The notes under the pieces: model-generated
What the model saw: only the letters and a program-made list of their open reading frames with translations
What the model was told of the DNA's origin: nothing
Databases searched by the model: none
Program-made: the position numbers and the translations under genes
Part shown: positions 1 to 64,000 of the stretch, one piece after another
Layout of the letters: every line of letters starts with the position of its first letter
How positions within the stretch are numbered: position 1 is the first letter of the stretch
Assembly: GCA_014871385.1 (NCBI GenBank)
Contig: CM026425.1
Coordinates: forward strand, 4,800,496-4,864,495
Length of the DNA: 64,000 nt
Direction of reading: 5' to 3'
From: Ceratodon purpureus
Lineage: Eukaryota > Streptophyta > Bryopsida > Pseudoditrichales > Ditrichaceae

Positions 1-418
1 ATTTCTTTTCGATGAATTAGTCTAGTAAGTCCAAGACACCAGGTGCGAGAAAGCCAAGGCCAGGAGCAGATCGGCAAGCTTCTCTGTTTTTTGAAGTGAA
101 CGTCGGAAGCACAATTGTGGTGTTCTTGCGGTTATTCGAAGGCTTGGCTTAATTTAAGATCACCTGGATGTTTAGCTGAGAGGTTCAGGCAAGACAATAT
201 TAGGGCTAGCTAATCTATCCATGCTGTTCTTCAGAAACTTTGAGCGTGCGTTGGTTACCAATTTCAGATTCTCTTTGATCTTATCCTTTGTAAGGAATTT
301 GTTAAGGTTCAGACACTAGCTTGAACTGTATGTTTTGCCGCACTATTGCATATTATCTAGTTGTGATATTGGTCCAGGTTCGTTAAGATGGATATATTTG
401 TTGACGGTTTACGTGCAG
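1..418. other. Intronic or upstream sequence of TNL1, no coding exon recognised
   Basis: No reading frame here resembles the NB-ARC end that should precede the first LRR exon. The next exon opens at 419 behind a pyrimidine-rich stretch ending in CAG, and it opens in phase 0. In the relative TNL2 the equivalent position is an intron between the NB-ARC exon and the first LRR exon. The simplest reading is that this stretch is the 3' part of that intron and the TIR and NB-ARC exons lie left of the window. Confidence 0.4.
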
Positions 419-3400
419 GGGACGGATAGACTTAGGGGCCTCAACCTCTCTGCAATGGACCGCCATGGGACACCGACCCCAGCAGCTGAGCAATTTGCAA
501 GTGTGGAGGAGCTGCACTTGCTTGTACTGGACGGCTGTGCAGGTGCTGGTGATGATTTTTCGAAGTTGTCGCAAGAGTTGCGGTGGCTGCAATGGAGGTC
601 TTTTCCTTCTGCTGAGCTACCTTCTCATTTGAACTTACTCAACCTAGCAGTTCTGGATCTTACTGACAGTGCCAACTTGTGTCGACTTTGGCAAGAAGAT
701 GCACCTCCTGAGGTATAATATTTACTTCATGCGCACTTAGGAAGTAACAAAAGAAGTCTTAATAATATTTCTCAGCTACATGGACTCTTAAGGTAGAATG
801 ATTGATTGGTTTTTGCCGAGAGCGTGTCAAATACTGACCATGTCAAGAATGTTTGTGTTTGCTGAAGCGAAGTGTTACTTGAAAGAATGGTCATTTCAAA
901 AAGACTTTGCTGACAGATGATTTCATAACTCTACCTTCGGTTGACGTTGATTTTGTAGTTCCGGAACCTCCAGAGATTGGTTCTGAAGAATTGCAGAGGC
1001 CTAGAAGAGCTCCCACAAAATATAGACCACAGCTTACCAAGGCTCAGGACAATGGAGATGGAGAATTGTTCGTTGATCAAAACGCTCCCTGAGTCTCTTG
1101 GCCAATTGAAGTACTTGGAGCAGCTTATACTTTCTGGTTGCGAAAACCTCACGACCTTACCAAACTCGATTGGAAATCTCACCAAACTTGAGAAACTTAT
1201 GTTAAACGACTGCATCCGATTGAAATTTTTGCCTCTGGAGTTGGGGAAACTATCGAATCTGTTGGAGTTGAACCTTTCCAACTGCAACAATCTGCATGAG
1301 TTGCCATCATCAATGGGAAGGCTGAGGAAGTTAAAGGTCCTTCGCATGCGTATACCAGTCTCGGTGAAGGCGGATGACCGTGATGGAATGGGTCTAGGTG
1401 ACTTCTATGCACAGCTCTATACCTCGTCCACGTCGCATGTCGTCACGGAGCTCCCACAAAGCTTCGAAGGACTTGAGGCGCTTATGTACCTGGATATGGC
1501 AGGTTGCAAAGTGAAGGGATCTCTACCATCAAGTTTCGGAGCCCTCACGGCTTTGTCTACTCTCAATTTGCAGGGCACTCAACTCGTTGCCATCGAAGCG
1601 CTTCCTCCGAGTGTGCAGCACCTTGATCTGTTCAACTGTCGATGGTTGGTCCATCTTCCGTGCTTTTCAAAGATGAGATGCTTGAAATACCTCAATCTGG
1701 GTAACTGCCAGAGTTTGACAGGTGTTAAGGGCCTGGAGTCTGTGACTTCTTTGGAGGAAATCAATCTTGCAGGGTGCACATCTTTAGTTCCTACCGGCAC
1801 GCACAATATTGTGCACAACAGAGCACTGCGCATGTGTGGCTTGAGCGGGAGTAACCTTGGAGTCTCTTACAATAACGCATGGTCTGAGGTGAGTATCGAG
1901 ATCAACTCATTCTCTAAGTCCGATCATGATGTCATTGATTTTTGGGCCAAGTTCTCAAATTTTGTTAGTGCACTGTAATGCTCTATAGAATGAATCATGG
2001 TGGTGTTGATCATATAACAAACACTAGATGTTATGGTTGCAGAAGGAACCAGCTTCACAACTCATCAGTTACTACGCCAATGTTATGGGGTTCCTCCCGA
2101 ATGGCATGGCACAAATGATAAAGGAGGTACGAATCGGTGCAGCACAGTTGGTGATGGAGACAACCATTTCAAGTGAGACAGAGTGTGTTGCTATGGTCAT
2201 TTGTGTTGTAGCACATGATCAAGGTTGGACTAGTCATCCTTCCGAGGCAGACCCTGCAGAGAAGGGTCTGTATAACAGTCCGTGTCATCTGGAAGTAAGG
2301 ATCATGAGAGACAACATCCAGGTCAACTACGCATTCTTGTTTCGATTGAAGCATGCAGATCAACGCAACCAAGTGTATCTTCTCACGCTTCGAAGCTCTG
2401 ATCCATTGATCCAATCACTCAAGTTTGGCGACAAGGTTTGTGTGTATGCACAAACATCGTGGGTAGGATGGAAAATTACAGTGGAGGAGGGAGCAATCTG
2501 TGTGATACATGGAAAAAATGATGACCAAGTTGCGGCTATCAACTCCAAGTTGTTGAGCAAGGCTGAGTCCAAAGAACTGGGTCTCAAATTGAGCAAACTT
2601 GTGTTGGCAGATGATACAAATCCATCTCTGGTAAAATCATTATTTCACATATGTTTTGATGTCATAGAAGTGCTTTGCTTAACTATCTTGATTGAGGTTG
2701 ATAGACAAAGCATAAATGATTTTCTTTGAAGTTTCAACCATTTGATATATTTATGCTAATTGGTTCAAAGAGTGCATCTAGTTTTTTAGTATTTTGTAAT
2801 CTTTCGTTTAACTGTATGCTCTTTACAGGTTTGTAGCTCTCGTGAAGTAGTGCATGTATGAGGTTATAAGAAGTTTCATTTGAATGAGAAGACCTGATAT
2901 ATGTATTTTTGGGTGGCACTTGATTTTAATCTTTCAAAAAATGTTACTGCAGGTGGAATTCTTGCAGAATACAAGCATTAAGAGTGATGAAATTCCTGGA
3001 GAATCAAGTGACAATTCACCATCGGAAGAAATTGCCATTGTGTCTGAGCAGATGGGACAACATTCTAATGAGGTGAGTACTTCATAGATGTAACTTACGT
3101 GGATCCACATCAATTGATTGATATTCAAAAATATATATTCAAAGTAGGTGCTTCTTAAATAAAATTGATTTTGATTCTATTCAACATTGAAGTAATAAAA
3201 AACAACCTTACTTGAACATGTTTCAAGGTATATTATTATATATGCATGTTTTTAGAATTCAATTTTTCTTGAAACGTGAAAGAAATAATATCCTTCCATG
3301 TTTCATAAGTTTTAAATGGAAAGTTCTCTACAAAAAAATTATCAAATGAGAAAGGATGATTCAATACAACTAATAACATCCTCTGATGTATTCTTGGAAA

Positions 3401-4387
3401 TGTGTTCAAAATATCAAGCAACAAGCACCTTGGACTATTCCACCCTTGGATGGCAAGTACACTTGGACAAACTGGTGGAGACTTCCAAGAGCAGGCGAGG
3501 GGATTGTATCATTCACAGCTGAAGGCTCAAACGATGTCCATGTAGCAATTTCAACATCATCAGAAACTCGAGTCCCCATGTACGAGATAGTCATTGGTGG
3601 GTGGGGGAATGGTACATCTGTTGTACGAAGACGAGCACAAGGGCTTAACCTGACTTTTGTGGCCACAGTGGGTGTGATAAATCCAAAGACTCCCAATCAA
3701 CTCTGGGTGTCCATTGACAAAAGAACTTCCATCATTCAGATTGGCCAAGGAGAGCCTAGCAACCAAGATATCCTTACCCAGTACTTGGACCCATATTTCA
3801 TTTCTGAAGCTCGATATGTCTCGTTTACAACATGGGATACCCCAATCACATATTCAAATGTAGTGGTTACAGAAGTGGAGCACATCCAGGCACCAGATGA
3901 TGTGGAAGAGAAAATTCACCTTGAACTTGTTATGGACCAAAAATGGTCCATCATGCCACGTCATGGGCAATACACTTGGGCTCATTATTGGAAGCTCCCA
4001 AGAATGGGCCAAGGAGTCATGTCATTTGCTGTGGAAGGCAACACAGACATCCACTTGGCAGTGTCTGCTCGCCCTCAGACCTTGAAACCAATGTATGAGA
4101 TTGTTATTGGAGGGTGGAATAACACACAGTCTGTGATTCGAAGAGAAAGTGGAGGACGGAATCTATGTGTTGTCCAAACTGGGATCACCAATGATACAAG
4201 TTGTTTCTGGGTGTCCATCGATGATCGAACAAAGATTATCCAGTTGGGTAGAGGAGTCCCATGCCAGAATACCTTCTGCAGGTGGATGGATCCTGATTTT
4301 CTCTCAGAATCCTTATATTTTTCTTTCACTACTTTCTCCACTTCTATCACCTACTCTAATGTGCAGGTTGCAGCATTACCTAAGTGA
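419..4387 (+). CDS. TNL1: 3' part of a TIR-NB-LRR-type immune receptor with C-terminal Methyltransf_FA repeats (5'-partial)
   Basis: Five exons join in phase: 419-712, 959-1888, 2043-2630, 2953-3072 and 3419-4387, all with GT-AG boundaries, giving 966 codons plus stop. The first exon matches the exon of TNL2 that follows its NB-ARC exon (start of the LRR, 'L..L.LDGC' and 'ELRWLQWR' motifs). The second holds about ten plant-type LRRs (L..L.L..C..L..LP..). The third encodes a beta-rich domain unlike LRR. The fourth is a short acidic linker. The last holds two tandem copies, about 150 residues each, of a domain with the signature YEIVIGGW followed by S.(V/I).RR and W.SID.RT.IIQ.G, which I recognise as the farnesoic acid O-methyltransferase-like family (Pfam Methyltransf_FA). 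The N-terminal TIR and NB-ARC are inferred from TNL2, not seen. LRR plus this tail suggests pathogen sensing with an integrated sensor-like domain; the function of the tail is unknown. Confidence 0.75.
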
Positions 4388-4569
4388 TGACTTGATTGTT
4401 GTCAAGCATCTGTAGACTGGCACGGCGAAGGGGAGGTGGAGCTCAAAGAGCCTGGCTCCAAGTCAAGGTTTGGAGAGAGGCCTCGATACGGCGTGAACAT
4501 GGGATTCAGGTTTTGAAGAGTTGGATTGATGTGGTGAGGAGTGGAAAGATGCATTGGAGCATGGTTTTT

Positions 4570-4747
4570 TGGAAGAGTTGCCAATCGATGTTGTAGGGAC
4601 GCTGATATGGGATCGGCTGGTGGGTCGCGGCTCGAGAAGGGGCGGTCACTCCAGACCATGTCCATGATGCGCGCAGTCTGCCGAGATTGGAAGGACTGGG
4701 TGGATAACACAACCACCTTTGATTCCAGCTACTCCAGGTTGTTGTAG
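4570..4747 (+). pseudogene. F-box domain remnant
   Basis: Starting near 4572, one frame reads EELPIDVVGTLIWDRL, the classic opening of an F-box (LP.D....I...L). After about 12 codons the reading moves by one frame into LEKGRSLQTMSMMRAVCRDW, the second half of an F-box (..M..VCR.W). The two halves sit in different frames with nothing else of a gene around them, so this is a decayed F-box fragment just downstream of TNL1. F-box proteins are SCF ubiquitin ligase substrate adaptors; no substrate domain is visible here. Confidence 0.5.
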
Positions 4748-4861
4748 AGAGCAATACGCAGAGCAATTATATTTGTAGTATCAGGAGGAGCAGTAAAGCT
4801 CTTCGGATGACTCAAGTTATTTCGGTTATTGCTACATTCTCGAAAACTGACCTAAGTTGGC

Positions 4862-5875
4862 ATACAATACACACCGAGTGTAATATGACTTAAGGTTTAG
4901 CAATCTTCTAATTTATAAAGAAATTGTAGTAAAAGTTTCTATTGGGAATAAAAATATAAAAATCAATTCACCTCTAAATGACTTCCTCTTCGTCACCTAA
5001 AACCATGCAAAACTCCTTTACTTGGTTTTTGATGCTTCTACCCTGGGTTTTATCCTACTCAATTAAGAGTCACAGCAAGGAAAGGTACGACACGGAAAAA
5101 AATCCTTGAGCAACATCACACATGCTACCATCAACTTTATATCTCCCCGAACAACTGCAACTTCCGAGTTTAGCTACAAAATTGTGCTGTTCATAACAAT
5201 CTAACCGTCTACCCTGCAGCTTGGATCAAAAGCTTCAAGAAACTTCCAAACCTCAGAGAAGAACAACCAATTCCTATAAAAGAAACTCAGTGAAAAAAGA
5301 CCAAAGGCAACCAATCCTTGATAACTATTTCCCAAACACTTGCTCAAACTCTTCCTACAGTGCCACAAATCCAACCATATGAACTGTCATCACTTACATC
5401 AAACAGCAGGTTCACCCTGCAAGATATCGTCTAAAGTCACAGACATCAAATTTCGTGTAAGGAAGCCACAGAATCCACAAACTCAATACTCACGTCACGA
5501 ATACACAGTATTGGGAGAACATATACAATTGCGGATTGTTCGACAGAGAAGTTTATGAGCTAAGAATTTATTTCGAAAGTAGCTTAAACGCTATCAGTTC
5601 CTAAACAATCACTACAAGCAGAGCTCTTCACTCGAAGAAACTCTGCTTCCTTTCCAAACACGAGCATGGAATCGCAGCTTTCTCAGTGAAAGAATGCAGC
5701 CAGGATGTCAAACGACTGAAACTCACAATCAGCATGAAAAAAATGCGTCGGTCTCAATCTCTACAGGAACCCTAAAAATACGAACAATGCAACGAAACCC
5801 TAATTGAGCTTCGCAATTCACTTGGCGTACCCTTCGCCAGGCTCATCGTCCATGTGGTACGCCTTCCCCATCACG
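4862..5875. repeat. Left copy of a segmental duplication (other copy 55577-56665)
   Basis: From the text 'caatacacaccgagtgtaat' onward this stretch aligns with 55577-56665 in the same orientation, with scattered substitutions and small indels (for example, the right copy has extra bases near 55725 and 56190). It covers the 3' flank and probable 3' UTR of the complex I gene at 56.6 kb. Homology stops abruptly at 5875, inside the last codons of that gene. No independent gene is seen in it. Confidence 0.85.
5818..5875 (-). pseudogene. Truncated 3' end of the complex I B14.5a-like gene
   Basis: The minus strand carries the stop codon and roughly the last 18 codons of the gene at 56608-57033 (AYHMDDEPGEGYAK-type ending), nearly identical. 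It is then cut off at 5875, where unrelated sequence begins. It is a gene fragment left by the segmental duplication and cannot encode a working product. Confidence 0.8.
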
Positions 5876-6064
5876 AGTTAGTAAACCATAACATGCTTGA
5901 TCAAGATGGCGGTGCCCAAAGCCCATTGCAAGAAGTGTTTATCAAGGTTAAATACTGCACATTATTTTTCAGAGCACCTACAACTTTGTTCTCTGTCTCC
6001 AGTTTACCAATCAGAGCCTTAGAGCATCCCAGTGAACCCGAATTCGTGAACCCTTTTGAGACAT

Positions 6065-6886
6065 CCCGACACCGTCGCCCCAAATGATTAGAGAGCAGCT
6101 TGAGCAACCTTTTCGTGAAGTCTCATGAAGATACTTCGATCTGAAACCATGTTCCGGAGAGTCTCAACCTAGGTACGCACTGTACAACACCAAGGCTACA
6201 CCTACAACACCCATCATCGAGTTCAACACCGAATCTACCGGCAACCTATGCAACAATTGTCCACCTAGCTAGAGAGTCACATTGAGGCCTTACCTCGATG
6301 ATGGCCAAACGGCGGCGTCGCTGATTGCTCACTGTAGCCCAATGAGGCGGACGGCTTCCCTTCAGGAGCTACCAAAATCGAGAAGAGTTGAAGCTCAACT
6401 GTTGGGCATAGCATGTGATGAATCCGTTATGTGCTAAAAATTCTCAGATTTTCTTCCCTGCGATGCAATGAGCATCTTCAGATGGGGCCTTCTCACCAGC
6501 AGTTTGAGAACTACCACACGTCAACAGCAAAACAGCGATAGCACAACATGGGCGAGCCTAAGTAACAGTGACGACGGAGATATTAGGTCACGCCTCCATA
6601 GACAGCACTGTAGTGATCACCTTATCAGAACCTGTGAAATAGATAGCGCCGTGACTGTTGATGTTATCAACTCAAATAACATCAACAGGAGTGCAATTGC
6701 CTGTTCAAGAGGATTATTACTTGGCGGGAAGAATTGGGATCAAACGGGACCTGGCTGGGCATTTCTGACAATCAGTGACATGGCAGACATTGCAGACATT
6801 TCTGACTCGTGTTTGACTTTCGATCACGGAATACAGGAAGCCGCATTATCCCCGGAATCTAGACGGTCAGCTTCCCCGTAAGGAAA
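6065..6886. repeat. Left arm of a long inverted repeat flanking MULE1
   Basis: The stretch from about 6065 to about 6850 matches the reverse complement of about 37400-38610 at roughly 75-90 percent by eye. Shared landmarks are 'gaaaccatgttccggaga', 'caatgaggcggacggc' (left form), 'gatcaccttatcag' and 'gatcacggaatacag'. The right arm is longer because of internal insertions. MULE1 sits between the arms. No convincing gene is visible; 6468-6881 is open on the plus strand but lies wholly within the repeat. Confidence 0.75.
6878..6886. repeat. Target site duplication of MULE1 (left)
   Basis: GTAAGGAAA directly precedes the left end (GGGTCTC...) and recurs directly after the right end (...GAGACCC) at 37276-37284. 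A 9-bp duplication is the hallmark length for Mutator-like elements. Confidence 0.9.
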
Positions 6887-7177
6887 GGGTCTCTCTATTC
6901 TCCCCCGACGAGCGGTGCAGCCGCCCGCCTCGCGGGCAGGGGCAGCCCAACTCGTCGGGTCGATCCCCCGTCCCCGGCCCAGGCCGTCCCGGCCCCGTGG
7001 AGCCCCCGCCCCCGTGCCGCGGAGCCCCCCCGCGCCCGGTCTCGCGGCACCCGCCCGCGCGGGCCTTCATCCCCCGTCCCCGTCTTCATCCCCGTCCCCG
7101 TCGTCGTCGTCTCTCTCGCGGGGGGGGGGGGGGCGTCGTCTCTCTCGCCCGCGGGGTGCCATTACTGCCGCCGTCGG
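6887..7177 (+). repeat. Left terminal inverted repeat of MULE1 (GC-rich, probable promoter)
   Basis: It is about 290 bp, extremely G+C and CpG rich, and almost identical to the reverse complement of 36990-37275. Differences are mostly in the length of a G run (near 7120) and of CCCCGT repeats. It lies immediately upstream of the transposase gene. In MuDR the terminal repeats hold the promoters and transposase binding sites; the same role is inferred here. Confidence 0.9.
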
Positions 7178-7354
7178 CTGAGGCGGCTGCTGCAATTGTT
7201 TTTTCTTCGTTTTGTGTTTTGTTGTGCGGACAGGTTGCAACTTCTTTGTAGAATGCAGAGCGTATTTCCTCATGATGACAGGAAGGTGAGGTTTGAAGTG
7301 GAAAACGATTATGATGCAAGAGGACCTTCAGTCATGATGTGATGGTGGAGGGAG

Positions 7355-10300
7355 ATGCCGATGCCGTGGAGGACGCGGGGACACAGCATTTTGAAGAGGA
7401 GGTGTCGACTGTCCTGTTCCGAGGGTTTGAGCGAGGTGAGGCAGCGCCCGGTTTCAGTCATGGAGGTGTGGATCAGGTTGCGACTGCAATGGCCGACGGC
7501 ATTGGTCCGAGGCAGAGGTTTGCCGTGGATCTATCTGCTGTTGGAGAGGACTCTACATGGGAGGAAGACCTGGGAAACTTCGGTGTCACCTTGGACGAGG
7601 GATGTCGACCTAATTCAGTTCTTAGGTTTACTGTTGCAGAACCAGGCGGACCTAGCGCCTGTCCAGCGGAGTTCGTGTACGAGGGAGCGCGAGGAGGCTG
7701 TCCAGAACACCGCCAGGGAGCACTACAAGGAGACGGTGACTCCGATCTGGAGCTTCCGGCGTGGGAGCAATTTCGCCACGATGAAGAAGTCGTATGCAGA
7801 GATGGGGAGGAAACACGGTAGAGTCTGGAGAGAGTACGCCAGAGTCTGGAGGGAGTTCATTTGTCGGATGAAGACTCTGATGACCAAAAGGAGCCAGAGG
7901 CAAACAGTGGAGGAGGTCTACCGCCGGAGGAAGACAGTAAGCCCTTCGACTTAGACATGCTGGCTGAAGTCACGAAAAGGCGACCTTGGAGGAAGATGAA
8001 GGAGAAGGTACAGGCGTCTGTCCAGGTTCCGCCACCAGGACCATTCAGCAGAACCGATATACTGTGGGAAGAGAAGATCAATGCAGGCAACGGCTACCGC
8101 AGGCAAACCCAGAAGGCTACGATCCCGTGGAACAGATTGGAAGATTTTTTAGAGGGAGAGATGTCTGGAAGGCAGCATCCTTGCACCTTTGTGGAGGAGT
8201 CTAGGAAGTGTATAAAGAAAGATGACCGGAAGCAAATCCGAGCCGACTCTGCAGTGCAGGAGATTAGGTATGGGGTGACATTCTCAGTCTGAATAGTATG
8301 TGCTTCCTGCTAAATGACTGCTCTGTTTTTTACTTTTCGGTATTATGCTTTGCTGAATTCATGCAGATGACCACTGTTTTGGCCTCTGGTAACGTCGAAC
8401 ATGTTTCCTGCCCAAAACAGGTACTGGTGTCAATACGGCCCTGAGGACTATTCACGACACTATAAGGTGGAGGTACAGAAAGTGTTCTCCCATGCCCTTG
8501 GACAGAAGAAGAACTCTACAAATCAAAAGAAGGCATTGAAGGCGGCCAAAAAACTGGTAGAGAAGGCTGCCAAAGAGGCCGAGAAGGCTGAAAAGGCTGC
8601 TGAGAAGGCTGCGAAAGCAGCTGAGAAGAAGGGGCGAGCTAAGAAGAAGGTCAGGACAGAGGAAGTGCCGGACCTGAATGATGAAGCTCAGGGGGATGAC
8701 GAAGAGGAGCTCCAGAGGGTGCTGGAGGCACAACAGAGACTGCTCCAGGCACAAGCCCTAATTCTGGCTGCAACCAAGCCTGGCCGGAAATCAAGGGTGA
8801 GCAAAATTCAGGCTGGCATGTCCATGAAGAGAGGCTGCCAGTGCAATTTCGTCGCAAAACAGTTGCAGGCAGATGAAACGCTGTGCACAATTCAGTTCCA
8901 CTGTATGACTTATACAAACAGAGACGGGAAACCCTGTCACGGTTCCGAATTTGGAGGACAGAGGGCGGGTCTATCCGGACACCTCTCTGCAGCTACAAAG
9001 CAGTGGATTGCTGCTAGTCTCAGAGCAGGGAAGTCACCAGCACAGGTGATGGCTGAGCACAAAGAAGAAGTGATGCGGTGTGCAGAGAATAACCTGCCAG
9101 CTACGAGGGACACTTTCATTATGCCATCGGATGTCTACAATATTGCAAATAAATTGGCCAAAGAACTATGGGAAAAACACCCCAGTGACGCAATGAGTGT
9201 CCGGCTCTGGACAGACGAGAACCCGGACAGCTGGTACCACTACAGGGAATACGGTAATTTGGAGCTTAACGACCCACCGCCACCGGAGGATGACCCGTTC
9301 TGTCTTGCACTCCAGACTGACTGGCAGCTGGAGATGATGGTAAGGCACGGACATGGTAGGGCGTTGTCAATGGATGCTACATTTTCGACAAACGCTCCGA
9401 AGGTAACCATTCTGCTGTTTCCTGTCCTGATAATTTTTTTTCTCTGTAAGTAATGCTTCTGTTCAATTTATTCTATGTCTAGAATTTCTACACCGCATTC
9501 TCTGTCCGGATCAGTATTGCTGTTTTTCTCTTAAACTGATCACCCGGCACTCTTCTCCTCTTGTGCAGTACCCGCTATACACGGTGATGGTCTTTGATGA
9601 ATGGGAACAGGGCATTCCTGTGGCCTTCACCATCCAGGGCAGATCCCGGGAAGTGGATATTGTGCCGTGGCTAACAAAGCTACGGGACCGTTGCTTGGCT
9701 GTCCGGCCTGATTGGAGACCTAACGCCTTCCTTGTAGATAACGATAATGCTGAACTTAACGCCATCAGGTTTGTTCCAGCCTAAATCTCTACAATTTCTT
9801 CAATCGAAGTTCAAGACGTTTCCCTGCTTTGTGATCCCCCTTGAGAATCCGGACTGATACAGTTCTCTGTGATTCCAGGAAGGTCTGGCCGGAAAGTGAG
9901 CCTCTTCCAGGGAAGAAGAAAGAAGACGTCGCAATTCTGCTCTGTCTCTGGCATACAAGGAAGGCATGGTTGGAGAATGCCACTCAGAAGATCAAAGCGA
10001 ACTACTTACGGACAGAGATTCTAGCTGCCTGTGCAGATTTAATGTATGGCAATGGGATTCTTCAGGGCGACCTTGCAGTGAAGGCTGCCCATGAGCGTTT
10101 CAAGTTCTTGAAGGCAAAGTACCCGCAGGCTAAGGCATTTTTTGCATATTTCGAGGAGCACTGGATTCCAAAGCTGGAGATGTGGGTTAAAGGTTTTCGT
10201 AATATGCCTCATGCCAATCAGGACACAAACGCCGCTGTCGAGAGCTACCACGCCAATTTAAAAGCGATTCTACGGACTTCAAGACAGAAGTTCGACGGAC

Positions 10301-11058
10301 GGCGGGTGGACTGGCTAATCTACCACCTCCTGAAGGATGTGCTGATTCACTATTGGTACGCAGTGCAGTGCAAACTGTTCGGTTTCATAAAAAACGGCAA
10401 GGCCGAAGGCATTGTGGCCAGTGCGGTAATCAGGGCTGAGGAGATTCCGGACGAACATGTCCTCTTCGACCTGGATCAGGATCTAGCGTATGTGGCATCC
10501 TAGACGACCTGTGGCACTATTTGGGTTGTGACCAGCCCAAACTCTGATTGGGCACAGTGCAGCTGTCCGCTTGGGATGCGGGGCAACGTATGTAAGCATG
10601 CTGTGAAAGTTTTCAGAATGATTAATCCTGAATGCCACCCTGCAGATATAATCCGATATGCAGGTTCGCTTCGGGGAACCATTCGAGTTGGGTTCGCTCC
10701 TGCTGGGATAACACAAGTGGTCGGAGATTCGGCGGACAAGTTCCAGGACAGGGAAAAATCAGTACCTGCTGTTCGCTGTCCGGAACAAGCTCTCGAGGCC
10801 ATGAGGGCCGGATGGGCAGAAATCGAGGCAGTAGCTGTGGACAATGAGAGGTTGCGGGATAACTTCTTGGCTATATTCAATGAGGCAAAGGGGAAGATTA
10901 TGTCCTTCAAGGTGAAGGCCGATAAGGGTTTATTGCACCCCTTGTCTCAACCGTCGTTCAAGGTGAATGATGGTCCCAAAAATCTGAGGAGGTTTAAGGC
11001 CTGCTCAGAAACAAGGGCGAAGAAGAGGGGAGGCCAAAGTAGAAAGTGGAACTCGTAG
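7355..11058 (+). pseudogene. MULE1 transposase (MuDR/FAR1-type DDE with SWIM zinc finger), one in-frame stop
   Basis: Likely exons are 7355-7936, 8014-8267, 8421-9402, 9569-9768 and 9879-11058, all phase-consistent, about 1065 codons. An Ala/Lys/Glu-rich coiled-coil segment (8540-8650) is followed by the catalytic core: SMDATF (first Asp, about residue 596), FLVDNDNAELN (second Asp), CLWH (the CxxH typical of Mutator transposases), NAAVESYH (the Glu), then a SWIM finger CSCPLGMRGNVCKH. A TAG at 10501-10503 (about codon 881) lies between the Glu and the SWIM finger with coding-like sequence on both sides, so the product would lose the finger. A 78-bp intron (10426-10503) could skip it in phase but would delete a segment that family members keep. 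The first 150 codons are uncertain: an acidic frame from 7342 overlaps this one. Confidence 0.8.
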
Positions 11059-12085
11059 AGCATTAGCTACCATGGTCTGGCCATTTATTTTCTTTATGGA
11101 GGGAGGTTCAGTGCTCTTCATATCGAACTTCGTGTTGTATTTGTGCAATTAGCACCACCTTTAATTTAAGTTCAGTAATTCAGAATGCGTACTGCCTTCT
11201 TCCCTGTCGTTGATGTCCTCACTGCGTACAACTGATTTGCATTACTTCCCCGGTTTAGGCAAATTGTCCTTAGGGCACCCTCTCATGTCGGACATGATGT
11301 GCACTGCCAATGGAACGCCTGAAATGTCGAATAGACTGGAGACTTAATCGATGATGAGAACCCTGTTATCTGTCCGGACATGGTCCCCGCTGTCCGGACG
11401 TACTGTTACCTGTCCTGAAATTCAGTCTCCTGGTATATTCCCCTGCAGGAGTGCTCAGGATGATCCCATACTCCCTTACTCTCATATGATGTATGCCGCT
11501 TCATCGAGTATGTCCCGGATAAATGATTTCATAATTGACATTTGGTTTCTGTCCCAAGAGTCTAATTTAATTTTCTCGTCTTCGTTAGTTTTCCCATTAT
11601 TTTACTTTTCCTTAAAACACATATATTTGTTTCTCATGACATTATTTCTTTCTCTATTTCCCTTTAAAGGTACGCCCTTGTCCCTTTTCTTAATATGTTT
11701 TATTACTCTCTAAACGAATTGAAGGTTCCTCCGTGTTATTTTATTTTGTCATGTCACTCTCCATTTTCTATATTTTTTTCCTTGAACGGTTGAACCACTC
11801 TATGTTACAATTCTGTATGTAGTTTTTTATTTTTTTCCGTTTGCAATGGTGGATGTACGTCGCTATCCTAATTTTTTTAAATGTTTTTTCCCCTTATTTC
11901 ATTCCCCTCTTTAGGATCGTCCCTCCCTTATTTTTATAATTCCTGTTCGGTTTTCGTTATGCTTATTTTTACAGAAATCATTGTACCCCCCCATCCTCCA
12001 TTTCTTTCGTAATTGGGGTTATTTTCCAACGGCGCTTACTCTTTTCCCTTTCTCCCCGTATTTTTAATTTTGGTTTCTCTCGTTT

Positions 12086-12128
<43 letters not shown>

Positions 12129-13456
12129 CCAGAAGCACTTAATCCCCCATCCTCCATTTTTTTATTGATTGGGCTTCTTTTATCCAGTACTCTTCCGAAC
12201 GTTCCACCCTTTCTTTTCCCTTTCTTCCCGTCTTTTTAGTTTTATGTTCTTCTCGTTTTTTTTTTCCCGTTTTTTTTTTTTTTTTTTCCCCGAAAGCATA
12301 TTACCCCCCGTCCTCCATTTCTTTATTAGTTGTGTTTTTTTTTTTCGCGACTCTTCCGAACGTTCCACCCTTTCTTTACCCTTTCTTCCTGTCTTTTTAT
12401 TTTTTGTGGTTCTTTTTTATTTTTTACGTTTTTTCTTCTTTTTTTTTTTTTTTTTTCTCTTTCTACCCACAGCATTTTAACCCCCATCCTCTTATTCGCT
12501 ATCAATTGTGTTTTTGTTTTTAGTACTCCTCTGAACGTTTCACCCTCTCTTTTCCATTTCTTCGCTTCTTTTAACTTCTCGTTTCTCCTTAGTTATTTCT
12601 TATTTTAAATTATTTTCTTTTTAAGCGAAAGCATTTAATCCCCCTTCCTCCCTTTCTCTTTTACTTTGATTTTTCAATACTCCTTCGAACATTCCGCCCT
12701 TCCTTTTTTTACTTCTTACCTTTTTCTTACGATTTGGTTTAATAATTTTTTTTTGTTTTTCTTTCGCCTCGATGTTTGTCCCTCCCTTTATTACTTTTTT
12801 TTTTCCTATTTTCTTTAATTTAAATTTTTTCAGCTGTATCTCCTGTTTTCTTAACCCTTCCTCTCTTTTATCTGTTTTCTATTTCTTTTCCCATTCTTTT
12901 ATTTATTTAAGTTTTTGAAATTTTAAATGTCGTCAAAGAGGTCTTACGGTTTGTTTCGTTCTTTCTGGGTTTTTTCCCCCCTTCACCTACCACCAGAGGG
13001 TACGTTTCCTTCCTTCCGGACAGGATCCTTTCTTCTTCGGGTTCTGTTCCTGTTTCCTATGCCTCGCTGCTCTAGCTCGCAAGGTGCAACCTCCGGACAG
13101 CCCTCATGTTTCTCTTATTCCAGCAACAACTGGACGTTTTAATCAGTATTTCTCTTAGGACCGAGTTCCTTTGGCAATGAACAACGATACATTAATTAAG
13201 GACAGAATAAAAAATGGTGTACAGCGTCAAGGAACAAAGTTTGTACTCTCCGGACAGGGGTCTGTCCTGAATGCCACTGTCCGGAGATCAAACTGTTTGG
13301 GCAATACTTGCCTATACGGCAGAGTGGCTGCAACTTCCACCCTCTCAATCTAATGCAAGTGCCTCTAAATAAAATACCCGCAGTACCTGCCTCATATTAC
13401 AACCTACCTAATCCAAAATTTTTTAACCCTATACCGAAAAAATCGGAAACAGTACC
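11059..13456. repeat. CT-rich spacer of MULE1 with about 165-bp tandem repeats
   Basis: This is the gap between the 3' ends of the two convergent MULE1 genes. It is strongly pyrimidine-rich on the plus strand. Around 11960-12790 it contains about five imperfect repeats spaced 158-177 bp, each with a 'taatcccccatcctcc' block, a 'cttccgaacgttccaccc' block and long T runs. Several TGTCCGG or CCGGACA motifs occur at about 11370-11400 and 13015-13285. Open frames here (Phe/Leu/Ser only) are compositional artefacts. Confidence 0.75.
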
Positions 13457-15920
13457 CTACACCTCGGGCAGCTCTACAACTGGAGAACACGAGATGGACT
13501 CCACCCCGAAGTCGATCACCCGGCGTTCGCAGTCTTGCTCCGAACCACTTGCCGCCCCTAGGTCAATAGCGCTCTGCAGCTGATCCCACGGACTACCTTC
13601 GCCACCGGCAGTGCCCCCGTTAACGCTTGTCCAAGCCCCATCATCGTCTGCTGACTTCATCCGCTCAAGCGCCTTCCAGAAATCGGAATTGCCGCCCCCG
13701 AACACCCTCTCCTGATCGATGGTGCATAGAACCTGAGACACTCGGAACTGGTCCAGATCCTCAAGATCCTGCGTGATGTTCCAGACCTGGAGCTTCGCAT
13801 GTAGGTGATGCTTGCTTTCCTTCAGCAGCTCCCTCGCCGCCCTGTAGAACTGACCGCCCGCTGCCGGCCACGTCCCCGTTGCTTCTAGAGAACCAAGACT
13901 GTATTCGAGGTCTATGTTCTCCCTGAACAACAATCCCTTGCGAAATACGAGGACAAGTCCCTCCTTGTCAACCTTCTCCCTCGGCACCCACATCTGACGA
14001 AGAATGTCCTCCTGTTCCAGCGCCACCGTATCCAAACAAGCACGCACAAAGGAGTCCCGGCTCCAGGTCGTGAACTTCTTTACCTGCAGTCCATCCACAT
14101 CATCTCCCTGGTCCAGTACACACCTGAAAGTCTCGAAATCTTCTCCCTGTAAGTCTATGGTAGGGAAGTAGATCTTCCCCATCCTGATAAGCTCCTCCAT
14201 TGCGAACATAATCTGATCGGTCCGGGTGAGGAGCGTATGGCCTGTGAGTCCTCCGAGTGGACATAGCATCGGCATCCTTGCTCCCACCTCGCTCCTGGCA
14301 AATAACTTCATCGCCCGCGCCATCAGTGGAGGGTCGTTGCGGTCACCCATTCGCTTACCCTCCATCTCCATCCACTTCAGTAGTGCCTGGAATTCCTCTT
14401 CAGAGTGTTCGTAGGGTCTGGAGAGACAAGGCGGCTGTGGTCCCCCCATCATCTCGGCGAAAAGAGGGGACCAGCCCCAGTCTTCCTCTTCGACCTCGAT
14501 TCGAACAAGGCGGTCATACCGCGCCATTTCCTCTGCTACCAGTGCCTCCCGCTTGATCTCCACCGCCATGATGGACGCCTCAAACTCCTCCTGCTTCTTC
14601 CTAAAATTCAGGAAGTCGTCTTGGTAGAGATAGAAATCCTGTATCTCCCTCTCCACCAAGTTCACGTCCTTCGCCACAAATGCGTCTTTGCACCTCTCCA
14701 AGGCTTTGACGACCTGTGTTGGCATCGCCTCCTGCCATCCACCAACAGGCAGGAGAAGATGGTCAGGCACATGCAGACATGGCGAACTTAATAGTGAACC
14801 AATCTTGGCAAAAAAAAAAACGTACCATAATCTCCGGATTGAACTGCAGAAAACCCCACACCCCTGACACCCTGGCTGCCAGGCGCCCCTCCTCCAGTAG
14901 CCTCCTCATCGCTTCAACCGGGGCGTGTAGCTCGTTCATAGTCTCCCAAGGCACGATCGAATTGCACTGTTCTTGGAGTGTGTAGAGGCCCGGTGGATTA
15001 TCCGGTGGCATGGGAGCAGTCCCTGGGTCGACGTCTGGATATGTCTGCCGTGCCTTCTCAATTGCGTGTGCCTTCACCATCGGCCTCTGCTCAGCGGCGA
15101 CCTCCCGTGCCGATCGCGATTCCTTCTTCTCCCTCCCCTCTGACCTTGGAACCCTCACGTTCTCGGATTGCTCCTCTCGCCGTTGCGGACTCCCCTCTCT
15201 GCTCTGTGCAGTGCTCGGCCCCGCTCCAGCTCCCTCTAATCCCGTCAGTGTCTCATCCCCAATCTTCTCCCCCCCGCCTCCACTACTGCCCACGTGCTGT
15301 GAGTGCATCACCAAGGATTTCCCGCCCCCTCCCTCCTGAGAGCTGTCCCTCTCCCTCTCATTTCCGCCTGAACCCTCCTCTTCCCGGCTTGGGCTGCTCT
15401 CCGCTATGAGCCTCCGCGGTCGCCTATACCGAACATCGGGCGTTCTCTCCATCGCCCTCGCTGTCGCCCCCCTTGTCCTTGACCCGATCCCTCTGTCCGG
15501 AAGTACGTTCCCCTCCACCCGTTCTTCCATCCCGCACCCCGAGTCTGAAGTATCGGCCGCGTATCTCTTTCGACGCCTTCGTGTCTCACCACTGCCTGCC
15601 CCTGCCCCCCCCCCCACCCTCCATCCCCGGAACTCGCACCCCCGCTCCAGCCTTCGCCTCCACCGAACTCCCCCCTCTCTATCTGCTGCCGTCGCCTATC
15701 TCGCGGCGTTGTTTTCTTCTTTGTGGTCTTCTTTCCTGAACCTCCCGCCCCCTGAGGTGCTTCCCTCTTCTCACGTTCCCTTTTCCTGCTTGCGAAAATA
15801 TCTGCCACGCTTTCTCCCCCCCTCAGGTCGTAGGGATTATCCGATGGCGGCGTCTGCGCTTCTTCATTTGCCATACAAATTTCCCGTGCCTCCGCTTCCT
15901 CGTTGGAGTGCCTCCTCGTT

Positions 15921-15930
15921 CTCTTTGCAG
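15921..15930. repeat. Target site duplication of MULE2 (left)
   Basis: CTCTTTGCAG precedes the left end GGGACGTAGC and recurs after the right end ...CTTTCCC at 33423-33432. It is ten bases, or nine if one terminal C is assigned to the element. Confidence 0.85.
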
Positions 15931-16009
15931 GGGACGTAGCTTGTACGTGAGCGGAGAGCGCAGAGCGAAGAGCGGTGAGCGCAGATTTGGAGAGCGGAGA
16001 GCACAGAAT
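15931..16009 (+). repeat. Left terminal inverted repeat of MULE2
   Basis: It matches the reverse complement of 33354-33422 apart from a short gap and a few substitutions. It contains iterated GAGCGGAGAGCG-like words, plausible protein-binding repeats. Confidence 0.85.
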
Positions 16010-16871
16010 GGGGGACAGAACCTTAAAATAGCAATTTTTTACTAAAAATAAATTATAAAATTAGAAGATTCGAATATTCCTAGTATATATTTGGAAAGTT
16101 TATAATTTTAGTAATTTTATTGACCCTATAACCGTGGATTAATTACAGTGTTTCCATTGAATTTGTAGTTCGTTTTCTCTTTTCTTGGTGATTAATTTTT
16201 TGACGTGCACCAATTACTATGCTCCAGCTCCTTCTAACTAGTTCTGGCATACATTAATTCCCCTTATCTCATCAAATTTATATGCAAATTACTACTTAAA
16301 ATGTATTGGTATTGAATCTCTTAAGAGGAATGAAGTAACATTTAATAACCTAACATTTTCTTAACATTGCTAGAATTGATCCGCCATAGTCTACATGCCT
16401 TACAACTTTTTTATTTCTTTTATTTTTTATATTAACTTCCATTATTCTATCTATCTTGTTAAAGGGGTCAAAAGAGTCCTTTCCTTTAATTCTCTTTCAT
16501 TTTAATTTCTGTTTCATTTTCTCAATTGCCTTCATATTTTTTTAAACCTTAATATTTATTTTTCCTTTTGTTTACTTTTATTTTTCTAATTTCATTTTTT
16601 ATATTTTTTATATATATTTTTTTTTTTTTGCTTTTATAATTTCATTTTTTTTTTTTTTTTTTTGAATTTTTAATGCTAAATGACTTCTGCTCAACCCTCA
16701 GCCTTTTCCATTCATTTTAGGACGACGACAACTTTCAAATGAATGAAAAGCCGATTTTCAAGGGCGCCAAGCATCTCCTTCACGGATATTTAAGTTAGGA
16801 TTATGGAATGTCTCTTCCTCTTTTCTGTTGGTGTTTTGTGAAGCTCTTTTCCGTACTGCGGAGCAGCAGTT
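16010..16871. other. AT-rich subterminal region of MULE2, no gene
   Basis: The sequence is AT-rich with T runs near 16610-16665. The only structured feature seen is the block GACCCTATAACCGTGG at 16122-16137, shared inverted with the other end. It probably includes the promoter of the small gene at 16872. Confidence 0.5.
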
Positions 16872-17324
16872 ATGGAAGACGTTAGAGAAATTGTTGTATC
16901 ACTTGCTGACGATGTTTGTCCATTTCAACCATATGTTGAGGTGGAGGACGAAGAAGAGGTGATGGCCAACAGCCAAGGGCGTCCTTTGACAACGGATGTT
17001 GACGTACAACCGGATGTAAGAACTGACCCTCCACGTCCAGAAAATTCGGATGATATCAGAGTGAGGGAGGAGGACGCAGATGTGCCTTTGCAACCTCATG
17101 CATACTCGAAGGTTGGAAAGATCCCAAGGGGAACCTATTCCAGGGAATCAGTGAATCGGAGGCGGGAAGGTGGGCCATTGCTGAAACGTTCATACCAAAG
17201 ACACTTGCCAAGTGTGGGAACGAAGGTGAACGCAAATGTAGTTTGTCCTGCAGTACAGTCAGAGGTTCGCAGCCCTGCCGATAGTGTAGTGGGCAACCCT
17301 AAACGTGTTAGGTTCGAAGATTAG
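16872..17324 (+). CDS. Small acidic protein of MULE2, unknown function
   Basis: A single-exon frame of 150 codons from ATG to TAG. The N-terminal third is strongly acidic (EVEDEEEV). The C-terminal half is basic and ends PKRVRFED, with a possible nuclear signal (KR-rich around residues 90-110). Its stop is about 250 bp from the convergent stop of the MULE2 transposase. I recognise no family. Its place near the terminal repeat of an otherwise intact element and its uninterrupted frame make a real accessory gene plausible. Confidence 0.45.
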   Translation: MEDVREIVVSLADDVCPFQPYVEVEDEEEVMANSQGRPLTTDVDVQPDVRTDPPRPENSDDIRVREEDADVPLQPHAYSKVGKIPRGTYSRESVNRRREGGPLLKRSYQRHLPSVGTKVNANVVCPAVQSEVRSPADSVVGNPKRVRFED

Positions 17325-17578
17325 GACATCTAATAACAAGTATATGTTTGCTGTAATAAAGGGTACATGTCAGAGGATACGAGGTATATAGTGCACTTCT
17401 TCAAGATAGCATGTATTGAAATAGAGTGCAATCGATGAGAACGACAAAGCCTTTAATATAATGAAGAAGTCAATACAGCTTCTGAATAGCTGACTTAGTA
17501 CATGGTATATTACTAAAATCATTCACTACGTGACAAATGGCCATTGTGGAAATGGCAGTTCTAAAGTAGGAGGGCTAC

Positions 17579-20500
17579 CTACTTCTTCGCCAAGGGGTGA
17601 CGCAAGATTCCACTCTCTAGGAGTAGCTTGACCTCGTTGAAGCTAAAGGTAGGCGCATGGATGAAAAGCTCGGCTTCGGGATCACGGTTGCAGACCTTCA
17701 AGAGTATGTAGTAAAGGTGCTTACAATACGTGAACTGAGTCCTGCCTCGGAATGTAGTCATCGTCTTCTTGAATGCTGGGCAAGTGCAACCAGGGTAAGA
17801 ACTGATGGTAATCTGGTACCGTGTGATGTGTGGAGCGACGCCCGAATCCAGCCCAATGATGCAACCGTGGCCCGGCTCAGGTATCATGGTGACGGAACGG
17901 AGGCGCGCTTTAAGAGACTCAGAGGAGCCCATGGAGAGTCGCTGCGCCGGATTGGGACGAGTGGCAGTACGCTTGACCATCTTGCCGTCTCTCTTGCCTG
18001 GGTAGCGGTCAGCGTCTGCAGGGACTGGCACCGAGCTGAGATTTGCAGGAGGCGGGCCAGAGGAGAAGAGGCGTCTTGGAGAGACCGGCTTTTTGGGCGG
18101 AAGTTGAAAGCCTGCTGCTTCGAGGGCAAGAATCTCAGTGAGTTTTAGGTTAGTACCTAGTTTCACTGGCCAGACCTCTGGAATGGAGGGGAATTCCCGG
18201 TCCTTTGAGTAGTGTGCTACCCACTTGCGCTTAGAGCCTTTCACGCAGCGCTCAATATCGTCGGAGCAGAAGAAGAACTCTGTCTTCTCCACTGTGTTCC
18301 GGCGATAGTTAGTCCAAAGCCCAGTGTAGGTCGGGGCAGCTGTGCAAAGGGGCCCCCTGACGATTCTCTCAGTGCACTTCTTCTTCGTTTCAGCTCTTTG
18401 GGCCCAGCAGCACTTTGCAGAAAGTTTGTGAAGTCTTGAGATGTGCCACTCCTTCACGTCGACCTTGGTTTCTTCAACCGCGTTGACATGGCGAATGCCG
18501 CCCTTGTTCACAGGTGAAGGTAAAGGGGAATCATCTTCCTGGGCAGGAGGTTGGGTACATTGGACCTCGGTGTCGTGTTCGGAGTCGTCTTCGACAATGA
18601 CGGGCATCTGCATAAGGCGAGCCCTGACGGCACGTCTTGGGCCTCGTGGGCGTGAGAAGTTTGTCTTGTCCGGGCGATGAGACTCCTCGTCAGCTCCGAT
18701 GGGGACGTCGGATTTTCGCTTCTGTGAACCGAAGACTTCCGCTCCAGGCATGATAGGCTGACGGGTGCAGAACTCATCCGCGCCTGGCATATCGAGCATG
18801 GGCTTATCGAGCACTGTAGGATTTCCCCATTTCTTCGCGTTGCGTTCAGCCATCCGGAGCCTGAGTTCCTTCTTGGATGGTCCTGTTCCGCCGACGTCAC
18901 CTTTGAGGAACTGGTAGTAGTTGACAACCTGTAGAAATGCCCGAACGAAATCGTCCACGGTAGCAACGTAGAGGTCGTTCCCGTTGTTTCCAGAAGCTTG
19001 GAGCCACTTGTTGTGAACTGTTTCGGCGAGGTTACAGGTGGGCATCTCTGTGAGTTCTTCTTTCGTGAATTTCTGCAGATTTGACAGTAGGTGCCGTTAG
19101 ATTCACGGATTACAGTTTTGTAGGTTAGGGCTAGGAAATGAGTATGAAATAAATCAAAATAGAGTGCAGAGATCTTACGTCGGTCATGAATCCCCCCCAC
19201 TGGCGGAAGCGGTGGTGCCAGAATGACAGCCACTGATCGAGTTTGATGAGCCCGCTCTCGCCAACAACCCCGGTGGATGCCCACCATGCTCGCAACGCGT
19301 GGTACAGAGTTTCCGCCTCTGCCATGCTGGTCGCATTCTTGTACTGAGTGCACATCTTCTTGTGCTGTTCCCAGAGTTCTTCGGGGAAGTCCTTCTGCGT
19401 ATACGCCACCATGTTCTGAGTCCAGTGGAACAAGCACGACCTCTCCCGGTCCTCCATTGGGTCCTCCTTGTTGCCATTGCCGTAAAGGATTCGCACTGCA
19501 TTCCAATTCGCCTGTGCGTTATCCGCCATGAACCCCTTGAAGTTCGGCGCTGCAACGCCATTGATCTCCATGACCAGGTTAAGGTTTTTCCAGAAGACGA
19601 GCTGGGCGTCCGTGTCCTCGGACTGCATGTCGCAAGTGGCGATTGTCATCACGCGGCAGTAGGTGGCGTCGTACACATGGCACGCCATCGTCGACCAGTC
19701 TTTGACGCGTTTGACATGGTCGAACATGATCCATGCGTTCTCCAAGTCGCCACCAGCTTGCATTCGGCTGACCAAGTCGACGCCACTTCCCGGGCCGACC
19801 TCCGACATCTTGAAGAGAAAGACTTTGTCACGCATAGATCCCTGACCAGGAAACCTATTCTCCTGGACATACGCCCAAAGACTGTTACCACGGAGCTTGG
19901 TGATACCGTCCATGATTCCGTACCTTTTGAATTTTTTGAAGGTGGCGACTTTGTTGCGGATGTTTGGTGACGCCATGTCTTTGCATCGATCCAGAACAGG
20001 AACCAGCTCCTCCATCGTCAGCTTCCTCGGTGGTGCATCCTCGGGCTGTAGAAGGTAGCTTCCGATGAGGAGTTTGCTCGCCTCCAAGACAACGGCGCTC
20101 TTCGTTGCTTTGTTGTTCATGTCTACCTGCTCTTCTATTAAAGTACTGATTTCTGCTTTAGAGTCTCTGTAGTCTCCAACTTTCACTGGATGATCATGTG
20201 TTCCTATGTGAATACAAGCTCTAGTCTGATTTGCTTTGCCCACTACGTAATAAATCTTAGCCTCGCATGTGGCTACACATGATGGAGGTTCTTTACATAC
20301 CTTGCACACCAGCGTGGATTCAGATGGAGGAGGCTGATCCATGAGAAAAGCTTGCAGGGTACACCCATCGAACTCAGTCTCGTTAACATCGAAGATCTTG
20401 GGAACACGCTTCAGAAAGTCACACTCCTCGTTGGTGCAGCGCAGCCATCCGACGTAGGTGGAACTACGAAAAGAGAGTCCGAAGTCGTTTTTGATGTTTG

Positions 20501-21260
20501 TTGTGATGGTCTTGGTCCACAAGTGTCCGTCGTATCGTTTGTCCATTCCCTGCATTGACTTGGCGGCGACCTTAGAGGAACCTGCAGCAACCGGGGGCAA
20601 CTCAAATATAACCGGACCATCAAACTTCGCAGGCAAGTACTCAACTCTCTCGTGTCTGATAGTGGAATAGTCTATCTTCTTCAAAATGTTTTTGGACCCA
20701 CGCGTCTTAGCAATCTCTTTAAGGAGCGGAACAATGCTAACTATGACTGAGGACAATGGAGGAGAGACATTGGAAGGAGGAGCATCTGCGTCGACCTTAG
20801 GCACCAACTTGACGGGACTGACTTCGTCATCAGAGGAGAGAGAAATGACTGTTGGAGGAGGAGGTTTCTCTACGTCTGAAGTTTCAGTACCAGGCTCGAC
20901 TTTGACCTTGACATCACGAGGTAAGGGAGTCTGAATTGTGCAAGTAGAAGAGCGACGGGGGGTGAGGATCTCAGTGGATGCAGCCATCAGAGAATCAGTA
21001 AGACCATAGACTCTATAGGATCCAGGAAGGAGTCTCCACTGCAGCATATTGTTTTCATCTCTCACTGAAGGTTGCCCGAGGGTGTGGGTAACCTCGGCAG
21101 TAACGTCATCAAAGATCTCCTCCTCTATACTGATGGTATCTTCACGGAAGTGGAATCTGAGACTCAGGTGAAGAGAGGAGACTGTAGCTAGACCATCGTC
21201 ATCTACGCGAAACCTAAGAGGGATGCCCATGCCTTGGGCGTACAGACAGACCATCCCCAT
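17579..21260 (-). CDS. MULE2 transposase, DDE with CxxH and SWIM zinc finger
   Basis: Two exons, 21260-19179 (694 codons) and 19072-17579, are joined in phase across a 106-bp intron (GTAAGA...TGCAG), giving 1191 aa without interruption. The N-terminal 230 residues are low in motifs and contain a Ser/Asp-rich stretch (ISLSSDDE). A C-x2-C-type cluster around residues 290-350 resembles FLYWCH/WRKY-like zinc-binding DNA domains of Mutator transposases. The core shows VYDATY (about residue 530), MADNAQANWN (about 580), CLFHW (about 607) and NLAETVHNKW (about 709). A SWIM finger CTCPAFKK...CKHLYY sits near residue 1120. The motifs match the MULE order Asp-Asp-CxxH-Glu-SWIM. It differs strongly from the MULE1 transposase, so the two elements belong to separate lineages. 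It is probably active or recently active. Confidence 0.85.
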
Positions 21261-21865
21261 GTTCGCAGGGAACTCAGTGATACTAGTGAAAGATGGGAGG
21301 AGAGTGAGAGAACTAGCGAAGCAGTATCGCGATTACAAAGCGAGAGGAATGATATGTCGCTGTTGATCATTTTATTTAGGTTGGAACGCCCAGTGAACAG
21401 TTAGAGAATGATTCATTCTGTTAGGTAACGAATGTAAGATTTAAGAGAGACGGCGCCAACTAATTACAATGCCACTTTTTGCAGGTCTAAGTATATCAGG
21501 TCAAGAATTTTAGAACTGTACTTTAACAATTTGAATCGTGAAGCAGATTCTATTTGTCATGATGTATTATAAGATTAGAATGAGCCGTCATTTAAATTCT
21601 ACAATTATAACAATTAATATAAAAAGAAGCATGCATTGAAATGCTTGAATCAGATCTTTTAGATTATTGTATTCTTGGATTTATTCTTTATATTTAAAGG
21701 TTCAAATTATTAACTTTACTTCCATTAAATGAAAGAGGGTAGAGAATGTGTCAGTTTTTAAATTTGTAAATCAAATTAGGGTTCTACGTGATAGGTATTT
21801 AAGGTGGGAGGAAAGTATGAAGAGAGTCTTTTTTTTGTGAGAGAGTCCTTCCTGGGGTTAGACAC
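21261..21865. promoter_or_regulatory. Divergent intergenic region between the MULE2 transposase and the rightward genes
   Basis: About 600 bp of AT-rich sequence separate the transposase start (21260, leftward) and the small ORF start (21866, rightward). It probably drives both. No specific motif could be identified with confidence. Confidence 0.35.
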
Positions 21866-22087
21866 ATGAAGGAGAGTGGAGGGCTATCCTCCACTTATGT
21901 TACTCCTAAACAGAGAAGGAAACCTGGCCGCACTGACTTTACAAATAGACGAGCTAGAAAGAGGAGAGCATTACGTAAGAAGGTAGATTTTGATGTTGAC
22001 CATTTGAGTGCACCCGTAAAAAGGAGAGGAGGGGGGCTGCCTGTAGCATTGAAGTTTTCTAGCCTTCGTAAACTCATTCTAGACTGA
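21866..22087 (+). CDS. Small very basic ORF of MULE2, unknown
   Basis: A frame of 73 codons from ATG, with a run RRARKRRALRKK typical of a nuclear or nucleic-acid-binding signal. It ends just before another open stretch in a different frame (22099-22320) that ends at a good donor (AAG|GTAAGT). It could be the 5' exon region of the downstream ParB/methyltransferase-like gene or an independent small gene. No splice joining the two frames with a normal-length intron was found. Confidence 0.3.
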   Translation: MKESGGLSSTYVTPKQRRKPGRTDFTNRRARKRRALRKKVDFDVDHLSAPVKRRGGGLPVALKFSSLRKLILD

Positions 22088-22098
22088 GAGACTCTATA

Positions 22099-22320
22099 GT
22101 GGAGGAGAAGGATGAGTTTTTAGAGAACACCGACGTCGAGATTCACAAGCAGGAACAAGAGGTTCTCTTAAGTGGAGGTGCACGTGAGGCCATGACGGAA
22201 GAATTAGTCTTTAATTGTAGTCAAAAAGTAGGCTCACCGCAACCTTCAATAGGATTAAATGAAATCTCAACAACGGAGCCGGATTCTCAATCAGATCTGT
22301 ATTTGAACTCCGATAAGGTA
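22099..22320 (+). other. Possible 5' exon of the ParB/methyltransferase-like gene
   Basis: An open frame rich in Glu/Ser ends '..YLNSDK' at a consensus donor AAG|GTAAGT in phase 0. The next recognisable exon at 27018 also begins in phase 0 after AATTAAG. If the two are joined, the intron is about 4.7 kb and contains the whole satellite array. This is inference from phase and donor quality only. Confidence 0.3.
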
Positions 22321-22449
22321 AGTATTACTAAACCGTCTAGGACCACGGTATTATGATTTATATGTTTTAGTGCAGTATATCTTAAAGAAGCGATATTTAT
22401 TATTGTATTTGTGAAACGTTATTGTAAATTTTGATTCATGACTGTGAGG

Positions 22450-22583
22450 TTCGATCTCAGACTTAGTGAGACGGGCCGAGGCACATGACTCAGGCACATC
22501 ACTCGTGACTCATGGATTCGATCTCAGACTTAGTGAGACGGGCCGCGGCACATGACTCAGGCACAGGACTCATAACACATGGA
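22450..22583. repeat. Two-copy tandem repeat, about 67 bp
   Basis: The unit 'ttcgatctcagacttagtga...gacgggccg.ggcacatgactcaggcac' occurs at 22450 and again at 22517 with few differences. Confidence 0.7.
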
Positions 22584-22960
22584 TTCAATTCCTTGCTATT
22601 AATATACAGAGCAGCATGTGGATGGGAGGAATCGAAGATCAACCAGGAGGAGCTGCTGCTGGAGACCTCGAGCATCTTCGACTCGAGGCGCGGAGAGTGA
22701 GGCAGGGCATCTTTGAGGCAGGAGAGGGAGGAAGTACCATGGCTGCGCACCGAGGTGAAGATTTGGGAGACCGCGGCCTTGGGGAAGGCGGCGACGATGT
22801 TCCAGTTGCAGGACTTGCTCCCGTCGATGTAGGAGTCGACAATGTGGGTGGTGAAGCAGCGGTTGGCAGAGTCGATGGGCTGAGGGTTGGAGGCGAGAGC
22901 GATGACGCCGAGAGGTCAGAAGGGTCGGACCACCTTGAGGACGACGACGACGACCACCAG
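22500..22960 (-). pseudogene. Possible captured host-gene fragment (minus strand)
   Basis: On the minus strand from about 22915 down to 22499, one frame is continuously open with strong C at third positions, reading VIALASNPQPIDSANRC and then TTHIVDSYIDGSKSCNWN. This codon bias differs sharply from the surrounding AT-rich element. An in-frame stop lies just upstream and no start is seen. Mutator-like elements often carry transduplicated host fragments (Pack-MULEs); this looks like one, but the donor gene is not recognised. The plus strand of the same stretch is also open (22616-22981, ending at a GTAAGC donor), so orientation is not certain. Confidence 0.35.
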
Positions 22961-23298
22961 GTAAGCCTGCACCTACATTGAACTTGTTGTTTGTTGGGTA
23001 CTTCTTGGGTGGTTGCGGATTGTTAAAGAATGTTGGTGATTGCGTGCTGCTGGAGTGCTAGCTACTCGAGTGCTTGCTGCTTGCTGGTCGATTGAATGAG
23101 TGCTTGCTGGTCGCTTGGAGTGCTTGGTGCTTGGTGTGCTTGGTCGATTACATGAGTGCTTGGTGCTCGGTGCATGCTGCTCGGTGCCTTCGCGAATGCT
23201 TGTGGAAAGTTACTTTGCTGGTAGGGGCTCGTACGATTGCTTGTATCCGTGAGCTTGCTGCTTCAGTACTTGCTGCTTCACTTACATGCGGCTCTGCT

Positions 23299-26200
23299 GG
23301 GAGGGTGCTGGTCCGTTTCGGATTTTTATATTTTTTTTTTCTTTTTTTTGTTCTTTGAGTTATTGATAAATAAGAAACGAATTAAATCTAAAAGATTTGA
23401 TAAATATGTGTTCTTTGTTGATGATGGAATACGTATTTGAATGTTTTTTTTTTAATTTTGGAAAAATAAAAAACCCGCCCACCTACTGTCGTCGAGGACA
23501 GTAGGCCAGGAGGGTGCTGGTCCGTTTCGGATTTTTGTAATTTTTTTAATTTTTTTTTGTTCTTTGAGTTATTGATTAATTAGAAACGAATTAAATCTAA
23601 AAGATTTGATAAATATGTGTTCTTTGTTGATGATGGTTTACGTATTTGAATGTTTTTTTTTTTAATTTTGAAAAAATAAAAAACCCGCCCACCTACTGTC
23701 GTCAACGACAGTAGGCCGGGAGGGTGCTGGTCCGTTTCGGATTTTTGTATTTGTTTTAATTTTTTTTTTGTTCTTTGAGTTATTTATTAATTAGAAACAA
23801 ATTAAATATAAAAGACTTGATAAGTATATGTTCTTTGTTGATGATGGTATACGTATTTGAATGTTTTTTTTTTTAATTTTGAAAAAATAAAAAACCCGCC
23901 CACCTACTGTCGTCAACGACAGTAGGCCGGGAGGGTGCTGGTCCGTTTCGGATTTTTGTATTTTTTTTACTTTTTTTGTTCTTTGAAATATTGATTAATT
24001 AGAAACGAATTAAATCTAAAAGATTTGATAAATATGTGTTCTTTGTTGATGATGGAATACGTATTTGAATGTTTTTTTTTTTAATTTTGAAAAAATAAAA
24101 AACCAGCCCACCTACTGTCGTCAACGACAGTAGGCCGGGAGGGTGCTGGTCCGTTTCGGATTTTTGTATTTGTTTTAATTTTTTTTTGTTCTTTGAGTTA
24201 TTTATTAATTAGAAACGAATTAAATATAAAAGATTTGATAAGTATATGTTCTTTGTTGATGATGGTATACGTATTTCAATGTTTTTTTTTTTAATTTTGA
24301 AAAAATAAAAAACCCGCCCACCTACTGTTGTCAACGACAGTAGGCCGGGAGGGTGCTGGTCCGTTTCGGATTTTTGTATTTTTTTTTTTTTTTTTTTGTT
24401 CTTTGATTAATTTATTAATTAGAAACGAATTAAATCTAAATGATTTGATAAATATGTGTTCTTTGTTGATGATGGACTACGTATTTGAATGTTTTTTTTT
24501 TTAATTTTGAAAAAATAAAAAACCCGCCCACCTACTGTCGTCAACGACAGTAGGCCGGGAAGGTGCTGGTCCGTTTCGGATTTTTGTATTTTTTTTATTT
24601 TTTTTTTGTTCTTTGAGTTATTTATTAATTAGAAACGAATTAAATCTAAAAGATTTGATAAATATGTGTTCTTTGTTGATGATGGAATACGTATTTGAAT
24701 GTTTTTTTTTTTAATTTTGGAAAAATAAAAAACCCGCCCACCTACTGTCGTCGAGGACAGTAGGCCTGGAGGGTGCTGGTCTGTTTCGGATTTTTGTAAT
24801 TTTTTTAATTTTTTTTTGTTCTTTGAGTTATTTATTAATTAGAAACGAATTAAATCTAAAAGATTTGATAAATATGTGTTCTTTGTTGATGATGGTTTAC
24901 GTATTTGAATGTTTTTTTTTTTAATTTTGAAAAAATAAAAAACCCGCCCACCTACTGTCGTCAACGACAGTAGGCCGGGAGGGTGCTGGTCCGTTTCGGA
25001 TTTTTGTATTTGTTTTAATTTTTTTTTGTTCTTTGAGTTATTTATTAATTAGAAACGAATTAAATATAAAAGATTTGATAAGTATATGTTCTTTGTTGAT
25101 GATGGTATACGTATTTCAATGTTTTTTTTTTTAATTTTGAAAAAATAAAAAACCCGCCCACCTACTGTCGTCAACGACAGTAGGCCAGGAGGAAGCTGGT
25201 CCGTTTCGGATTTTTGTATTTTTTTTACTATTTTTGTTCTTTGAGTTATTGATTAATTAGAAACGAATTAAATCTAAAAGATTTGATAAATATGTGTTCT
25301 TTGTTGATGATGGAATACGTATTTGAATGTTTTTTTTTTTAATTTTGAAAAAATAAAAAACCAGCCCACCTACTGTCGTCAACGACAGTAGGCCGGGAGG
25401 GTGCTGGTCCGTTTCGGATTTTTGTATTTGTTTTAATTTTTTTTTTGTTCTTTGAGTTATTTATTAATTAGAAACGAATTAAATATAAAAGATTTGATAA
25501 GTATATGTTCTTTGTTGATGATGGTATACGTATTTCAATGTTTTTTTTTTTAATTTTGAAAAAATAAAAAACCCGCCCACCTACTGTCGTCAACGACAGT
25601 AGGCCGGGAGGGTGCTGGTCCGTTTCGGATTTTTGTATTTTTTTAATTTTTTTTTTGTTCTTTGATTAATTTATTAATTAGAAACGAATTAAATCTAAAT
25701 GATTTGATAAATATGTGTTCTTTGTTGATGATGGAATACGTATTTGAATGTTTTTTTTTTTAATTTTGAAAAAATAAAAAACCCGCCCACCTACTGTCGT
25801 CAACGACAGTAGGCCGGGAGGGTGCTGGTCCGTTTCGGATTTTTGTATTTTTTTTACTTTTTTTGTTCTTTGAGTTATTTATTAATTAGAAACGAATTAA
25901 ATATAAAAGATTTGATAAGTATATGTTCTTTGTTGATGATGGTATACGTATTTCAATGTTTTTTTTTTTAATTTTGAAAAAATAAAAAACCCGCCCACCT
26001 ACTGTCGTCAACGACAGTAGGCCGGGAGGGTGCTGGTCCGTTTCGGATTTTTGTATTTTTTTTACTTTTTTTGTTCTTTGAGTTATTGATTAATTAGAAA
26101 CGAATTAAAGCTAAAAGATTTGATAAATATGTGTTCTTTGTTGATGATGGAATACGTATTTGAATGTTTTTTTTTTTAATTTTGAAAAAATAAAAAACTT

Positions 26201-26799
26201 GCCCACCTACTGTCGTCAACGACAGTAGGCCGGGAGGGTGCGGGTCCGTTTCGGATTTTTGTAATTTTTTTAATTTATTTTTTGTTCTTTGAGTTATTGA
26301 TTAATTAGAAACGAATTAAATCTAAAAGATTTGATAAATATGTGTTCTTTGTTGATGATGGAATACGTATTTGAATGTTTTTTTTTTTAATTTTGAAAAA
26401 ATAAAAAACCCGCCCACCTACTATCGTCAACGACAGTAGGCCGGGAGGGTGCTCGTCCGTTTCGGATTTTTGTAATTTTTTTAATTTTTTTTTTGTTCTT
26501 TGAGTTATTGATTAATTAGAAACGAATTAAATCTAAATGATTTGATAAATATGTGTTCTTTGTTGATGATGGTTTACGTATTTGAATGTTTTATTTTTTA
26601 ATTTTTAAAAAATAATAAACCCGCCCACCTACTGTCGTCAACGACAGTAGGCCGGGAGGGTGCTGGGCCGTTTCGGATTTTTGTATTTTTTTTACTTTTT
26701 TTGTTCTTTGAGTTATTGATTAATTAGAAACGAATTAAATCTAAAAGATTTGATGGAAATGTGTTCTTTGTTGATGATGGTATTCGTATTTGAATGTTA
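23299..26799. repeat. Satellite array: 17 units of about 210 bp with a conserved hairpin
   Basis: Units begin 'gggagggtgctggtccgttt', run through T-rich and AT-rich sequence, and end with a palindrome CCTACTGTCGT-CA-ACGACAGTAGG (11-bp stem, 2-nt loop). Palindromes occur near 23481, 23691, 23902, 24110, 24320, 24530, 24740, 24950, 25160, 25368, 25579, 25789, 25997, 26205, 26416 and 26637; the last unit lacks one. At least two unit types alternate ('aaatctaaaag..aaatatgtg' and 'aaatataaaag..aagtatatg'). A few palindromes have a GTCGAG loop (near 23481 and 24740), and units with 'aaccagccca' recur 1258 bp apart (24110 and 25368), which indicates a six-unit higher-order repeat. Confidence 0.93.
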
Positions 26800-27017
26800 A
26801 GGTTGGGGGACAATTTTGGATTTCTGATAGTTGTTCCGTTTTTTTCCTCTTTGATTTTTTGTGTTGATTGAAAGGGTTTTAATTTACGAAGTCTTAAAAA
26901 AAATCTTATAAGTCTTTATGAGTTTTAAAGGTTTTCTAGGGATCCTTCTCGAGGTTCTGGTTTGTATCTTAAAAGTTCCTGTTCTTTTTGTTACTTACAA
27001 CATTGTTTACAATTAAG

Positions 27018-30000
27018 GACTCTGATGGGGATCACATGGGGAGCGAACGTCAAGACCCTACGCCAGCAGAAACTGAGGTATTTCATTCAATCTACAATTT
27101 ATATTCCTTTTTTATGTTTATGATGTTGAGTTCTATTCGCCCTCTTCCCTTCTTTGTTTCCTACTCTTTTAATTAGGGCAGTTGATCATCTCTTCATTTC
27201 TCCTAATGTAGGTATCATCCGATGCTCCTGAGATGTCCGCTACTTCCCCCATTTCTGTCATCAATGTTTCCGATCTTTCGGATTCATTTGATCAGTACCA
27301 CTGTACCTGTGATGTAGCCAACCCTGTAGGTGTGGAAAGTGGACCTCTCCAGGTCCACTCTCCACAGTACATGCCTACCTCTCCAGTGTACATGCCTACC
27401 TCTCCAGTGTACATGCCTACATCCCCGGTGTATGAGCCTACCTCCCCGGGCTATATGCCCACTTCTCCTCCACAGGGCTCCCCGCCGATGTCTCCACCCT
27501 CTCCTTCCTCGCCGATTCGAGTCAGGAGGCCAGCCCATGTCGTCTTTGCTCTGCCGGCTATTCTACCGTGCCCAGTCCAACAGACCAGGCGATTTTGGAG
27601 GAGGCGCCGTCACTGGAACTGTAGACAGTCTAAGGAGTACTATAGTCGATCCTCACGTAGATAGTTTTATCAATCACAGATGATGATTGAGTTGTTAAAA
27701 GAGAGATGACAGTATGAAGATATATTGTTACTTTCTTTTACATACTTGTCTACTTTGCATGACTTTCTTCGATTGTGCTTGTTTTCCTAATTTGCGCACC
27801 CCCTCGCAGGTTACGCAAACACAAGATGTTTTGGTGAAACCATCTTGTCCGATAAACTTGAAGACTGCTACAGAAGGGGAATTAGAACATCAGACCTTAT
27901 ACAAGGTGGACTCCAACGCCGTCATCAACAAGCTCAGGATCAAGCCATCGCAGAAGTCCCGAATGTTGGTGCCCCTGTGTCGGATGATCCCAATGGCAAA
28001 GGTCAGACCAGTGGGCGAAGTGGGTGTGCAGCATTTGGAGCGGGAGTTCGTCAAGGGGTATAGAGATGGCGACCGCGTCATGTACATCTCCATGTACAAC
28101 AACGAAGAGCAGACGCGAGATGTTACGGATGAGGTCATGGCTAGATGGAGCCCATTATGGAGGGACGCGAATGATGCCTTCGAATTTGAGCTTCAAAGTG
28201 ACGAGGACTGGTCTCAATTCTCGGGGAAGATGTTCTTTGTCTGGGAAGGTAACCATCGCCTCTCAGCATGGCTTCGTCATATCAACAAGCATCATGCAGA
28301 CGACCCGTCTTGGCACATCTCTGTGCACTGCATAGTACTCGACCCCCGTGGCCACGTTGGCAATCTTCTTCACGCAATGCACGACATCAACTGGTAAGTA
28401 CTTGTTTCTTTTCTCCTGTTTTTCATTTGTTACTTTATCTCATCTCTTTTATTCATCATAAGTTTTTTTGGTTTATTTTCAGGTCGACTGAGAATGACCA
28501 CGTCAAGAGTAATCTCCCTGCAAAACTATTTCGAATCCGCTCTTTCGGAATGATGAAGCTGGAGGAATTCAAAGACCTCCTCAGTCCTCAAGAGTATGAC
28601 GTCTGTTTGAAGAACAAGCCACCTAATCCCTCCTGGTTTCCCTTGACAACTAAAGTTTTCATCGCATTTTTGTACCGAGTAAGTCCTACATCCTCTCTCT
28701 ATTTGCTTCTTATTATTCAATACTCATGGAATTTCCTAAGTCTGAATTCTCTTTCTACAGCGGGAACTCGCAGCGGCCTCCGATGAAGCAGCCAATGCCT
28801 ACCGCATGAAGACACCTAAGGATGAGCAGTCTGCAAGTGCAGTTTGGGATGTCATGAATGAGGCATCAGAGAGAATGGTCGAAGCCATCAAGAAGAAGGA
28901 CTTCACCAAGTACTTGGCTATTGCAAATCCCAAGAATGGTGACGACTTCCTCAATGAGGTGACTCACTGATCATTGTTCAATTCGCTGTTTCGCATGACT
29001 TCAAAAATTTCTGTATTTATCTTTCTCAAACTTCGGTAATTCTTGCAGATTAATCGCCATTTCAGTCTCAACAATAAGCCTGAGATGTCAGTGGATAAGC
29101 TTCAGAAGATTGTTCCTGCGGCCGTTGAGCCCAAATACAAGGCTCGTTGGTTGAAGTGGTGGAACTCATCCCCGAGTGCTCGAACGTCTTACAGATTTCT
29201 GCCATCTGATTTCAAAGACACCGACTTCGACCCATGGTTGAACAAAGCTTCATTCTGGGCTGGGGTAATTTTTATAAGAAATCCATTCCAATTCCTTGTT
29301 CCTTTATTTTTTTACCGTATTCCTTCTTCGTTGCTAATTATATCAATTCTGTATTACAGTTGGAGGAAGCCGTCATCCACGAAGTCGAGGACATATTCAA
29401 GACGGAGAACCTCGATATAAATTGGATGGCATTTCCTGATGTCCAACAGCCGGGCGATTATGTGGAGAGTTCACGTATTCTCTTGTGGGACAAGGCCTTC
29501 CCTACGTTCATTGGAAAATCAGCAGATAAGCCCTTCGACAAGAAGTCCATTTTTTCTAAATTTCCTGGAACCGCCCAAGTTGTCAAGCGGGTTACTTACC
29601 GGTACGATACATTCCTCTTAATCAGATTCAAATTCCAGAACGAGGTCTCTTTATCTCTTTGATACTAACCTTCTACATATTGGTTTACATAGGTACTTCA
29701 AGCGAGAGCTTGTTCTGAAGGGGGTAATCAAGGTTCAGCAGTTCCCAAGCTACTTCCTTTCTTGGACGTCCAAAACCTCGGACCAGTGTATCTATTCTCC
29801 CCAACAGTTGAAAAGGTACAAAGCTCCTCACTTGCTTGAGGGATGCTGGTATCTTGATTGCTCTCGTGGTTTCACGATTGACTCAGAGGCGGACGTCAAG
29901 ACTCTACACGATGGGGGTGAGGTTGTGGCGGAGGACTCCGTGGATGATGCAGAAGGTCGTGAAGGAGAACAGGATCAGTCTTCTGCTCCACCACCAAAGA

Positions 30001-31768
30001 GAGGGAGAGGAAGGCGACTGAAATCTCTGCGTTCTCAGTCTGAGGCATCACAGCAAACTGGTGCAGACTCTTCCGCGCCAGCTGAGAAGGCACCAGAGCC
30101 CTCTCCGGGTATGATCGTTACCAACCCTTCTCCAGCTTCTTCGCCGGCTCCTTCATCGATCAGTGCTTCGGAGATCACCAGAGGTCTCCTTCAGCAGAGG
30201 AAGGCCAAACTATATCCTCAAACAACTTCTTCCGCTGGAGCTTCGATTTCCACACATGTTTCCGTCTTCAACTCATCTGTGGATTCCCTGTTGCGGCGAA
30301 ATAGGAGACAGGAGAGAAAAGGTGGCGACCCAGATTGGATCAAGATTCAAGACTTCATTCGCAAGGTATGTTCTTCTATTTTGACATTTCATGGATTCAG
30401 CCACCTCTACTCGCTTTGTAGTTACTAACTCTCCTTTCTTGTTTCCTCCAGTTTGGAGCAGGCCGCGAAAACGAAGTTCCGGACCGGTGCAAACAAGAGG
30501 ACCATCTGGGAGTCGACTTGATCATTGCCGACATCCCTGAGAATCTTCCCGTCCCTTCCGTTTCCGTTCCCCCCACGAGTATTCCGCCTTGGAACTCTCG
30601 CTACAAGGATTATTTGTACGACATCTTCCATTTTGCAGATGAATTCCTGCAGAAAGATGGTGCCATCTGCCTCATCTACAACACTGATCAGAAGCTGGCT
30701 AAGGATATCGAGGAAGAAGCTGCTGGTGGTGGATACGTGCTGTTCAAGGACTGGTGGGGTGTCAATGTACTCGGCCTGACTTCTCCTACGAACCCCGAGA
30801 ACTTGGTACTTTTCCTGAACATGCCCTTCTCTTCGCTTACTGATAACCCTTCCGCTTCATTTTACTCACTAGTTTTGCTCGACTGCAGACTATGCGATTC
30901 TGGATTCGCGTCTACGTTCGTAGTGGCAGTACTTTCTCCTTCCAGACGAAGAAGGAAGACCTAATACATGGGCTCCTCAACATTACCGAGAGTGATGCCA
31001 TTTTCAACTTGACCGATGTGGATTCGCAGCTCATGAATGGGGAGGTGCCGTGGAGAGGCCCAAGGGAGAAATCCATCGAGATGATGCAGGGCATACTTGA
31101 GGAGCTGTCGAAGCCCGGCGACATAGTTGTTGATTGGAATGCTGGGATAGGTAACTATTCATGCATATCTTTGCTGAATTATTCTTCTCGTTTTTACCAC
31201 AGTTTCTCATTTCTTTGTATCTCTCCGAGTTTCAGGAGCCTCCATCAAGGCTGCCCAGGCTATTGGTCGCCACATTCTCGCTTTTGAGGAGGACGAAGCC
31301 ATATTCAACGCCCTTCTCAAACCATCCGCCATGGGTCCTCCTAAACATCCAAGGCCGGCAGCAGCAGGCGAAGCGCCTCCAAAGAGAGCAAGACCTGACA
31401 AGTGGTGTAAGTCTTCTATTCTTTGTTTATATTATCCAATCATTACTGCTCTTTCTAGCTCTACGGACTCTATCTAACCACAGTCGGTTCTCTATTGCAG
31501 AGTAGTTTCCGCAACACCGCCACGTGGGCCAAGAGCAGTGTCCACTCCATCGTGGCGTCTTCATTCCAGCCCGATTCAGCCTTTCATACTTCCGGACTAC
31601 GCAGAGGACTTAGCACAGGCGTTTCAATCTGGAGCCCTTACATATGTTCCTAGTCGGCCAACTACTTTTGATCCCAGGGCCCTTCTATTCGTCGATGACG
31701 AGGCGGTAGAAGGAGATTCAGAGTCATCTAGTTCTGAGAGTGGAAGTAGTGATGGTAGCATTTTCTGA
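27018..31768 (+). CDS. MULE2 cargo: CTD-like heptads + ParB-like domain + degenerate DNA methyltransferase-like domain
   Basis: Exons read by eye: 27018-27077, 27212-27520 (end uncertain; the frame is open to 27664), 27810-28393, 28483-28678, 28761-28958, 29049-29264, 29360-29601, 29693-30365, 30452-30805, 30889-31150, 31236-31406 and 31503-31768. All phases fit, about 1176 aa. Exon 2 encodes five heptads YxPTSPx (27368-27472). The 27810 exon has VPLCRMIPMAKVRPVGE and then FFVWEGNHRLSAWLRH, the pattern of ParB/Srx N-terminal domains (GNHR box). The 29693 exon is a disordered Ser/Pro linker with a KRGRGRR signal. The 30452-31406 exons show DLIIADIPEN (position of motif IV DPPY), then PGDIVVDWNAGIG..IKAAQAIGR (motif I with the downstream alpha helix of beta-class N4/N6 methyltransferases). 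DPPY is altered, so activity is doubtful. The last acceptor is ambiguous: CAGAG|TA keeps the frame, CAG|AG gives a stop. Confidence 0.6.
27368..27472 (+). repeat. Five coding heptads resembling the RNA polymerase II CTD
   Basis: Five consecutive 21-bp units encode YMPTSPV three times, then YEPTSPG and YMPTSPP. Each keeps Y1, P3, T4, S5 and P6 of the CTD consensus YSPTSPS; position 2 is Met or Glu instead of Ser. The first three units are nearly identical in DNA, which indicates recent amplification or selection. Confidence 0.85.
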
Positions 31769-32281
31769 GTTTGAAGGAGGCTTCGGTCTTTCATTGTTTT
31801 CATTTGATTTGATTTGATTTAATTGGAGTTCATTGCGTAATCCTTCCTCTACTCTACTACCCTGAATCTATACTTGTTACGATTCTCATTTCCAAATCGT
31901 CTCCTCCTATATTGAGGATGAATTGTCACAACCGTAATGCTCAAAATATAATATGAAGAATGAAATGTTACAAAAGAAATGCTCAAAATTTAAATTGCGC
32001 TGTAACTTATATTTTAACCATTCAAAATCCCACATGTCCTAACCATGTTACCTATTCTTGACTTGGTGTACATCTTGGTTTCTTCTACTCCATTATTCTA
32101 CACGAACTCTGAAATATTCCACGAACTTTGAAGACCATCTCTTTTAGTTGGTTTCGAGTTCTCTTATTCCTAGAATCATCTATATTATCTAAAACCATCA
32201 TGGTGGAATACTCGTATCTAGATCCAATGAGGGACCACATCTAAAGTAATGTATTCGAACACCCCACTAGACTTCACAGTA
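31769..32281. other. Intergenic, MULE2
   Basis: No gene is seen. Sequence at about 32060-32260 ('catcttggtttcttc', 'cgaactctgaaatattc', 'atctaaagtaatgtat') recurs in the same order and orientation, diverged, at about 32945-33160. The pair flanks the ORF at 32282-32881. Confidence 0.45.
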
Positions 32282-32881
32282 CTAATCCTTCGGAGGATAT
32301 ACAGTCCAACTCTTGTCCATATCAAACCAGCAAGTTTCGCCATCCGATATGATCACTTCGGGCAGCTCAACAAGTGGATTCTCATCGACGTTCGATAGCA
32401 AGGGATACGGGATTAGAGACAACTCCATAATACGGAGAAGCTCATTGGTACAAAGCACTGTCCAACGCCATTCACCTTCACCAACATGTAGGCTTCCGAT
32501 GTGCCTAAACGGTGGCAAGTCCATGCCTCGTTCTCTAGCGCGCTCCACCTCCAACAGCCACGGCCGCAGCTCCTCATAACTCGCCGGTGCCTTTGGGGGC
32601 AAACCTACAGCCGCTCTCGTCCTCCTGGATCTCGCATTACACACCTTCGGCATCGCGCAACACACTGAATTCTTGTAGTCTTCAAACGTTACAGTCAAGC
32701 TTGTAGATTGACATCCCCGAACTCCTACGCTACCTTCGCATACAGCACAGAATGCCAAGGACTGTGTCACTATCCTAATAGGCCACCTAGAGACAAGCTC
32801 AAGAAACCAAGAGTGACCTCCTTCTCTGGAACCCAGCTTACCAAGTGCTGTTTCATGATGAAAATCTCCTACTTGTATCAC
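32282..32881 (-). CDS. Unknown 199-aa ORF in MULE2
   Basis: The frame is open from ATG at 32881 to a stop at 32282. It contains Cys-rich spots (CAVCEGS, VCCAMPKVC) and a tail with VELPEV. The end of MULE1 gene B also finishes ..VVELPEV, a short resemblance at both protein and DNA level. No domain is recognised and no transmembrane or signal segment is evident. It may be one exon of a larger gene. Direct repeats flank it (about 32.06 and 32.95 kb). Confidence 0.35.
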   Translation of the reverse strand: MIQVGDFHHETALGKLGSREGGHSWFLELVSRWPIRIVTQSLAFCAVCEGSVGVRGCQSTSLTVTFEDYKNSVCCAMPKVCNARSRRTRAAVGLPPKAPASYEELRPWLLEVERARERGMDLPPFRHIGSLHVGEGEWRWTVLCTNELLRIMELSLIPYPLLSNVDENPLVELPEVIISDGETCWFDMDKSWTVYPPKD

Positions 32882-33353
32882 TGAAATGAAGATGCTTCGC
32901 TGCCTAGGAAGAGAGAGTAATCTTCGATGAAGACAAGGACTCTGACAAGGTATATCTTGGTTTCAGCAGTCAAGATATTATACACGAATTTTGAAATATT
33001 CTAGGAAATTTTCAAACCTTGCCTCCTTTATGTTCTGTGGTATTTGTTGTTTTCCTTGTGCATTTACATAATCCTATGAAAGAATTATTTGTTTGATCTA
33101 AAACTGAACGCCTGATCATTGTATCTTGCCTAAACCCATGACAAATCTAAAGGAATGTATGCATGACGTCATCATGACATCAGCCCTAATTTGTATCTTA
33201 GAGAACAAACGTAATAAATTCTTACCAGTGATAACCCTAATTTCCACGGTAATATACTCTTTTTCTAAAAAAAGTGTCAAAATTTAGCCTTAATTTAGTA
33301 ATTTTCCACGGTTATAGGGTCTACTTTGCTTTTGAAAATTTTCCTAATTGTCA
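32882..33353. other. AT-rich right subterminal region of MULE2
   Basis: No gene is seen. It holds the second copy of the short direct repeat (32945-33160) and the inverted block CCACGGTTATAGGGTC at 33306-33321 shared with the left end. Confidence 0.5.
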
Positions 33354-33422
33354 ATTCTGTGCTCTCCATTCTGCGCTCACCGCTCTCCGCTCTACGCTCT
33401 CCGCTCACGTACGAACTTTCCC
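33354..33422 (-). repeat. Right terminal inverted repeat of MULE2
   Basis: It is the inverted partner of 15931-16009 and ends ...ACTTTCCC next to the duplicated CTCTTTGCAG (33423-33432). Confidence 0.85.
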
Positions 33423-33432
33423 CTCTTTGCAG
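33423..33432. repeat. Target site duplication of MULE2 (right)
   Basis: CTCTTTGCAG, identical to 15921-15930. Confidence 0.85.
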
Positions 33433-34244
33433 GCGGCGGCGTCGTTTGTGCGTCTCCACGACCCTGGGGACCCTCTCCATCCTTCACCGCCCCCACTCTC
33501 GGTGCCTCTTCACTCTCGGCGCCTGCCTCTCTCTCCACCCGCCCCCCCTCTCTGTCAGCGTCCTCCCTCGGCATGACCCTGCTCCTCCCCAGCATCTGCC
33601 AGGGGATCACAATTCGGTACTTGTGGAAAACCTGCCTAGCGATCTTGTTCCCGTCTAGGCCGTGGGCAGGATAGATCTTCAGCGGCCCCTCCGTTTTGTA
33701 ATCGTACTCCGGACAGTGACCATCCTGTCGGTGCCATCCTAACGTTGCTTTGTCGAACATGTCGCCGTCGCAGAATTTGCACACGAAGGGGATCTTGTGT
33801 CTCTTCTTGCCTGTTCCTTCCGGCGGCGCTTCCTCTCTCCTCCAAAGTAGGTTAACTTCCACGATGAGCCAATCATGCTCACTCATCGTGAAGGCGCTAC
33901 GGTTAGCGTCGTAACCTGCGGCGACGCTGGAACAGAGGACGACCTCCTCCGTCCCAAATTTACCCGGAACCACCAACTGCCCCACGTTAAGCGAACCATT
34001 AGTCACTATCGCTAACAAAGTCGACAAACTGAAACAACCAGCAACCGGTGATGGAGAAGGAGTTTGGGTGGTAGACACTTACCCCCTTCACGACCCCCGG
34101 CTCCCATGTATTCAGTTTTCGTTGCCACTCCTTCGAGAGGCTCTTCACATCCAAAATAGTGGCCCTCCCTCTAAGCACTTCACAAGCGTCGGCCCTGGAC
34201 AGGCGGGACAGGTCCGGCGTACGGGGGTCATTGATCTGCATCAC

Positions 34245-34527
34245 AAACACAATGTCAGGACAGATACAAAGTGGAGGAGACGAAGAAGGGAAATAGAGAG
34301 AGGGTGAGAAGGAAATGCGGGCGGAAAAAAGAAAAAATCCAAAAAAAAAAAAAAAAAAGAGACGTCTGTCCGGACAGGGAAGGGGAAGACGGAACGGATG
34401 AAAGGAAATGTGGAAAGAAGTGCGAGAACTTGAAAGGGGAAGATGGAGAGAAGAAACCAGGCAACAAAACAGAAAATGCAGGAAAGGCTAAGAAACAAGG
34501 AGATAACCGAAAAGGAAAAATGGAAAA

Positions 34528-34563
<36 letters not shown>

Positions 34564-36611
34564 GTCTGTCCGGACAGGGAAGGAGAAGACGGAACAGATC
34601 AAAGGAAATGTGGAAAGAAGTGCGAGAACTTGAAAGGGGAAGATGGAGAGAAGAAACCAGGCAACAAAACAGAAAATGCAGGAAAGGCTAAGAAACAAGG
34701 AGATAACCGAAAAGGAAGAATGGAAAAATTGGAAAAAACCAAAACAAAAAAAAAAGAAAACGTCTGTCCGGACAGGGAAGGAGAAGACGGAACAGATCAA
34801 AGGAAATGTGGGAAGAAGTGCGAGAACTTGAAAGGGGAGGATGTGGAGAAGAAACCAGGCAACAAAACAGAAAATGCAGGAAAGGCTAAGAAACAAGGAG
34901 ATAACCGAAAAGGAAAAATGGGAAAATCAATAAAAAAAAAAAAAAAAAAAAAATCGTCAAATCGGACAGGGAAGGAGAAGACGGAACAGATCAAAGGAAA
35001 TGTGGAAAGAAGTGGGACAACTTGAAAGGGGAAGATGGAGAGAGGAAACTAGGCAACAAAACAGAAAAAGCAGGAAAGGCTAAGAAACAAGGAGATAACC
35101 GAAAAGGAAAAATGGGAAAATCAAAAAAAAAAAAAAAAAAAAAAAAAAATCGTCAAATCGGACAGGGAAGGAGAAGACGGAACAGATCAAAGGAAATGTG
35201 GAAAGAAGTGCGAGAACTTCAAAGGGGAAGATGGAGAGAAGAAACCAGGCAACAAAACAGAAAATGAAAAAAAGGCTAAGAGACAAGGAGATAACCGAAA
35301 AGGAAAAAAAAAAAAAAGGGGGGATGAGAATGGAAATTGAAGAGGGCAAACGGCGAAACGAACAGGACACAAGTGGGGTTCTGGAAGGGAGGAGAGGGGA
35401 CATTAAAAACTGAAGATAAGTAAGAGAAATATAAAACATTTCTGTCCGGAAAGGAAAACAGTAGAGCAGGGGGGTGGAAACTGAAAATCAATAAATGCAG
35501 CCACTTTATAGGAACAAAGGGGATAAAACAAAAACAGAAACTTGAAAAGAAAGAAAAAAACAAAAAAAAAAAGGGGGGGGGGGGGGGGGGAAGATAAAAA
35601 GCTGAAGAAGGGCAAATGACGAAGGGTGCTGGGAAAACGGACAGAGAGAAGTGAGGAACGGAGAGGGGAAGTGACAATAAGCTTCTTACAACGGTTTCAT
35701 TAAAATAAAAGGTTACACTGAAGAAACGGAAGGTGGCAATCTGTGAAGCAAAGTGGGAAACGAAAAAGAATGACTGCAGAATTCGGAAGGGGAGAAAGAA
35801 AAATGAAAAAACTAAAAAAAACGGAAACTCATGTCTGTCCGGAAACGGGAAGAGAGGATCCGGGGGATGCAAGCGGATGTCAGAGGGACGCTGGGACTTC
35901 AGAAGTGATAGAAAAGAAAGAAACAACAGAATATAGAAGAGATGTCTGTCCGAAAACGAATGTAGGAAATAAGAGAAAAGTAAATAACGAATCGGCGGAC
36001 CCAGAAAACGAAACACCAAGGACACAGGAGTGGAATGAGAGAGATACCAGTAGAAGACCTGACTTTCAGGACAGAGAGCTAGCAAAACTCAGATCATAAG
36101 AGGAGGACAGGAGTCGGTAGAGGAGAGAGGCATTCTGGACTGAGACTGATAAGCATTGCAGGAGTGAAGAGTAAGGAATACAAACTCGCCACGCAAGAGA
36201 GAGTATGGGGCAATGGTGATACCCTAAACTTTGGACAGAGTGCTAAAACCCTCAACCGCAAACCGTACAGACAGATTCCGAAGTGGACCGAAACTGAGGA
36301 AATAGAAAAAATTGCATTCAGAGAGAGGTGCAGGAAAATGTTCAGACATAAGGGAAAATAAATCAGGGCAGACAAAAACCGGATTAGGGAAACTTTCGAC
36401 CTCTAACCCTAGACAGTGAAGGTGAACTTCAGCATAGAGATAAAAAAATGAAGTGGAGAAAGAGAGTAAGGGACGACATAAGGAATGGCAAACACGAGCA
36501 GCATGAAGTGAACCCATTAACAAACATGAAACCTCTCGGGCAGACAACATCGAAGACATAAGAGAAACAAAATGCAGAGAAAAAATTCAGTGACAGTAAG
36601 CACCGACTTAC
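34245..36611. repeat. Purine-rich intron of gene B with five 193-200-bp tandem units
   Basis: This is a 2.4-kb intron between the first two exons of gene B. From 34362 to about 35330 five units start at 34362, 34562, 34760, 34953 and 35149. Each consists of a CTGTCCGGACAG-type palindrome (degraded in the last two), a GA-rich body and a poly-A tract of 10-30 bases. Further purine-rich sequence with more CTGTCCGG words (near 35443, 35838 and 35945) follows to about 36500. On the gene B transcript this is a C/U-rich intron with long U runs. Confidence 0.8.
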
Positions 36612-36989
36612 GAGATCATTTAGCCGTGCCCTGGCTCTCCTCTCCAATCGCTCCGCTGTCCCTTCCGGAGTTGCTGATGTTGAAGCTCTCGGGTCCGCCA
36701 TGTCAGTGCTCTGTTTCAACCCTAAACCTCCGTCGACGCCAGTCCAGAACGCACCCCGAACGCTCTAACAGCATACACGATGAAGAGGACACCCCAAAGA
36801 GGATTTCCCTCAACCTGAACCCTAAAAACAAAAACTACGAAAAACACCACCTCCCCTGTCGCCACCATTTGCGATCACTGTAGCTGCTACCTCCACCATC
36901 GCAACAACCAGTACACCCGTGACACCAATGTCGACAACCCCGGTCCCATGCTCCTTGCAATGACGTCGACGTAGTTCCACGAGACGCAC

Positions 36990-37275
36990 CGACGGCGGCA
37001 GTAATGGCACCCCGCGGGCGAGAGAGACGACGCCCCCCCCCCGCGAGAGAGACGACGACGACGGGGACGGGGGATGAAGACGGGGACGGGGATGAAGGCC
37101 CGCGCGGGCGGGTGCCGCGAGACCGGGCGCGGGGGGGCTCCGCGGCACGGGGGCGGGGGCTCCACGGGGCCGGGACGGCCTGGGCCGGGGACGGGGGATC
37201 GACCCGACGAGTTGGGCTGCCCCTGCCCGCGAGGCGGGCGGCTGCACCGCTCGTCGGGGGAGAATAGAGAGACCC
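36990..37275 (-). repeat. Right terminal inverted repeat of MULE1
   Basis: It is the inverted partner of 6887-7177 and lies upstream of gene B (ATG at 36701), so the same GC-rich sequence faces both genes. Confidence 0.9.
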
Positions 37276-37284
37276 GTAAGGAAA
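37276..37284. repeat. Target site duplication of MULE1 (right)
   Basis: GTAAGGAAA, identical to 6878-6886. Confidence 0.9.
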
Positions 37285-37399
37285 GACGATGGTAGGGAAG
37301 ACTAAGTTTGTGCCGCCACATTCGGGGGATCAGGAGGCGGCCCCAGTAAGGATACTACACGGAGCCAACTTACTGTATTCCGTGATCAGCAAAAGCCAA

Positions 37400-38610
37400 C
37401 AAGAGTGTGCAATGTCTGCAATGTCACTGATTGCCAGAAATGTCCAGTCAGGGTTCCCCGTCGAGCAGGCCAGATTCTACCGCCGAAGTAATAATGCCCG
37501 TTTACTGTACAGACAATTGCAGACATGCACTGCTGTTAAGGTGCGATTGATCGAAGAGTGGTGGACTTTTCACTTGAGGGCGGTCGAGTTTTCGAGCTGC
37601 TGTGCTCAGCTGGTGATGAGTAGTTTTGGTCACAACCGACAAACGTTCCGTTCCTTTGCGCGCGCGTTAATGATGGAGGCAAGCCGAGTGAAAACTGTTC
37701 TTCGCATGCATGGACTCCGGAGTAGTAAAATACAGGAAGTTCCTCAGAAGTTGTCGCCGACTGTTCACAGAAATCACGTAATAATGGAAATCGAGCATCA
37801 GGGAATCCGAGAATCTTTTACGAACCCCATCTGACGGGTTGATCCAATTCTCCCGCCCAAGTAATACTGCCCATTCACTGTAGTACAGACAAATGCAAGC
37901 AGACATGCACCGCCGTTGAGGTACAAAGATTGGTGGACTATAATGCCGATTCATGGTAGAAGAGATGAGTGCTTCAGAGGAGCAACATCGCTAGCTCACA
38001 GTCACGGCGCTATCTATTTCACAGGTACTGATAAGGTGATCACTACAGTGCTGTCTATGGAGGCGTGACCTAAAATCTCGTCACTTAGGCTCGGGGTTCT
38101 ATAGTGCCCATGTTGTGCTATCGCTCTTTTGCTGTTGGCGTGTCGTAGTTCCCAAAATGCTAGTGAGAAGGCGTCATGTGCAGATGCTCATTGCATCGCA
38201 GGGAAGAAACTCTCAGAATAACTGATCCATCAGATGCTGTGTTGCACACTATGCCAAACAGTTCAGCTTCTCGATTTTGGTAGCTCAGGGAGGCCGTCCG
38301 CCTCATCGGGTTACAGTGAGCAATCAGGGAGGACGCCGGTTGGCCATCATTGAGGTAAGGCGTGTTTACACACTCAATGTGACTCTCTAGACAACTGTAC
38401 CACATGTTGTCGGTAGAGTCGGTGTTGGTTTCGATGATGGGTGTTGTAGGTGTAGCGTTGGTGTTGTACTGTGCGTACCTAGGCTGAGATTCTCCGGAAC
38501 ATGGTTTCAGATTGAAGTATCTTCATGCGACTTCACAAAAAGGATGATGAGTTTCTTTGGTTAACGTCTTAAAGCGGCTCCCTAATCGTTTGGGGTGACG
38601 GTGTGGGGAT
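37400..38610. repeat. Right arm of the long inverted repeat flanking MULE1
   Basis: It is the inverted partner of about 6065-6850. It carries an extra segment (about 37570-37990). Within this, a block resembling 37483-37570 is repeated at 37856-37940 ('gtaatactgcccattcactg', 'gacatgcaccgccgttgagg'), so the arm has an internal duplication. An open frame at 37289-37834 (181 codons) has no recognisable domain and is not called as a gene. Confidence 0.7.
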
Positions 38611-38782
38611 GTCTCATTAGACAATTTCATCGACGACATCCAAATCATTTCAGGTGCGTATAGCAGCGATTCATTCCACTGGTTTCGGTTCTTTGCACCA
38701 TGATAACCCTGGTGCAAGCCTTGAACTTTAGATACTCATTATTATGGGTGATACTAGGTCTTCCAGAAATTGTTGATTTATT

Positions 38783-40132
38783 ATGGAATGTTGTGTTCTT
38801 GAAGGCAAATACTTCAGGATGGACCGACGTGGACCATCGCGGCAGGTAGTTGAAGCCTGTGATAAGCACATGGAAAGAGCTCTTGATCTTGGCCTTCGAG
38901 CTGAAGGTAGTGGGTTTATGGGTGCAAGTTTTGCGGAGTTCGAATCGGCCGCCAAATTACTGCCGAACTGTCCACGTATTTTAGAATGTTGTTATATGGT
39001 GGAGACCATTCGTAATAACATGGGTTCTGCACGTGAATATCACACTCGTGCCAGCCGAAATCAAGACAATTTTGTTTCCGAAACTACAAAGACGACTCAC
39101 ATGTTAGTTTGGAGAAAATTCATGCGGTTGATCACAAGGGTGCCACTAAGGGGGGAGCAAATGGAATTCAGGCATGAAGCAACACTCCCTCCTCTTGGAG
39201 GAAAGGACACCCAGGTTTTTAGGGGTGTATTCCACTTCAGTCCAGCTATTCAGAGGTATTATCCATTGTAACTCGACAACCGCTGGTTTTTTTGATCGGC
39301 ACAAGTAGAAGCAGTATCAATGAATTAGAGCATTCCTGATTTCTATCTGTGAGGAGTATGTCATGAAGGAAAATAGGCTAGTATCTGTATAACCATTCTA
39401 ACATGAAGCCTTATGTGTTGAATGCAAAACAGCGTCGGAGAGAACACAGAACTGACTGTGACACTGGAGTATGCTGAAATCGGTGTTTCCAATTCGTTGA
39501 CAGAACCGGACCTTCAAGGCTACTTTCCATATGAGTTTGAAATGAAGATTTTTCCCTACGGAGATTGGTTTCGCCATTATAGCAAGCTTTCCACAGTAAA
39601 ACATCTCGTTCCGCAGAGTCCACAGCAGGTGCAACAACAAGCAACGGCAGGTTACGAAGCACAGATTTGTGTTGGCGGCAGCAATTTCATCCCAACTGCC
39701 AATTTTACGTACACCAGAGGAAACGGAACTTCTACTTTTATTCTTAGCGAAGGAATGGAAGCCTCCAAAGGCCGTGACGATGAGAAAGCTATGAGGATTA
39801 TGTGGAAAGTGAATACGTATGCGGATGGGAAGCCATTTGTCTTGAAGCCTGTTTACAAAAATCGCCCACTTCCATACGAACCCACGCATCATGTGTGTAC
39901 TAATTCCGGCCCATTTCAAGGCAAATGGATTCTACCGTTAACTCGGGCCAGTGATATGGAATACAACTTCGAATGGAAGGTGGAGTTGGTGGCAAAGTTT
40001 GCACTCTTTCGGAGGTCTCTCAAGCGTGAGTTTTCTCTTCGTAAGCCGAAGCCGCTTATCCATCAGACCTCATATACCGCTGTTGTGAAAAGTAACTTCT
40101 ATCAATCTTCGATGGAGCACAATCTCCAGTAA
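38783..40132 (+). CDS. Unrecognised two-exon gene, about 390 aa
   Basis: Exons 38783-39255 and 39433-40132 join in phase (CAGAG|GTATTA...AACAG|C), restoring the frame from ..AIQ to SVGEN.... An internal ATG at 38819 (MDRRGPSRQ) is an equally good start. The N-terminal half looks helical (VVEACDKHMERALDLGL, MGASFAEFESAAKLLP) and the C-terminal half beta-rich. No signal peptide or transmembrane segment is seen. The frame is clean and codon use is ordinary, so it is probably a real host gene, lying directly beside the inverted-repeat arm. I do not recognise the family. Confidence 0.55.
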
Positions 40133-40732
40133 TAACCACAATGTCTACTTGTATAAATCATTGTGCTTAGTCAGAATTCTTAGCTCTTTCATATTTTGGT
40201 ATCGTCGTGGTAGCTTAGTCGTTTGGCACGCAAAGTTTTGGTAGCTTTCAGACTTGTAGAAAGTTATTTAGAATTTGGAGAAGCTGCAAATTCAATGCTT
40301 GAGAAATTATGAAAGATGCCTGTAATCCATTCATTTAGTGTTTACTTGCTTCAAGATCATAAGCCACAAATGTTGCCAGACATCTGCAATCCGATTGTAA
40401 CTGGTCAAATAAATGTTCATTATAGCCCTTGAGTTTGTTACTTTGATGCTTGAAAATCACTGAACATTCACTCTTTACTTCAAAGCAGCAGTTCATAATT
40501 AAATGATAAGTTCAATGAGACAATGAATGGTAAGTGTAAGTGGGGTCTAGTGCACCAAAGAATTCATTCTTCGGATTTTGTTTGGAGAAGTTATTTAGAA
40601 AGTCAAAGTTTTGTTGAAGTTATTTCATTTAATTGTAGTTAAATGGTGAATTTTGAAGGACAAAGTAATTTTTAGATAGAGCAAATAGTTGATTGTTTGA
40701 GAGTCGGCACAAAACAATACAAAAAGTCTTAA

Positions 40733-41407
40733 TCCTTTAACGCTTAGCGAGGTTCGTGATTGTTTTTTTTAAATTCATTTTGAGAAATTGCATTACTTTT
40801 TTTTGGTATCTAGCCGTACAAGAATGGCTTGATTCATGACTTCAACTCTTGGAAGAAAATACACAAACATCCAACAGGTGATAGAAAAATTATGACATTT
40901 AAAGTTGTCACATATGGATAATGAAAATTGTGAATTTGACAAGGTGTACTATGTTAACCATCAAAAACATTGTTGCATATATACCTTTACTTTAAGTGAG
41001 ACAGATTCACATGTGCATTATGTCAATAGCTCCCCATTGACATGTCATATGTAGATAGAGGCTTCACTGGTGACTTATTTGCATTGGTCTACTTGACTAT
41101 GTAAAAAATTATTCCAAACTTAGACGGATGAAATTAGAAGTTTTAAATGTGAGGAGAGGGCTCAAGAAATACCAAACAATGAAGAATGTATTGATTTTAA
41201 AGTTTGTCCATAATTTTAACTAAAATTTGTGTTTATGTATATAAGATATAACATAGTAGAATGTATGGTATCCATTGTTTTTGGTTTATTGTAGTGTATT
41301 TGATGTATTTCGTATCAATTTCTTAGCATTTAGTTGTGATGGATTTGATGAAAATTGAGTTAAAGCACATCAATTGACCCAAATTGAGCCTCCTTGGCGT
41401 TAAAGGG
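40733..41407. mobile_element. Non-autonomous piggyBac-like element
   Basis: A 675-bp AT-rich segment is bounded by TTAA (40729-40732 and 41408-41411). Its imperfect inverted ends are TCCTTTAACGCTTAGCGAGG on the left and CCCTTTAACGCCAAGGAGG reading in from the right. A TTAA duplication with CCCTTT-type termini is typical of piggyBac-family elements. No transposase is encoded. Confidence 0.6.
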
Positions 41408-41411
41408 TTAA

Positions 41412-43600
41412 CTCCTAAAAGCCCAAGTGGTAAGTACAAATAACGTACAACCCCTAAAGGCCCAAGTGGGTAGAAAGCTTTAATTTTTTTCTAATATAGT
41501 GTGCATGTCAATTAAAGAAACTATGATTTCTTAGATTCAAACATTATGATCTTGTAATATACTTGTCTAAGAAACTTCACAATTTATTTATTTATTTTTT
41601 ATTTCTTTAGTTCTTTTTCTTTTTCTTTTCTTTTTTCTTCCCTACTCCAAAGATTGAAATATCTAAGCATTTGATGGAAAACAAGCGGTTGCATGTTTCT
41701 CGAGCAGCAAAGTATTGGGAAGCACTACAACTTCATATTATCTCAAAAATTGTACCTATATGAAGAATGCATTGCAATGAAGAGTTACCTACTACTCTCC
41801 AAAAACTCATAACCCTTGAAGGTTTAGAATATTATTTGTAAGTTCTTTGAAGAGCGAGGGTATTCAAAAACTCCACTTTGTAATAATTTCAAAAATATGA
41901 TAGTGAATAGGACACCTTTGAAAAAAGGACGGGGCCTCCATCTGTTTCCCAAAGTAGAACCTTAAATATGTTTTGTTGACTTAGTAAGCAAAAATATGTG
42001 GGAAGTGGATGAGGGAATCATGGATGACCCTCAATCCCATCATGCCCTTACTAAAATTTCCAAAAGTGGAAATTTTAAGGTAGTGCTTAATTGATGACAA
42101 TGCTCAAACTTGATTGGTCAATTGCCTAAGAAATAATAATTATGGTTTTATTTTACAAAATGGTGGTTCCAACAAAAGCTACTCCAACGGATTTAGGATG
42201 GCTGTTTCGAATAATAAGTTGGTTCCATGCTTGTTTTTATTGCTCAACCTTATGTACAAACTCACAAATCATTTCACTAGTCCTTATTGCTCAAACACAC
42301 ACTTCTTAACATAAATTGTTGAATTTATCCATGTAATCTTGCTAGTTTCACTCTTTTCCACTAAAAATGACAAATCTAAAATTTTACTCTTTTGTAAATT
42401 GGTACATCTCACATTTGAGAATGACACGTATAATAATGCCAATTCACAAAAATGAGGTCATTAGTAATTTAAGAGGTGGAAACATGCTATGGACGATTGG
42501 GGATGATCCTCCAGTTCTTATCAATCATGAAGAAAATTGATTATGTTAGAATCAATATATTTTGTTTACAAATATTTCATTTAATATGTGAAGACAAATC
42601 TAAAGAGTTCTTCTAAAAGCTAAAAGAACAAATAGCACTCAATGGTGATGGAATATCATGTAATATGGTCCTATTTTTTTCTTAAGAATCTTGAAGTTTT
42701 TGAGTAATTAAAGGCATGCATTTCATTTTCACTTGTTTGAAATCTTGATTTCTATATAGTATCTAGTCACTTAAAATGAAGTTGTAGGTAAAACAATTTG
42801 TACGTAATGACTCAAACAATGATAAACCAATTGTGTGAAGATTATTTGTTGCTTGTTCAATACATTATTTGTGTTATGATTTCACAAATAGTAAATTATT
42901 CACATTCCATACCCATACATGATTTACTCATACATGAAAATCATTATCATTTCCCAAACAAGATTAAATACTTAGGACCTTGCTCAGAAATATAATTTCT
43001 CAGAAATGTTTCTCCAGATTTTTTTTTGGTTTCAGGTTACATAAAAGTTTCATTTAACATATTGATCGTTTAAGTATAAAAGCCCACTTAGGGCTTCTGA
43101 GTACCAACCAATTAAATGGCTAACATGAAAATATTCTAGTGAGTTTTTCCTGTGAAACTCGATTAAGGATGCATTTTGCACCTTGGCCCTAGAAGGCTAG
43201 ACCCAAGCTTCTAGTTTAATTTTTCAGTTCTAGTATGAAACAAATTAAAGTATGTATTTGAATTATGTTGTTTCAAACTGTATGGCACTACTGGTGCTTG
43301 GAAGAAAAATCTTCAAAGCTCTCAATTATGGGAAGGAGGGAAGGTTCTTCATTTCTTTTGGTTGTACTCTCCAAGGTCTTTTTTGCTTTAGCGGCCTTTG
43401 CAAGCATCAACAACGATGCTACAGGAGTGGGTAAGTCCAAAGGAGAAAGGGCTAGCTTCTTCTTGAGCTCAATGTATGGCCCATTTTTTATTGTATTTGG
43501 GGGCCCTTGGTCTTCATGATCTTAAGTCTTTAAATTGTCCCATGATGGAAAAGTATCAATTTCCAATACCAAGTATTCAATAAGAGAGTGTATTTGGAGT
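41412..43600. other. AT-rich intergenic region, no gene seen
   Basis: No frame of more than about 85 codons shows coding character. The only structure noted is a short direct repeat (a 'ctaaaagcccaagtgg' word at 41415 and 'ctaaaggcccaagtgg' at 41453). Confidence 0.5.
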
Positions 43601-43619
43601 AATATTAAATAAGATGGTG

Positions 43620-44211
43620 TAATAATAGTAAGAGTATGCGTAGCACTGGTAATAAAATGAATATTCGTCTGAGTGGAGTACGCTCTCTCTCTCTGGTGAG
43701 AAATAAGAATAATGAATTATTTTAGGGGGGTCTCCCACTTATATATACACCCACGACCACGTTTTACGCAGTTAAATTAGATAACCGGGGGCACGGCCTC
43801 CTGGCTCCGGTTCCCGCAACACGCTACCCTCATAATACCCGGACCCATCGCCGTGATCTGCCTGGGTAGGAGCCCCCATGACCGCGTCGTGGTGCTGACG
43901 GGACTTGCCTGAGTTTTCAGGAATGGTGCCCCACTCTGGGACGACCAAGGATATAGATCAGTGTCGGAGTCGGAGGTTCCCTCGGCACCTAGGGAGTCTC
44001 CCCCTCCCGCTCAAGCGTCAGCTTTACCCGCGACTCAGGCCCTCTCCCATGCGGAAAGGGTGGCGGAAGACATAATCATCCAGATTATGACAGACATCCA
44101 AGGCGAAATCAATTCTGAAGTTGCGTTGGATACACCGGGTCTTGATCTCCCGGATGATCTTCAGGATCCCACGGAGCTCCAAGCTCAGGCGGATTTCTGG
44201 ACAACTGGTTA
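43620..44211 (+). other. Retroelement-like remnant interrupted by the pogo element
   Basis: The text around 43640-43720 (AATAAAATGAAT..., then CTCTCTCTCTCTGGTGAG) resembles the transcribed part of a plant LTR. It is followed by a GC-rich leader and an open frame (43961-44212) with SHAERVAEDIIIQIMTDIQ that could be the start of a gag-like gene. A related leader ('gcctgagtttacaggaatag', 48678-48700) lies beyond the pogo element, suggesting that pogo landed inside this remnant. No reverse transcriptase is visible. Confidence 0.3.
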
Positions 44212-47200
44212 AGGTAGAGGCACCCATAGTCGACCGGGCCCCCATACCTGTGCACTAGAGTGACATGGTAACCGTCACATGCATGACCTGTGCTCAGTAT
44301 GGTAGGCGTCAGCTAATTTTCAGCGACTTGCAATGCATACACAGGATTGACGGCATGACAAATAGTGGGCTAACTGATTAACATAGCATCGTGGTTGGTA
44401 AATGGGGCCTTGCAATTTATAGAAGGTGTGCGTTTCGGATGAAATTAGAGGTACATGCAAGTGGCAATCCGAGTTTAGGAAGACAGGTTTCAGTGGTAGC
44501 AGAATTGACTTGTGTAATCGGTGGTGAACATAATCAGAGTTATGGATTAACGGTTTCTAGGTACAGGCAGATCATGGGGCTAACTACCACCTCATGACAA
44601 TGAGATTATAAAGCAGGGCCTTCCTTGAAGCCATTAAGCACAGTTTGCAGCCACTGTCTCGCTTCTAACTAACGTAGCTAAGTTATTCAATATACAGTCT
44701 CATAAGCAGTTCCAGTCTCAGATCACTTTGTTCCGAAGTCATGGGTGAAGAGTTCCTTTGCCGTGGGAGTCGCCGTAGACAGCATGCCGAAGTCGATGAC
44801 GATGTCTTCTTGTTACATGACGATGATGTAGATTGCTTCCCGGAGCTGCAGTACGGTGACACTTCCGGGGGATCAGAATCAGAATTTTTGAGTGGAGATG
44901 ATGAGAGTCCAATCGGGACGCAGGTCATTGACTACAGTGACTTACATGTTTTGCAGGATTATCGGCAGAATGGAAGAAGGGGCGGTCGACGGACTGCAGC
45001 TGAAGGTTTCGGAGCTCCTGAGCGTGGATCCGCAGCGCCTGTCGACAATGGGAGAAGGGAGGGTCGATCTGCACCGCCGCTTGAAGGTCGAGGCCTCCTT
45101 CGGCCGGTCCATCAATCAGCGGAGCTGGTCAGGCCGGGCCCAGGGCTGCTTCGAAGCAGCCAGTCAGCGTTCCGCGCACCTCGCGTTCGCTTGTATGCCA
45201 ATACGCCGGCAGCCACTGGTGAACGTCGCATGCCGCCTCGAAGTCAGCGCAGGAGCCAGCCTTCGCAACTCCGTCCAGGTATCTCTCATTCAGCTGATCA
45301 ATACACGCTTCCTCATGGCCTGCAGCATTCAGAGAATGTTACTGCCAGAGGATCACAAAGGCGGAGAACATGTACAGCACGTCCCAAACAAAACTTGTGG
45401 AGTAATGAGGACTTACAGAAGGCACTAGCGGCAGTAGACGACGGACATAACATGAGGAAGGCTGCCAGAATGCACAACATACCTTATTCGTCGTTTCGGG
45501 AGTGGTGTTACGGGATGCGTACGAGCCGGAAGAAGGGGCCTCCTAGCGTTTTGAGTCCCGCTGAGGAGGACCAGTTGTGCGCCTACTTGCTGGAGATGTG
45601 TGATCGAGGATTCGGCTTGTCTCCCACAGCCCTTCGAATGAAGGTGTACGAAATAACGCAGTCTCGATGGACACCATTCCGGGATGGCATCCCAGGAAGG
45701 GGATGGATGCGGTGGTGGAAGCGGCGACATCCTGAATTGACCCTGCGCGTATCACAAGCACTTGAGTCAGCCCGTGCAAGAGGACTGTGCGAGGAGAATG
45801 TGAGAAGCTTCTACGAAAATCTGCAACACCTATATGATTTGCATAAGTACACACCTGATAGGGTATGGAACTGCGATGAATCTGGAGCACAGGCAGGAAG
45901 AAATGGAGGGGCAGTTGTCATTGCTAAAAGAGGTGCGCGTCGGGTACATACCGTTGTGCCAAACCAAAGAGAGTGGTTATCTGTTTTGGTTTGTATCTCA
46001 GCTTCGGGATCCTCTATCCCAACATTCTACATTTTCCGGGGTAGACGTTTTCGACAGAATTACATAGAGAAATGTGAACATGGAGCTACAATGGCTATGC
46101 AACAGAAGGCATGGATGACGTCTTACCTGTTTTCGGCTTGGATTTCACATTTCATTGAGAGTGTGAGAAGAAACTGTGGCATCTCCCCCGAAAACCGACA
46201 CCTGTTAATCCTAGATGGACATAACAGTCATGTCACGTTTGATGTGGTTAGGGAAGCAAGCGCAGCAGGGTTAGATTTGCTAACGCTTCCTTCACACACG
46301 TCACACGCACTTCAACCATTAGATGTGGGGGTTTTTAAACCTTTTAAGCAATATTTTAGAGAGTACCGTGACTACTGGACCAGCAGACACCTAAACGAAG
46401 CTGCTGCTAAGGATACATTAGCCCAGTGGGTTTCACTAGCTTTGAGGCGCTCTCTAAGTCCTAGCAACATTAAAAAGGGATTCAGTGCTACTGGAATTTG
46501 GCCATTAGATTTTAATGCAGTGAATGAGCACATGCGTCCCTCTGAAACGTATGAGGCAGTCGACAGTGGCCTGGACACATCTGAGACTACAGCGCAGACT
46601 CAGCAGGGTGAGGGCTCTGCAGGACCGAGTCACCAAACAACTGCGACTGCTACTGCGACTGCTACTGCATTCGACATGGACGCTGCAAGAGAAGATGGAG
46701 AGCACGAGGACAGAAACTTATCTGTTGAAAACCATGCCGACATTGAGGCTGAATTTGCCGAAGTCCCGGACTCAAGCGCAGTGCACTTCTTCGTTGACGC
46801 TGATCCCACCGACCCCACTGTTGCGGACGAGATAGTCGGCTTCGAGGAGGGCGGCGCTGCTGTCGACTCCATCACGCAATTCCTCACGCTGCCAACTGTG
46901 GCATCAAGGGTTACTTCACGATCGCGGGACCCAATCATGGACTTCAGCAAGTCTATAATGTTGACGTCCGATCAATACATTCAAGCAGCTGCGGAATTGA
47001 AGGAAGCGAAAGCACAAGCAGCAAGGCAAAAAGAAGAAGCGAGGGTTGAAAAAGAAGAGCGACGGAAGCGCAAAGACATTGAACGCGAGGAAGCCAGGGT
47101 AGCAAAAGAGGCTCGCGCGGTGGAAGTCGCCGAGGCCCGCGCCCACAAGGCCGCCGAACGAGAGGAAGCCCGTGTAGCGAAAGCCGCACGAGCTGCAGAG

Positions 47201-48254
47201 ATTGCAGCGGCCAAAGCCGCCAAGGCTGCCCAACGTGAGGAAGCCCAACGACTGAAGGCGGAACGCGCCATGGCTGCTTCGGAGGCACGGGCTCGCCGAG
47301 AGTCTGAGAGGGCCCACGCATCGGCAATGGACCTCCTCGTCGCAGCAGATAGGGCCCAAAGGCAGTCGACGAGGGCTGCGGAGACAACACAGGGGCAACA
47401 AACTCTAAGCCGACAGTTCCAGCAGGTTCCCCGTCTCGCCCCGAACCTCACCGCACCGAATCAAGCCATACCGAGGTTTGTTACACAGGTATCGTCTACG
47501 TTGCACTCGCCACCGGAGGATCCACTCTTCTGGCGCATGCAGCAATTACCAGTCGACAGTCAAGCAATTCGCCCCTCGCCAATCCCTCACCACTCGCAAG
47601 CGTCGCAGCATCCTCCACTTGATTTGTACAGAGGAATTCCGTGGCAATCGCAACACCTCCCGCCACAGATTGACCGAGCAAACGCACCATCAACCGCACC
47701 AACGAGCGCACAAACAGGACGAGAACATGCAACAATTGATTCCGCAAACGAGGAGCCGAGAGGTTCCGTTGGCAATGACCGTTGCCTGGGCGGAAGCGTA
47801 AGTTAGCGCGGGGGTTTAGAATTAGGCTGGCACCCTTCTGTTCACCACTGAGTTTGCCTCCCGCGAGTTTAGGGTACACCTTGGATGACTGAAGCCCAGC
47901 AGGTGGCCACTTTTCTGTTTCCAAGTTGTCGACTTCTGGTCCCTGCTTGCTCTGTAATGAGTACGATTTGTGGCAGGCACTTGTCACATCTGAGCACGAT
48001 TTGTGCAAATTTTAATTGCTGGGTTTTTGTATTCTCATTAACAGCTTCTCGTGAGTCTATTGGCTCTGTATTGGTTTCAGAGCACTTTTTGATTCTAAAA
48101 TTCATAGTAATTTGCACATTGCAGAAAAAAAAAATGAAAAATCTCCATTCCTTGAGAACCTTATTTCTCTATGCAAGAAAAATAACCCCATAGGATTCCA
48201 CCTCAATTATATATCAAAAATCGCTTAAGTGGTCGACTTTAGGTGCCTCTACCT
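44212..48254 (+). mobile_element. Full-length pogo/Tigger-type element (Tc1/mariner superfamily)
   Basis: A 4043-bp element is flanked by TA (44210-44211 and 48255-48256). The inverted ends are AGGTAGAGGCACC...GTCGACC on the left (44212-44235) and the same with three differences on the right (48231-48254). It has a single long gene, 44741-47806, with no interruption. Ends, TA target and transposase all agree with a pogo-like assignment, and it is possibly still mobile. Confidence 0.88.
44741..47806 (+). CDS. Pogo/Tigger-like transposase, 1021 aa
   Basis: From ATG the N-terminal 200 residues are acidic and then low complexity. A helix-turn-helix follows (WSNEDLQKALAAVDDG..MRKAAR..IPYSSFREW, psq/CENP-B type). 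Next is a CENP-B-like second DNA-binding module (LSPAEEDQLCAYLLEMCDRG...RWWKRRHPEL). The DDE_1 catalytic domain has WNCDESG (Asp about 379), LILDGHNSH (Asp about 492) and LQPLDVGVFKPFK (Asp about 528), a DD35D spacing. The C-terminal 350 residues include a long Glu/Ala/Arg coiled coil (47000-47330) and a Gln/Pro-rich tail. Pogo transposases are usually 500-600 aa, so the C-terminal half is an extension. The whole frame is open, which argues for recent activity. Confidence 0.85.
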   Translation: MGEEFLCRGSRRRQHAEVDDDVFLLHDDDVDCFPELQYGDTSGGSESEFLSGDDESPIGTQVIDYSDLHVLQDYRQNGRRGGRRTAAEGFGAPERGSAAPVDNGRREGRSAPPLEGRGLLRPVHQSAELVRPGPGLLRSSQSAFRAPRVRLYANTPAATGERRMPPRSQRRSQPSQLRPGISHSADQYTLPHGLQHSENVTARGSQRRRTCTARPKQNLWSNEDLQKALAAVDDGHNMRKAARMHNIPYSSFREWCYGMRTSRKKGPPSVLSPAEEDQLCAYLLEMCDRGFGLSPTALRMKVYEITQSRWTPFRDGIPGRGWMRWWKRRHPELTLRVSQALESARARGLCEENVRSFYENLQHLYDLHKYTPDRVWNCDESGAQAGRNGGAVVIAKRGARRVHTVVPNQREWLSVLVCISASGSSIPTFYIFRGRRFRQNYIEKCEHGATMAMQQKAWMTSYLFSAWISHFIESVRRNCGISPENRHLLILDGHNSHVTFDVVREASAAGLDLLTLPSHTSHALQPLDVGVFKPFKQYFREYRDYWTSRHLNEAAAKDTLAQWVSLALRRSLSPSNIKKGFSATGIWPLDFNAVNEHMRPSETYEAVDSGLDTSETTAQTQQGEGSAGPSHQTTATATATATAFDMDAAREDGEHEDRNLSVENHADIEAEFAEVPDSSAVHFFVDADPTDPTVADEIVGFEEGGAAVDSITQFLTLPTVASRVTSRSRDPIMDFSKSIMLTSDQYIQAAAELKEAKAQAARQKEEARVEKEERRKRKDIEREEARVAKEARAVEVAEARAHKAAEREEARVAKAARAAEIAAAKAAKAAQREEAQRLKAERAMAASEARARRESERAHASAMDLLVAADRAQRQSTRAAETTQGQQTLSRQFQQVPRLAPNLTAPNQAIPRFVTQVSSTLHSPPEDPLFWRMQQLPVDSQAIRPSPIPHHSQASQHPPLDLYRGIPWQSQHLPPQIDRANAPSTAPTSAQTGREHATIDSANEEPRGSVGNDRCLGGSVS

Positions 48255-50192
48255 TAGTGTTCTCTCATAGGCAGTGCCTTTGCCTTGAGCTTTCACTCTG
48301 GTCAGTTCTGATCATGTGAAGGTTTCCGTTCTCAGTTTTACTCTGATTCGGTTCTCCTTTACGGTTCACCTGGAGTTTCTCCTAGGGCAATTAGCTAGTT
48401 GGACTAGTTGATATTTTAGTTTGACAGTTCCCTGTTTAGCCTCCACTTTGTGTGCCCTGTCACGCGAGTGATGTTTGGTAGTTAGCTGGTTGGACTAGTT
48501 AATTTTGTTAGACAGTTCTCTGTTTGACCTCCACTTGGCGTGGCCTGTCACGCGAGTGATGGTTGGTTAGACCCGTTTGGGTCCGGCTTGGCGTTCCCTC
48601 TGCCTTTCCTCGGGGTGTTTCCCCTGAGGCTTGTTTCTTGGTTTACTTTTAATTACCCCGAAAAGGGAGCTTGAGGCCTGAGTTTACAGGAATAGTAACT
48701 CCCTCGAGACTGGGACTACAGGTACAGTACCGTCTTCAGATGAATATGCCTCCGTTCGAGACATTATTAAAGCATATCACAGTGCTACCAATATGAAAAT
48801 ATTCAAGGTTTGCAAGTGTCTGCACCTGACCTTGTCATCTAACTTAAGTTAAGGCACAGTCACGAGATAACTATTGACCAGCACCAATTTCCAAACACTG
48901 GAATAGAAGCCTCATTCAAACCCACCAAACACCGGAACAGAAACATCATCCGATCCGGTGGTGGACTCGTGCGATGCAAACTGCCCTGAACCCTGTTCGG
49001 ACTCTCTCAGTTTGCGCAGGAACCCGACTGTCTCCACCATCCCGCACATTCTTCAGACGCTAGAGTTTTAATCCTCGTCCGGGTAAGTTACTTTCTGGAA
49101 GTTGGCACCGTGGATGTTTCCACTTGATCGCTGCTGGTGCAGACTTCAGAAACTGATTAGTGGATCAGCGCTGCCTCGCATGGTGTAGAACTGTCGGTAG
49201 ACGCTCTTTGGCGGTGCATCCGAATGCGTGCATCAGGTGGGTATGCTTTCCTTTGTTTGTCGATTGAGTTACATTCAGTAGCTTTTCGTCTTCAGTTCAA
49301 CGTCGTTTGATTTGGATCACTTAGTGCCAAATATATGTCGTATGATCTGGGATATGTAGCGAAGGGTTATGGTTCTAGCACGATATTTGGTCATATGTAT
49401 ATCTGGCTTCCATGTCTTCTAGTCTTGCTCGTTCATGTCTTTCTGCAATCTCTTGGGGTAATGATCTCGTGCTTGTGTTGTCCACTACCTCTCAAGTGTG
49501 GCGGTGCTGAAGCAAGTTTTTATTCCCGTGTTTGTCGTTAGGATATTGTCTGGAAACCCTAGGACTGCACAGAACATGTTTATAACTCAAATTAGGGATC
49601 GCATTATATTGAACTTTGAAATCCGGGAACGAAATAAGAAAGCACGTAGTAGTGTCTCATATGTAGACTGTGGAGTTGATAGCTGGTGCCGTGGAGGCTA
49701 GACTGTCCTGCTAAGGACTTCGCACTCCCCACCATCATTCCAACCTATTAACATTTAACTGTCGATTATAATCGGGGAAAGGAATCGTCTAGGTATTTTC
49801 CTTGATCATAATCACGGTTGTAACTAATCAAGACTTTAGCTTCAAAATTTCTATGCTCTTGTTGCGAAGATCATTGCCCGCTAACTTCACAGGGGCCTGC
49901 AGACCCAGAATATGAGCAAACATTAGAACACCAGCATTGACTGTCATTATTTCCCAGATGCGGTTTCTCCGAATTCACTCCTCAGTACGGGTGAAGATGG
50001 TCATGTTCGCTAAGTATGCAAGAGCGCGAAGCTGCAAGTGAATTCTGTTTCAAAGTCTTCCGAGCAGCGTTCACCATAAGTACTGTCAGCAAGGCCTGGT
50101 GAGCCGCATCTGTGTCACCGAGATCTTCATCTACGACTCCCATATATACTCCTCTCTGTGATTGACAACCGTTTCCGGAGACAGGGGTAGCC
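48255..50192. other. Upstream region of TNL2 with retroelement-like remnant
   Basis: No gene is seen. Two imperfect 91-bp tandem units (48391-48481 and 48482-48572, both with 'cctgtcacgcgagtgatg') are present. The nearest 200 bp should hold the TNL2 promoter and 5' UTR. Confidence 0.45.
48391..48572. repeat. Two-copy 91-bp tandem repeat
   Basis: 'ttagct.gttggactagtt' through 'cctgtcacgcgagtgatg' is repeated once with about ten differences. Confidence 0.75.
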
Positions 50193-53100
50193 ATGGACGA
50201 TTACGACGTGTTCCTTAACCATCGCGGGCCTGATGTGAAAGGCGGTTTCGTGGCTCACTTGCATGATGCGCTTCGCTCAGCTGGGCTGAACCCGTTTCTA
50301 GACAAGACATCTTTGGTCAAGGGGAACCCAGCTTTCACATCCATCGATGCCGCTTTGGAAGTGGCAAAAGTTCACATTGCAGTGGTGTCGAGAGGGTATG
50401 CTGAGTCGAAGTATTGCTTGAGCGAACTGGCGGCCATGATGAGGAGCGGGAAGCCCGTGATTCCGGTGTTGTACAATGTGGAGCCTGCGGAGCTGCGTCG
50501 GGTGGAGAGGGGCCCCTTTGCAGCCGCATTCAAGAAGCACAAGTCGAGGGAAACAACGGAGAGAGTGGAGGAATGGGCGGATGCTCTTCGCAAACTGGCA
50601 GACATCACTGCATTCGTCTTCCGCTTATCTGACTACAGAGGGTGAGTTCATAATTTTCTGCAAGTTTCTGCAAAGACAGTTCATGGAACATGTCTATCTT
50701 TTTGAATTAGTTTGTTGGAATTATCGAGCAGCTTCATTTGATGGAAGTTTAGCACAGAAGTTGTCATGGATACTGCACGTCGGAGCCAGCTTAAGAAATA
50801 CAGTTTAACTTGGTACTAATAACAATAATGCCTACTTGGACAAAGTCACTTCAGTGAACATGGTGTAAAGAGCGACGTGAATGTAGAGAATCCAGACAGA
50901 AGGAAGATTGTTCTTTGGGAACAAGAATCGTGTGAAGCCAAGGTGTGATATGTCAACATGGTTGTCATTTGAAGAGTAAGTACATGCATGAATATGTGAT
51001 TTCAAAGAGATATTGATGGTTGGCTGAGTGATGTAGGGATGAAGCGGAGTTGAAACGTGAAGTGGTGGATGCTGTTACAAGCTTATTGCCTTTACACGGA
51101 GCATTGCAAGTTCAAGGTCACGTGTTTGGTTTAGAAGAGCAAGTGAAGATATGCATGCACAAGGTGGAGGCTATGTCCAATGCCACAAGCTTAGTGGGCC
51201 TAGTTGGTATGGGTGGGATTGGCAAGTCGACTCTTGCAAAAGAGATATACAACCGTTGCATTCACCAAAGGAGGTTCCAAGCTATGAGCTTTTTGAAAAT
51301 TGACCATTCTACATCCTCAAGCATGGAGGTTGGATCAAGTTTATTGAGCAAGTTGCATCAGCAACTGCTATGGGATCTCATGTGTGTACCACATGGTAGT
51401 CCACAAAGTTACAGCTATTGGTTTGAGAAGTTATCAAAGCGAGGTCGAGTATTGGTTGTCTTGGATGGTATCCAAGATAGATTTTTATTTGAAAATCTCA
51501 TATTGAACACAAGCTCACTTGCTCTTGGGAGTTGCATCATTGTGACATCACGAGATCACCAACTTCTCAAGTTGACTTCTAGAAACTCTAGTCTCTACCT
51601 CCATGAAGTCACTCTATTGGGATGTGAAGACTCTCAAAAACTATTCAATTGGTATGCCTTTGGTGATCAAGATGTTCCAAAGAATTTACAAGGTTTGGCT
51701 AAAGATGTAAGCAAGTCTTGTGGTGGCCTACCACTTGCATTGAAGGTGGTTGGATCAAATTTGTTTGGTAAAGTTTCAGAGGAAGACCGCGAATGTATAT
51801 GGCCTGAGGCAATAGAAGCTTTGAAGGGAGATGGGGATGTTAAGAGAGCTCTAAAATGGAGCTATGATTGCCTATCACAGGTGGAGAAGTTGATGTTTGT
51901 GGATATTGCATGTGTATTTTGTGGGTGGAAGAAAGATGAGGCCATGAAGATTTGGCAAAGTTGCAAGGATTGTTTATCATGTTGTGGTAATGGAACACCA
52001 CATAATTCTTTGAGGAATCTCATTGATAAATCGTTTCTCACAGTTGATGGAAGTAGTGATGGAGGTATTATGGAAATGCATGGGCTTTTAAGAGACATGG
52101 GCCAAGACATTGGAATGGTTGATGGAAGCCATTTGTGGAAAGGAAATGCTACAAGAGTAATGGTCCAAGACAAAAACCATGTAAGTGTTACTATCATTAG
52201 TATGATTATTTTTTCTTTTATGCTATCATGAATGCCTTTGACTTGGTATTTGCATTAGTTTATACTTTGAAACAAAATATACAAAATACCATGAACCAAT
52301 TTGTTCAAGTTTCCATCATTTCAACCTATTTACTTGAATAGTGTTTTGGTTTTTGTGGTGCAGATTTCGAACAAAGTAAGGGCAATCAATCTTGCCAACA
52401 TTCCAGAGCATGAATTTGCATTTGAGGATTTTGCAAAAATGGAAAACTTGCACTTCCTTACATTGGATGGATGCAATGTGAGCGGAAATCTTGCAGGCAT
52501 TTCAAAGGAATTGCGATGTTTAAGGTGGAGACATATGCCATTAACAAATGCGCCTTCTATGCAAAATCTATCAAACTTGATATCATTAGATTTTTCTTAT
52601 AGCACCAAGTTGGCCAATATTTGGACACAATCAGATCCAGCCTTGGAGGTATGCTACTTCAATATATGTTTTTGAAAATTGAATCTATTACAATGGATTG
52701 TATTTTGCTCTTATGGCAACAAAAACGTAGATTTTGTGAACCTTATTGAACAAACTTCTTATTGAGATGATCGGTGTGATACCTCATACGCAGAACAAAA
52801 CGAAATTGCTATTCCGGATCCTACAACCAAAACGAACAAGCACAATATTTGTGACTCATGCTCTTGATTTATCTTATGTTTCAGGCTTGCCCAAATCTGC
52901 TGACGCTCGACTTGAAGGAGTGCACATCGATCACCACGCTGCCAGATTCCATAGGTCGATTATCCAGGCTCGAAACATTGGACCTAACTAACTGCAAGAG
53001 TTTGCAGAAGCTCCCGAGTTCTTTTGGCCAGCTCACAGCGCTTGAACACCTTCGTCTATGGGGGTGTGGAAGTCTGGAAGCTCTGCCAGATACCTTCACT

Positions 53101-54099
53101 GCACTCTCTGCTTTGGGTTGGCTGAGCATGAACGGGTGCTCATCCATTTCAGAACTGCCGACAACATTGGGTCTCATGACGGGAATTACCCAGCTCTTGA
53201 TAGACCTTGGGACTGAATCGCAAGCACTCGCTATTGCACAATTGACTGCGCTCGAGCTTGTTTTCGCAACCTGGTGCACTGACGAGGCAGTCGATGCACT
53301 TGACAGCTCAGGCGCACTCAGAAATCTCCACCACCTTCGGGCCTTTTATTTTTTGAAATGCCCGTCCATGACCAAGCTGCCAGAAACCATTGGGCTGTTG
53401 ACGACTCTCGAGAAGCTCTGTTTGTGGGATTGTGAGAAAGTGAGGGAGCTTCCGAACTCCATTGGACGACTCAAACTTCTCACTGATCTGTCCCTATGCT
53501 ATTGCAGCAGGCTAGTGACTCTACCTGATTCTTTGGGTGCACTGACGAGTTTGGAATTTCTGAGGATTCAGGAGTGCCCATCGTTGACGAAGCTCCCAAC
53601 GTCCATAGGCCAATTGTCAAGCCTTCGCTGGTTGTGGATGGAGGGCTGTGGTGAGTTCAGGTCAGTTCCACATTCTCTCAGCCAGTTGAATGCGCTTGAG
53701 ATGCTGCAGATAATGGATTGTGGGAGTCTGGAGGGGATGGGTTTGTTGAGAGCGTTGCAAGGCCTTCGCATTTGGGGATGCACGTCCGCCACAGAGCTTC
53801 CAGGATCATGTCTTGTGGTGGTGGACAGCAATTTCAGGAGTCCTGCTTCTATCTGGGACACCGAGGAAGTTACTTCCTGGTCTCGGTCCCGCTATGATGT
53901 GAAGGAAGTGCGAGTTGTGGAAGCAAATGACTGTGGGTATTTACGCCATGTCCAAGAGGATACTGAGAGCGGACAGCCAATTCTACAACGTGTCCACAAC
54001 TTGCCATGTTGCAATCTGACCCCGGCGTACAAGAAAGAGCGTCTTGGCCCTCATCAGATTTTGTGGCCTACCCCTTTTTCCATCGAAGAAATCGTATGA
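50193..54099 (+). CDS. TNL2: TIR-NB-ARC-LRR immune receptor
   Basis: Exons 50193-50641, 51037-52180, 52364-52648 and 52885-54099 join in phase, about 1030 aa. The TIR domain (residues 1-150) opens DYDVFLNHRGPDVK and keeps the catalytic-Glu motif (SKYCLSELAAM), so NAD-cleaving activity is plausible. The NB-ARC domain has the P-loop GMGGIGKST, kinase-2 RVLVVLDGIQD (Gly in place of the usual second Asp), RNBS-B IIVTSRD, GLPLALK and MHGLLRDMG in the MHD position. The LRR region has about 14 repeats of L..L.L..C..L..LP. TIR-NB-LRR proteins act as intracellular pathogen sensors. Unlike TNL1 there is no Methyltransf_FA tail. Beyond the stop, the +1 frame is open for about 45 codons to 54193 (SYDANLYRASKTDVDD), so the end may be frameshifted or alternatively spliced. 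Confidence 0.88.
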
Positions 54100-55576
54100 T
54101 GCCAATCTGTACCGGGCGTCGAAGACCGATGTGGACGATGTCGGGAGGTATGATCACGTACTTGAAAATGAGAACAATCTGAATGTGAACTAGGTTGGCG
54201 CCAACGCAGATATGAGTACCGTTGTGTTATTTGTTCCAACTTCTCGAGAATATCTACTGGAGCCTTCTAACAACAGAGGTGTCCTGCTCATGAAATTCAA
54301 CTATTTCAGAAGTTGTTTCGCGGGATTAATTATTTCAAATATTCGGAAAATGTCATCACAGTAATTCAAGGTTTACAATGTAACCCGGATTACAATGAAA
54401 TTGAGGATTAATCGGGATCCAGGGATGCCATACTTTGCTAAAGATAATCAAAGGTTAATTCTATCAATATTACCGAACCTTGTAGACTGTCAGGAGACAC
54501 ACTTCAGAGCTCTCTCTGTCTGGACTTGTGTGTTAAAACTACATTTTTTGGAATAGTTATTATTTCTATCCTTCCTGTGAAAATAGAGAAATCAGTGTTT
54601 AACAGTATTTCAATGATGTATGTTGGATGGCTTGTGTGCTGTTGTCTTTGAATGACGGATCTGTGATGCTTCGCTAAACTTGGGAACTTCGGCCTTGGTG
54701 TCAAGACTTGATACCGTACACATGATGGCCAAGGCTTGTCCTGTCGATCAAAGTGATAATTACATTTTTGGCAATCATCACATCTGCACTAGCACTTTCT
54801 TTGAGCATGTTATGTTTAAGCAATTTGCACTTATAACACTTAAAAAAAAGGTTTCCCAAACCCATTGCTGCCCATTAGCTCCAACTGGGCTTTGAAGGGA
54901 CCAGAAAAGAAGAAACTTGTTGCATTCAACACAAGTCAACTGTTATTGCTCGTCTAAAAATTCGGCAAAGACTCATCAATGCAAAAGCCTCGGAACAGAG
55001 AAAAGGACATAAGATGAAAAAATTCCCTTTGAATCGGCAACTATCAGTCACTCAAAAAAGGAAAATTTAATGAATGAAATCATATTCAAAAAATTAGATA
55101 ATAAGTTTTAAACAAGACTTTAATTCTATATTTTATATTTAATTCTCTTTAAAATAAATGTGAAACAAATGTTTTATTCTAACTTAACGTTCAAAGGTTT
55201 AAACTTATTTATCCATGTATACATGTTCTTATTAGTCTAAGTTTTCCTCATAAATATTGTTTGTGATGAACATGCTTCTTCTAAATTAACTATCAAAATT
55301 TGTAGATTAACATTAAGAAATCTATTAAAGGCGTTTAATTTCTTCATCCATATCTTCAAGCAATATAATTCACTAATGATTTCATCAAATTATTACACTA
55401 AAAATGAAATATTACATACAAGTAGGAATTGCAAAGTATACTATTCCACAAAAAAAAAGTGAAGAAGGAATTTAATTTTAGGTATAGACTTCCAATAGTG
55501 TTCTTATTTTTGAACATAAAATTGGTATTAAAGTTGATTTGCAAAAGAAACCATCTCCAATGGATTTGTTTTAAGT
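54100..55576. other. Intergenic, no gene seen
   Basis: The first 95 bp may be a frameshifted tail of TNL2. The rest is AT-rich with no coding signal on either strand. Confidence 0.5.
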
Positions 55577-56665
55577 TGCAATACACACCAAGTGTAATAT
55601 AACTTGAGGTTTAACAATCTTCTAACTTAAAAAAGAAACTGTAATAAAATTCTCTATTGGAAATAAAAATATAAAATCAATTCACCTCTAAATGACTTCC
55701 TCTTCGTCACCTAAAACAATGAAGTCCCATTTAACCATGCAAAACTCCTTTACTTGGTTTTCGATGCTTCTACCCTGGGTTTTGTCCTACTCAATTACAA
55801 GTCACAGCAAGAAAAGGTACAATAGGGAAAAAAATTCTTTAGCAACATCACACATGCTACCATCAACATTATATCTTCCCGGACGACGGCAACTTCCGAC
55901 TTAAGCCACACAATTGCGCTGTTCACAACAATCTAACCATCTATTCCTCAGCTTGGATCAAAAGCTTCAAGAAACTTCCAAACCTCAGTAAAGAACATCC
56001 AATCCCTATAAAAGAAACTCAGTGAAAAAAGATTAAAGGCAACCGATCGTTGATAACTATTTCCCAAACACTTGCTCAAACTCTTCCTACAGTGCCACAA
56101 ATCCAACCATATGAACTGCCATCACTCACATCAAACTGCAGGTTCACCCTGCAAGATATCGTCTAAAGTCACAGACCCCAAGTTTCGAATTCCATACACA
56201 AGCAGAATTTCATGTAAAGAAGCCACAGAATCCACAAACTCACAATTTACAACCACTGCTCCTGTCAGGAAAACTCTGAATTCAGAGAACACTTACAATT
56301 GCGGATTGTTCATTGCAGAAAAGCATGATTCGACAGAGAAGTTTATGAGCTAAGAATTTATTTCGAAAGTAGCTTAAACGCTATCAGTTCCTAAACAATC
56401 ACTACAAGCAGAGCTCTTCACTCGAAGAAACTCTATTTCTTTTCCAAACACGGGCATGGATTCGCAGCTTTCTCAGTGAAAGAATGCAGCCAGGATGTCA
56501 AACGACTGAAACTCACAATCAGCATGAAAAAAATGCGTCGGTCTCAATCTTTACAGGAACCCTAAAAAAACGAACCATGCAACGAAACCCTAATTGAGCT
56601 TCGCAATTCACTTGGCGTACCCTTCGCCAGGCTCATCGTCCATGTGGTACGCCTTCCCCATCACG
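55577..56665. repeat. Right copy of the segmental duplication (other copy 4862-5875)
   Basis: It covers the downstream flank and the last codons of the complex I gene. Here the gene is complete, so this is the intact locus and the copy at 5 kb is the truncated one. Confidence 0.85.
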
Positions 56666-57033
56666 TACTGCGTTCCGCTCCCGGGAGTGGGCGGCAAACC
56701 CTGAAGCTCCGCGGCCAACGCCACCGGGTCCATCTCCTGCACCGTCGTCTTCACGCTCCGCTTCCTGTCGCGCGTGTGGTACTTGATGTCGAACACCTGC
56801 CCTGGCTCCGCGTGCGGGATGGCTGGCCGCACCGCCATGGTGGCGGGCGCGATCTTGCGGTAGTCGTTGGCGTCGGGGACTGATTCGAGAAACTCCGGTG
56901 TCGCGGTTGGGCCCGTGACTGTCCACGGCTTCATCACCTTCTGCAGAATCGACTTGGCCGTGCCCGCGGGGTCCGACGGCATCAGCTTCGTCACCTTCCC
57001 GACCACATCCTTGGGCACGATCTTGCTCGCCAT
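56608..57033 (-). CDS. Probable mitochondrial complex I subunit B14.5a/NDUFA7-like, 141 aa
   Basis: From ATG at 57033 (MASKIVPKDVVGK) to TGA at 56608. The frame continues upstream but only from a non-ATG codon, so this ATG is preferred. The middle holds WTVTGPTATPEFLESVP, then YRKIAPATM..RP, then VFDIKYHTRDRKR. The last motif resembles the Y-x-TRD-x-RR segment of NDUFA7/B14.5a, and size and layout fit plant members. It would sit in the membrane-matrix junction of respiratory complex I. Identification is from memory of the family and should be treated as probable. The gene is GC-rich, single-exon as seen, and convergent with TNL2. Confidence 0.5.
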   Translation of the reverse strand: MASKIVPKDVVGKVTKLMPSDPAGTAKSILQKVMKPWTVTGPTATPEFLESVPDANDYRKIAPATMAVRPAIPHAEPGQVFDIKYHTRDRKRSVKTTVQEMDPVALAAELQGLPPTPGSGTQYVMGKAYHMDDEPGEGYAK

Positions 57034-58627
57034 CGCCAGGTCCAGCTCCAACGCACCGCGAATGCCCAAAATCAAAACTGAAACGGCGTTGTCTCCCAAG
57101 CCTTCCCTTCAGCACAGAGTACACGCACGTTTGTAGATTTCATCACCCGAATGTCCACTTAGAGTAGATAATTGCGGTTTTAGAATTCAGTAACGGTTTT
57201 CGGGTATGTGTCCCGTTCGTTCATTCAATGACCAGCCGAAGCTCATGACCCGTGACTCCTTGAGTTCATGTTTGGAGAGCTATGGAAGAGGAGCATAATT
57301 CCGACCGAATTTCAGCTTTGCATACATAGGCCAGTGAAAGAAAATGTTTATAATTTTTGGGATGTTCCACAAAGCTAGTTCAATGGCATCGTAAAAAAGA
57401 CACGTTTCTTTAGCATCTTTACAAATTTTCTATAAAATTTTAAGCCTAAAATTACAAGTCGTCATTAACCATCTATAAGGTTCTTGGTTTTTGTGAGAAG
57501 TTGGATTTGAAGATAGTGCAGTTATTGCGCCAATTAGAAGCACTGAAATTTCCCAACTATGGATGTAATTAGAACATTCTTGGAAACTTTTTGAAACTAG
57601 ATTGGGTGGTTTTTGGAACGCATCGGTTCAATATTAGGAGTCGAAATTAAACTTACTCAAAAATACATGCATGGCTACATTGAAACATATACAGACAAGC
57701 ACTCCCAATGGTGGCTACCAAAATAATGGTGCTATTTAATCTACAAAATTAAAAATTAAAAAATGCAATGAATTTTAGCCAAACTTTATTTCATGTTGTA
57801 AGTATGAGTAACTTCATGATACGAAATTTTTTGATATCATCATGGTATCACCTTAATATCTTAAGGATAATGCAAGATATCATAAAGTTATTGTATGTAG
57901 TGTATGCACCAAGTAGCAAAAGTAGCTAACATTTATGTGAGATGATACATCCTATTCTAAATGTCATAAAATGGTTCTCGGATCAGGGCTCAAGCTCTCA
58001 GTGGCACAAGTAGAATGAGCAGGTGACTCAGGGATTTTGTTTATTTGTTTATTTGCTTGTTTTCCTCTTTAAGCTCTTTGTGGAATGAGCTCTTCAGGGA
58101 TTTGTAGCACAGTAAGTGTTTTAAACTGTAGTATCTTAGTTCATGTGTAGAAGCATAGTTCAAACCCAGCTTAGCTCTCCAGGGAGCATTTGTAATTCAC
58201 TTTCTTGCATTTCTTGTAACACATGCAGGAAGATTCAGTAATCCATTGAACAGTTTCAGCTTTTAACAGTCTACTGGATTAGCTGTAATAGCCAGTATAA
58301 TCAAGGCAATACAAACAGCCAATATAATCAAGGGCTATAAGACAAACCATGATTGTTGCTCAACTTTCTGGCTACAAGTGCATGTCTACAATTGTGTATT
58401 CTCTGAAAATTTTCTGGAGACAGGGCTTGTGGAGAATACGTCTTTGACATAAATTCAACACTCTACACATGGTTATGCAGTCTGCATGCTTGAACTTATC
58501 ACATAAGTGCTGCAGTGCGGCAGAATGAGCTCATTCCGGAGCTCATATGATGTGGAGAATGTTGTCTGTTGATTTGTCTGAGGGGCATTGATTATGGTAG
58601 TGCTGCTGGAAAAGGGTGCAACTGACT
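57034..58627. other. Intergenic, no gene seen
   Basis: This holds the upstream region of the complex I gene (5' exon or UTR may lie just above 57033) and the 3' flank of the LysM kinase gene. It is AT-rich without coding signal. Confidence 0.5.
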
Positions 58628-61600
58628 TCATGACCCACTTGTGTCTGTTGCACGATGGTTTGCAAAAGCACCGATCTCCCATTCACATGTTGCCGATGAC
58701 ATTGCCATGAGTGCTACTACTGCCTTCCGAATGTTGGGCCGCTTGTCTGGGAGGTCTTGTGTGCAGGCCCCTGCTAGTTGTGCCATCTGGAGGGGCAATT
58801 TTAAAACTAGTTATAATTTTTTTTAAATACATGAGTTATGTTTTCTAAAAGGAGGTGTACCGGTTTCTAGGTAAGCCATCAAATGGTCAAAACACAAGAT
58901 ACGAGGGGAAAACTTAACCTTCCAAGCGGCATCTGAAGTATAATTATCGCCCAGTGCAGGATCCATGAACTTGGGTAGCTTGTCTCTTCCATTTGGAGCT
59001 TTCAATACAGGATCAAACTGAAAAGAAGGTCACAACAGGAATCATAATCACGTGCCTATGCACATAAACAGCAGTCTCATCGATTCAAATGACACCAGAA
59101 GCATTAAGTATGAGGGTTCGTGAACATACATATTTGACCAAAGATCTAGTTTGATCCTCCTTCGGAAGTGCGGTGCCAGAAGGCGTGACCTCCTCAACCA
59201 AGCTACCTCGCAGAATGGCCTCTCTTCCAGATAAAAGTTCGAGTAGAACGACACCAAAAGCAAAGACGTCGACCATGGGTGACACCTCTCCAAATGTTGC
59301 ATACCTGAATTCATGGTTGAAAGATAATAAAAGGCTGTTCATATATAAAATACCATTCCTACCACTACCACAGATCGATCAAATGATGCAACTTCAATGG
59401 TGATGTAATACAGTAAACAGAGCACCCAACTTACTCTGGAGACAAGTAACCCCAGGTTCCAACCACTCTGGTGGAAATTGTGGCCAAGTTTCCGTCGATT
59501 TTTGTCTCGGTGAGTTTCGTAAGACCAAAATCTGCCACCTTCACACGGTGATAATCCAGTCAGTGAGTTCGAGCCTGTCAGATAATTAGGAAGCAATAAC
59601 GAAATGCAATGCGGAATGGGATCATCAGGCCTCTTGGTATCATTACCTTTGCACGAGCATCCTTATCAAGGAGAATGTTAGCGGACTTGATATCACGGTG
59701 GATGTAAGAAGGCCTCGTATGCTCGTGAAGGTATTCCAAGCCTCGTGCAGCATCGAGTGCAATTTGCACTCTAGATGACCAAGATAGTGGAGCTTCGGCA
59801 GCTGTGTATATACATCCGTGCCACATTAGAGGAAATCGGACTGCACTGTTTGGTTCCAGTTGCACTATGAGCTGTTTGCAAGCTTTATTTATGTGAGTTT
59901 CAAATACACAGCACATCAACACCTAATGTACAGAAACTGGAACTATAACCCACATAGACTTACCTTTTGCGGAATGTAAATGATAGTCGAGAGTCCCATT
60001 CTCCATAAATTCGTAGACCAAGAATAAGTAGTCTGTGGTACAGTATCCAATTAATTGAACCTGAAACAGCCAGTTTAAAAGAGTTATAAGAAGCCTGATA
60101 AGACGCAATAATTGCTTGATTCTAGCACGATTTTTCATGAGTTTGTACTACTAATACATTTGTAATTCTATCTGATCGTGGGTGTAGATTATCACTGTAG
60201 AAGCTTTAGCTAGGCCAATTCTGAATGATTCAACTGTCCATAAGTTAAGAATTTCAAGTTAGAATAATTACTAGATTTGTATGGTGGACGTGCGTGAGAA
60301 CTTGGAGCTCCGCCAAAAACTCCTTGGTTGCTTGCAGGTTCATCCTCTTGATGGCCAGTTTCTGTGCTGTTCATGAGCAAAGGTCAGCTATGTAAACGGA
60401 TATGAAAGAAGAGCTGAAGGCTTGAAACAGGTTACTTGTACTCTTCAAATTGCAGCACTTGTCAGAGTGATTACTCACAAGCTAGATGAGAAAAATTAAG
60501 AGCATTTCAGCCTGGTTTTTCAAAATAGAAAGAAGACACAAAAATCAGGAAACCTGGGATTGAACACAGAACAAGGTCCTAAAAAATTGAAAGATATATG
60601 TCGACTGGAAAAAACGAGAAATGTAATGTGAATGACCTGTCCTCGAATTACTCCATAGAAGACCACTGCAAATCCACCCTCACCAATCTTATTGGCTACA
60701 CTGAAATTTCCAGTGGCATTGGCCAGCTCCTCATATGTGAACTCCACTGACCTATCTATGGCGTAATCTGACAATCTTGTGGAGCCAGTTGAAGCACTTC
60801 CTGGAATTATCAAGCTCGTCTTTGACAATGCTGCAGAAAAGACCAAGAAAATATTCCAATTTCAATCAGTGACCTCGATGGCCAAATTATCGATTTATAC
60901 AACTTCAAGGCATCATGATTCATGAGCATAAGCGGAGGGGATGACATGTTATAAAGAAAATGATATTTCAATTTCCAACAGATAGTGACACTGACTTGAA
61001 TGGCTCTGGAGTATTTCACTGGCGGGTCTGGATTGATTTCCACTGCTCTTGATGATAAGCAGATCACCAAGTTTCTGCCGTTTTCTTGGTTGAAGAACGC
61101 AGAGAAAGTAAAGAACAAGTGCAAGAAGAATAAACAAAATGGCTGTTCCTCCGATTGCAGCTCCTACAATTACACCGGTATTGGTAGATTTCCCTGCATC
61201 GTCTGCCTCTCCAAAGATATGTAAGTCAATGCTGACAAATATAGATGAGAAAGCACTCAGAACAAAAGACTGAGTAAAACTCAAATTATAATCGAAGCAT
61301 AGGAGGATTAAGTTCGCATCTTAACAAATGAAACTAGCAAACTATGACCTCGCAAAGTAAGTGTTCAAGTGCAATAGAAGTCGTTAAGAAACTTGGGGTC
61401 CAGAAACGGAGCTCACTTTTGTCACTGCCACATAAACCACACGAGATGTTTGTATAAGCTCATAAGCTGGCTCTTTGTTACATCAGGAACAACCCACTGG
61501 AATGTGAAGACAAAATATTTGACACAAACATCTCGAAGGAATTTCGTCATTTTGGACAAATTGAAACTCACCCTATGTATCGTGGATAATTGCCATTCCT

Positions 61601-62638
61601 ATCTGAGGTCACCCACAATCACGGCATAAGTATTTGCGTTCAACCAAATCATCATCGACCCACACAGGAGCACTTCTACTTGACAAAACTTTGTCTCATG
61701 AGGGGTAATTAGCACAACGCCGAGAACATTATCAAAGGGCACTCAGAAAGCGGAACTCTGAAGTGAATCAATTAGGGTTTCAGATGTAAACAGCCAACTG
61801 CAAGGAATGTAAATTCAGCATCGTTGTCACAACTCCTTTTACCTGTCACTGGGATGAAGGCATACTGCGTGGGCTGAAAATCAGTCCACAAAACACTGGG
61901 ATTGAACTTCCTCAGCAGATCTGCACTGGTGTTGAAGTTTGAAGCAATGCCGTTCAGATTGCTGCCTGTACCTTCCAGTACCGGATACGTAAGGAAAAGG
62001 CCATAATCCGAGGTCACGGTGGGGTTACCACACGAGCAATTCACTGGAACATCCAACGATGTTCCAGTAATTACGAAATGAACATCTGGCAATGAGTTCG
62101 CCGTCCCCACCCAACTTTCTGTCGTAAGATTATCGTAGGTAAAGGTAGCGATACTGTAAGGAGAGTCAGAGGATTGCACCTGAGATCACATTCCAATCCT
62201 CATCAATCGTAACTTCCAGTGTAAGAGAAGTAGAAAATGCAATTCTAGACATGGCTTAAAAAAATGTAACAGAGGAATTCAACTCGGAGTTCGTCAGCAA
62301 CATACCACATACTGGAAGTTGTGTAACAGCTGGTCGTTGAAACAATCGCATGTGAAGGGAATGTATAACGGACTGCCGATAACAACGTAGTTTGTGTCAA
62401 CGATGCCGGGATTGGCAGCAAGGATTTTTTCCGCCGTGGTTTGAAACTTTTGGCTGATTGTGGTCAAGTTCTCGTTCGCTTGAACTCGGTAGAAAGCGTA
62501 AGCAGTGTCGCACCCCGTACTCGGGACGCATACAGCCTCCCCTAATTCCCAAAGTCCAACCAGATACACACATTGCAGTACTAGGAACAGTACACTTGTG
62601 GGCGACCATGGCTGCGAATTAGTACCCTGCTGCCTCAT
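58628..62638 (-). CDS. LysM receptor-like kinase (CERK1/LYK type), 11 exons, about 651 aa
   Basis: Minus-strand exons: 62638-62306, 62179-61843, 61208-60996, 60830-60637, 60361-60272, 60060-59964, 59801-59647, 59538-59435, 59304-59130, 59017-58919 and 58786-58628; all phases fit. A hydrophobic signal peptide ([13 protein letters not shown]) is followed by LysM modules with spaced CxC pairs (CDC, CSC), as in CERK1 ectodomains ([16 protein letters not shown] is a LysM start). One transmembrane helix ([19 protein letters not shown]) precedes a juxtamembrane stretch. The kinase domain shows [18 protein letters not shown] (Lys), [20 protein letters not shown] and GTWGYLSPE, so it should be catalytically active. 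The family binds chitin or related GlcNAc polymers at the plasma membrane and signals immunity or symbiosis. Length and 11-exon structure match plant LYKs. Confidence 0.9.
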
Positions 62639-64000
62639 TCTGTGGTGCTACAGCTTCAACTTCTCCCACTTCGCTTCACTCATCCCTAATCAAGGAGCAC
62701 TCAGTACCTTCACCCTAACATTGAACTCCGAATGTGAGATATTTGTCATGTCTAGCCATAAATCAAGGTCCCCGTGCACCTCCATAGAGAGAAATTCTCC
62801 TGATTGAATCTCACATTGCCAGAAAAGCAAAGTAGACGGCAACATGTGAGCTTGTGAAATCTTCATGCAGGATCAGTGTTGAATACCTAATTCTCACAAA
62901 CAGCCAACAATCAGTGTAGTACTATTTACGATTTCACCTGCAACACTATCATGTTATCCGCTCCCACTGACACCAAGTGCAACAGATGAGAAAAGAGACT
63001 AGTGGTTGCGTTCACAGGGAACCATAAGAGAAACCTAGAAGCCGAAACGGTGCCAGACTAATTCTATCTTCTAAAATCAAATTTACTTCTGCAACCTACA
63101 AAGCGGTGCCGGCTCTCGAAGTAACGACTTTTAGGGCCAAGTATCTTCCCCCATTCAGACAAATCCAGGTTCCATGGCAAGAGGTAATCAACGGGAGCTT
63201 CAACATGGCTCCTGGGCTAATTCAAGTGCTGAATCTCCGTCATCCCAAACTAGCAGCGAAGACCAGACTCATTCCTCCAAGACTAGCTCTTTACTGCCGC
63301 TCACCCACACAGATAGAGTGGAGTAATCCCACGTCAAACCAATCTATACTATCCTAACAATGTCCTCGACTTCCGGGTACGGACACAACTACAAAACTAC
63401 CCTTCTTCTAGCGAGTCCCGAAACTGTAACCGCATATCCCTGAAACTCAACTTGCAAGAAATTAAGAAATGGGACGGTAAGATACTCACAGGGGAAAGAG
63501 ATTCAGCTCATAGCAACGTAGCAGCAACGACATTCAACCAGCGGTGAGAAGATCACTGCAGGACGTAGCAACTTCGTAGCTCCCGCACTCCAGCAGCAAC
63601 CGAAACCTGAGCAACACCGGCGACTCCCAACAGACACGGAACTAGCTGAAACTAGAAAGAGCACAACGTCACCCAACTCATCAGCAACCGATATGATCAC
63701 GACCTTCAGAGCATGGGACCAAGTTGCAGAAGTTGCAAATCACACACAGATGAAGAAACGACAAGTTTTGTACACTTTGAAAGGCGACAAAGCCGGGTTT
63801 TTTTGTCGCGGTTGTGCGGTAGGTGTCGTCGACGACGCTCTTTCCAAAACTGCAAAGTCTAGATCGAACACAAAGTGCCGGATCTATGATATCCGAGTTC
63901 CACCCGCTGTGTTGTCCAGCGGCCCATGTGCGGCCCACTTGAGACGATTGGATCCGAATAAGATGATCATGGTTCCGTTTTATGATGTTAATTTTGCAGA
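62639..64000. other. Upstream region of the LysM kinase gene, no further gene recognised
   Basis: It probably contains the promoter and 5' UTR (possibly with an intron) of the minus-strand kinase gene. Short open frames at 63.1-63.9 kb show no domain and are not called. Confidence 0.45.

Follow-up and report, generated by a model that had tools for sequence, protein, structure and literature searches.

The Mutator-like element MULE2, which lies within the 64,000-nucleotide stretch of Ceratodon purpureus DNA analysed here (the window), appears to encode, beside its transposase, a protein in which an N-terminal ParB/sulfiredoxin (Srx)-fold domain is fused to a C-terminal beta-class amino-methyltransferase domain. 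Computational analysis of the window yields the coding frame of the fusion, both domains, the boundaries of the element, and an array of palindromes between two divergent genes (Table 1). The best explanation, in our view, is that the product is a DNA-binding protein, encoded by the element, that acts as a regulator or anti-silencer and in which the methyltransferase domain is probably non-catalytic, a reading to which we assign a probability of roughly 0.45, that is, somewhat short of even. A plant transposon with a ParB-methyltransferase fusion was not found in the literature searched, which does not by itself prove absence; the main texts of a survey of Mutator elements (PMC6446971) and of a review on how plant transposons capture genes (PMC13317346) contain neither 'methyltransferase' nor 'ParB'.

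Table 1. Features of MULE2, of the fusion gene and of the palindrome array, in window coordinates
Feature	Position	Strand	Basis or remark
Mutator-like element MULE2, 17,493 bp, contains the fusion gene	15930..33422	.	inverted repeats, duplication; ends +/-1 base
Left 9-bp target-site duplication CTCTTTGCA	15921..15929	+	
Right 9-bp target-site duplication CTCTTTGCA	33423..33431	+	
Second element, enclosing MULE2	6887-37275		arms 98 percent identical; duplication GTAAGGAAA at 6878 and 37276
Transposase-like gene made up of two long open frames, presumably separated by a short intron near 19.1 kb	17579..21260	-	frames 733 and 505 aa
Tandem array, 210-bp unit x 16.7	23299..26798	.	
16 copies of palindromic site CCTACTGTCGT-CA-ACGACAGTAGG	23482..26651	.	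12 equal to consensus, 4 with 1-2 changes
Probable exon 1	27036..27077	+	ATG 27036 and phase-0 GT donor; no confirmation from relatives
Probable exon 2, 3' end tentative	27212..27664	+	150-aa open frame
Exon 3, predicted ParB/Srx-fold domain, GNHR at 28248-28259	27810..28393	+	frame, relatives, predicted fold
Exons 4-8, middle region without recognised domain	28483..30365	+	frame, Pfam
Exons 4, 5	28483-28678, 28761-28958	+	open frame, GT-AG introns
Exons 6, 7, 8	29049-29264, 29360-29601, 29693-30365	+	open frame, GT-AG introns
Exon 9, methyltransferase domain, altered motif IV DIPE at 30530-30541	30452..30805	+	frame, Pfam, alignment
Exon 10, GPREK at motif X position (31057-31071), most of motif I DWNAGIG	30889..31150	+	frame, Pfam, alignment
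Exon 11, remainder of motif I with the stretch behind it	31236..31406	+	frame, alignment
Exon 12, acidic serine-rich tail and stop	31503..31768	+	open frame

The element and its surroundings

Mutator-like elements have target-site duplications of 9-11 bp. MULE2 is bounded by a duplication of this kind, and a search of both strands of the 64 kb finds CTCTTTGCAG only at 15921 and 33423; an 11-bp match such as that observed at the flanks of MULE2 arose in 29 of 20,000 random pairs of 32-bp stretches. Just inside CTCTTTGCAG lie the inverted repeats (15938-15985 and 33370-33417), the 48-nt arms of which match at 92 percent, with weaker matches further inward. When the flanks of MULE2 are joined, a 390-aa open frame runs across the junction, while the two remaining frames of this strand stay open for 52 and 47 aa.

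Reading by eye, we found in the transposase-like gene the motifs DATY and ADNA, which we take to be of the catalytic (DDE-like) type, and CTCPAF..YCKH, presumably a SWIM-like motif. The assignment of this gene rests on these motifs, the 9-bp duplication and the inverted repeats; no transposase family in Pfam or NCBIfam matched it. The layout of MULE2 is thus a transposase-like gene on the reverse strand, the 210-bp array, and the fusion gene on the forward strand. With respect to the second, enclosing element, a third copy of the 9-mer GTAAGGAAA is present at 61989. Comparison by blastp of MULE1 and MULE2 proteins gave no convincing homology.

Around the elements, TIR, NB-ARC, LRR, kinase and LysM/LysM_RLK domains are encoded, a complement that fits a land plant. 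Bacterial or phage contamination was considered and rejected given the introns and the TIR/NB-ARC/LRR, kinase and LysM domains nearby. It is further countered by the searches of phages, which returned no relative at 60% identity or more (the weaker records being 160 for the methyltransferase piece and 1 for exon 3), and of viral contigs, which contained neither a confirmed relative nor the exact 24-bp palindrome described below; prokaryotic genome contigs likewise held no confirmed relative.

Structure and relatives of the fusion gene

The chain of exons 3-12, built by hand from the three forward frames of positions 27018-31768, is open over 1053 codons up to its terminal stop, and all nine introns are GT-AG with matching phases. 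At the last exon the acceptor reads AGAG, and the join uses its second AG; use of the first would lead to a stop. Exon 2 encodes YMPTSPV-type heptads, similar to the CTD repeats of RNA polymerase II, and no clear phase-0 donor was found near its end, so the 5' end is tentative. An Rfam search gave no match at the gathering score.

A preliminary description of this DNA, made from its letters, had placed a gene of twelve exons with conserved phase inside a single Mutator-like element. The placement is supported by the transposase-like gene, the inverted repeats and the 9-bp duplication, and the motifs GNHR, DIPE and DWNAGIG were found where they had been read, in exons 3, 9 and 10/11 of one open frame. 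The exon count stands for exons 3-12; exons 1 and 2 are plausible and, given the missing donor of exon 2, the total of twelve is tentative.

Relatives were sought with exon-sized queries, at E <= 1 for exon 3 and E <= 0.001 for the methyltransferase piece, and numbered 65 (weakest E 6.9e-20) and 23, respectively; the whole 1053-aa query found none. Judging from the relatives of these two pieces, the coding signal of the fusion gene is in excess of chance. Some relatives show signs of decay, either in motif I or in their reading frame (P0021, P0022). The intron positions are borne out by the ends and continuations of the relatives' open reading frames (ORFs). Exactly at D[IV]NW, where the TG|GTAA donor makes a stop, 37 of the 65 exon-3 ORFs end (39 under a looser pattern). 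Among 14 ORFs compared by blastp, P0037, P0088 and P0072 continue from exon 3 into exon 4, P0011, P0012 and P0014 align from exon 8 through exon 10, and P0002, P0009 and P0020 extend into exon 11.

Could the two domains belong to two adjacent genes, one ParB-like and the other methyltransferase-like, instead of one fusion? Such an arrangement would agree with the fact that no relative showed exons 4 to 8 linked, these exons being joined by the window's own frame only. However, nine GT-AG introns of matching phase in one frame, and relatives whose ORFs span the exon 3/4, 8/9-10 and 9-10/11 junctions, make two genes extremely improbable.

The ParB/Srx-fold domain

The structure model of exon 3 (pLDDT 84.7) matches the ParB/Srx fold in Foldseek and VIA-align, where no Foldseek match reached E 0.001 and VIA-align re-aligned Foldseek's own matches only; folded alone, exon 3 gave a useless model (pLDDT 34.6). 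A sequence hint in the same direction comes from the PHROG family phrog_1033, 'ParB-like partition protein', which was matched by 7 of 32 members (best E 0.0027). Neither Pfam nor NCBIfam gave a ParB match, and a PDB profile search with the exon-3 alignment returned nothing up to E 10. The GNHR motif is kept in 60 of the 64 covering rows of that alignment and, in the model, sits between strand 142-146 and helix 148-161, in a strand-helix turn like that of the GxHR/GxRR nucleotide-site motif; we take it to be equivalent to GERR/GCHR. On the strength of the model, exon 3 is predicted to encode a ParB/Srx-fold domain that belongs to this superfamily. A helix-turn-helix of the kind used by ParB for DNA binding was not identified in the fusion protein.

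The methyltransferase domain

The Pfam family N6_N4_Mtase (PF01555) matches a 247-aa piece over almost the whole profile (E 9.2e-8, 32.7 bits, cutoff 26.7), and a scan of the 1053-aa core (exons 3-12) detected only this family (28.3 bits, cutoff 26.7) and a weak DUF6568. Among the relatives, P0011, P0009 and P0005 lack a PF01555 match and P0002 has one below the cutoff only; in PHROG, the best methyltransferase families cover 3 of 24 members. A PDB sequence search gave weak matches to DpnA (E 0.0064) and CcrM (E 0.0088), with their DPPYN opposite DIPEN; when the 24-row methyltransferase alignment was used, DpnA came up with an E value of 0.29, no better than that of an unrelated enzyme. A comparison of profiles, made against five phage methyltransferase ORFs, scored 72.6 (probability 96.6 percent) over the stretch from motif X to motif I, the maximum among 100 column shuffles being 25.9, and a global profile alignment places DIPE at DPPY with low per-column confidence. 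Alignments to DpnA, CcrM and the SfV orf48 profile show the motif order IV, X, I.

All 22 covering rows of the alignment, the window included, have D[IC]PE, and in 18 of them DIPENLPVP is identical; GPREK is present in 19 of 19 covering rows, again with the window. Motif I, which in the window starts at 31132 and is divided between exons 10 and 11, is variable, with several rows devoid of GxG and with variants such as EWNASTG, DVNADVG and DVTVVTC. The catalytic pattern [DNS]PP[YFW] occurs in none of the 23 relatives. One of the five phage comparison ORFs, L001 (E 8e-6, 81% of the query), also departs from this pattern and reads IADIPYN; hence Ile in the second position also occurs outside the family, and the family-specific change is that of Tyr to Glu. 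Given that D[IC]PE is found in every covering row, the altered motif IV is a feature of the family and catalysis is doubtful. With Glu in place of the motif IV aromatic in every covering row, the likely role of the domain is to bind DNA or SAM, not to catalyse a reaction.

The earlier proposals of a GNHR-type ParB/Srx box and of a methyltransferase-like module with motif IV ahead of motif I both find support, the former in the exon-3 model together with the phrog_1033 hint, the latter in PF01555 and the alignments to DpnA, CcrM and the phage profile. The description of the changed DPPY as a relic finds no support in view of the conservation of D[IC]PE (22 of 22 covering rows), and a relic or pseudogene was likewise rejected as the main reading, motif IV being uniform among the relatives.

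The same residues bear on the possibility of an active, self-modifying enzyme, in which the D[IC]PE site would methylate DNA (6mA, 4mC or another base) and the ParB-fold domain would guide it to the element. The near-full-length PF01555 match is compatible with such activity, as are the Asp and Pro retained at positions one and three of motif IV, the conservation of GPREK, the Ile shared with L001, and the active bacterial-type N4CMT described for bdelloid rotifers (PMC8885841). Nevertheless, the replacement of the motif IV aromatic by Glu in 22 of 22 covering rows and the variation of motif I make activity quite improbable. The conserved D[IC]PE raises a question of enzymology, namely, whether this is a dead methyltransferase or a new active site.

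A passenger gene, that is, a host or foreign gene captured in the Pack-MULE manner with no role for the element, deserves consideration inasmuch as MULEs are known to take up host genes (PMC6446971). A useless fragment would not, however, be expected to retain an open frame of 1053 aa or to occur in a family in which DIPENLPVP is so often identical, and we give this alternative little credence.

The palindrome array and a possible function

In each of the 16 units of the array that were examined there is a 24-bp palindrome, the 11-bp arms of which are perfect in 12. Arms of this length were reached by 2 of 2000 dinucleotide shuffles of the 210-bp unit and by 3 of 572 windows elsewhere; at arms of at least 10 and a spacer of at most 4, the 64 kb contain three more palindromes, two of them beyond the array and one, made of A and T only, within it. 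The array occupies the divergent intergenic region, flanked by the transposase frame, whose first Met is at 21260, and by the fusion gene, whose ATG is at 27036; by analogy it resembles a parS or a VANC-target array. Special constraint on the palindrome was considered and is unsupported: among the 164 windows of 24 columns, 39, including that of the palindrome itself, are at least as well conserved, and the site does not stand out from the remainder of the unit. As for CpG loss by methylation, the observed/expected ratio of 1.73 in the array (0.77 in the whole window) fits low methylation but could just as well reflect a young array or the unit's composition, and we draw nothing from it.

We infer that the fusion protein would bind to the palindromic repeats or to neighbouring DNA and would act on MULE2 itself by regulating the divergent promoters; alternatively, it might keep the array region free of host silencing, as VANC does on its motif arrays. 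To our knowledge, few families of transposon-encoded proteins that oppose host silencing are known. If correct, the pairing of a ParB-fold/methyltransferase protein with a palindrome array of its own would represent a separate route to anti-silencing, assembled from bacterial or phage-type parts, and the short, defined DNA site makes the idea directly testable.

A different role, as a factor of transposition or replication, would have the ParB/Srx domain work during transposition, at the ends of the element or at the array, as an NTP-regulated clamp or nickase. GNHR is conserved, and nicking-nuclease or NTPase activity has been reported for ParB domains, among them the one in a bacterial ParB-methylase fusion (PMC5512222), but the array is located 7.4 kb from the left end of MULE2 and 6.6 kb from the right, and we consider such a role rather unlikely. 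The regulator or anti-silencer that we favor also admits a wider and decidedly speculative version, of low probability, in which a nucleotide-gated ParB-fold clamp with a repurposed methyltransferase domain would load at parS-like palindromes, spread over the element and exclude host silencing. If true, this would amount to a prokaryote-style partition/modification cassette in a plant DNA transposon.

Comparison with known systems

Fusions of a ParB/Srx domain with an adenine methylase in one protein are described for phages and bacteria (PMC5512222), and the MULE2 protein would share this joining of both domains; unlike them, its gene has eukaryotic introns, a long middle region, Glu in motif IV and a transposon setting. 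A phage DNA methylase ranked third among the best 50 viral-library matches listed. With ParB-parS the likeness is that of a predicted ParB fold beside a palindrome array. DNA methyltransferase-type domains encoded by transposons, as in MULE2, are also described for DIRS retrotransposons and for the DNMT-bearing retrotransposons of dinoflagellates and charophytes (PMC2685390, PMC5890265); these, however, are retrotransposons with Dam-like or C5-type enzymes, and no ParB domain was found in the relevant parts of these accounts. The bdelloid N4CMT is a eukaryotic protein that likewise has an N6_N4_MTase-type domain; as reported, it acts at transposons and deposits 4mC, and it carries SPPY and a chromodomain (PMC8885841), whereas the MULE2 gene is an element gene with DIPE and a predicted ParB fold.

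Another close parallel to the arrangement in MULE2 is VANDAL of Arabidopsis, a MULE described as having a second gene and noncoding tandem repeats with short repeated motifs; VANC binding to its motif arrays, which are built of tandem repeats, is documented both in vivo and in vitro (PMC5735166). VANC carries DUF1985/DUF287 (PMC5735166), whereas the MULE2 protein has a predicted ParB/Srx fold and a methyltransferase domain; Pfam detects neither DUF in its 1053-aa core (exons 3-12), which by domain content sets the fusion protein outside VANC. Furthermore, VANDALs are termed non-TIR MULEs (PMC13317346), in contrast to MULE2 with its terminal inverted repeats. In both cases, a second protein encoded by a MULE stands beside tandemly arrayed motifs, and the analogy with VANC gains from the palindrome array.

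The outer element and its surroundings

The sequence GTAAGGAAA flanks MULE1, the outer Mutator-like element, as a 9-bp duplication whose two copies lie at 6878 and 37276; the 9-mer recurs in the window at 61989. MULE1 is interrupted within a minus-strand gene by MULE2, the Mutator-like element that holds the ParB/Srx-methyltransferase fusion gene; once joined, the flanks of MULE2 are open over 390 aa. Because inverted similarity persists beyond the MULE1 ends (6057-6840 versus 37369-38616, 73-78 percent), MULE1 may be housed in an older inverted arrangement. The palindrome CTGTCCGGACAG, present in the 198-bp unit of the MULE1 array, has CTGTC...GACAG in common with the palindrome of the MULE2 tandem array.

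Outside MULE1, the window contains a direct duplication of 1.1 kb (4865-5875 versus 55579-56665, 86 percent identity) and a long frame, uninterrupted by any internal stop, whose predicted product is, by its domain matches, a pogo/Tc5-like transposase.

Positions of features in the window and in phage sequence L001
Feature	Position	Strand	Remarks
LRR ORFs	959-1978		
MULE1	6887-37275		arms ~290 bp, 98 percent identical
MULE1 transposase-like ORFs	9835-11058		DUF5575_C and SWIM matches
MULE2 open frame	16842-17324	+	160 aa
MULE2 open frame	32282-32962	-	226 aa
MULE1 tandem array	34341-35308		198-bp unit, 4.9 copies
Long open frame	44678-47806		1042 aa; DDE_1, Psq and Tc5 DNA-binding domains
TIR/NB-ARC/LRR gene	50166-54099		
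Unannotated phage ORF	L001:1381-2196		similarity to methyltransferase

Coding content of MULE2

Two other MULE2 frames, neither of which had a match when compared with Pfam, are possible additional genes of this element. The probable exon 2 of the fusion gene encodes five heptads resembling those of the RNA polymerase II CTD (27358-27459; YMPTSPV three times, YEPTSPG and YMPTSPP), and the underlying DNA is a 21-bp tandem repeat.

In the phage ORF, motif IV reads IADIPYN, possibly an intermediate between DPPY of beta-class methyltransferases and DIPE of the family to which the fusion gene belongs.
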